Shown: positions 1 through 64,000 of the stretch, in pieces | Layout: every line of letters starts with the position of its first letter | How positions within the stretch are numbered: position 1 is the stretch's first letter | Assembly: GCA_903813345.2 (NCBI GenBank) | Contig: CAIIXF020000003.1 | Location: forward strand, 5,417,815-5,481,814 | Source: Owenia fusiformis | Lineage: Eukaryota; Annelida; Polychaeta; Sabellida; Oweniidae | DNA length: 64,000 bases | Reading direction: 5' to 3' | Notes under the pieces: generated by a model | The model's database searches: none | The model's input: only the letters and a program-made list of their open reading frames with translations | Told to the model about the DNA's origin: nothing | Translations under genes and position numbers: made by a program

Positions 1-1
1 T

Positions 2-1675
2 GTATCAGAAGCCCTAGCTCAACTTGACTGCATAGCAGACAGCATCAGTCATCTGAACCCTGAGGCTGTCACTGATGTCCTCACAACTTTTCCAGAACAA
101 AAACATATTGACCCGGAAAAGGAGAAGAATGGGGATCAAGAACATTCAGAATCTGATGGTTGGTAGTCTATGTTTGAAGTGAGAAATAACAATCTTAAAG
201 TAATGGTTTCAAACTCTGTCAGATATCAATGTGCTGGATGGTTACCAAGCAAACGTGTAGCACTGTTTGATCACATGTTCATTCTCGACTTAATCTTGCT
301 TACAGTTTGACTTTTGTTTGAATATTCATATGGAGACTACTCTTTTCATTGAAATATTTATCAAGTCTTGGTTTATGTGACTAAAACTGTATTGATTTTA
401 TATAAGGTGGCGCTTTGTTCCCTTGGGCACCAAAAGATGTCACTAAGGCCCGAGCCATAATGCAGTACAATCTTGCAGTTGCCCATGCCATGAGGGAAGA
501 GTACGAAAAAGCTAGCACAAATCTGTCAAAGGTGAGGCATATGTTAATGGGGAGCATCTTTTATGTTGGAGAATACCCAAAAATATTTCAAAATTAAAAA
601 CTTCAAAGTGTCCAATTGACTTAAGTCAAAATGAATGATGTTTGGTAAACAATAAAAAGTAGCTTTGTAATGGGCATGTTTTTGGGTCTATTGTACATTC
701 TTAGACTTAGTGATATATTATACTCAATGATTGTGAATTTTCTAGCGATCTGATTGGCCCATGTGATGTTAGTATACATGTATCCTGTACTTTCATCCCA
801 TGGGATAAAGAATCTTACACTCGGGCATCATCTGAACCACACACTTTGATGTCTTATTCATCATTTTCTGAACTTACCCCAATCATTCCTAATGTCATTG
901 AATAAAAATGTTTTTGGAATACATTTTCTGTGGCACAATATTGACTTGAATCATTGAGTAACTGATAACATTGAGACAAACCAGGATCAAATACTAGGAA
1001 TCGTCATTGATTGCATCTCATTATATTATTGAATTCTCATGGTACTTTTTATATTTAATTGCAGAGTATTGCAGGGATTGGGACACCTCTTCCAGCACAA
1101 ACATATTTCCTCAGACTTTACTTAGATCTAATTGAAGGTGAGCTACATTCTTGCTTGCTCATTTTGCCCAGGCATATATATAACGAGTAGTCAAGTTGAT
1201 AATTCATGGACTGTTGTTCTACTCCACGAGGGTTGTCCAAAAAGTCTTAAAACATAACTTCGATTTCATCAATTTTCATTCTTTTGACATCATAAAATTC
1301 ACCTAATTGATGTCTTCATACCTTTGTTGAACTTCCAAGGCTGGTCTTTTATTACTAACATGAGTCCAGAGTTGTAATTAAGTGATTTCAATACACTACT
1401 ATCTGATAGAAGCAAATAAATACTTGCAAGTAGCTGTTTTGGCATGAGGCAAAAAAATGCCTGGTTACTAGTTGTTTCTTCATCGTTGTAGAAAATGAGT
1501 GATAACTGAGAAGATGGTGGTGCCCTTTGAAAACACAGCAAATTAAAGTTATTAAATGTATCAATATTCAGTTACTTGTAATTGAAAAAATCCTAATTTT
1601 TTTTCAGGCCGCAGAAGAATCGCACAAGGAATAATTAAGGATCATTTTGGTCATGTGACCCCAAATAGAGTTTAG
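2..1675 (+). CDS. CNOT10: CCR4-NOT transcription complex subunit 10, C-terminal exons (partial)
   Basis: CNOT10 is a TPR-type scaffold subunit that binds CNOT11 and the CNOT1 N-terminus in the cytoplasmic CCR4-NOT deadenylase. I read four exons: 2-158, 407-531, 1065-1137 and 1608-1675. All have GT/AG borders and join in frame, giving 140 residues and a TAG stop. The first exon reads ALAQLDCIADSISHLNPEAV, matching the vertebrate pattern around 'IADSIKHLNPENVTDV'. The second carries the TPR-like KARAIMQYNLAVAHAMREEY, matching '[22 protein letters not shown]'. The third gives AQTYFLRLYLDLIEG, where vertebrates have 'AILLAVYLELQNGN'. The N-terminal part lies before the window. The protein ends at HVTPNRV, so the proline-rich tail of vertebrate CNOT10 (about 40 residues) is missing or replaced. 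The identification rests on remembered family sequence and is strong. Confidence 0.9.
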
Positions 1676-2070
1676 CATTTTGGGAAATGTAATAAGATGG
1701 ACTTAAAAAGAGGCCCCATGGATAAAAGCACACCCCTTTTAAACAAAGAATACGGGGATAGACTTTCATCCATCTTTAAAAGTATAAAAGGAAATTGAGA
1801 AATATCCAGGAGAGCCCCCTGGAGGGAGCTTTTTTACGGGACATATTTCTCAAATCTTGCATGTGGAATATCATTGTTACAATTGAACATCTGAACTTCA
1901 TGACATGTTTTAGAAATAGATTTATAAATAATAACATAAATGAATTCCACTTTATTTGCCCTAAAGACATATTTGAGTTGTCAATTTAATTGACATAATG
2001 ATCAACTGGATCTTATTTTATGTTTTAAAATTAATTATCTCTCAATAAACAAACCAATATATTACTAAAT
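1676..2070 (+). terminator. CNOT10 3' UTR and polyadenylation signal
   Basis: A canonical AATAAA hexamer at 2044-2049, about 370 bases after the stop codon, is the only good poly(A) signal before the next repeat. It is followed by a T/G-rich stretch. I take it as the end of the CNOT10 transcript. Confidence 0.6.
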
Positions 2071-2288
2071 AGTTTTGTGTATTTTACACTTGGTGGCAAC
2101 TTCAGAGTGTATGAGATAATGGTTGTAACCCTATACCAGATTGGTACATCTCGATTCACAAGGTTTCAGTTGCTACATCTACCCTTTTTCAGCCAGTGGA
2201 AATCGACAATTATCTTTATAAGCCTTCGTCACATTTTGGCAAGGTAATGAGATGGACTAAAACAAAGTTTTATTTTTGCTTGATTACT

Positions 2289-3012
2289 ATGTCACCACCA
2301 AAAAGTGGTGACATATTGTTAGGCTCTCCATTTTTTGCGGCGGCAGTTGGTGATCGGGAGTTGGTGATTGGCAGGTGGCATTTGGCGTCTGTAACAAATT
2401 CTTAAAACTTCCAATAACTTAACAAATACTGTTAGACTGACTTCAGTTTTTTTAAATCATCTTCAAGATTTCAAAAGTTCAAATCTGACTTTATATTTCA
2501 GATTTGACCTTCAATAACTTTTTCAGGGTAAAAAAGCTAAAAAGGGTCTTTTTTCAACTTGCTTCAAATTGACCAAATTTTTTTTCAAAATCATCTACAA
2601 GTTATCAGAAATTCAAATCTGACTTAAAATGATTTGAGATTTGCAGTCTCAAGGTCAAATCTCAAATCCCTTCAATGACATTCTCAGGGTCAAAAAAGTT
2701 TTGACCTTCAATGACCTTCTCAAGGTCAAAAAGGTCTTTTTTCAACTTGCTTCAAATTGACCAATTTTTTTCAAAATTATCTACAAGTTCTCAGAAGTTC
2801 AAATCTGACTTTAGATTTGAGATTTCACCTTCAATGACATTCTCAGGGTCAAAAAAGTTTTGACCTTCAATGGCCTTCTCAAGGTCAAAAAGGTCTTTTT
2901 TCAACTTGCTTCAAATTAACTAATTTTTTCCAAAATCATCTACAAGTTTTCAGAAATTCAAATCTGACTTAATATTGAACTAATAATATTGTTAGCAACT
3001 AGAGGTGGTGAC
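2289..3012. repeat. Interspersed repeat family A, copy 1 (GTCACCAC hairpin ends)
   Basis: The left end is a perfect hairpin, GTCACCAC-loop-GTGGTGAC (2291-2312), and the right end is GGTGGTGAC at about 3003-3011. Between them a block of roughly 150 bases recurs three to four times, with key words 'CTTCAATGACCTTCTCAAGG' and 'TTTTTTCAACTTGCTTCAAA'. A second copy with the same order lies at 18676-19158. It carries no coding capacity and looks like a non-autonomous mobile element of unknown class. Confidence 0.65.
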
Positions 3013-5962
3013 GTGTTAGGGAATACACAATGGCTTGATGTAAGACTATCTTATGTGTGTTAGGGGGACACAATGGCTTGATGTAGGACTATCTTGTGTG
3101 TGTTAGGGGGACACAATGGATTGATACAAGACTATCTTATGTATGTTAGTGGAATACACAATGGCTTGATGTAAGACTATTTTGTGTGTGTGAGGAATAC
3201 ACAATGGATTGATACAAGACTATCTTATGTATGTTAGTGGAATACACAATGGCTTGATGTAAGACTATCTTATGTATGTTAGTGGAATACACAATGGCTT
3301 GATGTAAGACTATCTTATGTGTGTTAGGGGGACACAATGGCTTGATGTAAGACTATCTTGTGTGTGTTAGGGGGACACAATGGATTGATACAAGACTATC
3401 TTGTGTGTGTGAGAGAATACACAATGGCTTCATGCAAGACTATCTTGTGTTTGTATGGGGAAAACACAATGGCTTCATGCAAGACTATCTTATGTATGTT
3501 AGGGGAATACACAATGGCTTCATGCAAGACTATCTTATGTATGTTAGGGGAATACACAATGGCTTCATGCAAGACTATCTTATGTATGTTAGTGGAATAC
3601 ACAATGGCTTGATGCAAGACTATCTTGTGTGTGTGAGGAATACATAATGGCTTGATGTAAGACTATCTTATGTGTGTTAGGGGAATACACAATGGCTTGA
3701 TGCAAGACTATCTTGTGTGTGTGAGGAATACACAATGGCTTGATGTAAGACTATCTTATGTATGTTAGGGGAATACACAATGGCTTGATGCAAGACTATC
3801 TTGTGTGTGTGTGAGGAATACACAATGGCTTGATGTAAGACTATCTTATGTGTGTTAGGGGGACACAATGGATTGATACAAGACTATCTTATGTATGTTA
3901 GTGGAATACACAATGGTTTGATGCAAGACTATCTTTTGTGTGTTAGGGGGATACACAATGGCTTGATGCAAGACTATCTTATGTGTGTTCGAGGGATACA
4001 ATGGCTTGATGCAAGACTATCTTATGTGTGTTAGGGGATACACAATGGCTTGATACAAGACTATCTTATGTGTGTTGGGGGAATACTCAATGGCTTGATG
4101 TAAGACTATCTTATGTGTGTTAGGGGGACACAATGGCTTGATGTAAGACTATCTTATGTGTGTTGGGGGAATACTCAATGGCTTGATGTAAGACTATCTT
4201 ATGTGTGTTAAGGGGACACAATGGCTTGATGTAAGACTATCTTGTGTTTGTTAGGGGGATACACAATGGCTTGATGCAAGACTATCTTATGTGTGTTCGA
4301 GGGATACAATGGCTTGATGCAAGACTATCTTATGTGTGTTAGGGGATACACAATGGCTTGATGCAAGACGTCTTATGTGTGTTAGGGGAATACTCAATGG
4401 CTTGATGTAAGACTATCTTATGTGTGTTAAGGGGACACAATGGCTTGATGTAAGACTATATTGTGTTTGTTAGGGGAATACACAATGGCTTGATGCAAGA
4501 CTATCTTATGTGTGTTCGAGGGATACAATGGCTTGATGCAAGACTTTCTTATGTGTGTTAGGGGATTACACAATGGCTTGATGCAAGACTATATTGTGTG
4601 TGTTGGGGGATACACAATGGCTTGATGCAGGACTATCTTGTGTTTGTAAGGGGCACAATGGCTTGATGCAGGACTATCTTGTGTGTTAGGGGGACACAAT
4701 GGCTTGATGCAAGACTATAATTCTTGTGTATGTTAGGGGGCATAATGGTTTGATGCAAGACTATAATTCTTGTGTATGTTAGGGGGCAAAATGGTTTGAT
4801 GCAATACTATCTTATGTGTGTTAGGGGGACACAATGGCTTGATGCAGGACTATCTTATTTGTGTTAAGGGGATACAATGGCTTGATGCAGGTCTATCTTG
4901 TGTGTGTTGGGGGGACACAATGGCTTGATGCAAGACTATAATTCTTGTGTATGGTAGGGGGCACAATGGTTTGATGCAAGACTATCTTATGTGTGTTAGG
5001 GGGACACAATGGCTTGATGCAGGACTATCTTATGTGTGTTAAGGGGATACAATGGCTTGATGCAGGTCTATCTTGTGTGTGTTAGGGGGACACAATGGCT
5101 TGATACAAGACTATCTTGTGTGTGTTAGGGGGCACAATGGTTTGATGCAAGACTATAATTCTTGTGAATGGTAGGGGGCACAATGGTTTGATGCAAGACT
5201 ATCTTATGTGTGTTAGGGGGACACAATGGCTTGATGCAGGACTATCTTATATGTGTTAAGGGGATACAATGGCTTGATGCAGGTCTATCTTGTGTGTGTT
5301 AGGGGGACACAATGGCTTGATACAAGACTATCTTGTGTGTGTTAGGGGGCACAATGGTTTGATGCAAGACTATCTTGTGTGAGTTAGGGGGACACAATGG
5401 CTTGATGCAAGACTATAATTCTTGTGTATGTTAGAAAGCACAATGGTTTGATGCAAAACTATAATTCTTGTGTATGTTAGAGGGCACAATGATTTGATGC
5501 AAGACCATCTTATGTGTGTTAGGGGGACACAATGGCTTGATGCAGGACTATCTTATGTGTGTTAGGGGAATACACAATGGCTTGATGCAAGACTATATTG
5601 TGTGTGTTAGGGGATACACAATGGCTTAATGCAGGACTATCTTGTGTTTGTTAGGGGGCACAATGGCTTGATGCAGGACTATCTTATGTGTGTTAGGGGA
5701 ATACACAATGGCTTGATGCAAGACTATATTGTGTGTGTTAGGGGATACACTGCTTGATGCAGGACTATCTTGTGTTTGTAAGGGGGCACAATGGCTTGAT
5801 GCGGGACTATCTTGTGTGTGTTAGGGGATACACAATGGCTTAATGCAGGACTATCTTGTGTTTGTTAGGGGGTACAATGGTTTGATGCAGGACTATTTTG
5901 TGTTTGTTAGGGGGAACAATGGTTTGATACAGGACTATTTTGTGTTTTTTAGGGGGACACAA
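3013..5962. repeat. Minisatellite, 41-45 bp unit, about 2.95 kb
   Basis: About 65-70 head-to-tail copies of a unit with core ACACAATGGCTTGATGCAAG followed by ACTATCTTATGTGTGTTAGG. Unit length varies between 41 and 45 bp, mainly through GGGGGACAC versus GGGGAATACAC joints. Variants cluster locally, for example a 'TTCATGCAAG' block near 3420-3590 and an 'ACTATAATTCTTGTG' block at 4700-5480, which suggests segmental amplification. Open frames of 60-95 codons on both strands here are by-products of the periodicity. Confidence 0.95.
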
Positions 5963-6430
5963 TGATTTAATCACCCTCATTCAGCTGTGCAACAATGTTT
6001 TATTACAATTGAACAGAAATGATTGCTTGATTGACTCAGCAATGTTTGGACCACTCTTGAATGAAATATCACAATGACAATAACCATGTTTTCAAATAGA
6101 AGAATGAAAGTAGCCAGATATAATGAGACATAAACCAAACATCCTTAAGTATATGAAAATCTAAGAAAATTAAGCAGTTCATTGTGGTTTAATTAAGATA
6201 GGATGTAGCATATATAAACACTAACACTTCTGATGTGAGATTTTCACATTGGGGTCATAGCTGTTAACTGTAAATGCTCTGCTTCATATTTACTTCCTAT
6301 GTGCACTGATGTAGCTGGTGAGTCAGGCTGCTGAGACAGACAGAGAGGAAGTAATCAAAACAAACCTGATCAAGGAGATACCTCTACATGCTAGCCAGGA
6401 AAGCAATATATTTAGCCAGGAATTGATAAT
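5963..6430. other. Unique intergenic sequence
   Basis: Between the minisatellite and the promoter of the CAP-domain gene I see no repeat, RNA gene or plausible exon. Confidence 0.5.
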
Positions 6431-6447
6431 TAACCCATAGAGCACCA

Positions 6448-6453
6448 TATAAA
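6448..6453 (+). promoter_or_regulatory. TATA box candidate of CAP-domain gene, first exon 1A
   Basis: The hexamer TATAAA lies 51 bases before the ATG of the candidate first exon, which would leave a 5' UTR of about 20-25 bases. This is only a sequence match to a core promoter element. Confidence 0.35.
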
Positions 6454-6503
6454 CCTATAGGCGTAGAGGATTTGGAGTTGGAGGCACTGACTTGTCAATC
6501 AAA

Positions 6504-9500
6504 ATGGGATGTACACAGAGTGTAAGTATTTGTATCTTATCTGAAAAATTGGTAATGATGATAAAAATGGGCCTTGGAGCCTGAAAAACTAGACTTGAGA
6601 GTCAAATGTTTGGGAAAAAGGTCTTGAAAAGTATTTCTTAATATTTTATGAGCAATTCTTCTCATTTAATATTCTTTTGTCTGCAGATCATTTAGTAATA
6701 TTTTAACAATTATGTTTCAGTTACTAGAACTGTTAAATGATTGATTTATATTTTTACAATCAATATGTCAAATCAGTCCTAAGGAGTGTAGTCATACAGA
6801 ATGGGCTGAATAGTTAATAAATAATAAAAATATTATCAATGACAGTTTTAGATTTTTAATGATAAAACATTTGTTTCAAAGTTATTGATTAAATAGAAAC
6901 CTTATCTATAAAGTCTTATCTGTGGAAACTATTTTCTGACTGATTTGTTAGGGCTTGGTGGAAAATGTCAAATTGACCTCATTTGGCTGAAACCATCAAC
7001 CTACTTTAGAGTTAAAGTTGGTATACCTTCTCTTTCAAAAACATTTCAAGGTATAGTGTATGTAGTATGTTGGCTTCATTACATTCTGTTTTATTCCCCA
7101 CACTCTTTTTAATCTTCTTTCATTTCAACATGTCAACTGTGAGATTTTATTCCAGAGCTATCTGGCTTTTACTCTTTCAACTATATAGTTTGACTTTGCT
7201 TCTTAAAAGAGAGTTTCATCTGCTTGTGTATTAAGCTCAAATACTCAGGGTATCTGGCTATGATTTTGTTATAGCTATATCAATGCTATTACATTGTCTC
7301 CTAAAGGAGAAGCCTTATAGTCAAGTTTCAGATCCTCTCCCCATGACTTAAATACCAAAAAATCAAGATATTTTGAAGATACATTTTAATGGTGACCCCC
7401 CCCCCCCCCCCCCTACAACTTGGCTACATGCAGGACAGACATATATATCCAATTATCCATGGTATCTAAATTATAGTATCATGTTGTAAATTGTTAGTTC
7501 ATCTTGCCCTCCAACACAACATTACAGTAATTGCTTCATGTATGGTAAAGATTTCACACATTTTGAAATAGTGAGAGGAAGAGGGTGGAATAAGCAAGGA
7601 ATAAAGTAAACAGTCAAGTAGTTAATATACCAAATTGTGAAGAAGTGCTAGAAATGAAAATAATGTAAATGATCAATCAGTTCATAAACGATTTGAATAC
7701 ATGATGAGATTTAGACATGGGTCCTGTGACCAGAATAGCTTTGCTGCAAGTATTAAGTGCAATAAAGACAGAAACATGGAAAGCCTGTATATTTGCCCTG
7801 TTATTGGAATAGAAGTCCATACTGCCCATATCATAAAATAGTTTAGGAAGTACAGGGTGACCCAAAAAAATGCAACCCTCCATTTCTTCAATATTTTTGT
7901 TAAATGGAGGTTAATTGCTCTGAAATTTGGCACACAAAGACTTCATTCAATGTGGGATCCTCTGGCAAAGTTTCAATAACCATAGTCTTATATTGATAGA
8001 GTTATGGTCATTCCAAAATATGCTCCAAATGTCGTCTATTTCCAATGTTAGGTTTTCAGATGAATCACATTCCCCTCTTTCTGAACATGTAAACTCAAGA
8101 AATAATGTGTTCTGGGATCACAAATTCCAGATGAAGTGCTTCAAAGGCATAGAGGCTTCAATAGACAAGAACAGTGGTTCTAGAAGGATGGAGCTACTCC
8201 TCACACTTCTAATGATAGCATAGCCTGGCTCACTAGTCATTTCTATGAGAAGATTATCTCTCCTAGGACAGAGAACCAATGGTCATCCCACAGTCTTGAT
8301 CTCAATGCCCCTGACTTCTATATATGGGGTTATCTAAAGGATAATGTGTATGAAAATAACCCTTCCACAATTGCAGAACTCCAACAAGCAATGGCTGTAA
8401 AATTTGAGCCATACCCATGGGGAAGAATGCATCCATGTTATGAACAGTTTTCCTTGAACATTGCAAGTTTGTTTTCAGCGAAATTGACGACATCTGGAGC
8501 ATATTTTGAAACAACCTCTATCAATATAAGACTATGCTTATTGAAACTTTGCCAGAGGATCCCACATTGAATGAAGTCCTTGTGTGCCAAATCTCAGAGC
8601 AATTTACCTCCATTTAAGAAAAATATAGAAGAAATGGAGGGTTGCATTTTTTTGGGTCACCCTGTATCTGGATGGACCATTCATATGTAGATACTATTCT
8701 AATATACCGATTTCACCATTGTTCTATGATTTGTAACCAAACCAAAAGGTTTGTTTGTGTTGCCCCTTGCTTCTTATACTTGATTGCAATTCCAGAAAAA
8801 ACTGCTCATACAGATTTTGAATGGTTCAAGTTTTCAGAATTCTGAGAATTGTGATGTAATTTGATTGTTTAAAAACTGGTGCTATGGTCTCATTACATTT
8901 ACTATGAGCTATCATTATATTAAGTTTCTTGCAGAGATTTTTTCCCAGAAAATGCATACTGTCTTCTGTGTTCTTCAATGAAATGAGGTGTGAGCATATA
9001 ATCTGGATGAGTAACTGTGTATCTACAGGTGTATCATTTCATTATCTGGACTTAATTCCTGATAAATGCATGATGTAACCATAGCAACTTCTTCTACATT
9101 TCATCTGAAATATTACTATGGTTACTGAACATACTTGATTTATTATTATTTTAAAACTCTAATTGGTAAGAAGTCCATGCCACAATGCAGGTATTAATGT
9201 TCTAACAATAAACATTGAAGAAATATGAAAAACATCTAAAAAAACATTGCTGTAATATTTCAGTTCTGACTTTATAGAAAGTTTTTATCTTAAATCTGAA
9301 AGTAAAATGCTCATAAATGGCTCAGCATGTTTACACTCATAAACAGTGGTATGCTGTGAAACAACAATTCAGTCTGTTTTCATGTTATATTCATGGTCAA
9401 GTGTCAAATGAAACTACTACACACTACTTGAAATGGATGAACAGGAGTAGAGCTTTTAGCATAATATTGTCAAAAGTCCATGCATATTCTGATTAACTCC

Positions 9501-12500
9501 TGATAAAAGCATATGACTATTTAGTCCTGCTTTTTCCTCATGTTCTTTGGTGTCACTTTAACAAAAAAGATGGGAGATGATTTATGTATTCTAGATAAAA
9601 GAGGGTGATGATAAAACATGATGGAGTGGATATGACTCACATTTTACATAGAAATTCCAGAGAACATAAAACATTTAAAGGTTCAGCCTACATTCTAATT
9701 TTGTGGAAAAATAGTTTTGTGGTGACTTTGAATATCATGATTATAAGGGTGCTGTTTGGTTTGGTCAAATCTATCTAAAATATGCTATTTTTGCTTCAAG
9801 TAGAAACACACTTAACCGTGACTTTTCTAAAATATTTGTGCTGTAAAATTACCACAACAACAATATAATTAACATTACTTCATTTTTATGACAGAAATTT
9901 TAAAGTTAACTGTATTTATGTCATGGCAACTGTTTGCAATTATGCATAATACAGGAGCAATTTTAGCTAATGTTGTTTTATGCATTTGGCTGATGTTCAA
10001 AATGACAACAACAATATACTTGTTTCCATAACCAAACTGTTGTACATTTAAGGGACCAACTTATTTTTGTTGATGTGCTGATGTGAGACTCTGCTGCATT
10101 CATTGTCACACCCAATCTATTGCCACATTTGATGTTTTCTCAATATTTTGATTATGCAAATCAAATATTTGGCTACATATATTCTATTGTGCACACCTAT
10201 ATTTCATTGTGTACATCTATATTTCATTGTGTACACCTATATTGCATTGTGCACAGTGCACACCTATATTTCATTGTGCACACCTATATTTCATTAAGCT
10301 TCAACATATATTTGAATGTACACAACAAACTTGACTGTACATACCATTTATTTGATTGTGCACACCAATATGTTTCACTATACATACCATATATGTATTG
10401 TAAATACCATATATTTGATTGTGCACATATATTTGCTTGTCCATGTTCAACCAATTAGTTTGATTGCACTACCTACATATGGTTGATACCATCCCATCCT
10501 CCTGCTAATTACAGTGACATTGCAAGAGTCATAATCTTCATTTGCTGCCCTCTAATTGTATTGTCTGCTCATGTAGACTACATGATAGCCTCTGGCCAAA
10601 TAGTGTGGAATAAAAACAATTCAAGACAAAGTTCAGATGAGAAAATAACAATCATAGATACATGGAAAAGCACAATGGCCATGTCAGCCCAAACATAGTG
10701 ACTTCAGAGATCAGACATTGTAAAGACACAAATTACTGAAGAATTCAAAGCAAAATAACAATTCATGTTTAGGGTCACACAGGTCTGGAATGCCTATATG
10801 CATATTCATATTAAGGTTGATTACCCTAAGGGCAGATCCTATAGATGAAACATATAATAGCTATTCTCCAAAATGAGAACACTGTTGTTGATTTATGCTA
10901 ATTTAGGCAATATGTGCTGCAGATAAACTGAGTAGGAGGATGATGATAAGTGACAGTGTCATTTTTTGATTATTTGATTACCAGGATATTAAAGCCAGAA
11001 TTTGAGTGTTTTCATAGACCAAGCTCATAATTGGAATGCTTTGGAATGATTGATCATATTTTGAGCTAAATATTGAAACTAAATATTACTATCAGAATAG
11101 TGGAACATTTTTGGAGGAAAATTCTGGAATATAAATACTTACATAAGTACCATATGAAAATATTGTGATTATTTCAGCAGAATGGGAAATAGCTCTGCAA
11201 AGTATGACACTAAAGGGGTAGGTAGACTGGTAGAGGATATGCTATGGGAGGGATTGATTTCCCTTTGTAAGGTTCTTATGCTGCAAATTTCTTAAAGTTA
11301 GAATTAACACACAGGGATAACAAAATGCAAGCAATAAGTTCAATGAGCAAATCAATTTATGTTCCTAACAACACCAAATCTAAAATAAATACTACTATGG
11401 AAATAATGTTTGATCATTATAATTAGTTAATAACTGTTTTCAGAATATTCTTAAAAATTGTTAATTTCAGAAAATAAATACACAAATATTAAATAACAGT
11501 TAAACCTGTGTAAGTTAAACACCTTTGGTATCTCAAAATAGTGTTCCACTTTTGAGGTGTTCCAATTAGAGATGTTCCAGTTTACAAGTTTTACTGTATA
11601 TGTGTTCATAGAATAAAACCATTTAGTGTTAGAGGAAACCCCAGGGCCAAACGCCAAACAGGCATGATTCATATATTGCATACATTGGCATCTGAACCAC
11701 TGAACATTTAATATTTTAACTATTAAAATCCTAAAATCAGACCAACACCTAACAATTTACTTGCCAGTCTGCAGTGACTTGTATTTTTGATATGGGACTC
11801 TCCTGTCTCTACCCCATCCTTATCTTACAAAATAACCGTTGAAAAATATAGTGCTTTGAAACAGGTATGACCATATTGCCATGAGGCATGTCTTTGATAA
11901 GGTGTGATAAGCTGAGGTATGGTTAAAGATATATAATCTGTTCTTTCAGTCAAGCAGACCCAAAGACTTGGGGAAGTTCCAGAAAAATGCCCTAAAAGCC
12001 CACAACACCTATAGAAAAAAGCACAAAGTTCCAGCATTGAAATTAAACAGCAGATTGTCGTCATTTGCCCAGAAGTATGCTGAACATTTAGCTTCTACTG
12101 GGAGCTTTCAGCACAATAAAGGCCTCTTCAAAGGGGAACAAATAGGAGAAAATCTTGCATCAAAAATGTCAAGTCGTGGAGGGGCTGATTATACAGGTAC
12201 TTGATGTGTAAGACTCTAACTATTTCTATTGAAAATGATGATACAGGTTTTCAGGTGATAAATGCATTATTGTAATGTAGAGAGAGGGAGAGAGAGAGAA
12301 ATCATATGAGAATGCTACAGATAATAGAACAAATGTGTGTTCTTTCATAATAGAATGTTTCTAATAATATATTTCAGGAGAGGAGGTGACAGAAAACTGG
12401 TACAGTGAAAATACAAAATACAACTACAACATTGAGGCTCAATCTCAGAGTGCAGGTCAGTATATGATGACTGTAAACATACAAACAAACAAACAAACAA

Positions 12501-12829
12501 TGTCAACATCAAATACATACAGTGGTAGAGTATAACCGTTTTAAAAGATTTTAATGAAAATCAAAAGATCAATAGTTGAAGTCATCAATGAACTCTGTAA
12601 ATGAGAATAGATGGCACTATGGTTCAGTGAGAATATTTTCAGTCTAATATTGTTACTAAGAATCTTCATGTTTGCAGGCCATTTCACACAAGTTGTATGG
12701 AAAGGAAGCAAAGAGCTTGGGATCGGGAAAGCACTAAGTAAAGATGGCAGATGTGTGGTGGTAGCAAACTACAAACCCGCTGGTAATCTAGTCGGCCATT
12801 TCAAGGAAAATGTTCTCCACCCAAAGTGA
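6504..12829 (+). CDS. GLIPR2/GAPR-1-like CAP (SCP) domain protein
   Basis: This is a single CAP domain like mammalian GAPR-1/GLIPR2, a myristoylated protein on the cytosolic face of Golgi membranes. Exons are 6504-6521 (1A, MGCTQS), 11950-12196, 12378-12455 and 12678-12829. All joins are in frame with GT/AG borders, giving 164 aa (human protein 154). CAP signatures visible are AHNTYRKKH, the His of [22 protein letters not shown] and GHFTQVVW, so the conserved His-Glu-Glu-His set is complete. The end, [20 protein letters not shown], matches the GAPR-1 ending '[21 protein letters not shown]'. There is no signal peptide. Met-Gly at the N-terminus fits N-myristoylation, as in GAPR-1. A second candidate first exon lies at 11182-11217. 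The family call is strong; which first exon is used is inferred. Confidence 0.88.
7396..7413. repeat. Poly-C tract
   Basis: Eighteen consecutive C residues within the first intron of the CAP-domain gene. Confidence 0.95.
7851..8666 (+). mobile_element. Mariner/IS630-like DNA transposon with long terminal inverted repeats, decayed
   Basis: The element is flanked by TA and starts TACAGGGTGACCCAAAAAAA; its right end is the inverted match ending CACCCTGTA. The inverted repeats run about 190-200 bases each (7851-8050, 8480-8666) with few differences, much longer than usual for mariner. The middle encodes a transposase piece on the + strand: [16 protein letters not shown], then [20 protein letters not shown] and [13 protein letters not shown]. 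This is the DDE-family pattern 'WFQQDGATPHT...SPDLNPPDFYLWGYLKDRVY'. A stop stands where the conserved Gln follows WF (8181-8183), there is a frame change before it, and the N-terminal DNA-binding part is absent. It is dead but TIR-bearing. Confidence 0.85.
8667..10170. other. Intronic sequence of the CAP-domain gene without recognisable features
   Basis: AT-rich sequence; I see no exon, repeat array or element ends here. Confidence 0.4.
10180..10435. repeat. Degenerate about 20-bp tandem repeat
   Basis: Several imperfect copies of TTGTGCACACCTATATTTCA with drifting versions to about 10435. It lies inside the first intron of the CAP-domain gene. The 112-codon open frame over it is a by-product. 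Confidence 0.6.
11182..11217 (+). CDS. Alternative first coding exon 1B of the CAP-domain gene
   Basis: ATG followed by [11 protein letters not shown] ends at AAAGGG|GTAGGT in phase 0, the same phase as exon 1A, and can join the exon at 11950 to give a 170-aa isoform. MGNSS is a good N-myristoylation context and is close to the GAPR-1 start MGKSASKQF. The exon sits 732 bases before exon 2, whereas 1A lies 5.4 kb away. Reading 1A into this exon through the upstream AG hits a stop at once, so the two exclude each other. Confidence 0.6.
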
Positions 12830-13995
12830 GGGAGAATGTTGGCAGGAGCACTGTATATATGTAGGGTTTGGGACATTGACACAGTTTAATTATGAACACA
12901 TGCATTATTTTAGCTCATAATAATACGGTGCCTTCAAGCAAATCTCATCATGGTTTTAATACACAAAATACATGTAGAGTAGGTACACTTGTAAAAAGCA
13001 AGGAATTCCTGAAAGAGCCAGTTTTGAATAAGTTTTGGTTTTATTTTTTAAAGCAGTTGTGACTATCGAAAATAGAGTAAAACTGGAGGACAGGAATGCA
13101 ATTTAACACAATGAAGGAGTCATGGATATTTTAAATATCATTTCACCCATATTTTAGTGAAAATAGTGAATCATATCAAGCAGTTCATTCAATATTAAAG
13201 AGGTGTGTAACATGTGTGACATATCCAATAAGGTTTCTATGGTGAATGCAGTGTATGATATATTACATCATTCAACGTGGAGGACTTTTAAAAATGTTAC
13301 TATTTATGCAAATGAAATTAAGTCTTGCATCAGGCCCTGGTGCCCCTAAACCTCTAGCTAAGTACAATGTATGATGAATGGAGGAAGTAAGAGGTTTGAG
13401 ACTAATGAAACAATCATCATCTGGCCAAACCTTATTAATTGCATGCCAAATGACTTGAACATTATATTAAGTTTTTATACTTTACGGAAATGTAGTTAAC
13501 AACTCTTAGCTCCAAATTACAAAGTGTGCAGAATAGAAGATTTTTTTAAAGATCATATTTTATATTCATTCCATTCTGATATAAACAAGCCCATTTGCAT
13601 ATCTCCACATTCACATTTCAATATTTTTACAGAATATTTACATATTAGTAATTTTTTGCACATCTTAAATCCAGATTTTGCTTTTTGATGTTAATACATG
13701 ATTGTAAGCTTTAAGATATAACACATTAAAATATTTAAAACACCAGCTACATGTATCTTAAGAATATGCATTTATAGTATTTTAGAATGTGGACCATTTC
13801 ACTGAATTTGCTCTGTTGGTCTGCTATTTTCAAGAATATTCATCAGCACACACCAGGGAAAGAGAGGCAAGTACATATACATGATACGATCGTATATGTT
13901 TACTCTATGGCAGACTGATGAGATTCAAATTTTGATTTTTCCATTTGTTTCTGTTTATGCTAATATGTAGATCACATATTTAGTAATGAATATTG

Positions 13996-14001
13996 AATAA
14001 A
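13996..14001 (+). terminator. Polyadenylation signal of the CAP-domain gene
   Basis: AATAAA followed by the T/G-rich TTGTTTTGTAT context, about 1.17 kb after the TGA stop at 12827-12829. It is the best signal in the long AT-rich 3' UTR candidate region 12830-14030. Confidence 0.45.
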
Positions 14002-14322
14002 CAGTTGTTTTGTATAAATATATTGTTTTTGTATATGCATGCTGGATGCAGTCAGATAACTTAGTTTCAATTCCTTAGACTTCACTGCAACAACAAACGC
14101 ATATCCAACTAGAGCTAATTTTGTTTTAAATTATGATAATTTATTAGTGATATTATGTCTATATATTATGCCAGTACATAATTATTAAACTTTTATACAT
14201 GCTTATCTTTTACTGAGTGTAAGCTGTCATTAGATGACACGTAAGTACTAAAATATGTACAGTAATATAACAAATTAGTGATTAAGTGACCAGAGTTCAC
14301 AACTGTGGTTGAAAACATGACT

Positions 14323-14432
14323 GCCAGTATGCAAGTGTGAAAAGTGGTTGCCAGTATGCAAGTGTGAAAAGTGGTTGCCAGTATGCAAGTGTGAAAAGTG
14401 GTTGCCAGTATGCAAGTGTGAAAAGTGGTTGG
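14323..14432. repeat. 27-bp tandem repeat, about four copies
   Basis: Near-identical repeats starting GCCAGTATGCAAGTGTGAAA and ending AGTGGTT. The overlapping open frames on both strands (CQYASVKSG and HLHTGNHFS periodicities) come from the array. Confidence 0.9.
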
Positions 14433-15407
14433 CAGTCAGGCAGCCATGAGTTCCACCACCTTTTGGTACATCAAAGAAGTTATGATATATACTGGCAAGA
14501 TAGATGCCATTGGAAAGGTCTATATTATTGTATAAACATCCATCATTAAATCTTAATACTACTGAATATAGTTTAATGGAATAATTGCTGCCCTGTGCAG
14601 ACTCCAGGTTCTCACTTTTCACATTTCACTGTTTAATATTTATGAACAAATTTTACTGCAGTTGGTAGCAGTACCATGAGACTAGGTCTATTACATATGG
14701 GCAGAAATGCTATTTGTATTTCTAGTGAACAACTCTCCTTGGTAATGGAAGGGCCAAATTAAAGCTTTTGATCATTTATAAAATAAAATACCTCTTACAT
14801 TGAATCTTTATTTGATTACAAGAGTTGAACTTTATATGATATAAATCTATATTTCCAACTGCCTCCTTTGGCGTCAATAACCTCTTTTGAGAATCATTCT
14901 TTTTAGCCAATTTTATAAATGGCCATATTTTACTTCAAAATTCTTTTGATTCTGTAAGAGAACATGTGACACAACTGGATGAAAGTGTCAATAATGTATC
15001 AAATTATACTTTATAATTTTAGATCAGAGGCAATTCTATCAACTGATTACAAAAATAACAGTCTTCAGACTCTTCAAACAAGATTCACAAAAATATCATG
15101 ACCACACTATGAAAATCTTATCAAAAACATGTATAATATAAAAAATGTATTTTATGAGATTCTTCCATTCACTTCCCATTTCATGGTGCAGTGCTCCATA
15201 GATTCTGGGACCTGAAGTGAGGCCATGCCTCAAGGCATCCACATTGGTCCCATCTTCTTCTAAATGTGATCATTGCACATTCAGACAATTGTCACACAAT
15301 TGTGATTAATATAATTGCAATTACATGCATACTGTGTTATTAATATGCAATCATGAATACTCTCCCCACCACTGAAATTAGGTAACACTTAGATTTTCTC
15401 ATGAATG
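14433..15407. other. Spacer between convergent genes
   Basis: This AT-rich spacer separates the end of the CAP-domain gene (+) from the end of the glucosyltransferase gene (-). I see no gene in it. Confidence 0.4.
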
Positions 15408-15599
15408 TACAGGGAGGGCAAAAAAATGTTACTGATTGAGTGTTATAACTCATTTATTATTGGCATGATTTATCTCAAATTTTCTGAGATGTCTAAGAAT
15501 TAATGTAAGTTTTGTTCCACATAAGTGGTTTTATGTACGTCTCTGTGTTTTTAAGTGGCTGCCAATTAAATCATTATCATTTTTTTGGCCCATCCTGTA
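15408..15599. mobile_element. Short TA-flanked MITE
   Basis: Ends TACAGGGAGGGCAAAAAAAT and, inverted, ATTTTTTTGGCCCATCCTGT followed by A. These are imperfect inverted repeats of about 22 bases bounded by TA, as in Tc1/mariner derivatives. It is 192 bases long with no coding capacity, just beyond the end of the glucosyltransferase gene. Confidence 0.6.
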
Positions 15600-15676
15600 T
15601 ATACATTGTGAACTACATGGTGATGTCCACATGGTGATAGTTATACAAAGTTATGGTGATATCCATTTCTCATACA

Positions 15677-15682
15677 TTTATT
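15677..15682 (-). terminator. Polyadenylation signal of the glucosyltransferase gene
   Basis: TTTATT on the + strand is AATAAA on the transcript strand, about 220 bases after the TGA at 15899-15901. Confidence 0.5.
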
Positions 15683-15898
15683 CTATGTTTCCCCTCTGTG
15701 TCCAAATGTTCTATTTTTCTAGTGTCCCACAAATCATTACGCTACAGTACTGTCCAATGATATGTAATTGTTCCCTGTCATACAGTAATGTGCTATTTAA
15801 TTTTGTGATGTCACATTTCGTTGTGTGATGTTAGCTCATCAATAATGAGTTTATAGTGTGGCAGGAAGATGATGGATTTCTTCTAGAAGGTCATGTCA

Positions 15899-15928
15899 TC
15901 ATAGTTCATCCCTTTTCTCTGCTTGCTT
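15899..15928 (-). CDS. POGLUT2: POGLUT2/3 exon 10: terminal micro-exon with RDEL
   Basis: After the good acceptor ATTTCTTTCAG the frame reads KQAEKRDEL and stops (TGA). The phase matches exon 9. RDEL is a functional variant of the KDEL retrieval tetrapeptide, and POGLUT2/POGLUT3 proteins end in KDEL-like signals, so this nine-residue coding exon completes the protein. Confidence 0.85.
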   Translation of the reverse strand, partial: KQAEKRDEL

Positions 15929-18900
15929 CTGAAAGAAATATTTTCCTTTAATATTGTTGGTCTATTTCTTAACATAGATCCCTTGCTTAAGATTTGAAAT
16001 CTTGTTGAAGGCTCTTTTAGATGAGAATTTAGATATTATGGCAGTTTAGTCAATTTATAATGGCAATTGCCTTTCTTTAAAGACATATCTGTGTTCTATT
16101 TAATTAAATCCATCTACATATGTACTGCAACTGATATATATTAGTTGTAACAAACAACATATCTTAATGTAAAAACATTAAAATGTAATCATCTCTCTCA
16201 GAAATGACGATCCTTTAATTTTGTTACACTTCTATACAGTAGTACTACTTATTCATCTATTCTTCTGAAAACCGCAATGAGGCCCACAAAAATAAGGTAC
16301 ATGATTTATTACAATTTGAGATTCATATGTTAGGATTATAAACTGTCAGATTCATGATGTCTCCAATACACGTACATACTCTTCCCAAAGTTACTTATTT
16401 ACCTTTTTTCTTTTACAATTGCATTCTGAATCCTCAGTAGGCTGTTCCACTAGTTCCATTCCCTCCCTTACCTTGGGAGTGCTCACTAATTTCTTGGCAT
16501 ATTCCTGAAATGAAATGGTTATAAATCAAATGAAAGATTCTACACATTTTCATGAGGAATCTATAACTAATTTACAATTACCGTAGTGTGATTTGGTGCA
16601 GCTTTTTTGAGTGATATCAATTTTTCCAACTTCTCAAATATAGGTTTGAATTGTAACATAATATGTTGTGTTACAAAAAATAAACTGTTTTGTTGTTGAC
16701 TTGGTAATATATGAATGATGTCACAGATGATGAGCATCAGATTAACAGAATTTTATATCAACACTGACATGTTTTTTATTCTCAACAATGACCATTATGC
16801 AAAATAGACAGAGACTAGAACAGTGAAAGTTAATGTTGGTCACTGAATCTGAAAGAGCAATGGTAAAAGGAATACTCCATTGATGAATAGAATAAATTTT
16901 GTTTCATGTTCAGAAAACTTTCTAGTCCTGTCATGACTTCTATTTAATTACCCATGGAGACTTTATATTCAGCCATTGTGGCATTTATTCATGAACAAAA
17001 CTAGAGTATAATTTTGAGAGGCAAATATACCAAGTTAAATAGTACATTAGTGCCATTTACCTTAAATAATGCTGCATAGTAACAAAACACATTGTTTGAC
17101 ATGAGGTTCTTCCTCACAAACTCTTGACCATTTTTACCTATTTGTTGAGCCTACAAAGCAAAGCAAACATAGAAATACATGAGAAACTGTGAAAGTGGAC
17201 CATATAGAGGCAGATGGTCTACATGCGAGGAATGGATGACAGACATTTCTCTTGTAAACTGTATGAGATATTGATTTGAATCTTTTGTTTTTCTAACAGA
17301 CAAATTGATCAAACAACATTTCCAATACAGATGTGATCTGGAGATCCAGATTTGATCGATCTAAGCTTAGTATTCTGGTATTTATATCTTAAATAAACAA
17401 TTGCCGATTAAAAGTTCATAGTACCGTGTATTTTAAGAGCAAACATTCACAAGTGTTAGAATATAAAGGATAGTTCAGGAAGCTACCAATAGATGTCCCT
17501 ACCTCCTCATCATGGTCCTTTGCCCATTGAATCTGCTCTACTAGGTCACTGAGATCAGCTTTTATTGGAATGTAGTGGACATATGGTTTAAGGGCTTTGT
17601 AGAAATGTTCATAATATTCTGAGTCTTGTTTTAAGACAACTGAATTTCCAGCTAAAAGATATGGCATCCGGTATGCAGCTACAGTTCCATCTATATTTAT
17701 TTGATATTTACGCTGAAAAAATGATAAAATTTCTACATGGATGTCATTGAAGTGATAACTTTGTTAAAAACCCAAGATATAGGGCAGTGGGGGAAGAAGA
17801 ATGATGGAGGTCACATGTCCTAATAGGTAGCGATCTGAGGCACTTCGATCAGGGTGTTGTCGGGACAATTTCTCTTGTGACTTAGGTTATGTATTTAGGT
17901 CTATCTCAACAGATTTTACTGGTCTTATGCACCGCAAATGGTGCGAAAGATGTTAAAATTGCATTTTCGACCCTAAAATTCAGATTTCTTGGGGGTACAT
18001 TATTATTTAGCTATAAAACAAAAACTAAACAACCAATGCTTCTTTCTTTTGGTGTTTCTGTTAAGAGTAATTATATTTAAAATCCATATGTAAAAAATTG
18101 AAGAATTTTAACTTATTTTAAAAACAACAACATTTTTTCACCCTAAAATCATCGAATTTAGGGGGGTCGAGAGACACTGATTGGTATTGATTTTTTAATT
18201 TCTCAATCAATCTCAGTTTAATATTAATGGAACTTTCCTAAAAGTAGCACCAACATGTCCCCAACACATTACCATAAAGAAAAAACTCAAACTCTAACAT
18301 GTTTTTTGCCTATAGGGGTCAATTTACCTCTCCCCTCTTTCCCTTTTTACAAGGGCGAGACCATATTGGCATGTTCATCTAAAAATAAATACTTCATGTT
18401 CATATCCATCCTCTGATCACAGGGCTTCAAAATCCAGAACATATTCTTTCTTTTTACACCCTGCGATAAGCAGTTACCATTTCCCCGATTAAGAACTCGC
18501 AATCTGATTGGCTGTCGCAACACTGCGACAGAAATCATGTATAAGTCATTGTGCATAATTAGATCATGTGATTCAGTTAAATCAGCACATCCAAATTTGT
18601 AATAGCAGGGGGAAGAAGGAGGTACAGATTCTGGACACCTGCTTAGGATGGTTCATATCAGGATATAATTTTTATGTCACCAACAAAAAGTGGTGACATA
18701 TTGTTAAGGTCTCTGTTCTTTTTTGACGGTGGTCAGTGGTCGGCGGTTTGTGGTTGGTGGTTGGCAATTGGCAATCTGTAACAAATTCTTACAATTTCCA
18801 ATAATTAACAAATACTGTATAGACTGACTTCAATTGTTTTCAAAATCATCTACATGTTTTCAGATGTTCAAATCCGACTTTATATTTAAGATTTGACCTT

Positions 18901-21900
18901 CAATGACCTTTTCAAGGTCAGAAAAGGTCTTTTTTCAACTTGCTTCAAATTAACCTTTTTTCAAAATCATCTATAAGTTATCGGAAGTTCAAATCTGACT
19001 TAAGGTTTGAGATTTGACCTTCAATGACCTTCTTAAGATTTAAGAATATAGATTTGATCATTAAATGTCATTCTAAAGGTCAAAATAGATTTGACCTTTA
19101 GTGACCTCCTCAAGGTCAAAAAGATATTTTTTACCTTGTTTCAACTAGGTGGTGACATTTTGTCATGTTAATGCCTTGTTTTACTTGTAGCTAGTGAATG
19201 TCTTTAAAATGACATAAGCCTAATTCAGTGGGACCTGTGTTAGTGAACACCTTTCTCTAGTGAACACCTATGTAAAATGAACACCCTATTTTCAGCACAT
19301 ACCTTGATTCCAATACAAATTGTCTTTCTGTATTGAAATCTACCAATAGTGAACACATTTTTTGTGGCTCTATAGATGTTCACTGTACACAGGTTTTACT
19401 TTATACAAAATACCTTTATATTTAACTTTAATTAATAAACTGATTATCTTATTGCAATTATAAATTGCTATTCATTATTTGCAGGGAACATGTAGCAAAA
19501 CAATAAGGGAGAATAGTAAGCTATTCAAGGCTTATTACTGTCTGATGTTCTATTATTAATTAATTTGATTGATTCAATTGATGGCTTTCTCAATCCATTC
19601 CAAATTGAGGACAATGATCATTTATACTGTATATCATCTGGAATGCCAACACCCTCTAATTTAGCAGATGATCTCTTAAATGCAGCATCCAAGGGCACAC
19701 AAGCCTTTAAGCAATATATTCAAGACCAATTTGTGCAGAAGGGAAAAAGTTTTCATGACCCCATAAGAGAATGAAACTGAAAACATCTGAATTCAATGCT
19801 GGAGTCAAAAAGGTGAAAAGCTCTGGAAACTAACTGATTGAGATTAGAGCTGAGCGCAATATATTTGGCCAGTTAGTCATGTTATCAGAGCAGCATAGTA
19901 TCAGTCTAAAGCGAATATTGGAATATCCCCTGAGTCCAATACCCTTGGCTCTTGGAACACCTGATGGGCTCCTGGTTAAAACAGAAAAGTCAAAATTATT
20001 ACATGATCTGGAAACATATAATATTGGACATGGACCCAAACCAGAAAAAACAATTATAGTCTATGATGGCAATGCATTGTTCCATATACTTCCTGAGCGA
20101 CCCAAAACATTTGGATTATTGGCAGAGAGGATCCTTCAGATGCTTCCTATAAGAAAGATTCAATTAAAGAACCAGAAAGAATACACAGGCGTGTCTCCAA
20201 AAAGCTAATAATAAAAGGACCCAATACCAGGATTCCTAACAATTGGAAAAAGATAAAAATGCTCCTAAACTCAAAGAAAGACAGATTCATGTGGTGAGAT
20301 ATGTACAGTGCACCAGTGATAGAACTACTGTTACACATAGAGTTGAACCTAGTCTGAGATCTTCCCACAAAGAGACAGATACAAAAATTATACTCCATGC
20401 AATTAACATGAAATGAACCTGAAAATACAGAAAAAACTATAGTTGTGCGATCCCCAGATAACGATGTTTTTGTACTTCTTGTGCACTTTCCAATCATATT
20501 CAAACTCCATTAATTTTCGACACTGGTAGTGCAGACCACATATGACTTATTAAAGGTGCAACAATTAGTGCAGGGGGGTAATTCAACGATCATCGACCAG
20601 TGTCAAAATATATTTAAGTTTGGATATTTCATCAAGTCTAACATATATTTTTATTATCTATAAAGAAACTCCCTGGATGAATATAATTTCAGCTGATATT
20701 CCTCTTGAAACGTGGTGAATCTTAAAAATCAAATATAGAAGCTTTGAACTGAATTTACACTTCTAAATTGAGAGTTTATCCATACATTTTCAGAAAATAG
20801 GTATGTCAAAGAAGATGTTAAGCCAAATATTGACCTGATAGCTCAGAAAAAAGAAAAAAATTCGAATTTTCTCTCTACAGTCCTTGTTGCTCCTTTAATG
20901 TAAAGGAAGTAGGAAATGCACTCAGTTCAGACATTTGTAAATTTGTAATGCTTTACCAGCCTTCCATTCATTCACTGGATGTGATTCCTTCAGTGCCTTT
21001 GTGAGAAGGGGGAAAGTGTCCCCCCCCGCTAAAATTACTTATGAGATCTGTAGAATTTCAAAAAGGTTTCGGCACCATTGGAGGGGTCATTAATGATCAA
21101 ACTGCTAAATGTGCTGAGAAGTTTACTTGCCAAATGTATGGAAACAAAAAGTGTTCAAATATAAATGAGCTGAGATATACCTTATTCGAGATCAAATTCC
21201 AACCAAAACCTGCTCCAAGTGTGATAACAAGCTATGAAGGCACTGACATAAGCCTCCTACCCCCATGTAAAGATTCATTACAGCAGTATCTGGCAAGGGC
21301 CAGTTATCAAACACCTTGGTGTTATTTTAGATCAAAAGCTTAATTTCAAGGAACATGTTAATGAGCTCACCAAGGAATTACAGACAATCTTAAATCCATT
21401 TAAACAATTAACTCACATTCTTCGTTCGAATCATTTGGAAACCATATATAATTCTTTTATTCTAAGTAAAATTGATTATGCTGATATAATTTACAATAGT
21501 GCTCCAAATATAGCTACCAGCAAACTTGAAAGACTGCATTATAATGCAGCTTGTCTAATTTCCGGTGCTCTGCATGGTTCAAGCACCTATAAGGTCTTGA
21601 AGTCATTAAATTGGATTACTTTGTCTGAGAGAAGAAGAAGCCATCTTTGCTCATTTCTATTTAAAAGTAGAATCAATTTATCAGCTTCATATGTCACTGA
21701 ATTATTTAATAAATACTTACATGAACCAAATAGAATTCTAAGGGCTGTCAGAGAGTATATTGTGCCTCTTAATATCAGCATTTCATTTAGAAAAACTACA
21801 TATTTTGCTGCGATTGAAGAATGGAATGGTCTGCCTAATGATTTAAGAAATTGTAATAGAATATCAACTTTTAAAGGCAAACTTAGAAAGCATTTCGGGA

Positions 21901-24900
21901 ATGAAAAATGTATAAATATAATAGCATCACTTGATATCACTAGAAAAACTGAAATTATATTTAACAGGTTAAAAGTGGACCTATTTCTAAAAAGTCAATT
22001 ATTTGCTCATCACTTTACAAACATTGACTCACCAGCCTGTAACTGTGGTCATGAAAATGAAACCCCTACTCATTTTTTCCTCAAATGCCCTCAATTTGTA
22101 AATGATAGAATCCAACTACTTATAGATCTCCATATTATTGGTTGTTTAGAAAAATTCTTAGATGCTAACTCTGTTAGCAAAGTAAATATGCTCTTGCATG
22201 GTAACAGTGAACTTAGTAATGAAGATAATACACTTCTGCTGAAAGCAACTTTAAAATTCCTACAAGCAACCAAGATTGACTAACATGTATATTACACCAT
22301 CCCATAATTTACACCACTGCACACCTTTTTTGTAAAGCATTCCAATATCAGCTTTAATTGTACTTTTTCCTTTTTGTTTATATATGAATAGTTACGAATA
22401 ATTGTAACAAATTTGTATTGCATATAAGTGTATGGTATATTTACTGCGAAGTTCAACACAAATGTTAAATTGATTAACCTTGTTGAATTTTCATTGTATG
22501 AAATTAAATGTTATAATATATGAACTTGAAATAAAAATGATTAAAAAAAAAATCAAGCACACATATGGAATCTTGCCCACATCCCCTACCCATCAATTCC
22601 CTACCCTGTGTCACATGGATGGAGGATGAAAGATGGCCATTTGGATTTCAATGGTTGTCAAATCCAGATAAAATTTTACCCCAGGTAGATGTTATCGTAT
22701 TAGATGATACTTTAGAAGATCAAAATGAAGAGGAAGTTTATGAAATACAAAGCTTTGTGGATCAAATATATTCTGGTGAATAAAAACTACATTTGTGATG
22801 ACAGAAATTCATACAATGAGTAAAATTAATATTATGACTGAGTCGTGAACTGTGTCTTAGATAATATTCAACTTCAGATTTTTAATATTCTTATATCTCG
22901 AGCCTACATAGAATAAATATTGTATTATAAATAATTCACAGGTATGTACTATATGTATACACCTAAGTGAAAATATTTTATGGTAATATATTTGATAAAA
23001 TACATGATATGTACATGTATTCATTTAATGTGACATCATGCTACTGTTTAAATCCACATGTATTAATGGCCACACCCCTTTTATAAGGGAAAGAGGGGAG
23101 AGGTAAATTGACTCTAATAGATAAAAACATCAGAGTTTGAGTTTTTTCTTTATGGGTAATATGCTGGGGACATGTTGGTGCTTTTTTCAGGAAAGTTTCA
23201 TTAATATTAAACAAAGATTGATTGAGAAATTAAAATATCAATTCCGACCAGTGTCTCTCGACCCCCCTAAATTCGATGATTCTAGGGTGAAAAAATGTTG
23301 TTTTTATAAATTAAGTTAAAATTCTTCAATTTTTTACATATGGATTTTAAATATAATTACTCTTAACAGAAACACCAAAAGAAAGAAGCATTGGTTGTTT
23401 AGTTTTTGTTTTATAGCTAAATAATAATGTACCCCCCAGAAATCTGAATTTTAGGGTCGGAAATGCAATTTTAACATCTTTCGCACCATTTGCGGCGCAT
23501 AAGACCAGTAAAATCTGTTGAGATAGACCTAAATACATAACCTAAGTCACAAGAGAAATTGTCCCGACAACACCCTGATCGAAGTGCCTCAGATCGCTAC
23601 CTATAAGAACTGTACAGATATTTGAATTCCATCCTTTATAAATAAATGAAGAGAAATAATGTAGCAATATTTACTTCTAATTTATCCTGCTATACTTATT
23701 TATTAGTCTATATGGACTGAATTAACATTCTCATCTGGCTAATTGATGAGAGCATTGCTAAGAATATACCCTAACACTTAAAGAATGAATGAAATAGTAC
23801 TATACCTTAAAGAAATCAAAGAAAGAAATATGCTTCTGAAGTTCTCCTAAATCCTCTTCATGTTTAAAGAAAAACATGTTTGTTAGTCTTGCATCAATGA
23901 GGTCTGGGTATTTGTGTGACATGCGGACAAGCTCTAGTCGCTCCTTGCGGCTGTCCCGTCCCCGCCAGAAGGCAATTTCAGTCTTATTGGCCCAGTCAGG
24001 TCCTGTGTTCGCCTGAACTGATAGCAAGTCCAATGTCACCCTGAAAACATAGTTTTTCATATTTTTATAACATTGGGCTTGAAATTGTTACAAATTACAA
24101 ACTTTCATCAGGTAATATTTTATCCTTAAAACTTTCATCAATATTAAATGTCAATTCTAATGTTTAGTCAAATATAAAAGAGTGGAAATTACAAAAGCGA
24201 TGTTGGATATATAAAGCAACCATTGTATATTATGTTTACAGAATTCAGTCATTACACCAAGAGAAAAGTTTTTACAATAGCTAGGTGGCTAAAGAATAGG
24301 AAGAGAGGATTTACAATGGTAAAATAACCTCTTACATACATATATACATAGACAATGAGCATATTGATAGAGAATGAAGTGAAATATCAAAAGTTGCAGG
24401 TAGACTGTAACAAGGACAAAAAAAGCAACAATTTTCAACATTAATCTATTTTAAAGGTTGCAAAGCCAAATATACAGAGTGTCCTTAAAATCTCTTTACA
24501 CTTTAAACAGATTATTAGAACATTATAATTGTATAGAGACTTTCTGGACACCCTTTATTACTCTGCAACACATATATTTGGTCAAAGTCCCTTTCGTTTT
24601 AAGTACATGTACAACATAAAGTGTTATTGTAAAGCATTAAACAGCAACATCCCCGACATGCAGACACCACATATAAATCTTATAGAGTCATGCATCAAGT
24701 CACTGTTCACCCCTGCTCCATCTCACTCTGTTATAGAAGAGGGGGCTTGATGCAAGAGTACGTGACATAAGTGCACAGTTAACCTTATCATAAACATTGA
24801 AAACAGAGTAGAAAGACATAGATGCCCTCAAAATATTCCACTGAAATCATGAAATAATTCCATGAGTCCTTGAATGATATAACAGTATATCAGTGCAGCA

Positions 24901-27900
24901 CAGTAGTGAAATCACTACAGCAAGCAAGTAAACACCAAATAATACAATAGCCATCATTTGCCCCCCCCCCCCCATGATAAAATAAGAAATTAGAGGAAAC
25001 TTTTAATGAGGAACAAATTAAGGATATATTTTTACTTCCAAGAAAAGTAGTCGATGAAACAAGATTATGGATTTTTCAATATAAAGTGTTACATAATATC
25101 TTAATATGTAATGAGAAATTACAAAAGATGAACATAAAAGAATCGAACAAATGCCCAAATTGTAATATGAGACATACGATCAAACACATGCTGTGGGAAT
25201 GTGAGAAAAATAATGAAATATGGACTAGATTTAGTAAATATATGGAAAAAGCTGGATATAAGATAAAAATAACAGAGAATGACATTTTGTACGGACATAA
25301 ACCAAAGGATGATGGTTATATCATTTTTAATGCAGCTATATTAATAATGAAACATACTTTATATACCAGTTTTCTTGAAAACTTAGAGCCATCATATTAT
25401 CAGTTTATTGAGCACTTCAAATTATATGTAGAAACTAAAAATGTGAATAAAAATGAAGTTTGGTCTAACTTTTATAATAAAATGTTTTGAATTAGTATTT
25501 TTGTGTGAGATAATTTAAATGCAACCCAGATGAATGATGTTGAATAAATGAGTAAATGAATGAAAATGAGTGGGTGATTGATTGATTGAGTGAGTGAGTG
25601 AATGAATGAATGAATGGATGGATACATGGATGAATGAGAATATAAAGATTATATGTGGTATGCTTCTAATAAAAAGATAATAATAATAAAAGGAGATTAA
25701 TAGCAATAATATTAAATAAAAAAATCAAAAAAAAATCAATCATTTAAAATGAATCTGCATTGAGGTATATATGGGTATATATGAATTAAATGTAATGAAA
25801 TGCATACTATATGTAATTGTAAGTGTTTACTAAATGTGAATAAATATTTTAAAAAAAAAAAAGAAAAAAAAAAAAAAAAAAAAAAAAAATGATAAAATAA
25901 TGACTAAATATAAGAAGAAAATGTATGAACCAGACAGAAAGAAATCATCATCAAATCATGAACCCAATCAAGAAATAGAGTTTGAGGAGCACAAAGCATA
26001 AGAGACAAACTATGATTCCATTCAGGAAATAAGTATGTCAAAAGTAAAGGCATATGCTAATTCCACAACATTCTAATGCACCCTATGCAGACAGAGCCTG
26101 TGGGAAATATTGGGTGCGGAGCAAATGAGCGGAGGGTGCGGAGCTAACGGTTATTTTTGAATTTAAATTTGGGATATTTCTGAAACTAAGCCGTTTTGGG
26201 ACTTCAAATATACCAAGATATGTGTATTTGACACCAAATATCAATACAATTGTGAAAATAGTAGCGCAATTCATTCTATAGCGACGCAGTGTGCCTTAAA
26301 CCTTTCCCAGACCTATATATTTTGAAATTATCCTTTTAATACTGAGTCCCCAGCATTCATAAAAAATGGTGTTCAAGGTGCACTATCTATACAAATTATT
26401 TTTGCACCTTGGAAGCCAGGCAGTATCTGTGTGATTTTATAAAAATTCAGAAATGTTTTTCAGATATGAGCCCCTCTAAATATTGGGTGCGGAGCAGCTC
26501 CATAAACGTAGCTCCGCACCCAATATTTAGAGGGGCTCATATCTGAAGAACATTTCCGAATTTTTATAAAATCACACAGATACTGCCTGGCTTCCAAGAT
26601 GCAAAAATAATTTGCATGGGTAGTGTATCTTGAACACCATTTTTTATGAATGCTGGGGACGCAGTATTAAAAGGATAGTCTCAAAATATATAGGTCTGGG
26701 AAATGTTTAAGGCATACTGCGTCGCTATAAAATGAATTGCATTACTATTTTCACAATTTTATTTATATTTGGTGTCAAATACACATATCTTGGTATATTT
26801 GAAGTCCCAAAACGGCTTAGTTTCAGAAATATCCCAATTTTAAATTCAAAAATGACCGTTAGCTCCGCACCCTCCGCTCATTTGCGCCGCACCCAATATT
26901 TCCCACAGGCTCTGTCTGCATAGGGTGTAATGTACAGTATAAATGTGACCACCTTGACTTTCACTGTAATACATCAAAATCTACAAATAAAATGTATCAT
27001 GTAGATCTTTTTCAAATCTTAAAGGAAGATCACCCGCATAGTTAAATTGCAAAATCCCAGAGATGATATAATATTAATAATGCCAAATAAATCCTAAAAT
27101 GTCCCAAAAGGTCTACGAATAAATATATTTCAATAATTTATGAAAATTCGAGGTGTTCCTATTAATTGTAATCTAGACAAGGTTCTCGTACCTACAAGAC
27201 TTTTGTAGATCTTCCTCGGAAGCTTGGTAGGTTGGCATTTCTAGTGATTCAATGTGATCACACCTATGTTTAGTAAGAAGCATCACATTAGGAACTATAT
27301 ATAAATATCTCAAATCAAGTATAACTGTTAAATTAGTAAATAGAAATAACAGCTGCAGTAATGATTTTTGTTTTGCTTGTTTTTTAAAATGTCACAACAG
27401 TCATGCTTATTCTGCTGAAATGTCACAATGGTCATGCTTATTCTGCTGAAATGTCACAATGGTCATGCTTATTCTGTTGAAATGTCACAATAGTCATGCT
27501 TACTCTGCTGAAATGTCACAATGGTCACGCTTATTCTGTTGAAATGTCACAATGGTCATGCTAATTCTGCTAAAATGTCACAATGGTCATGCTTATTCTA
27601 TTGAAATGTCACAATGGTCATGCTTATTCTGCTGAAATGTCACAATGGTCATGCTTATTCTGCTGAAATGTCACAATGGTCATGCTTATTCTGTTAAAAT
27701 ATCACAATGTTCATGCTTATTCTGTTAAAATGTCACAATGGTCATGCTTATTTTGCTGAAATGTCACAATGGTCATGCTTATTTTGCTGAAATGTCACAA
27801 TGGTCATGCTTATTCTGTTAAAATATCACAATATTCATGCTTATTCTGTTAAAATGTCACAATGGTCATGCTTATTCTGTTGAAATGTCACAATGGCCAT

Positions 27901-30900
27901 GCTTATTCTGTTTATATGTCTCAATGGTCATGCTTATTCTGTTGATATGTCTCAATGGTCATGCTTATTCTGTTGATATGTCTCAATGGTCATGCTTATT
28001 CTGTTGATATGTCACAATGGCCATGCTTATTCTGCTGAGATGTAACAATGGTCATCCTCATTCTGCTGAAATGTCACAATGGTCATGCTTATTCTGCTGA
28101 AATGTCACAATGGTCATGCTTATTCTGTTGAAATGTCACAATGGTCATGCTTATTCTGTTGAAATGTCACAATGGTCATGCTTATTCTGTTGAAATGTCA
28201 CAATGGTCATGCTTATTCTGATGAAATGTCATAATGGTCATGCTTATTCTGTTGATATGTCTCAATGGTCATGCTTATTCTATTGAAATGTCACAATGGT
28301 CATGCTTATTCTATTGACATGTCTCAATAGCCATGCTTATTCTGTTAAAATGTCACAACGGTCATGCTTCTTCTGCTGAAATGTCACAATGGTCACATTT
28401 ATTCTGCTAAAATGTCACAATGGTCATCCTTATTCTGCTGAAATGTCACAATATTCACGCTTACTCTGTTGAAATGTCACAATGGTCATGCTTATTCTGC
28501 TGAAATGTCATATGGTCATGATTATTCTGTTGAAATGTCACAAAGGTCATGCTTATTCTGCTGAAATGTCACAATGGTCATGCTTATTCTGCTGAAATGT
28601 CATCATGGTCACGCTTATTCTGTTGAAATGTCACAAAGGTCATGCTTATTCTGCTGAAATGTCATAATGGTCATGCTTATTCTGCTGAAATGTCATAATG
28701 GTCATGATTATTCTATTGAAATGTCACAATGGTCATGCTTATTCTGCTAAAATGTCACAATGGCCATCCTTATTCTGCTGAAATGTCACAATGGTCATGC
28801 GTATTCTGCTGAAATGTCACAATGGTCATGCTTATTCTATTGACATGTCTCAATAGCCCTGCTTATTCTGTTAAAATGTCACAATGGTCATGCTTATTCT
28901 GTTAATATGTCACAATAGTCATGCTTATTCTGTTGAAATGTCACAATGGTCATGCTTATTCTGCTGAAATGTCACAATGGTCATGCTTATTCTGCTGAAA
29001 TGTCATAATGGTCACGCTTATTCTGTTGATATGTCTCAATGGTCATTCTTATTCTGTTGATATGTCTTAATGGTCATGCTTATTCTGTTGATATGTCTCA
29101 ATGGTCATGCGTATTCTATTGAAATATCACAATGGCCATGCTTATTCTGCTGAAATGTCACATTGGTCATCCTTATTCTACTGAAATGTCACATTGGTCA
29201 TCCTTATTCTGCTGAAATGTCACAATGGTCACACTTATTCTGTTGAAATGTCACAATGGTCATGCTTATTCTGCTGAAATGTCATAATGGTCATGCTTAT
29301 TCTGCTGAAATGTCATAATGGTCAAGCTTATTCTGTTGAAATGTCACAATGGTCATGCTTATTCTGCTGAAATGTCATAATGGTCAAGCTTATTCTATTA
29401 AAATGTCACAATGGTCATGCTTACTCTGCTGATATATCACAATGGTCATCCTTATTCTGCTGAAATGTCACAATGGTCATGCTTATTCTATTGACATGTC
29501 TCAATAGCCATGCTTATTCTGTTAAAATGTCACAATGGTCATGCTTATTCTGTTGATTTGTCACAATGGTCATGCTTATTCTGCTGAAATGTCACAATGG
29601 TCATGCTTATTCTGTTAAAATGTCACAATGGTCATGCTTATTCTGTTGAAATGTCACAATGGTCATCCTTATTCTGCTGAAATATCACAATGGTCATGCT
29701 TACTCTGTTGAAATGTCACAATGGTCATGCTTATTCTGTTGAAATGTCACAATAGTCATGCTTACTCTGCTGAAATGTCACAATGGTCACGCTTATTCTG
29801 CTGAAATGTCACAATGGTCATGCTTATTCTGCTGAAATGTCACAATGGTCATGCTTATTCTGCTGAAATGTCACAATGGTCATGCTTATTCTGCTGAAAT
29901 GTCACAGTGGTCATGCTTATTCTGCTGAAATGTCATAATAGTCATGCTTATTATGTTGAAATGTCATATGAGTCATGCTTTTTCAGTTAAACTGTCACAA
30001 AGGTCATGCTTATTCTGTCGAAATGTCACAATGGTCATGCATATTCTGTTGAAATGTCACAATGGTCATCCTTATTGTGCTGAAATGTCACAATAGTCAT
30101 GCTTATTATGTTGAAATGTCATATGAGTCATGCTTATTATGTTAAAATGTCACAACGGTCATGCTTATTCTGCTGAAATGTTACAGTGGTCATGCTTATT
30201 CTGCTAAAATGTCACAATGATCATGCTTATTCAGCTGAAATGTCACAATGATCATCCTTATTCTGTTGAAATGTCACAATGGTCATGGTTATTCTTTTGA
30301 AATGTCACAATGATCATGCTTATTCTGCTGAAATGTCACAATGATCATGGTCATGGTTATTCTTTAGAAATGTCACAATGATCAAGCTTATTCTGTTGAA
30401 ATGTCACAATGGTCATGCTTATTCTGTTAAAATGTCACAATGGTTATGTTTATTATGTTAAAATGTCACAATGCTCATGGTTATTCTTTAGAAATGTCAC
30501 AATGATCAAGCTTATTCTGTTGAAATGTCCCAATGGTCATGCTTATTCTGTTGAAATGTCACAATGGTCATGCTTATTCTGTTAAAATGTCACAATGGTC
30601 ATGCTTATTCTGTTGAAATGTCACAATGGTCATGCTTATTCTTTTGAAATGTCACAATGGTCATGCTTATTCTGCTGAAATGTCACAATGGTCATGCTTA
30701 TTCTGTTGAAATGTCACAATGGTCATGCTTATTCTGTTGAAATGTCACAATGGTCATGCTTATTCTGTTGAAATGTCACAATGGTCATGCTTATTCTGCT
30801 GAAATGTCACAATGGTCATGCTGTGAGTACCGTAATCCAACATGAAATTCTAAAATTCTGAACACCACTTTGCACACCACATGTGGTCATGTTTAAGACT

Positions 30901-33900
30901 TGGAGTATAATGGTGGTCATGTTTAAGACCTGGAGTAGAATGGTGGTCATGTTTAAGACTTGGAGTATAATGGTGGTCATGTTTAAGACCTGGAGTATAA
31001 TGGTGGTCACGTTTAAGACCTGGAGTATAATGGTGGTCATGTTTAAGACCTGGAGTATAATGGTGGTCATGTTTAAGACTTGGAGTATAATGGTGGTCAT
31101 GTTTAAGACGTGGAGTATAATGGTGGTCATGTTTAAGACCTGGAGTATAATGGTGGTCATGTTTAAAACCTGGAGTATAATGGTGGTCATGTTTAAGACC
31201 TGGAGTATAATGGTGGTCATGTTTAAAACCTGGAGTATAATGGTGGTCATGTTTAAGACGTGGAGTAGAATGGTGGTCATGTTTAAGACCTGGAGTAGAA
31301 TGGTGGTCATGTTTAAGACCTGGAATAGAATGGTGGTCATGTTTAAGACCTGGAGTATAATGCTGGTCATGTTTAAGACCTGGAGTATAATGGTGGTCAT
31401 GTTTAAGACCTGGAGTAGAATGGTGGTCATGTTTAAGACCTGGAGTAGAATGGTGGTCATGTTTAAGACCTGGAGTATAATGGTGGTCATGTTTAAGACC
31501 TGGAGTAGAATGGTGGTCACGTTTAAGACCTGAAGTAGAATGGTGGTCATGTTTAAGACCTGGAGTATTATGCTGGTAATGTTTAAGACCTGGAGTATAA
31601 TGGTGGTCATGTTTAAGACCTGGAGTATAATGCTGGTCATGTTTAAGACCTGGAGTATAATGGTGGTCAAGTTTAAGACCTGGAGTATAATGCTGGTCAT
31701 GTTTAAGACCTGGAGTATAATGCTGGTCATGTTTAAGACCTGAAATATAATGGTGGTCATGTTTAAGACCTGGAGTATAATGGTGGTCATGTGTAAGACC
31801 TGGAGTATAATGGTGGTCATGTTTAAGACTTGGAGTGTAATGTTGGTCATGTTTAAGACCTGGAGTATAATGGTGGTCATATTTAAGACCTGGAGTATAA
31901 TGGTTGTCATGTTTAAGACCTGGAGTATAATGGTTGTCATGTTTAAGACTTGGAGTATAATGGTGGTCATGTTTAAGACTTGGAGTAGAATGGTTGTCAT
32001 GTTTTAAGACTTGGAGTATAATGGTGGTCATGTTTAAGACCTGGAGTAGAATGGTGGTCATGTTTTAGACTTGGAGTATAATGTTGGTCATGTTTAAGAC
32101 CTGGAGTATAATGGTGGTCATATTTAAGACCTGGAGTATAATGGTTGTCATGTTTAAGACCTGGGGTATAATGGTGGTCATATTTAAGACCTGGAGTATA
32201 ATGGCTGTCATGTTTAAGACTTGGAGTATAATGGTGGTCATGTTTAAGACTTGGAGTAGAATGGTGGTCATGTTTAAGACCTGGAGTGTAATTGTGGCCA
32301 TGTTTAAGACCTGGAGTATAATGGTGGTCATGTTTTCATGTGGTGCAAGAGGAATCACCATCAGAAATTAAGACAATTGCCACATTCTAAAATTGAATGT
32401 TCACTGTTTTAATTTGTACACAAATCCAGTAAAACAGGTTAACTGGTTTACACTAACACAGCTGCTGCTACTGCTACTATAACTCAATCTTATTGAAAAT
32501 CTGCCAATGTGACAACTTGGACCTTTGTTCCAAACTTGGATCCCATTTTTCATACAAGATGACCCATAATGTTTAAAATTGTTATAAAGTTCTTCCCATC
32601 GTGGCTGCTGCTGACACCTTGTCATTTCAAGCAGATTAGTGACTAGGTATATTTCCAATATTAGTGTTCATGGTTGATTAATAAAAAATGATAACTGACA
32701 ATTTCTCCAAAGCTTGATTAGTTTAAATGAATGCACTATGCATATGATTCCACTTGATAGCTGCAATATACACTAACATTATGCCATGCAAACCGAAGCA
32801 TTGCTAAACATTATTACTAGATTTTGATGATTTGTTCCGGATCACCGTTGAAATATTGTTAATATCAACTTGCTGCATTATATGCCATTGGGTCAATGTA
32901 AGCAAGAGTTTCAATTTTGCGCCAGTCTCCTACATCACCATGCCATAAACATTCAAAGTCACCTGTTTAACATTTCAAGTACAGATTCCATGACATCATA
33001 GGTTGGCATGACAATATCATGAGTGTCATCAGATCCACACCATGAAAAGATTGGCACTGGAGACTTTCCAGAGTTGACTTTATCCAAAGGCCAATCTCCG
33101 AGGTTTAAAATGAACTCCACATTACGTACTTTGACCTTCAAGACATGATATGAATGCTTTGGAGAGTGAGTAAAATATTATGATGACAAAATGAATAACA
33201 CAAAAATCTCTTAAAACTAATAGGTTTGCCATCTAACCTGAATTTAAACACACATATATTTATTATTCTAGTATTGGGATCTACTGTGATGTCTGCAACA
33301 TTTTGTCAGTTTACATTTATATATTCTTTATATATTTATATATATAGTCTCATGACTTCTGGGACACCATGCATTCAAATAGAAATGTGTAAATTTAATT
33401 TTTAAGATTCCATGATGTTTCATATATAAAAAATCCTATTTGTCTTGTCAATTAATGATTGTAATGACAAAAAGTAGATAACTGATATGGATCTGTTTTC
33501 ATATCCATGAAACAAAGCAAGAGCACTAAGCCATCTCTAAACATACAGCCATTTAATGTTGACCATTGCTCATGCCCAAGTCCTCATTTATTATTCCTAT
33601 CTGAAATCAGCTGCACATCTAACATTGCCTTAAATATATCCATGATCATGACTATTCTACTTTTTCTCCTTGAACAGACAGCTATATCCTCAACATTTTT
33701 GCATAATTTAGGGTTTTTTAAAATTTTCCTTGCAGAATGCACTGAAATAAATGACCCCTATGACATTTTCCAAAATAATCCATTTTCTTTTATTGTTAAA
33801 ACATGACCACCCTGACATTTCCCCTTAAAACATGACCACCCTGACATTTTACATTAAAACATGACCACCCTGACATTTCATATTAAAACATGACCACCCT

Positions 33901-36900
33901 GACATTTTAAATTAAAATATGACCACCCTGACATTTTACATTAAAACATGACCACCCTGACATTCCATATTAAAACATGACCACCCTGACATTTCACATT
34001 AAAATATGACCACCCTGACATTTCATATTAAAACATGACCACCCTGACATTTTACATTAAAACATGACCACCCTGACATTTTACATTAAAACATGACCAC
34101 CCTGACATTCCATATTAAAACATGACCACCCTGACATTTTACATAAACATGACCACCCTGACATTTTACATTAAAACATGACCACCCTGACATTTCATAT
34201 TAAAACATGACCACCCTGACATTTCATATTAAAACATGACCACCCTGACATTTTAAATTAAAATATGACCACCCTGACATTTCTCATCAAAACATGACCA
34301 CCCTGACATCTGTCAATAAAATATGACCACCCATTTTACATTCATACCTGCCCATGGTCTCTAATGTGGATTCTGTGACATCATAAGTTGGCATGATAAT
34401 GTCCTTCGATCCTTCAGAGCCGCACCAAGAAAATATCGGGAGGGGATTATTTGCTTCACTGCGTTTCTCTAGTGGCCAATCGCCCAGATTTACGAATAAT
34501 TCAATGTCAGGGATTTCTACCTAAAATTACCCACAAAGAAGATATCATAGAGGTCATTGTCTGTTTAGTTTTGCAGAACACTGAGAGAGCAACTACAAGG
34601 AATGGAATAAAATGTATAAGGTTATGACTTTCTCTAAACTAAGTATTAAATAATAAATCTAAAATGAATCAATCCTCCGGCTAAACTTTCTATTGTCACG
34701 CATATTCAGCACTATTTTTTATAAAAACTGCAAATAGTAAATAATTTTTGTTTAGTTTATTTCTTGTTTGTTCCTCTCTTCTTAGTGCAATAGGTCATGT
34801 CTACGTTTTATAGCTAGGATTGGCATGGAATGGAACAGATTTCAGAATTTGAAACTTTTGGACTTGATTGCTTGCTTGCTTATTTAATAATAATTAAAGG
34901 AATGAAATATATAAAATCAAATTATGAATCATCGATTTAGATTACTTATTGCATATAAAACAACTTTAACAAGTGAACTGTATTTATTGATTTCATTTGC
35001 TAGAAGTTCTGAAAGTCTCTTTCTCTGTAAAGTGGAATACAGAGAGGCAATTCATTATTCCTAAGAAATACTGGGCTGAATTATCAAGCAAAGAGGAGGA
35101 GGTCATGTCGTCAATGTTATTCAATTGCCACCCCGTACAGTTTTGTTTTTTTAAATGCCACCCTATACACTTATTTTTCAATTGCCACCCCATTTAGTTA
35201 TTTTCTATACTATTGCCACCCTATTCAGTTATTTTTCAATTGTCACTCTTTATAGCTGTTATTCAAATTTCAAACATCAACATAAAGTATAAGATGAGAA
35301 AGGAAGAAAATGTTTAAGGAAAAATAAAAGGAATAAGGTATCCTTCATCAAGACAAAAAGAGCAACAACTAAAAACAACAAAGTCTACAAATAACTATGA
35401 GCTAAATCTATGCCTTATATCTCTGGTCACATATACAGGGTGTTCACTAAGTAATGACACTAGGTCTCTAATTTTGTCAAATTTTAAGGAATCTTGCTTA
35501 AATTGTCAGCATGTCTTAATTGTGAGTTAATTTGAAAAGTTTTAAAGCTCGTGACCTCTAAATAATGAAATAATGGTTGCCATAGTAACTTGGTGACTGG
35601 TGTGTTGACACAGACATCAATTCTACTCAATTTTGATGAAATAATGTATAATATGATGGGGTTTTACATCATTTTGAGCTATGCATTCTCAATTAAATTT
35701 ATGCCAGTTGGTTATTCAAAATATGTCCTGTATAGTGGTTACATGCATAGTATGGTTCATTCATAGTATGACATCATTATAGTCCTAGTTCAGAAGATCT
35801 CCGGGATGTCTGTGGTCTCCATGAGTCTAAGTTGGAAAGTCTGCCAAAGTTGAAAACGTCATCGGATTCGGAAAACAGGTTTAGTGGAAATGGGAAACTT
35901 GCTGCAACAAGCAACATGCGTGTTATACCCTGTACTTCAAAGTAGTCCATAAAGATTGGAAAGAATGCAGAGTTGTCTATGATATAAAAATGTAGACCTT
36001 GCTAATCATTTACCAAATGAAATTCAGATTGAACTACATTTCCATGTTATTGGACTCATAAAGAGTCAGCAGTTTCATTCTGATGAGAAAATCGTATAAG
36101 GGCAGCCAGATTGGAATAAAATCAAATAAGATTGGCCAAACAAATGTTTTCCAAGAAAGGGTGGCTAAACAACAAAAATGCATAAAAGCAGAAACAAATT
36201 ACTTTTAAAGGGATATTATATCCACTGGGCATGGACATGGAGTGCCGGATATAAATATTGTATCATTTGCAGAAGTGATATGCTCAGGATTAAATATTTC
36301 TTCATTAATGTTAAATTAGACGTAATATGTGTTGTGTCAAGGACCATGTTACCAAATCAAAATGTATATGATAAAATTAACTATTTTTGGTCTTGAGACA
36401 TGAAATTTGGTATGTGCACTCATTATTACATGCCAGATAATGTGTGCAAAATCAAGAAAGATTGGTTAAAAACTGTAGAAATAGGAGACCTAGTGTCATC
36501 ACTTAGTGAACACCCTGTACATACAAATCCATACTTTTGCTATTACTATGAAAATTCAAGAATTTATTGTCATCTGCTATTTAATATATATTTATTGCTA
36601 TTTGTACATATAGTGAGTGACATTCAGTCATGTTTTATACACATAGTGAGTGACATTCAGTCATGTTCAGTATATGTAGTGAGTGACATTCAGTCATGTT
36701 TTGTACATGTGGTAAGTGGCATTTAGTCACATTTTTAGTGAGTGGTATGTAGTCATGTTCAGTATTTGTAGTGAGTGACATTCAGTCATATTTTGTACAT
36801 ATAGTGAGTGATAGTGAGTGGTATGTAGTCATGTCCAGTATATGTAGTGAGTGATATTCATTCATATTTTATACATGTAGTAAGTGGCATTTAGTCACAT

Positions 36901-39900
36901 TTTTAGTGAGTGGTATGTAGTCATGTTCAGTATTTGTAGTGAGTGACATTCAGTCATATTTTATACATGTAGTAAGTGGCATTTAGTCACATTTTTAGTG
37001 AGTGGTATGTAGTCATGTTCAGTATTTGTAGTGAGTGACATTCAGTCATATTTTGTACATATAGTGAGTGATAGTGAGTGGTATGTAGTCATGTCCAGTA
37101 TATGTAGTGAGTGATATTCAGTCATATTTTGTACATATAGTGAGTGATAGTGAGTGGTATGTAGTCATGTCCAGTATATGTAGTGAGTGATATTCAGTCA
37201 TATTTTGTACATATAGTGAGTGATAGTGAGTGGTATGTAGTCATGTCCAGGATATGTAGTGATTGACATTCAGTCATGTTTTATTCATGTAGTAAGTGGC
37301 ATTTAGTCACATTTTGTAGTGAGTGACATGCAGTCATGTTTTGTATGTGGAAGTCATGTTCAGTATATTTAGTGACATTTAGTCATGTTTGTACATACAA
37401 GTATAGGGAATGACATAAAATCATGTTTTGTACATTTAGTGAGTGACATGTAGTCATATTTTGTATATATTTAGTGACATGTAGTTAAGCTCAATACAAA
37501 TTTTGAGTGACATGTAGGCATGTTCTGTACATGTTATGAGTAACATGAAGTGATGTTCTGTTCGTGTAGGGAGTGACATTTAGTCATGTTCTGTACATGT
37601 TATGAGTAACATGAAGTGATGTTCTGTTCGTGTAGGGAGTGACATTTAGTCATGTTCTGTACATGTTATGAGTAACATGAAGTGATGTTCTGTTCATGTA
37701 GGGAGTGACATGTAGTCATGTTCTGTACATGTTATAAGTAACATGAAGTGATGTTCTGTTCGTGTAGGGAGTGACATGTAGTCATGTTCTGTACATGTTA
37801 TAAGTAACATGAAGTGATGTTCTGTTCGTGTAGGGAGTGACATGTAGTCATGTTCTGTACATGTTATAAGTAACATGAAGTGATGTTCTGTTCGTGTAGG
37901 GAGTGACATGTAGTCATGTTCTGTACATGTTATAAGTAACATGAAGTGATGTTCTGTTCGTGTAGGGAGTGACATGTAGTCATGTTCTGTACATGTTATA
38001 AGTAACATGAAGTGATGTTCTGTTCGTGTAGGGAGTGACATTTAGTCATGTTTTGTGCATGTCATCATGTTTTGTTCTGTTCATGAAAAAAGTAAACATC
38101 AAAAGTGTCAGAAATTAGTTTAAAGCAAAGGGAGGATAGACATGGACAGAGAGATATCTCAGGCATAGATTAAGTATGGTGAAATCAACAGGTTCCAACC
38201 TCCCCATTGTTTCCATGATTGATTTCCCAAGATCCCATGTTGGGTGAACAATATCTCGAGAAGATGATGACCCACACCAAGAAAAGATTGGTATAGGGTT
38301 TTCTGATATTTTACGCTTTTCCAAAGGCCAGTCTCCAAGATTTATAAAAAACTCCACATCAGGTAGTTTAACCTAAAATGAATTATGTGCATGCAGTTGA
38401 CCAGAAGCATGTATATTTCAGAAACATCAAAATGTTCCAATCAATTCTCTTTCATCACTAGTCGGCTAACATATATATATATTACATCTAATACTGTTTC
38501 CAAAGGGTATTTACAATGGCCTGGAGAGATTACATTCAATGGCCATAGGAAAGATTTATTCAATGGCCTTAGAAGGTATATTCAATGGCCTCGGAAAGAT
38601 CAATGGCCCTTGACAAGATTTATTCAATGGCCTTAAGGGTATTCAATTGGACTGGGAAGGCATATGCAATGGACAGAAGGTATATTCAATGGCCTTATGG
38701 ATATTCGGTAGCAATGGGTAAGATTTATTCAATAGCATTGGAGTCATGTACATGTAAAAAAAACATTGTCCTTAAAATGATTGCATTTATGGAGGTCAAC
38801 ATGGAAAATGTATGATGATTGGTTAATTGCCCCATCAATTTCAGTCTCTTTAACTTAATTATCATTCAGTGCCTTCAGTATATAGTTTTCCCAAAAGGAA
38901 TGGATGAATCTAAAATATACACCTGTATAGTGTATAGCCTTGCCCAAGTTAGTCTCTTACTTATCTTGATTTCTAAGCCACGTGCTTATCTGACTCAATG
39001 TTTATGTCGGTAAATTTGACCAATCAACCACGGCCCTGCAGTGTTAGCTCATTATTATGCACGGTCAAGACAAGTACACTTTTTCACAAACAAATCCTCC
39101 AGCAAATGCATTGAATGCATCATGAAAATACAAATATTTCATCAGATAAATATCAATCAGAGTTTAGTGGATGTTGGAGTATCGATGGGATACCGAGAGG
39201 TGAGAAGATTTCAACAAGAAACGTTGAAACGATCGCTGAAATTGTCGAACATAGCTACTTGTCCGAGATTCAGATCAACCAATGAATTGGATCAACAACT
39301 ACACGGACTTAGGTCTTCATCCATTTTCATCGCAAATCCAGTTTTAAATCAACATTTGATCGCATGATTTAATTTCTATTAATGGGTGCTTACATTCCAA
39401 TGTACATTTAATTACATAATATATTGTAACACCGAAGAAATACTCAAACAGATCATTGAATTTCAAGTCGTAGACGGGTAGTTTTTTATTTTTATTTGGG
39501 TAAACCTGAAAACGTTTTGATTGGTCAATCAGCCTGAAGTAACACTTTGTGTCCACACGATCTTGTCAATCAATAAGGTTTCGCGATACCCCTGACAGCG
39601 TAAAAAAAAAACTGACTTGGGCAAGGCTAACCTGTATATGATCTTACACAATTTAGTCTGGTGAATATATGCCTGTTATTTCATTCCTTGCTGATTTCAC
39701 TGCTTTCCACTCTATAACCCACTGTAATAATAATGTTCAGTTAATTCCATAGATATTTCTCATATTAATGACCCAAAACAAGAGGGAAACTTACCTTTCG
39801 CACTAGAGATAACAGTGTGGCGTCACTAAACATTTTGAATCCAACATGCTCCCCATAGGTTTTTCTATACACCTAGAAAAAAATGTTTCATCATGTATCA

Positions 39901-42900
39901 GTTTTTCTTATACATGTGAGGCTGTTAAATGTGGGGCTGGTACATTTCAACCCTATTAAAAAATGGCAAGATTAGAACTTTTTATACAGTTGCAGAATGG
40001 CAGCTAAATTTGCATTTCAGAAATAGCGAAGAATTCAAGTTTCATCAGGAATTATCACAATAGTGTTACTATTATCAGTTTAAGCTGTTTCAGGTTTTAA
40101 AATCAATAGGGATATGAGGATTAGATTTAATGATAGGCAGTTTTCATTGGTCCAAAAAATGGTGATGGAAGGACATATGGATGAGTAAGTGATTCCATAG
40201 GCTCATCATCATAGTACATAAACCGCTTCCTAGTCAACTCGTACCCAAGACAACTGGTACCCAAGACAACTGGTACCCAAGACAACTGGTACCCAAGACA
40301 ACTCATACCCAAGATTATTTTCAGTATTATGGGTGCATATTAGGGAGAAAATTTAGTTTGTAATGCTTTCATGTTATAATGTGAATCAAATAAGCCTCGA
40401 TATTTTTTGGAATTTAGAAGACATTTTTTCTCAATGGATCAGTAAAGCATTTTTTTATTAAATAAAAGAAGTGCTTGAAGCGCTTGTTCTAAACATTATT
40501 TTGTCAAACACAGTAAATAAATATAATTACAACATTAGATCTGACACTTGTTCCAAACACTCATAAACATACAATATTTTGAAAAATGATATTATGAATA
40601 TGTGGAATAAACATATGTCTCTTCACTCGGACATGCTGAATCTGTGACCAATATAAAATAATAGTCAATATAAATTGACACTCAGCTCAAAATGTCACAA
40701 AATTAAATCAATTTTTCCGAAAATTCTTCTTCAAACTTTAAACTATTCTGAACAGTATGTTACAAGTATAATATGTATATCTATTCACATTCCCAGTCCA
40801 ATGCTTGATTCAAAACAAAATATATACTTGGGTACGAGTTGTCTTTGGTACGAGTTGACCAGTTACCCATAAACCCATAGATAAATGGATGTACCTTATT
40901 ATTTATAATTGCATAATGAACAAGACTGTGGCTCCCTCTTTGGTTGAACCTCTCAACTGCCTCCTTGGAAACAATATCCATGTCAATATTGGAGAATATG
41001 GAGAGGTCATTTTTGATTTGTTTGTAGGACTTCTGACATTTCATTGTTGAATACCATTCTTTGAAATCTGGAACTGGGCAGAAGCACTGCTCGTGGTAAA
41101 CATTTCCTGAAAATAAAAATAAATGTTATGTAAAAACAGGACATACATCTATCCTGTGGTTCTCCTGAGAAATCTGCCAGCCTTGAGTTGCTTTTTTACA
41201 TAATCGTCAACTCAGACGCTTCCTTCCACCTACTATAAACACTAATGAATCAAATGGTCTCTCATGAATGTTGACGTCAGATGTATGTCTAATACACATG
41301 GACGGAAATCCTATTTACGTATTTACTAATAGCTCCATGTATAACTTCATTTAGAAAACAAAATAATCAAATACATGTACATGTAATATTGCGTAACAAA
41401 TCTCAATGAACAAAATATTACTCTCTTAATTGTCTTTTCATGAATCTAAAATAAGTTACATGAGATATATTTCATAACACGATTCACTAAGATGTCATAG
41501 TGACAATGTTTTGAAACAATAGCGTGAGAAATGGTCATATAAGCAAGGCATGAAATGAATGAATGCCAAAAACAATAAGACTCCACAATTACATTTTCAA
41601 TCAATGTTTTGCCAAAAAATGACGAAACAATGACATTCAAGGTGACATGCTAGAGTGTATAGTAAGAATTGTTTGGACTGAATAACAATGAAAATCAGAG
41701 GAATTACCAAGGAAACTATGTTATTGGCAGTGTTCTTGTACTTGTACCATATATCTGATCAATAATTACAGATCATAAATAAAGATTCTTTGAATGCAAT
41801 GAAATGGACAAAGTCAGTATGAGATTCCAGACAAGGGTATCTGATGACATACAAAAATCATTTGACTCGTATGCCAGAAACTAAATATCTCCACAAAGGA
41901 CAACATTTAAGACCAGAGTAGCGATATTCTACACTCTAAAATCCTGAATTTCTCACTTCATTTCTTTCACATTTTACATTTGTCCTACAAAAACACTATG
42001 AGTAGCTTTGCAACTTTTGTATATTTCCCTTTACAACTTAAAAAGGAGGAATGACGCAACTTCTACTTGGCAGAGATATGACACAAGCAAACTCCTTCGC
42101 ACAAAAGTTTTAATTACATGTACATGTATTCAGATGATTTCTCAAAAAAGGAAATGCCCATCTCGACATTATGTGATATTAATGGTATTATGTAATATTA
42201 TCAGATTTATGCTTTCCCAATTAATTCTTCCCATTTCTTGCCTACATGCTTTAAAATGTAATGCTGATGACGTATGAATTATGTATATGATGACATGGAT
42301 AAATACAGATTTCTGATTTGTTAAATAATTTACTTTATTGTAAAGAACAACAATAAAAGATGCTGGCTGAGAAGTATCCATGACCAGATCGACAAATCAT
42401 TGTTAGTAGAAAGTGAAAACATTGGAACTTGAAGAACAGAACTGGAACATAGAAAGAAAACACTGAACTTTCCATTTATACAGAACTAGAATATCCTAGA
42501 ATATCAACTTGAAACATACTTCAAATACAATTTCAGAATATATTTATTCTAAACTCATAGAAAATATATCAGATTCTTCAGAGACGAGAATAAATTAAAG
42601 GAACAAAAAGTTGATTTTTAATAAAGAACCATCAAGAACAATGATTTCACATGTTCAGCTCAGCAGAGCCTTATATGGTAAGTTTACTTTTGCTCTTCAT
42701 GAAAAATTTGGTGGGACAGCTTTCAGTGGAGTCTAGTCATCAGAATTTTTAACAGGCATTTCAAATTCAAAATACATGTACTGGCACAAGATGATAACAT
42801 CACAGCAATTCTCATGTGCGATAAAAATAGTATTATTATGAATTAAATACCAGTACATTTTTGCATGTCAAATAATGAACTTAGCTTATCATTCTCTCGG

Positions 42901-45900
42901 GGATTATTAGCAGATTAAATATATTTTTTCAGTTCATACCAAATCCTTTTATGCGTTTTAATAAATAAATTTATCTTTTCAGTTGTTTTAGCATTTCCGT
43001 TACTCTTTAGAATTCATTTTGCTACAAATGTAGTGTTCTTTTATATTTTGACACATTTTATACTTGGAGTTTTTGATTTCCTTTCCAATTTCAGCATTTG
43101 TTATTCTGTTCAATCTGATGCTAGTAGGATACAGTCAAGCAAACATGCTAGACAGTGATTTTGAGTAAGTATAAACCATCAAAGCTTATTCTTCACCATG
43201 GTGCTGATGTAAGATTAATTGAGTCTGACGTTTTGGTAATCTTAAGACAAAAATACCAGACCTTACTATATATTTATTATAAGGTCATAAACAAGACCTC
43301 ACTTTCAATTGTTCTTAGAATAATTTTATCGTCAAGAATCAAAACATTTGTATATTTAGAAATCACAAAGGGCAACATTTACACAATTCCAATAAATATC
43401 ACTGCTATGGAACTGATTATAGAGATATGTTAACCAAATGATGTCTCTTTATGACAGGTACATATCAAGAGGAGGGATCTCCTGTCCAGAGTAAGTTATT
43501 CTTCATATTCAAACATCAACAAAAGGTCACCTTTGACTAATGAATAGTTCACTTAAAGAGAGAATCAGATATAGCAAGCAGGCTAAACAAAAAATTGTCT
43601 CAATTTTAGAATATTTTTGGCCCATGTCATTCCTTGTCATGTCTATTCTCTAAAAATCACAAAAGTGCAAACTTTATTCAAGGAAAACTAAGATTTTTAC
43701 AATAATGTATTATTTTCTATAAGAATGGTTACCAATAACCCAGATGCGAATAGAAATAATCTTGATTTACGTCATTAAAAATTCAAAATTCAGTCAAAGT
43801 AATATCATATTTGAAAGCTACATGTAAAATTACATCTAGAAATGTGGTTTTAAAAAGTGTTTATCAACTTTGAAAAATTAATTTTCTTTGAAAATGTGAC
43901 TTCTAGCTCGGGGAGATTCCCCATAGACCCCATGCTATAAAATCACAAAAAATGAAATATCTTTTCATTTAGTGGACAGATAATATTTTGCTTTACTGGA
44001 CATATTTTCATTAGTATAAGTATCAGACACATAAGGGTAATATGAAAATTGAGCCACTTAAATTGATAATATTCAAGTTTAAGGGAACTTTCTTATATAC
44101 CTGCCATGTTAATTGACCCGAATCAGCCACCTGGTGGTGAAACTGGTGACTACTTACTCGCATTTGGGTAATTATTTGGGAGAATTTAAACATTCTCCAC
44201 CCATTTTTGCACTTTGAATCATTAATAACTTCACCAATTTATAACATATTGTGAAGCTTTTAGGATATATTGTATTTGATATTGTAAGGAATAGATTGGT
44301 AGGTCAATTATACATGTTGCATGTAATTTTGTCACCCCCATAGATCTGATTCTGCCTTTAATTATCTGTACCAGTATATACAAACTTGAACTATGTATGT
44401 TAGCCTAATAAAGCAATCCATTCAAAACTGAGTCACAAATCTCTCGAACTAAACTACATGTACTGTATGTTTTTCAAAGAATTGGTATACTAGTATTGTT
44501 TTAGAAAACACATCAGACACTTCTTTTGTTCTCGGTATCATGTTTGGAATGAAATGGAACAAAAAATAATTGCACCAAAAAACTATTCACAAAAACAATA
44601 ATATAAAATATATATAAATAATTTTCGCATTAAATCAGTGAGTATTACATAAAGCTATGTTCACACCAACGGCGAATGCCACGCTTTAAATCGGCGAGCA
44701 AAGCACCATCATTTTTGTTTACTTTTCCAAAAATATCACGATCTCCTAAGTAATGTTACGCTCTGATACGCTCTGATTTCTCGACTTGTTACGATTCCTC
44801 ACGCTTTGATCCCACTTCGACCAGGCTTTGCTACGCTTGAAATCACGCTTTGATAAGGCTTATTATGCTTTGATGTGATTATGACACTTTAAATCAGGCT
44901 CTGATACAATTGCAAAGCTCTGTTGTGCATTGTTACGCTCTGTTATGTCACGCATTGGAAAGTGTCGAGATCGCCGATTTCATGCCGATTTTGATCCAAT
45001 GACTATATAATTATGCGGTAGATCCATAAAACCATTACATCTTTGACTCGAGAACACGATGGCAGAACAACAAGAGAGCATGACCTACCTTAGAAGACAT
45101 GATGTTTGTCCCACGGCGTGAAAGAGCATGAGAGAGCGCGAGGAAGCTTGTCAAGCGTAACAAAGCGTAACAAAGCCTAACAAAGCGTTTCAATCGTTGA
45201 TTAAACTGTCTCAATTCGTTGGAAAGCTTGAGAGTCCTTCATGAAAGCGTAACAAAGAGTGTCAGATATTGATGAAAGCATCTGACCTTGTGTCATATCT
45301 TCATGCCAGATCGTAGCAAAGCTTGAGACATCTTAATGAAGTGTGTCAAGTGGTAACAGACCATGAAGAGGCTGGGGTCCCTGCTTTGAACCATGCTGTT
45401 AAGCTTTCCTATGCTTTGGGTCAAGCTTTGCTGAGCTTTGTAACGGTTTGTTAAGCTTTGATACACTCTCGGCGCTTTAATCAATTTGTAACAGAGCGTC
45501 CAAAATTTTAACAACAGTTTAAACTTTTTTGGCGCTCTTGCCGAATATTCCGCTTTACTCTGAGCTTTTCTATGACCTATTACGACCCCGACGCTTTAAT
45601 CGGGCTTTGTTGCGCTTTGGTGCCGCTTTACAAGCTGCTTTAAAGTGCCATCAAAGCACCGTTGGTGTGAACGTAGGTTAAAGGACAATGTTTTTTACAG
45701 AATGTTTTCAATAATTAGTTTGAGAGAAAAACAATGTTCACATTCTGTGCTAGAAAAACTGTAGTGCAGTGTGCAATTGTAGTGTTTCTTTTAGGCAAAA
45801 ACAACATCTATAACACATAACCATGTCAAATATGAACCAAAAAAAACATTCAAGTTACAGCCCAAATGTCGTAGTTTAAATGAAATGGTGAAAAATGATG

Positions 45901-48900
45901 GGCATTTTAAATAATGTCATCATTTTGGACAGTCAGGCATGAACATCACTTCAAAGAGCAAAATCCCAGCATGGCTAATCAGGTCTAGCAATAGCATTCA
46001 TGAATGTTTGAATTGAATCCCATCCCCTTAACAGGTTCCATAGAAACACAGTCAGATCACAGTCCGTAAGAAGCTGGTTCCTAATCCAAAATGGCTGCCT
46101 TATATCTTAACTTTGGAGTAAGATTTAGGAAAGAATTAGATTATAGAAGAGATTTATTTAGTTTTCTTAGCAATTCCAAATTTCTCTTACAATTTTAGCA
46201 TTTTTGGTAGCTAGTCGTTCATCTTAACAACCACACATGTCACATAATGAACTTAATTTTGATGTCTTTCAGGAACAAGAGATGCCTGCGGGCCTGTTGG
46301 GCTTACTGCAGTGGATGGCAGAACCTAAACATTGATACAAGATTGGTCTCCAGTAAATCAGACTGTGTGAGACTATGCTTTCTGAAGGCCTGCATGAAAG
46401 GAAACAGAAACCTCTAACCAAGAAATAAGAAATCATCTGTCATTCTACAGTATTGAAACTACATGTACTGACCCATACATATCATGCATGATTGTGCAGG
46501 GGAAGTCTGAGCTATATGGGTCAGTGCAATGTAAAACAATAAAGAATGATTTAATGAGAATCATATATCTGCATATTCATTGAACATTATTATTACAAAT
46601 CAACTTCATTTTAGTTTTCTGGTGTTTTAAAGAGGTTGGTGACTTTTGATGATTGTAAATGCTTGCCTCAATGATTTCTATAATTTCTGAGAGTCTGAAC
46701 TGAGTGAAACAAGAATCACTTACCAGTACTATGAATTAACAACCAGTTAGCTCATTTCTACTGGTAAAGTACTGATCAGTAAAAGTTGAACTTTCAATAT
46801 ATGGGTTTTCTTTTCCATTTATGAAAATTAATTAGTTGAAGTTTGGTTTATACTGCTGGTTGTATTTTGTTGCTAATAGTTGCTTATTTATTTAGTGATA
46901 AATATGACCAAATTAGAGTCTCTCAGTTTATGTGGAGGGTGAAAAAAATAGATATATCATGCCACAAAATAATTGCTTCTGTTTTCTGCACTTTTTAGAT
47001 TAACAAATAATGTGAAGAATTAGTGAATGATCCTTGTTTTAAATGAGTTAAGGGCATGACATGAACAGGACCTGATTCTGAAGCTAAAGAAAACACCATT
47101 TCCACCACATTAAGTAACAACTGTCACCATTAAAAAATAATAGTTATTAATTCTCCTTTTCGCGGTTCGCTCTTTGAATCAGAACGTTCACAAATATGCA
47201 CTGAAAAAGCACTCAAAAAGGACAAAATTTGATTGGTCAATATTTTCCCACTATGCATTTCGCGTAGCTATTTGCGTGACACGAAAGTTCTAAATCAAAC
47301 TAATTACTCAATTTTGTTTTTAAAACCCGCACGCTAAATAAAACAATGACACCATCGTAAGTATTCTTCTTTGTCATAGCTTTAATGGTCAGTATACTGA
47401 GTTTAATCAATAAAAGATTGTACAATGAACAACAAAATTCGGAAACGAGTACTATAGATTTGCTTTCGGACCACTGAACAGATTGACCTAGATAATAGCG
47501 ATGCGTCTTCTTTGGTCTACTGCTCAGTTGTTTGTGGGTTTTCAACGTAACTCTATAATGTAATTTGAAGATGAATACTTTTATTCAGTTGTTGCATCGA
47601 TGTCGCAGTTTGTAGTGTGGTAAGATTGGCATGAAAGTATTGAAAGTCGAATTGAATTGTTTTTTCCAATATGGCGACTAGTCTACTGATCACGTGACCT
47701 TCTCTTCCGGAATATTTTCTCACTTTTCAATCATCGTTTTCACCACGCTATGAATTAATACAATGAAAAAAATAGTTGTTATATTAAGATTAATGAGAGA
47801 TCAATCGTTTCTAATAATTCTTTCTGAACTCTCGTACAGAAAAATGAACAAATATATCGTTTGAAAAATAGGTGTGAAAATCCCCATGTTAAACCTATGA
47901 GGGAAAATAAGGAAGTATAAATTTGTTCCTCCGCGAACTGCATCATGGGAAATATTTTGCCCTTATAAGGAAAGACTTTCGCATCTTCTCTTTTGAAGAG
48001 GGAACAACGATTTCGAGAATTACATAGCAATTTTCAGTGAGAGAAATAAACATTATATCTTTAATGTATTTTATCCTGGGAGATTGCGGAGTCTAGCCTT
48101 TAAAATTAAAATCCTACTAACTTTTGAAATTCCCACTGTGTTAGGTAAGCATAACATTGCGAAGAACCAAAAATGTTATGTTACCTACATTTTTATGGAT
48201 GATTAATTAAGGTTGATTATGACTTACTTTAAAATTCCTATTATTTGTATGATATAGCAATACCTTAAAGGTGGACATTTTGAAATGAACCAAAATCAGG
48301 AAAATGACACGATATTTGGAATCTACATTAAACTGGCTTTGATTTGAGTATAATAAAGCTTTACTTCTGAAAGATTTCAAAATTAACTCAAATTCCTGTT
48401 TTCCCGACCCCTTTATACCCGACCCCTTTATAAGCCCCTGGGAGTCAATGAAATCTATATGAAATAGATAGATGTTGGGAATAGAGTAACAAAATTTCAA
48501 TCAAAAATATTCATTACCTTGGTTCGAAATGAAAAACAAGATTTTTCGCAAAAAATTCTCACTATTTTTAAAAGATTTTTACGTAAAACTATTTAGCAAT
48601 ATACATCTTTCCACTAAATATGAAAAAAAATCTGTATACTAGTATTCAAGTCATCTTCACAAATACAAATAAATAGGGGTAAATGGATAGTAAATGAATA
48701 GAGTGATCTGTACAAAAACCAGATAATGGCTCTGAAATGATTTGAACATTTACCTTTGAGATAAAATGGTGATTCGCCAACATGTTGGCCATTGTATGTT
48801 ATGGTGATGGTTAGGTAGGCAAGGGACTTCCACATCTTGAAGCGGACAATGTAACTACCATCATGCCTGTCTAAAACTTGCGTCCAGATTCTTACGTAGT

Positions 48901-51900
48901 CACCACTGGCCACTGACATCTCAACTTTAAATGGTTTTTCACCAATGGATTCTGTCATGCTGAAAATATCAGTGGTTATCATAGGGTAACTTGATATCAT
49001 TTAATGTGTATGTTACACTGGAAATTAGAAAAAGGCAATCCCATGGTGTAGCAAACCATAATGAACAAAACATCCAAAATCTGATTTATCTCATGAATCT
49101 GAAATTATAATACAATAGTACATAAGTATAATATAAAAATTGAGTAAGCCTACCCATATTTTTGACATGTTTGTTCTCTGGAAGTGTTCTAGTTTAAAAA
49201 ATTTCTAGAAATATTCTAAAAATCATTTGCCATGGTAACAATAAGTCATACTTCAAAGAGATCTCAAAATTAAGGTATATCCGCATTTTATATATCCTTA
49301 TGCACCATTCAAAAGTTTGCGTGAGATCCCCCCACGAGGGGAGGGTAAGGAATTTGATACACAATATTGCCCCCAAGGGTAGGAATTTGACGAAGACTGT
49401 CTTCCCGTGGGTGGGGAAGAGAGGAATTCTAGAATACTGAGCAGTGTCTTAATTATTGGTTTGTCAAGCTTGTTTTCGCCCTCCCTTCGGAAAAATGCAC
49501 TTCCGCGTTCTACTTATATTTATAAGCTCGTCATAATTTTATTGATTTAATATAGATGATAACTTTAATTTAAAATCAATTTTTGAAAAATTTTACTTTC
49601 GAACAAATTTTAATTTAATTTAATTTGATATAGATGAATAAAACGGAGGGAGGTAGCCTATTAAAGTAAAAAACCATTACGTCATTGCATAAATTATAAA
49701 TTACAAGAGACCTTTCGAAAATTACTACGATGTGGATTTGTTCCCGATTTGTACCCATCAAAAAATCAACAAGCCGCAACAATCCGCCTGCCCATTCCAC
49801 AAAAAATGATCGTTCATACAGGTATGTTCTCTACTTTTGTTGAACAGATACAAACCAAGGGTAAAACCATGTCCCTCTCAGATCATTTTTGTCAAATCTT
49901 TCAGGCAGTTTGCGAAAACGTCATAAAATGGACTGTATTCTCATTGGCTTTTAATTTCGCAGGTAATTGCATCATTTAAAAAGCTGCTTCTCTATTGGTT
50001 ATATGTAAATCGTAAGCGAACTTTTCATTCATAAATTAATTGTAGTATGTGTAGTGGACTTTCCGCAAGAATCTTATGACCATATACTGTGTCTCTAATT
50101 AAAATATTGACATAAACAAAGTACTGCACGTGTAATTCACGAGCATTAGTCTACTTAGGAAATCTAATGTTTAAAAATAGATTTCAAATGGTGGAAGGAC
50201 CCGGGGGTCGCGAATATTTGACCAGATTTATTGCTTTAAGGGTAGGAAAATTGACACATATTTATTTGGCCCCGGGGTAAGGAATTAGACAGGCCAAATT
50301 TTTTTGTCAAATTCCCCACCCATGCCTGTGTGGGGGGGGGGTCTCACACAAACTTTTGAATGGTGCATTTCTTTCTGTTCAAAAATATTTTCAATGCTTG
50401 TCGACTTAGAATAAAAGAACAGATATTATGACCACCTTGCCGGGCCAGCTCTAGGGGTTTGTGCTAGTTTAGAAGGCATTCATTTTACTATATCGACCTG
50501 AGCAATATGTGACGTCATAGTGGCGGTCAATATAGCATTCCAGACCGGTCGAGAATGCATTTAACGACCACCAATTTTCCCCGGGAAATTAGATATCGTT
50601 CAGTGCGTAAGATTTTCTTGCTGTTTCAGTCCTGGTCATTAACGGTGGTAATAATATTAATAACGTCATTTCTGCAGGGAATGTAGTGAAATAGTGGACC
50701 TTGGTCCTTCCGCCCTCGGTCTAATATTTCACTATATTTCAATATTGCCCTTCGAAATGACGTTATTGTTCTATTCAGAAGGACTAGAAAATCATAGACA
50801 ATATTGAAAAGAATATTCAACTGGTTTTGCAATTCTGAATAACTCCTTAACCAATACTATATGCAAAGTTAAGAGTCTATGACATCACTTCCTGAGTGAA
50901 ATATTAAAAGATGGCAGCCTATTGGAGTTGAGCGCTACATTTCTAAGTGATCAATATTGACCAAATCAAAACATTTTCCTGTGTTTTACTCAGCATGGAA
51001 AGTATATGGTTATAGCTACTATATTAAGGAAAGTTGGTCTGGCAAGGAATATCCCTTTAAATTAGAGTTGCATGTTATTCTCAGTACACTTAATTTATTA
51101 TGCCTACATCACTCATTTTTGTACAAGAACAAAATGATCATTATGTGATTGTTATAACTCAGAAAATGTTAAGTATTAATGATAATTTAAAACATTTCCA
51201 ATGTCATGATGTTATGCTGTGATGATATATAGGTGCTGAGACCATCACATGCACATTGTGATCCTGGTCATGAATGATATGTGGAAATAGTTAAATTGAC
51301 TGGAGGTCTATAAAAGAGAACTCTTTTATCTTTGTTCAAAATATGTCTAAAACTGTAGAATTTTTGTCACTTCCTGTTTCGTCATTTCCTGTTAAGTATC
51401 ATGGCACCTTAACATGTGAGTATCACTTCAAATTTTTAAGTTCCTATTTGTCATTATGGACACAAATTCCACTATATTTGTACGTTACGGAATGGAGAAA
51501 GTAGAGCACTCAATTCACTGAGGTAAGAATTTATGACATAATGTGACAGAATGTCTTTTTCATAGCGTTATTCATTATTTATGTTCACCACTTTAATTCA
51601 ACTTTTCTTCGGTCCTGTTTTTTGGACACCCTGTATGATGGGGTACAAATGCACATGCTATCTATTGCAAGACTATTGCAAGATCTATTGCCTGGCGTAA
51701 CCGTCACCATGTTATTCAGTGTTTTTAAGTAGCGCAAGGATCCTGCCATGACCGTGTTATTGTGTAAGCCTGGTATAACTGTGACAACGCTTTATTATAT
51801 TGCAAGGCCTGTCATGACCGTGGTAATATTTAGAGGTTATGTCACTATGACGTGAAATATGCCTGAGTTCTCCCAATATAGGCCGACCTTGGGAGGCTCT

Positions 51901-53135
51901 ATATTTGGGCAAGAACGAAGGCATATTTCACGTCATAGTGACATAACTGATGTATTACATGCCTTTGTTCCCATGGTTACTTTGTATCAATGACGTGACG
52001 TCATGATATTATCATGGTTATTAGAGAAATCTAATATCAAAACGAGGTAAGCGGGCTATATCGGGGTAATCGGGCAATATCGGTGGATATAGCTCGCTAA
52101 CTTTCCCATTGACTTCCATACAAATGCTTCGCTAGGTATGTAATACAGCCCCATATGACCGGGACTGTGGTTGCAAGGCCTGTCATGACCGTGGTAATGT
52201 TAAAGCCTGATATGACCGTGAGAATGCTATATTATATTGCAAGGCCTGGCATGACCGTGGTAATGTTAAAGCCCCGTATGACCGTGACAATGGTTGCAAG
52301 GCCGTCATGACCGTGGTAATGGTAAGGCCTGATATGACCGTGACAATGCTTGTAAGGCCTACCGTGACAATGCTATATTATATTGCCGTATATATTATAT
52401 GACCGTCATAATGATTGAAAGGCCTGTCAAAACCGTGAGAATGTTAAAGCCTGTCATGAACGTGGTAAGGTTTATCCATAAAAAATACTAACAGCAACGG
52501 GCGATACATGAAGGTCATTAATGTCATATAAAGGTTACGGTCGCGCCAGGCTTACAGGATTACACTACCACGGTATGGCAGGCGTTGCAAAATATCACAG
52601 CATTGTCAAGGTTATACCAGGCTTTCACGATAACACTACCACGGTCATGGCAGGATCCTTGCGCTACTTAAAAACACTGAATAACACGGTTACGCCAGGC
52701 ATTAGTCTTGCAACAGAAAGGGTCTCTACAAATGGGGTTATCGCATCCTACGACCCCTTTAGATTGTGCACAATCTAAAGGGGTCGTAGGATGCGATAAC
52801 AAATGGGGTACTGAGATGACAGATATGTAGACTGAGATGACAGATATGGGACTGAGATGACAGGTGACATACATGTAAACTAATGTGTACTGACATCTAC
52901 TCTATAAGATCAAGAATAAAAAAGATGATAAAGTAAAACAAATCACTTACTTTTCTCCATTTCTGTCAACAAGTTGAATGAAAAAAAATCTTGCAGGGAC
53001 AACAAAGTTTGGGTCAAGTCCCGGTCCAAACACAATAGAGTTCTGCGGGCTAAATTCAGAAGATCTGTCTCCAGATGATATTCCAATCAGAAGACACAGT
53101 GTCCCTAAATATTTAATCGCAAGATAACCGTTCAT
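15899..53135 (-). CDS. POGLUT2: Protein O-glucosyltransferase 2/3 (KDELC family), complete gene with alternative exon cluster
   Basis: Family members add glucose to Ser on EGF repeats of Notch-type proteins in the ER lumen. The coding exons, in order, are 52951-53135, 48754-48959, 40895-41106, 39795-39872, one of three 173-bp copies (38200-38372, 34348-34520 or 32963-33135), 23806-24040, 17503-17712, 17061-17150, 16403-16504 and 15899-15928. They sum to 1521 bases, or 506 aa plus stop (human POGLUT2 is 502). Domains: signal peptide 1-22; filamin-type Ig domain about 27-130 ([48 protein letters not shown]); CAP10 glucosyltransferase about 135-470 with [59 protein letters not shown] and [14 protein letters not shown]-terminal RDEL for ER retrieval. 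POGLUT2 and POGLUT3 cannot be separated from one copy, so the symbol is approximate. Confidence 0.93.
16403..16504 (-). CDS. POGLUT2: POGLUT2/3 exon 9
   Basis: 102 bases, phase 0/0, encoding [19 protein letters not shown] and ECNCKRKK. The donor is AAAAAG|GTAAAT. If this donor is not used, the frame runs VNK and stops, giving a protein without the ER-retrieval signal. Confidence 0.88.
17061..17150 (-). CDS. POGLUT2: POGLUT2/3 exon 8
   Basis: 90 bases, phase 0/0, encoding [20 protein letters not shown] and [10 protein letters not shown], matching '[22 protein letters not shown]'. The acceptor TTTGTAG and donor AAG|GTAAAT are good. Confidence 0.93.
17503..17712 (-). CDS. POGLUT2: POGLUT2/3 exon 7
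   Basis: 210 bases, phase 0/0. It encodes [39 protein letters not shown] and [11 protein letters not shown], nearly word for word the vertebrate '[24 protein letters not shown]' and '[10 protein letters not shown]'. Confidence 0.95.
18676..19158. repeat. Interspersed repeat family A, copy 2
   Basis: Starts GTCACCAACAAAAAGTGGTG and ends GGTGGTGACA, with the same internal words as the copy at 2289-3012 (CTTCAATGACCTTTTCAAGG, TTTTTTCAACTTGCTTCAAA). It is shorter because it has fewer internal sub-repeats. It is nested inside the 5.8-kb inverted-repeat element, so it is the younger insertion, or was carried by it. Confidence 0.65.
19565..22783 (+). pseudogene. Broken gene of unknown function carried by the 5.8-kb element
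   Basis: Several + strand pieces (19565-19774, 19879-20208, 21041-21298, 22565-22783) look like consecutive parts of one protein type. They include [78 protein letters not shown] and [21 protein letters not shown] recall similar arrangements ('YPLGPLPWSLATADG', 'VDGMALLQ', 'LPPTKDALxxHxxRANYQ') in uncharacterised, multi-copy proteins of many invertebrates. [13 protein letters not shown] looks like the first Asp strand of a PIN/FEN-type nuclease fold, but that is a guess. The gene is interrupted by several breaks and one LINE insertion and is dead here. Confidence 0.55.
21317..22555 (+). mobile_element. 5'-truncated non-LTR retrotransposon (LINE), 3' end of reverse transcriptase ORF
   Basis: From [18 protein letters not shown] the frame continues for over 300 codons to a stop at 22281-22283. 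It shows the post-RT region typical of Jockey/CR1/I-group LINEs: [52 protein letters not shown], and a Cys/His knuckle in [19 protein letters not shown] short 3' UTR ends in an A-rich tail at about 22540-22552. ATCAAACAC before and ATCAAGCAC after the insert look like a target-site duplication with one change. The copy is truncated at the 5' side of its RT, but the retained C-terminal ORF is open. Confidence 0.8.
23806..24040 (-). CDS. POGLUT2: POGLUT2/3 exon 6: nucleotide-sugar binding segment
   Basis: 235 bases, phase 2 in and 0 out. It encodes [48 protein letters not shown] and [20 protein letters not shown] corresponds to the conserved R-G-x-x-S-x-x-E-R motif of CAP10 glucosyltransferases that contacts the UDP-sugar. 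Confidence 0.93.
24061..24960. other. Intronic sequence between exon 6 and the LINE tail
   Basis: AT-rich, no exon seen. ACAGAGTGTCC near 24474 and GGACACCCT near 24545 resemble mariner ends, but they are too short and imperfect to call. Confidence 0.35.
24961..24973. repeat. Poly-C tract
   Basis: Thirteen C residues directly before the target-site duplication of the LINE insertion. Confidence 0.9.
24974..25900 (+). mobile_element. L1/Tx1-like LINE 3' fragment with target-site duplication
   Basis: ATGATAAAATAA occurs at 24974-24985 and again at 25889-25900, bracketing an insert that ends in a long poly-A stretch. The insert encodes the end of an L1/Tx1-type ORF2: [20 protein letters not shown], then the zinc-knuckle-like [20 protein letters not shown], and WSNFYNKMF before a stop at 25488-25490. 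The 3' UTR has an (AATG)n-like stretch (25550-25640). It is strongly 5'-truncated, as most LINE insertions are. A perfect 12-base duplication means the insertion is young. Confidence 0.88.
26079..26927. mobile_element. Foldback element, two about 417-bp arms around a 15-bp loop
   Basis: The left arm (26079-26495) is almost the perfect inverse of the right arm (26511-26927); the loop is AGCTCCATAAACGTA. The outer ends read CACCCTATGCAGACAGAGCC, and TAATG stands on both sides (26074-26078, 26928-26932), a likely 5-bp target-site duplication. The matching 63-codon frames, one per arm on opposite strands, are by-products. It lies in the intron between exons 5c and 6. Confidence 0.9.
27386..30822. 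repeat. Minisatellite M1, 31-bp unit, about 110 copies
   Basis: Head-to-tail units with core AATGTCACAATGGTCATGCT followed by TATTCTGCTGA. Variation is limited (CTG/TTG, GAAA/TAAA/GATA). It lies downstream, in transcript order, of alternative exon 5c. It shares AAATGTCA-n3-TGGTCATG with array M3 in inverted orientation. Confidence 0.97.
30884..32336. repeat. Minisatellite M2, 30-bp unit, about 48 copies
   Basis: Very regular units with core GGTGGTCATGTTTAAGACCT followed by GGAGTATAAT. The 30-base period is a multiple of three, so it leaves long open frames on both strands (up to about 400 codons) that I do not believe are genes. It lies between exon 5c and array M1. GGTGGTCATGTTT is the exact inverse complement of a word in array M3. 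Confidence 0.97.
32337..32962. other. Intronic spacer between M2 and exon 5c
   Basis: The only sizeable frame (85 codons, minus, with a CTG/GCA-derived serine run) has no exon borders and no similarity I recognise. Confidence 0.4.
32963..33135 (-). CDS. POGLUT2: POGLUT2/3 exon 5, alternative copy c
   Basis: 173 bases, same phases. It encodes [20 protein letters not shown], then [20 protein letters not shown], then [13 protein letters not shown]. It is more diverged at both edges (VRN for PD; MLNR for TMGR) but keeps [15 protein letters not shown] and DIVMPTYD. The donor AACAG|GTGACT is acceptable; the acceptor GTCTTGAAG has a poor pyrimidine tract. Confidence 0.87.
33797..34331. repeat. Minisatellite M3, 29-bp unit, about 18 copies, inverted relative to M1/M2
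   Basis: Units with core AAACATGACCACCCTGACAT followed by TTTACATTA. It lies between exons 5b and 5c, ending only about 16 bases from the exon 5b donor. Its inverse complement contains GGTGGTCATGTTT, as in M2, and AAATGTCA-n3-TGGTCATG, as in M1. Confidence 0.97.
34348..34520 (-). CDS. POGLUT2: POGLUT2/3 exon 5, alternative copy b
   Basis: 173 bases, same phases as copy a. It encodes [20 protein letters not shown], then [20 protein letters not shown], then [12 protein letters not shown]. Of the three it is closest to the single exon of vertebrate POGLUT2 ('[19 protein letters not shown]', '[21 protein letters not shown]'). The donor GGGCAG|GTATGA is acceptable. Confidence 0.9.
34993..35240. 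repeat. Short degenerate tandem repeat (ATTGCCACCC...)
   Basis: Four to five loose copies of about 29 bases, TTCAATTGCCACCCCATTTA and variants, at about 35120-35240. The frames on both strands over it are by-products. Confidence 0.55.
35434..36519. mobile_element. Mariner-like TA-flanked element, about 1.1 kb
   Basis: The ends read TACAGGGTGTTCACTAAGTA and, inverted, the same with two changes (CACTTAGTGAACACCCTGTA). The inverted repeat extends about 40 bases (ATGACACTAGGTCTC). TA stands at both ends. I could not find a convincing transposase frame inside, so it is non-autonomous or badly decayed. It sits between exons 5a and 5b. Confidence 0.8.
36601..38066. repeat. Minisatellite M4, about 33-bp units with a 66-bp higher-order repeat
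   Basis: The first part (36601-37500) has loose copies of TAGTGAGTGACATTCAGTCA. The second (37530-38045) is a clean 66-base higher-order repeat containing GGGAGTGACATGTAGTCATG, TTCTGTACATGTTATAAGTA and ACATGAAGTGATGTTCTG. It lies between exons 5a and 5b. The word GTCATGTT is complementary to AACATGAC in array M3. Confidence 0.95.
38200..38372 (-). CDS. POGLUT2: POGLUT2/3 exon 5, alternative copy a
   Basis: 173 bases, phase 0 in and phase 2 out. It encodes [20 protein letters not shown], then [20 protein letters not shown], then [13 protein letters not shown]. The acceptor is CATTTTAG|G; the donor GGGGAG|GTTGGA is weak against consensus. It differs from b and c in the loop after FSWCGS and by PTWD where the others have PTYD. 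It is first of the three in transcript order. Confidence 0.88.
38511..38735. repeat. Degenerate tandem repeat (TTCAATGGCCTTAGAAGG type)
   Basis: About eight loose copies of a 20-25 base unit with ATTCAATGGCC, in the intron between exons 4 and 5a. Confidence 0.7.
38935..39629. mobile_element. Non-autonomous inverted-repeat element, about 0.7 kb
   Basis: The ends TAGCCTTGCCCAAGTTAGT and, inverted, ACTGACTTGGGCAAGGCTA match with one change. CCTGTATA stands just outside both ends, within a few bases on the left, a possible 8-bp target-site duplication. Inner words TTTGACCAATCAA and TTGATTGGTCAA are also inverted. A 108-codon frame inside (39041-39367) has no similarity I recognise. Confidence 0.6.
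39795..39872 (-). CDS. POGLUT2: POGLUT2/3 exon 4
   Basis: A 78-base, phase 0/0 exon (26 codons) with [15 protein letters not shown] and LLSLVRK, matching '[26 protein letters not shown]'. It is the constant exon that must join to one of the three downstream alternatives. Confidence 0.92.
40234..40858. mobile_element. Inverted-repeat MITE with internal 16-bp tandem repeat
   Basis: The left end TCAACTCGTACCCAAGACAA and the inverted right end TCAACTCGTACCAAAGACAA are near-identical for over 30 bases. Next to the left end CAACTGGTACCCAAGA is repeated four to five times (40236-40310). It lies in the intron after exon 3, ending 37 bases from that exon's donor. Confidence 0.65.
40895..41106 (-). 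CDS. POGLUT2: POGLUT2/3 exon 3: linker and start of glucosyltransferase domain
   Basis: 212 bases, ending in phase 0 at AATAAG|GTACAT. It encodes [20 protein letters not shown] and [14 protein letters not shown], matching the vertebrate 'ENCDCPLQDSAAWLREMNC' and 'SLCHYTLKDNK' regions. A short inverted-repeat element ends only about 37 bases beyond the donor. Confidence 0.9.
41111..42600. other. Intron 2, distal part
   Basis: AT-rich sequence between exon 3 of the glucosyltransferase gene and the nested peptide gene. I see no exon or repeat ends. Confidence 0.4.
42641..46417 (+). CDS. Small secreted cysteine-rich peptide, nested antisense in POGLUT2/3 intron 2
   Basis: Four exons, 42641-42677, 43095-43164, 43458-43490 and 46273-46417, have GT/AG borders and compatible phases, giving 94 aa. 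The protein starts [20 protein letters not shown] and continues MLVGYSQA, a signal peptide with likely cleavage near residue 28. The mature part has seven Cys: [20 protein letters not shown], then [16 protein letters not shown]. The spacing is C-x5-C-x3-C-x3-C ... C-x3-C-x4-C, suggesting two short helices joined by disulfides (helical hairpin). I do not recognise the family. A peptide hormone or host-defence peptide is possible; nothing in the sequence decides this. The odd Cys count would allow a dimer. The poly(A) signal follows at 46538. Confidence 0.72.
44654..45678. mobile_element. Inverted-repeat element with internal GCTTTG/CAAAGC repeats, about 1 kb
   Basis: The outer ends TATGTTCACACCAACGGCGA and, inverted, TACGTTCACACCAACGGTGC match over about 17 bases. 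Inside, the left half is rich in ACGCTTTGAT/ACGCTCTGAT words, the middle carries the inverse (AAGCGTAACAAAGC), and the right part returns to CGCTTT words. It lies in intron 3 of the peptide gene and contains no real coding frame. Confidence 0.75.
46538..46543 (+). terminator. Polyadenylation signal of the cysteine-rich peptide gene
   Basis: AATAAA, 121 bases after the TAA stop, followed by a T-containing AT-rich stretch. It supports a short 3' UTR and independent transcription from the + strand. Confidence 0.6.
46560..48753. other. Intron 2, proximal part
   Basis: The stretch between the peptide gene and exon 2 of the glucosyltransferase gene has no feature I can support. CCCGACCCCTTTATA is duplicated once near 48407-48433. 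Confidence 0.4.
48754..48959 (-). CDS. POGLUT2: POGLUT2/3 exon 2: rest of filamin domain
   Basis: Acceptor ATTTTCAG, donor CAAAG|GTAAAT, 206 bases, phase 2 in and phase 1 out. It encodes [19 protein letters not shown] and [15 protein letters not shown], classical filamin-repeat signatures shared with KDELC proteins. Confidence 0.92.
49301..50366. mobile_element. Inverted-repeat element, about 1.07 kb
   Basis: TGCACCATTCAAAAGTTTGC at the left and its inverse near the right end (CAAACTTTTGAATGGTGCA) form about 32-base terminal inverted repeats, GTGAGATCCCCCCA on the left against GTGAGACCCCCCC on the right. It lies in intron 1 of the glucosyltransferase gene. A 76-codon frame inside (49749-49979) has no similarity I recognise. 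Confidence 0.75.
51405..51560. repeat. Dispersed repeat B, copy 1
   Basis: TTAACATGTGAGTATCACTT and TTTTTAAGTTCCTATTTGTC, then GAGGTAAGAATTTAT, recur in the same order at 55110-55240. The family is unknown. Confidence 0.55.
51667..52711. mobile_element. Inverted-repeat element rich in ATGACCGTG words, about 1.05 kb
   Basis: The left end (51667-51750: GCCTGGCGTAACCGT, TTATTCAGTGTTTTTAAGTA, GCGCAAGGATCCTGCCATGA) is matched in inverted orientation at 52620-52711. Between them are degenerate direct repeats of GCCTGTCATGACCGTGGTAA (52160-52480). A secondary hairpin pairs TATGTCACTATGACGTGAAA with its inverse (51839-51945). Confidence 0.75.
52737..52800. repeat. Perfect 64-bp palindrome
   Basis: GTTATCGCATCCTACGACCC runs through the centre GATTGTGCACAATC to its exact inverse ending GGGTCGTAGGATGCGATAAC, with no mismatch and no loop. 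The word AAATGGGG overlaps or borders it on both sides (52730-52737, 52801-52808), possibly a duplicated target. Confidence 0.95.
52805..52866. repeat. 20-21-bp tandem repeat, three copies
   Basis: ACTGAGATGACAGATATG is repeated three times with small changes, in intron 1 just downstream of exon 1 of the glucosyltransferase gene. Confidence 0.75.
52951..53135 (-). CDS. POGLUT2: POGLUT2/3 exon 1: signal peptide and start of filamin domain
   Basis: Starts at ATG (53135). A basic/hydrophobic leader, [19 protein letters not shown], is followed by [20 protein letters not shown], the opening strand of the filamin-type domain. The donor is GAAAA|GTAAGT and the exon ends in phase 2. Confidence 0.9.
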
Positions 53136-54000
53136 TTTAGATCGGAATATTAAAATTTAGCTAAAGAAATGCCACGGTGTCAGTCCATGTAAAATTCCAA
53201 TTCAGAACTTCCTCAATTAGTCGGCTGTTCCATTTGACCGTTGCATACAATTTAATGCACAAAAATATGACAATATTTCAAATGATCAAATACTTCAAAC
53301 GAAACGTTGTGCATTTTTTTTCTTATGCAAAATGTTTTTTCTCATTTTGAGTCGTAAAAATATATTGATTTATACCACAGTAAATAAATATCAGATACAA
53401 CCTCTTTTCAAATAGGGAGTAAATATTTTGAATTGATCTGCCGCTCATGCGCAGTTATCGTTCTTTCTCGAAAAGTAACGTGCTTGACGCCATTATCGTA
53501 GTACCTCGAAGGTAACGTGATTTCAACAAACTATTCAAGTTTTTCAGCGGCAAACTCAATAAAAATTAGTTCCGAGGTAAGTTTGATACCATAACTATCT
53601 TTACTCAGTGAGTGGTCACCTACATTCCGTAGAAGTATCTAAAATACCTTAAAAATGTAGCACACCCGAAATTTAGAAATTTTTCGAAAAATAGGCTAGG
53701 ATTCAGAAAATTGAGTAAGTTTAGGCTAGAAAGTGGGGTGCAAAAATAAATCTCAACCCTCAAAAGTTGTCACAATGATGATCTAAATTCTAAGTTTTGT
53801 GTCTCAAACTATACCAAGCGGTAGAAAAATAATTCCCACTCACAATAAATGAATCCAAAGCTTCATACCTGCAAATGATGGATAAATTCCTACCAAATCG
53901 AACAAATGTTTTCATGAATCGCCATGTTTGTGATCCAAGGAGGATTGAGTCCCAGAATGCAACATCAGGTAACCTTATTTACTCGTGACAGATTTCAAAG

Positions 54001-54471
54001 TAGTGTTGTCGCGATTAATCGATACATCGCGATATACATCGCCAAAGCTGATTCTGGCGATGCATCGATGTCTGAAACAAAACATCGATGTTTTTAAAAA
54101 AAAATTAATTTGCTAAATATCACCCTTTCTTATCTTATTTTGACGCAAATCGCTTACCTTTCTCATGTCTTATTTCATTTTCCAATGTTTTCTGATATTC
54201 TTTCGCTTTAAAACTGTTTTAGCTAGTTGAAATGAACCATTAATCTAAAAAAATTCACTTTACTTTCATTTCATCGTTACTAGAAGTTCCCGGATGTACC
54301 AGCATACTCTTATTAATTTGTTCTGTTCAGTATTTTAGCGCAATAGTGTTCGGTATTTCAGTGCACTTTTCTCGGACTTTTTCTCGATGTACATCGCGAT
54401 GTGCATCGATGTTTACTACTGAAAATTGCCGATGCATCGATGTACGATTATGGCACATCGCGACAACACTA
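54001..54471. mobile_element. hAT-type MITE, copy A
   Basis: The ends TAGTGTTGTCGCGAT and, inverted, ATCGCGACAACACTA are bracketed by a perfect 8-bp duplication TTTCAAAG (53993-54000, 54472-54479), the hAT hallmark. The inner ends are rich in ATCGATG words. There is no coding capacity. Confidence 0.88.
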
Positions 54472-54506
54472 TTTCAAAGTGGCAGAACGGCATTTTGAAA
54501 GCTGAC

Positions 54507-54541
54507 ACCATGGGCTTTCAATTCGAGTTGAAAAGCCCATG
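54507..54541. repeat. Short hairpin
   Basis: CATGGGCTTTCAA and TTGAAAAGCCCATG form an inverted repeat around a short loop. Flanking CCAGAATGCAACAT (about 53950) and ATGTTGCATTCTTGG (about 54555) are also inverted, so MITE A has probably landed inside an older inverted-repeat element. Confidence 0.55.
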
Positions 54542-55109
54542 CTGACACGTGTCATGTTGCATTCTTGGAGCGTACTTCGGTCCAAAGCCTTCTCTATATT
54601 CCGGCTTTGAGGAGGAAGATTGAGCTGCCTTAGTATTATAAATATTGTAAATCATTGTGTCACACGCACAGTAAATATGGCATAATAATATGAAATATAC
54701 CTTTATGTATAGATTTGAAGAACATCAGCTCACATCCCCGTCTGAATCTATTGTTATATTTGATTTCTTTAAGCGAGAATAATTTCAAATGTTATTCACA
54801 TCCAGAACCGGAAGCCATTTTTAGCTACAGCGAGAAAATTTCACCATGTGTCAAACTCCGAAATGAAATTTTGAAATATCTAAATCCAGACAAGCAACGC
54901 TTCATCCTAAATATGATTAATATTCTTAAAAATATTTATAAAATTTATTAAAAATGAGTTCTAGGTGCGTGTAGGTGCGTGTAGCACAGTACATACGAAA
55001 TCAATGAAGTTTCGTCTAGCTGTAAGCTAGAGACTCGAGTAACTTGGAGCCATTATCCACATTGCCGCGTAATCCGGCTCGAAAATCACCTCAACATTTG
55101 GAGAGTCGG

Positions 55110-55240
55110 CATTAACATGTGAATTCCACTTCAAATTTTTAAGTTCTTATTTGTCATTAGGGATTCGAAATTACTATATCTGGACTTACTAGGACGGAGA
55201 AAATAGAGCGCTGAATACACTGAGGTAAGAATTTATTACA
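55110..55240. repeat. Dispersed repeat B, copy 2
   Basis: Contains TTAACATGTGAATTCCACTT, TTTTTAAGTTCTTATTTGTC and GAGGTAAGAATTTAT, in the order seen at 51405-51560. Confidence 0.55.
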
Positions 55241-55313
55241 TGTGCGACAGCATGTAATTTCCATAGCTTTTGTAATTCTTTATGGTGAGCACTCTAGATC
55301 TACTTCTTGTTAC

Positions 55314-55769
55314 CTGTGTTGTCGCGATGTACCATAATCGTACATCGATGCATCGGCAATTTTCAGTAGTAAACATCGATGCACATCGAAAAAAAATCCG
55401 AGAAAAAAGCACTGAAATACCTAACACTAATGCACTAAAATACCGAAAAGAACAAATTAATAAGAGTACGATGGTACATCCGGGAACTTCTAGTAACGGT
55501 GAAATGAAAGTAAAGTAAATTGTTTTAGATTAATGGTTCATTTTGACTAGCTAAAACAGTTTTAAAGTGAAAGAATATCACAAAACATCGGAAAATGAAA
55601 TAAGACATGAGAAAGGTAAGAGATTTGCGTCAAAATAAGATATGAAAGGGTGATTTTTAGCAATGAAATTTTTTTAAAAACACAGATTTTTGTTTCAGAC
55701 ATCGATGCATCGCCAGAATCAGCTTTGGCGATGTATATCGCGATGTATCGATTAATCGTGACAACACTA
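55314..55769. mobile_element. hAT-type MITE, copy B, opposite orientation to copy A
   Basis: The ends GTGTTGTCGCGATG and, inverted, ATTAATCGTGACAACAC are bracketed by the 8-bp duplication CTTGTTAC (55306-55313, 55770-55777). The interior is the inverse of copy A with scattered differences. Confidence 0.88.
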
Positions 55770-56199
55770 CTTGTTACGTGTTAAAAAAGGCAAGAACTTA
55801 ACTTCGACATATGAGTGTTACCTGATGAATGGGACCCTCATGTGCCTTCCAAATGGTAGTAAACGAACTCCAATGTTACTACATCAGCTTATCCGTCCCA
55901 TCAACAATAAGTACATTTATACAAGAAATTTAAACGAACTGTTCCCAAAAATTTTCATACTGGCTTGTCATTTTCGGAAGTCATGATACGTTATATTACC
56001 GAACATGTGTGAAAATAGAATGTTTGTTTGATGCTTGGATGTTCGCATTTTATTAAGCTCTCGTAAAATGAATGAACGCCATAGGATAGCACAATCAAGA
56101 CCCTCTGGACTTATTTTGCATATTGAGTTTCACCACGGCACATATTTGTAATTACTCACAAATATAAGTAGTTTTAATATGGAAATATATTTTGAAACA

Positions 56200-58746
56200 A
56201 TGTTAAAGTAACATATACATATATATTACATGTACAGTAAAAGGGTGGTTATACCACGAACTCTCAAAGCGGTTATTTATGAAACCAAATAACGACAAGT
56301 AATGGTTACTCACTATTTCTACTTGTCTGTGACGCTGGTTACCCAAACTATCTGAGATCCTTACTTAACCTTGTGGTACCACTAAATCAACTGAGTGATC
56401 CTAACAACTACAGTGATAGCCTATACTATCTACTGGCTGTGGAAACACGGTGTCTTCATCTGAATTAACTAACTCACTAACTCTTTGTCCTGGCTCACAG
56501 CGAATCCCTATACTACCTACTGGCTGTGGAAACACTGTGTTTTCATCTGAATTAGCTAACTCACTAACTCTTCGTTCTACAAGTCCTAACACTTAACTAT
56601 ATTCTAATAACTCATGAACTAACATTAACCTATAACGGTTACATACTTAAAATATTGTTCTAACAACTTCCCTATGCTATGAATGCATAGATACTACTTA
56701 GTGGTAAGTTTTCAGTTATAATATCTCATTTGGACATAATGACCCATAAAAATGTGCATATATCAGACAGAATGTTGCTGATTCAATGATAATAATCAGT
56801 CAATGTATACTGGGACACCCTGTAATAATATTAGCGATATTCTAATGTTTGCTGGTAACGGTAACTCTTATCGTCGCTCCGGTACAATGAAGGCTTTGTT
56901 TTGCTCAACGACTAAACTCAGCACAATCCTTCTATATAACATATAATCAACTACTCAATCTGGCCTTCTGTGCAAGTGATCAAGGTTTATTGTACCACAC
57001 TATAATAACTCCAATATGTCAATCATTGAACGATATGCCATCATAATGATCACGGTATAATGTTACACTCTATAATGATATTGTGCTGGTATGCTGGTAT
57101 CTTAGGCTCCTATATTGTCGCTCTGGTTCATATTCTGTCTGGTTCTTATTGTAATTGTTGATCACAGCAAATTGTGACATACTCAGTCGAAATGTTGACA
57201 CATGCGCAGACCTCTATTTAGTGATATTTTCATTTCAAATATGGCGGCCAATCCGATGTCTGATGACCCTTACAAAGAATCTAGGCAGTGTGCAATTTTA
57301 CCTCCTGTGAAATAACAAGTGGAATTTAGTAGTTGTTTTGTGTTTTATTATCATTCTGCATCGTAATTCTATGTGATGTGGTGTTGAAATGTCAGCAGAA
57401 ATACATATCCATACGATAATCGAGTGAATCAGATAACAGATTTTCCGAAAACACGTCTCGTGCTAAGCGTGTAAAAACTTGTATTAACATGCTCAAAAGT
57501 GCCAATGTGCACATCAATGTCAAGCTAAATCAATGTTGTGTCTAAAACAGGTACCTGATCTACTCAAGACAGCTTATCATTCACGTATACACGCTTAGCA
57601 AACACGGCGAAATGATCTGAATCTTGGAATTTCGTTTGAGAGCTAGTAATGTTTGCTCCGGTCTTCGTCATAAGTGTTCATCAGACTTCACGCATGCTCA
57701 GGAGAAAAACCATCAACCAATCACGTTTATAAATCAATTTTGCGCATGCGCCTTACAACGGTAAAGAAATTTGTATTTATAAACGAACCAATTTGAGATA
57801 ACCCGATATCAGTCGGAGAAATCTGACGATCTACGAAACTCACTTCAAAAAATCAAATGCGGACTGACGGCGTATTCTACTATGTTTGGATCTAAGATTT
57901 TCAGCATAGATAAAGTCTTTTATGATCTTTCGAATGAGGTAAGTCTCTAGTTCGAAAGACAATCGTATCAACTTGAACAAAAGTTGAGTTTTGACGAAAA
58001 ATTTTAACATGCGCAGAAGTCCCATTTTCGTTGTACCATATTGACTGTACTATTATTACTAATGCCAATCTGTTAATGCTATAACACCATAATAGTCAAT
58101 GTATATGGGAATACTCTGTATCGATAATCACTGATACTCATTCTAGTCTCCAGTTCACGTGTAAATACTGAACACTGTTAATACACACTATGACTACTGC
58201 TGAAGCACTATAACTACTCGTGCCAATCAATTAACGTTATAACACCATAATAGTCAATGAATATGGGATTACTCTGTATCGATATCTTCCTATGAATCAC
58301 TGATACTCATTCTGGTCTCCAGTTCCCGTGTGAATACTAAACACTGTTAATATACACTATGAATTCTACTGAAGCACTTTAACTACTAGTGCCAATCAAT
58401 TAATCTTATAACACCCTAATAGTCAATGTATATGGGGATACTCTGTACCGATATCTTTCTATAAATCACCAATACTCATTCGGGAGTTGAGTTCACGTGT
58501 GAATACTGGACACTGTTAATACACACTTTGATTATTACACTAGGCAAATCAGTTAATGTTACAAAACTACATCTACAAGCAACACTGATCACATGCTATA
58601 AATCGTGCAATTTGTTGCGTATCTCAAGGTATAGCTGCTATATTCTGTAAAACAAACCACCACCACAAGCGTTAGTATAAGGCCACTGGGAAGAATAATC
58701 TACTATACTCTATACCTGAAAACACATAAAAATATACCATATTACA
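56200..58746 (-). repeat. Probable 3' long terminal repeat region of the Ty3/mdg4-type element
   Basis: On the minus strand a purine-rich tract, AAGGAAGGGAGGA (58747-58759), comes directly before TGTAATATGG, as a polypurine tract precedes the 3' LTR. The far edge of the LTR cannot be fixed because the other LTR lies outside the window; about 56.2 kb is a loose lower bound. The region carries a roughly 175-base unit three times (58055-58560) and a roughly 90-base unit twice (56420-56580). Confidence 0.5.
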
Positions 58747-58781
58747 TTCCTCCCTTCCTTGACCTACACTAACCCAAGAAT

Positions 58782-59375
58782 TTATTTGTGCTTAGTACAG
58801 CTGCGTTTACTACCTGCCGGCAAAATGTTTTTATTGCTGACTTCACAATGGTGTTTCGGAAAATTCACGGTATATTGGGATTCACCATATGGCAGTTCCT
58901 GTTCTTCATCCCAAAACTGTTCCTCATCATCTTGGGACAACTCATGAAAGTTAGATTCTGAAGAAGTATCATCTTCCTCCCCAGATAGATCATCTTCCTC
59001 ACCAGAGAGATGATCGGTAACTGGGACAGTCTCTTGTTCTCCATCTTCATGGTTATTTCTGTTATTGATAATAGCATCATCTTCCAATTCCTCATCTGAA
59101 CTGGAATTGTCAATTTCACTATCTGACCCATGCAAATGAATGGGCAACCCCTCGGCTTTCCCATCTTGTATAGGTTTTTCAATATCAGCTTGACTGGTAT
59201 TGAAGATTCTTCGACTGATAAACTTCTTCAGCCTATCATAATTCACATGGATCACTTTGTTGCCTAAGTCCACCTTATATGTGACATCAGATGTGCGCCT
59301 TAAGATCTTAAATGGCCCCTTCCATGGATTATGAAGCTTCCCATCTTTCCCACGTGCAGTTGGGTCAAACAGCAT
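58782..59375 (-). other. GPF module and acidic C-terminal tail of pol (fossil element)
   Basis: WKGPFKILRRTSDVTYKVDL is the GPY/F module that follows the integrase core in many Ty3/Gypsy elements. It is followed by an Asp/Glu/Ser-rich tail with tandem LSGEEDD. I see no chromodomain. Confidence 0.75.
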
Positions 59376-62300
59376 GACTTTGTCACCATGTTCATATTTC
59401 TGGAACGTTCCTTTGAGATCCTTATCATATTGAGCCTTTTGTCGCTTTGAGATTTACTGATGTTGTCTTGAGCCAAGTTAAATACCTTCCTCATATCCCT
59501 CTGAAGAGTAGCCACCCAAGATTGTGCAGAGACCCTTTCAATTGGGTAAGCTTCACCAACCATCCAGTCTATGGGTAAATGAGCTTCTCTGCCAAAGGTC
59601 AGCATGAAGGGCGAAAACCCGGTAGTACTATGAACACTTGTTCTGTATGCAAAGAGGACTAAAGGTAGCTTTAGATCCCAATCACGGTTTTCCTTTGCAA
59701 ATATGGAGAGAGAGTTTATCAACATTTTATTATTCCTCGCTATCATGCCATCTGTCTTTGGATGATATGAAGTGGTCCGTCTTTTCTTGGTTTCAAGTAC
59801 CCTGCATAGCTCTTTAAACAGTCTACTTTCGAATTGAGACCCCTGGTCTGAATTTATACTGACTGGACAACCAAACCTTGATATCCATTCCCGAACCAGT
59901 AGTGACGCTGTTCTCTCAGTTTTGATGTCTTTCATGGGATAGGCTTCAACCCATTTAGTCAGGTAATCACCCACCACCATGGCATATTTATTACCCCGTG
60001 ACGTGGGTGGTAATTCGACAAAGTCCATGGCAATTTCCTCAAATGGTCTCCCCTTCACCGGAATACAAGTTAGTGGCGCTTTTGGTTTGGTTTTCGGGGA
60101 CTTTCTTTGTTGACACTCAACACAGCTTGAACACCAATCCTCAACATCTTGTTGAAATCCTGGCCAATAGTACCTAAGTCTGATACGTGCTGAAGTTCGG
60201 TCTGTTCCGAAATGGCCTGACAAAATATTATCATGAAGTTCACCTAATGCAAATTCTCTCCAAGATTTAGGAAGGACTATTTGCATTATACTTGGTAATC
60301 CATTTTCTCTCTCAACTTCTCTATATAAGACCCCTCTGTATAACTTTAGATTCTTCTTCTGCTTATAAATCCACCTTGAAGTTCTTGATGCTTGACTTAG
60401 TTGTTCTTGACTTGGCTCTCCCCTTCTCAACCACTTTAATACCTGCCCGATATCAGGGTCCTCCTTCTGGTCCTCCTTAAGAGTATCCATATTAAGGAAG
60501 GGGGCCTTTTGATCATCAGCAAAACCACCATTCTGACCTAGTGCATGGTTTTTATTGTTCTGGTCCTCAGCTAGTTCGGGGAGTGCATCCTTTAGTGAAG
60601 TTTGTTGGCTCTCGCTGATCAACTTATCTGTTACATCTGGAGATAACTTTGGGTGATCTTCCAGAAGTTGTTCCTTGAGTGATGTAGCCCTCTGCCATGT
60701 ATTCACATTTTGGTGATCAGGTATTGGCTTACTAGGGCACAACTTCAATGGCTGTGGTGCTAGATCATTTAGTTCCCTCTGTCCCTGCTTAGCAACATCA
60801 AGTGTGGTGCATTTATTTATCTGTGCTGGTTCCCCAACTTGTATTCCAACTGATTTGCTCATTGTCTTGGATTCTGATTCATCTTCTAATCTTGAGAGGA
60901 AATCTGCATTTGCATGCTCACTTCCTTTACGATAGACAATGGTATATGGAAATTCTTCCAGCAACATGAGCCAACGTGCCCAACGGCCCTTAGGTTCCTT
61001 GATATTCCTAAGCCAAACCAGAGGATTGTGGTCGGTCCTCAGAATAAATGGTTTGCCATATAAGAATTGACGGAACTGGTTCACAGCATAAATGATGGCT
61101 AGACATTCACGTTCTGTAGTCGAATAGTTCCTTTGCTCCTTGGTCAGAGTCGAGCTTGCAAAGGCAACTGGCCTTTCATGACCTTTGTCATCTTGCTGTG
61201 ATAAACAAGCCCCCACTGAGTTGGCTGAGGCATCAGTGTCTACCAGAAAATCCCTATCAAAACAGGGGTATGCCATCACCTGATAAGATGCAAGTGTTTT
61301 CTTCAGAGTCTCCACTGCTTGGAGTTGATCTGCATTAAGTGTCAGTAACTTAGTTTTATGGAGTCTGCTGTTTTTAATGCTGTCATATAAAGGTTTAGCA
61401 GTGTCTGCCATTCCTTTTATGAACCTCCGGTAGTAGTTCAATTTCCCTAAAAACCGCAACATCTGTTCTATCGTCTTCGGAGTTGGCATCTCAACTATGG
61501 CCTTTACAGCATCTTCATTTGGTCGGACCCCATTGGCATCTACCACATATCCCAAATATTTAACAGCTTTTTGGGCGAAATAGCATTTCAGTGGTTGTAG
61601 TTTGAGTCCATGCTGCCTCAATCGATTGAACACCCGCTGTAGAGATTCCAGGTGTTCATCAAAGGACGATGAATACACAATGATGTCGTCGAGGTAGACT
61701 AATACCTCTTGGTAATTTAAGCCTTGCATGATCAGACTCATCAGTCGCTGGAAGGTATGTGGAGCACCCTTCAATCCAAAGGGCATGCGGTTAAATTCCC
61801 AGTGGCCTTTTCTCGTTGAAAATGCGGTAAGGGGTTTGCTTGTTTCATCCAGCTCGACCTGATGGTAACCGCTCGTAGCATCTAGAGTGGAGAAGATTCT
61901 AGCCTTTGACAAGTGATCTATGGCATCACCGATACGGATTAATGGAAAGTGCTGATCTTCTGTTGCATTGTTAAGAAATCTACTGTCATGACAAAACCTC
62001 CACTTACCACTGCTCTTTGGAACTAGTAACACTGGAGATGAGTGAGGCGACATTGACGGCTGAATTATTCCACATGCCAACATCCTGTCAACTTCTTGGT
62101 CAATAACCTCAAGTTCCTTTGGGCTGTGGCGATACTGCCTGCGAAAGATAACTTTCTCTTCCTTCAATTTAATATGATGTTTCATAATATCCATTTTGCC
62201 CAAGTCATTAACATCCTCAGAAAACACACACCTATAATCTTGAAGAAGGCGAAGCAGTCTGTCCGATTGTGCTGAGTCTAAATGGTGTACATCTGCTCTC

Positions 62301-62560
62301 CATCTTGCCAAGGCCTCCAAAAACATTGAAGGATCTTTCGGCAATATCTTTGATGTCAGTGGGGTTGCACCCACCTCATTGATTGGGGCAACATTACCGT
62401 CCTTTCCAAAGGGATCAGGTACCGCATCATATTCACCTATAGTTGTCGTGTCAAACACCCCCATGTGGGTGCCTTTATAAAGTCGTCTTGGAGATGTCTC
62501 TGGGTTAAGCACTCTAACTTGAACTGATTTCAACACATCTGCAACACATCTGCTCGGCAA
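59300..62560 (-). other. Reverse transcriptase, RNase H and integrase region (fossil element)
   Basis: The RT motifs are WRFCHDSRFLN, FSTLDATSGYHQVEL, FNRMPFGLKGAPHTFQRLM and VYLDDIIVYS. RNase H shows FLVDTDASANSVGACLSQQD, ERECLAIIYAVNQFRQFLYG and LRTDHNPLVWL. The integrase has an H-H-C-C finger (about 60100-60260: GHFGTDRTSARI, CSSCVECQQRK) and a core with MDFVELPPTS, NSDQGSQFES and SYHPKTDG. This matches Ty3/mdg4 pol. Confidence 0.93.
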
Positions 62561-63258
62561 AGCCCATTAGCCGCTACTACATGTTTCCGAGACAGTAATT
62601 TAGTGCTTGGGGTAAACAACCCAGATATGGAGTTCAAACGCATTGGTAACCTAGCTTCCACCCATGCTTCACTTTGCCCAGGTAGGATGACATCTCGAGC
62701 CAGGGTGATTTTACACACTGCATTCCTATCCTCAGATATTGGGTTGAGTTTCAATGACTCATCATCAAGCCTGATAATGCTATTCTTTTTTGACACTGAC
62801 CATGTATCAAATTGATCCAAGACATCACGTCCAAGCAAGGCTGTCTTGGTTGAGCCCTGGATAACTGTCGTGAGCAAGGGTAGAACCCTGGAACCAATAG
62901 ATATTGTTAGCTGAACTTGTCCTGCTACTTTGATACCTGTGCCATCTGCTGAAACACATGTAAAAGACTCAGGTTGTGACCTCAACTCAATGTCTTCAAG
63001 ATGTTGTTTGTAGGTATTCATGTCGATAACTGAGATCTTGGCACCTGTGTCAATTAGCCATTGCATTGGACGCTGCACATCACCTTCTCGATTTCCAACT
63101 CCTACTGTTACCATGAGACCAGAAGATCCTTTTATCTCAGCAACCTCATTATTCGAGGAGCCGCTAACTGGTCTGTTGGAAGACGAATCTTTCCCATCTG
63201 TAGTTCCTGTCTGGTTCGATCTCTGTCTATTACTAGGGGATGGACAAGCCTTAGCCAT
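62530..63258 (-). other. Aspartic protease region (fossil element)
   Basis: WLIDTGAKISVIDMNTY is the retropepsin active-site motif (D-T-G-A), followed at the usual distance by ALLGRDVLDQF. Part of the LTR element. Confidence 0.85.
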
Positions 63259-63309
63259 GTGGCCTATACCTTGGCAATTATAGCATCGTACACCTGATGA
63301 GGTTCCTTG

Positions 63310-63918
63310 TTAAGTAAAACAATTACGAGCTATATGCCCTGGCTTACCACAATGAAAACACGAAACATTACTCTGCCTGGGCTCAGATGTTGACTGTTGG
63401 GTCTTGAGTGATGATACAACAAGATTCTTTAATTCAAGTAATTCTTCCCGAAGTTGTGAAACTTGGTCAGGTTGTTGTACCACTGGAGGACCCACCGCTC
63501 CTATAAGTGATCCTTGATCCTCTGACTTGCTTTGCTTTGTTGCCTCCCAAACCCTGGTAGCCAATGTCAGCAGAGCCTCTTTGTCTAAGGAATGCACATC
63601 ACTCTGTTTGGACATATCTTCCAACAGCTTACTTGGAATGGACTGGATGAACTGCGTCGTTATCATCATAAGTCTGGCATCCTGAGACACCTCTGGATAT
63701 ACTAACTTGGACTGTTCAAGCAACTTAGAATAGAACGTCTTGGGTGTATCAGACCCTAGTTGCATCTTAGTATATGTCTCCATTGCTGCTTTCCTTGTAG
63801 GTCGCACCTCAGTACCAATGGCAGCTGTCAGCGTCTTAAAATCTATATCTTCGTCTTCAGTTAATATCCTCTCATACTCTTCGAGAGGCTTGCCATCCAG
63901 AGTAGTACTGAGCATCAC
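63310..63918 (-). other. Gag region with CCHC zinc knuckle (fossil element)
   Basis: A capsid-like region of Ty3/Gypsy gag ends in the nucleocapsid knuckle CFHCGKPGHIARNC, the C-x2-C-x4-H-x4-C RNA-binding motif. It belongs to the LTR element and is incomplete in view. Confidence 0.85.
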
Positions 63919-64000
63919 TATTTTGGTCGGTTCTGTCCAGTTATTGGCAGTTGCTACCCTGCAAAAGTGTTTCAGCCAGCTATCCCAGGTTGTTGTCTTA

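Follow-up and report, generated by a model that had tools for sequence, protein, structure and literature searches.

The window, a 64,000-nt (64-kb) stretch of the Owenia fusiformis contig CAIIXF020000003.1, contains a complete gene on the minus strand, from start codon to stop codon. Exon x1 (52951–53135) carries the ATG, a signal-peptide-like N terminus and the beginning of a filamin domain, the remainder of which lies in the exon at 48754–48959. The GT90 domain begins in the exon at 40895–41106. It is followed by a constant exon (39795–39872) that ends in phase 0, and then by three alternative exons of 173 nt each: E1 (38200–38372), E2 (34348–34520) and E3 (32963–33135). The constant exon downstream of this cluster (23806–24040) is entered in phase 2. 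Further constant exons are located at 17503–17712, 17061–17150 and 16403–16504, and the final coding exon (15899–15928) encodes KQAEKRDEL followed by the stop codon. Translation of the assembled exons gave an open protein of 506 aa with each of E1, E2 and E3.

POGLUT2/3 (KDELC1/2) enzymes glucosylate the sequence C3-X-N-T-X-G-S-F-X-C4 of EGF repeats. Three of their features, a filamin domain joined to GT90, the catalytic Asp with the UDP-binding Arg residues, and a C-terminal ER-retention signal, were found here. All three isoforms matched PF00630 (E 2e-14) and PF05686 (E 6.9e-105 or better), and the protein ends in RDEL, a signal of the ER-retention type that works as KDEL does. The match to the human POGLUT2 structure 9w47 had an E-value of 7.5e-197. 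In the alignment to 9w47, the UDP-binding residues R310, R316 and R376 were all matched, and the constant exon at 23806–24040 carries the equivalents of R310, S312, R316, N336, F338 and H353. Human POGLUT2 (PDB 9w47; PMC13084666) and POGLUT3 have the same filamin and GT90 architecture with a KDEL-type tail, and POGLUT2 shares its catalytic base and its Arg residues for UDP binding with the Owenia gene. The alignment and the domain matches bear out the POGLUT2/3-type identity proposed in the first-pass annotation. Judged by its sequence, the gene is a POGLUT2/3-type protein O-glucosyltransferase with a predicted enzymatic function.

Each of the three copies was open over 57 codons plus 2 nt, entered in phase 0 and left in phase 2, with AG preceding and GT following. 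A 15-residue motif and the motif DI(V/I)xPT(Y/W)D were present in all three. Residue identity between copies was 36/57, 30/57 and 31/57 for the three pairs and the tblastn E-values of copy against copy ranged from 1.3e-20 to 3.7e-26, meaning that the copies resemble each other beyond chance. No fourth copy was found by tblastn in the 64 kb, where the next best matches had E 0.036 (E1), 0.66 (E2) and 0.18 (E3). The two flanking constant exons were single copy in the same search (next best matches E 0.96 for 39795–39872 and 0.50 for 23806–24040). The exon structure described in the first-pass annotation, three tandem open 173-bp exons with GT/AG borders and phases 0 and 2 between constant exons, was thus confirmed in every element. 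Tandem homologous exons of equal length and phase, open and equipped with splice sites, are one mark of a mutually exclusive cluster. The donor of E1 was poor (GAG/GTTGGA, 5/9 consensus matches), as was that of the constant exon at 23806–24040 (likewise 5/9), and splice-site strength did not clearly set the three copies apart from the constant exons. The gaps between the copies are 1.2 and 3.7 kb, so steric exclusion does not explain exclusivity.

The copies diverged at 37–40% of nucleotides, with synonymous sites near saturation. For the three pairs, pS was 0.98, 0.64 and 0.76 and pN was 0.24, 0.31 and 0.27; differences by codon position were 18/9/41, 21/13/31 and 18/11/35. In a neutral simulation (20,000 runs), both copies of a pair stayed open in 1.1, 1.3 and 2.3% of runs, and the observed residue identity was attained in 0, 0.025% and 0.05%. 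Codon maximum likelihood rejected a joint omega of 1 for all three copies, both with the three sequences alone (2dlnL 70.3) and with residues from human POGLUT2, POGLUT1 and Rumi as three further rows, six in all (2dlnL 76.3); joint neutrality was rejected at p 1.9e-16. Constraint on the three copies together therefore held up in the pN and pS values, in the simulation and in the codon models.

Past the exon borders, no intron similarity was found within 600 nt on each side except for matches of 11–19 nt (E 0.81). Matches to human POGLUT2 numbered 40/58 in E1, 42/58 (41/57) in E2 and 35/58 in E3; the constant exons on either side matched at 19/26 and 55/78. In 2000 resamples, the fraction in which a copy lay closer to human POGLUT2 than to the other copies was 0.82, 0.94 and 0.73, and the fraction in which all three did so at once was 0.61. 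A four-point test for the timing of the duplications gave bootstrap values of 0.26/0.45/0.29, with no arrangement clearly ahead. By the near-saturated synonymous sites, the dissimilar introns, the rejection of joint neutrality and the greater proximity to human than to sister copies, the cluster is old and under constraint.

An alternative is that the gene uses just one copy or two, the remainder being recent or decaying duplicates, open by chance. Tested singly in the three-sequence model, neutrality gave p 0.98 (E1), 0.0099 (E2) and 0.15 (E3), meaning that neutrality is acceptable for the branch of E1 or of E3, and the poor E1 donor points the same way. With the outgroup residues added, single-copy neutrality was rejected (p 0.013 for E1, 0.0003 for E2 and 0.021 for E3), although these p values are rough because branch lengths were at their bounds and the residue-only rows took an implausible omega of 1.7. 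Of the positions at which human and the other two copies share a residue, E1 and E2 each kept 25/28 and E3 25/34; the 9/34 departures of E3 favour decay, while the positions kept in all three copies count against it. Moreover, despite the near-saturation of synonymous sites, D238, W239, D271 and the AG/GT borders were retained in every copy. We consider decaying duplicates unlikely.

In the alignment to 9w47, the cluster corresponds to residues 225–281 of human POGLUT2 and spans D238, W239, Y270 and D271. In the human enzyme, D238 is the catalytic base, W239, Y270 and D271 contact the EGF repeat, and Y270A is among the mutants whose Kd was raised 20- to 75-fold (PMC13084666). The first-pass annotation had placed a catalytic Asp in each copy, which agrees with the alignment to D238 and to Asp133, the catalytic residue of POGLUT1 (PMC5543122). 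It had also stated that vertebrates carry the segment once. This holds for the one human protein chain compared, that of POGLUT2, in which the segment occurs once as against three tandem exons in the Owenia gene.

E2 is the copy most like human POGLUT2. E1 has Trp at the Y270 position, as do POGLUT1 and Rumi, and His at the M267 position. E3 is the furthest diverged: it carries P228R, D229N and changes at 279–281, by which it loses a DXD-like Asp and has an altered beginning of a loop that shapes the cleft. As the catalytic base is kept, we infer that all isoforms are active, the residue being observed and the activity predicted; the E3 enzyme, with its DXD-like Asp gone, may have poor activity. 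On the basis of a docked human complex, the isoforms should differ at the acceptor cleft, and an altered acceptor specificity among them is predicted.

All five wrong combinations of the cluster (skipping, the three pairs and all three copies) led to a frameshift and a stop 0–14 residues past the wrong junction. Joint inclusion and joint skipping are hence non-productive, as in a mutually exclusive cluster. With E1 and E2 joined, the stop is the codon immediately past the junction codon; with E1 and E3 or E2 and E3 joined, nine further residues precede it. By translation, enzyme would come from single-copy transcripts only. The earlier claim that one copy per mRNA is forced holds per full-length protein, but the frame does not force the choice of the spliceosome. 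'Forced' is too strong because, in one comparison set of a human exon-cluster survey, 18 clusters with incompatible frames had joined-exon reads (PMC5740500).

These joined reads, and the stops right at or nine residues after the junctions, would also suit one productive exon with 'poison' partners, where a second copy adds an early stop and lowers the enzyme level via NMD. A poison exon has no need of a catalytic motif, yet D238, W239 and D271 stand in all three copies. The similarity of the copies to human POGLUT2 is at or above the average of the gene, which is best explained by protein function. This makes poison partners quite unlikely.

The explanation we favour, with a probability of about 0.72 as a whole, is that this POGLUT2/3-type gene contains an old cluster whose three exons are mutually exclusive. 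Mutually exclusive use of E1, E2 and E3 is inferred from the exon structure and frame. The mature mRNA would take a single copy of the segment in which the catalytic Asp lies and the two Rossmann-like domains meet. Joined or skipped transcripts would shift frame, stop within 14 residues and presumably undergo NMD. The E2 isoform would be the standard form, the E1 isoform would have the EGF-contacting Tyr swapped for the Trp of POGLUT1/Rumi, and the E3 isoform would have an altered DXD-like Asp and beginning of the cleft-shaping loop. The likely use would be to adjust, by tissue or stage, the choice of EGF repeats to be glucosylated and the efficiency of their glucosylation.

Splice switching of glycosyltransferase specificity is already known. 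Drosophila PGANT9A/B likewise arise from one O-glycosyltransferase gene by tissue-specific alternative exons 8A/8B, which shift acceptor preference via a loop gating access to the active site; as described there, PGANT9 differs in being a GalNAc-transferase with a lectin-domain segment, two forms and no swap of catalytic residues (PMC6115407). PGANT5A/B also differ by an alternative stretch of the catalytic domain (residues 398–457), and one pocket residue sets acceptor specificity; this is another enzyme family with two forms, and the main text of the report contains neither 'exon' nor 'mutually exclusive' (PMC12776162). In human frame-locked clusters, too, the tandem exons are alike and their inclusion together shifts the frame; POGLUT and KDELC are absent from the main text of that survey (PMC5740500). 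Our literature search turned up no description of alternative exons within the POGLUT family, in line with the first-pass annotation.

Should the switch prove real, it would be, as far as that search shows, the first by splicing in the POGLUT family, placed on the catalytic base and acceptor contacts. One gene could yield three differently tuned enzymes, a hint that exons can diversify a glycosyltransferase in an invertebrate where vertebrates possess the gene pair POGLUT2 and POGLUT3. O-glucose on EGF repeats is described as tuning Notch and extracellular matrix proteins (PMC13084666), and a 2021 review lists the residues that set EGF-repeat selectivity as an open question (PMC7803782). The isoforms would be natural three-way variants for testing such residues.

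Tandem arrays are abundant in this region. Array C (33796–34332, 29-nt unit, 18.6 copies) begins 15 nt past the E2 donor. Arrays D1 (27387–30822, 31-nt unit, 110.7 copies) and D2 (30883–32335, 30-nt unit, 48.4 copies) lie downstream of E3, ahead of the next constant exon. The C unit is complementary to the D1/D2 units, and C and D1/D2 enclose E3. Duplex energies of C with the D arrays (first 400 nt per array, 40 shuffles) were -389 and -259 kcal/mol against -165 +/- 9 for shuffled sequences (z -25.6 and -10.6, inflated because shuffling destroys the tandem structure). Among 12 array spans compared by blastn, picked from two array listings of which one contributed 23 overlapping rows, with the arrays B split in two and the array at 2669–2970 and weaker rows left out, C with D1/D2 were the sole opposite-sense matches. 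The array motif was counted 81 times in D1, there in gene sense, and 18 times in C, there in antisense, and it occurred nowhere else in the window. The arrays B (36601–38062) in the E1–E2 intron are weakly complementary to C (z -5.1 and -2.2). A three-way model with C pairing with B or D was considered; its C:B part was dropped, as these z values were comparable with that of a control outside the arrays (-3.3).

A hairpin enclosing E3, formed by array C and the arrays downstream of E3, is predicted here as a new feature. Docking-site/selector RNA control, in which one docking element pairs with a selector close to every alternative exon, likewise relies on complementarity of intron elements around cluster exons; compared with the systems described there, the Owenia elements are large tandem arrays and E3 alone is clearly enclosed (PMC6071210). 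Tentatively, C:D pairing may help E2 to splice beyond E3 to the downstream exon. A wider reading, possible but doubtful, is that the gene makes three enzymes with differing EGF-repeat codes: E2 would be standard POGLUT2/3, E1 would carry a Trp in its acceptor pocket, as POGLUT1 does, and E3 would have a remodelled cleft. The triplication would then date back roughly to the divergence from the lineage of vertebrates, which may have lost the switch and turned to gene copies in its place, and the complementary intronic minisatellites would set E3 choice by pairing.

The same arrays could instead drive skipping or back-splicing, so that E3 is mainly excised or circularised and isoform choice plays no part. 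The strong, exclusive complementarity around E3 suits this. Its z values are inflated, though C against two other array stretches (3146–3946 and 10087–10458) gave only +0.7 and +0.6; the pairing is predicted, arrays evolve fast and these may be recent, and the E3 coding sequence still looks constrained. Excision or circularisation as the main fate of E3 is thus very unlikely, and the mutually exclusive cluster remains our preferred reading. Assemblies often err at tandem arrays, which abound here, but an artefact that merged exons from several genes or haplotypes into one locus is hardly credible, as the copies differ far above haplotype level, the exons on both sides occur once and the surrounding gene is complete.

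The three tandem exons noticed in the first-pass annotation, E1 (38372-38200), E2 (34520-34348) and E3 (33135-32963) on the minus strand, were recovered exactly: each is 173 nt long, open in the given frame and bordered by AG on its 5' side and GT on its 3' side. The cluster is real as a sequence feature. Its best reading, with a probability of about 0.7, is a set of mutually exclusive exons. The remaining gene was assembled on the minus strand out of open stretches with splice-site flanks. Upstream, the coding exons are 53135-52951, 48959-48754, 41106-40895 and 39872-39795, the last adjoining the cluster; downstream, 24040-23806 adjoins the cluster and is followed by 17712-17503, 17150-17061, 16504-16403 and the last coding exon, 15928-15899. 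Every junction between these predicted exons was GT-AG, and the frame was kept throughout. The predicted message with any single copy comprised 1521 nt and encoded 506 residues with a C-terminal RDEL. The whole exon model is a prediction based on sequence and homology.

It had been proposed that the exon length forces one copy per message. In the in-silico translation, omission of the cluster led to a stop 14 residues on, E1+E3 and E2+E3 led to a stop 9 residues on, and in E1+E2 and E1+E2+E3 the stop was the codon following the E1-E2 junction codon. As all wrong combinations ran into stops, a full-length enzyme needs one copy per message. This part of the proposal held; the frame alone is no proof that splicing complies.

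All three isoforms matched the Pfam domains Glyco_transf_90 (E 5.8e-109, 8.3e-109 and 6.9e-105) and Filamin (E 2e-14). With the E2 isoform as the query, the best solved relative was human POGLUT2 (9w47; E 7.5e-197, residues 20–497), followed by POGLUT1 (5l0r; 2.1e-38) and Rumi (5f84; 1.1e-29). Among Notch-modifying enzymes, the filamin domain is described for POGLUT2/3 only (PMC13084666), and the gene was grouped with POGLUT2/3 because this domain is present. Both domains and the best match to 9w47 agree with the POGLUT2/3-type identity assigned earlier.

The cluster corresponds to residues 225–281 and two bases of codon 282 of human POGLUT2 (alignment to 9w47, numbering rechecked). In the human enzyme, D238 is the catalytic base, W239, Y270 and D271 are EGF contacts (assigned by docking and supported by mutants), two Rossmann-like domains meet at 253/254, and residues 278–288 form one of three cleft-shaping loops (PMC13084666). 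D238, W239 and D271 were retained in E1, E2 and E3, and the alignment thereby confirmed the catalytic Asp expected in every copy. The Y270 position was Trp in E1 and Tyr in E2 and E3; the M267 position was His in E1 and Met in E2 and E3. Outside the cluster, the contacts H207, F210, F213, N336, F338 and H353 were identical to human POGLUT2, and His was aligned with the contact Q187. Because the contacts outside the cluster are constant and W239 and D271 are common to all copies, Y270 is the single named EGF contact that splicing would alter. Trp at this position was also found in POGLUT1 and Rumi. Numbered from Asp133, the POGLUT1 residue is W164 and WEGG falls at 167–170, in agreement with the placement of WXGG in PMC7803782.

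E3 departed at 9 of 34 positions at which human POGLUT2 and the other copies agree, E1 at 3 of 28 (M267H, Y270W and L277M) and E2 at 3 of 28 (K226E, V230I and V266I). Among the changes in E3 were those at P228, at D229, which supplies the Asp of the DXD-like motif (PMC7803782), and at T279, M280 and G281 of the cleft loop. We infer that all three isoforms may be enzymatically active and may differ in acceptor choice.

Pairwise identity among the copies was 36/57, 30/57 and 31/57 for residues and 103/171, 106/171 and 107/171 for nucleotides. The differences were mostly at third codon positions (41, 31 and 35), followed by first (18, 21 and 18) and second positions (9, 13 and 11), with pS of 0.98, 0.64 and 0.76 and pN of 0.24, 0.31 and 0.27. 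In a neutral simulation at equal divergence (20,000 runs), both copies were still open in 1.1, 1.3 and 2.3%. Joint neutrality of the three copies was rejected under a codon model, both for the copies by themselves (2dlnL 70.3) and after adding the human POGLUT2, POGLUT1 and Rumi residues (76.3). For neutrality of single copies, the three-copy model gave p 0.0099 for E2 (constrained), 0.98 for E1 and 0.15 for E3 (neutrality not rejected for these two). With the outgroup residues, each copy appeared constrained (p 0.013 for E1, 0.0003 for E2 and 0.021 for E3), and these values are rough because several branch lengths were at the bound and the residue-only rows fitted an omega of 1.7.

Identity to human POGLUT2 was 40/58 (E1), 42/58 (E2) and 35/58 (E3), 19/26 and 55/78 for the neighbouring constant exons, and 284/474, 286/474 and 279/474 for the aligned part of each isoform. 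Matches to human POGLUT2 (39, 41 and 34 of 57) exceeded those to either sister copy (at most 36, 36 and 31). This suggests that the duplications date back roughly to the divergence from vertebrates, with a bootstrap value of only 0.61 for all three copies being nearer human POGLUT2 simultaneously. The cluster looks ancient. The bootstrap gave no resolved branching order, and the locus comparison found no mutual similarity beyond the exon borders.

The cluster introns, 25% of the window, hold 6,911 of the 10,845 bp in 12 compared array spans (chosen among detected tandem repeats, 23 overlapping rows included, array 2669-2970 and weaker rows excluded). Oppositely oriented arrays lie on either side of E3, at 33796-34332 and 27387-32335. 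Array C (33796-34332, 29-nt unit) begins 15 nt past the E2 donor, and its unit is complementary to those of D1 (27387-30822, 31 nt) and D2 (30883-32335, 30 nt), which both lie past E3 and before the downstream exon. With up to one mismatch, the 19-mer CATGACCANNNTGACATTT had 81 gene-sense occurrences in D1 and 18 antisense ones in C; the rest of the window had none (expected 0.02). Predicted duplex energies were -389 for C:D1 and -259 for C:D2, against about -165 (s.d. 9) after shuffling (first 400 nt each, 40 shuffles); z values overstate the significance because shuffling destroys the tandem structure. Among 66 span pairs, C-D1 and C-D2 were the only opposite-sense blastn matches (E 1e-3); B1-B2, two parts of one array in the E1-E2 intron (36601-38062), matched in the same sense. 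Pairing of C with B (z -2.2 and -5.1) was judged weak because a non-array stretch gave -3.3 with C; four further controls gave +2.2, +0.7, +0.6 and -1.2. A separate array at 3013-5964 (43-nt unit, 67 copies) had no blastn match to the cluster arrays at E 1e-3.

If C pairs with D1 or D2, E3 would lie inside the resulting loop and the E2 donor would come closer to the downstream exon, which might influence splicing or lead to skipping of E3. In some genes, exclusive exon choice works through docking-site and selector pairing (PMC6071210), a pattern that the arrays here may match at most in part. The flanking arrays could also promote circularization of E3 or form a double strand that is edited.

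Splice switching of acceptor choice is described for the glycosyltransferases PGANT9 (exon 8A/8B; PMC6115407) and PGANT5 (A/B; PMC12776162), so the principle itself is known. Among the open-licence papers listed, titles and abstract openings contained no report of such alternative exons in the POGLUT2/KDELC family, and POGLUT and KDELC were absent from the main texts of two human exon-cluster papers (one being PMC5740500). What seems new is the POGLUT family, the three-way layout and the location on the catalytic base.

Most of the intron between 24040-23806 and 17712-17503 is occupied by a 5.8-kb stretch (17817-23610) whose bounding inverted arms measure 321 nt (96%), 193 nt (83%) and 81 nt (75%); it resembles an insertion that carries long terminal inverted repeats. 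An open stretch on the plus strand (24981-25487), within the intron that follows E3, matched zf-RVT with E 3.9e-07 (zinc-binding in reverse transcriptase). A retroelement pol-type frame (reverse transcriptase, RNase H and integrase) and a gag-protease-type frame lie at 59303-63309 on the minus strand. At 11911-12829 on the plus strand, two exon-like open stretches matched the CAP (cysteine-rich secretory protein) family, the first with E 2.4e-08 and the second with 0.0021, below its cut-off; they belong to a neighbouring gene on the strand opposite to the POGLUT gene.
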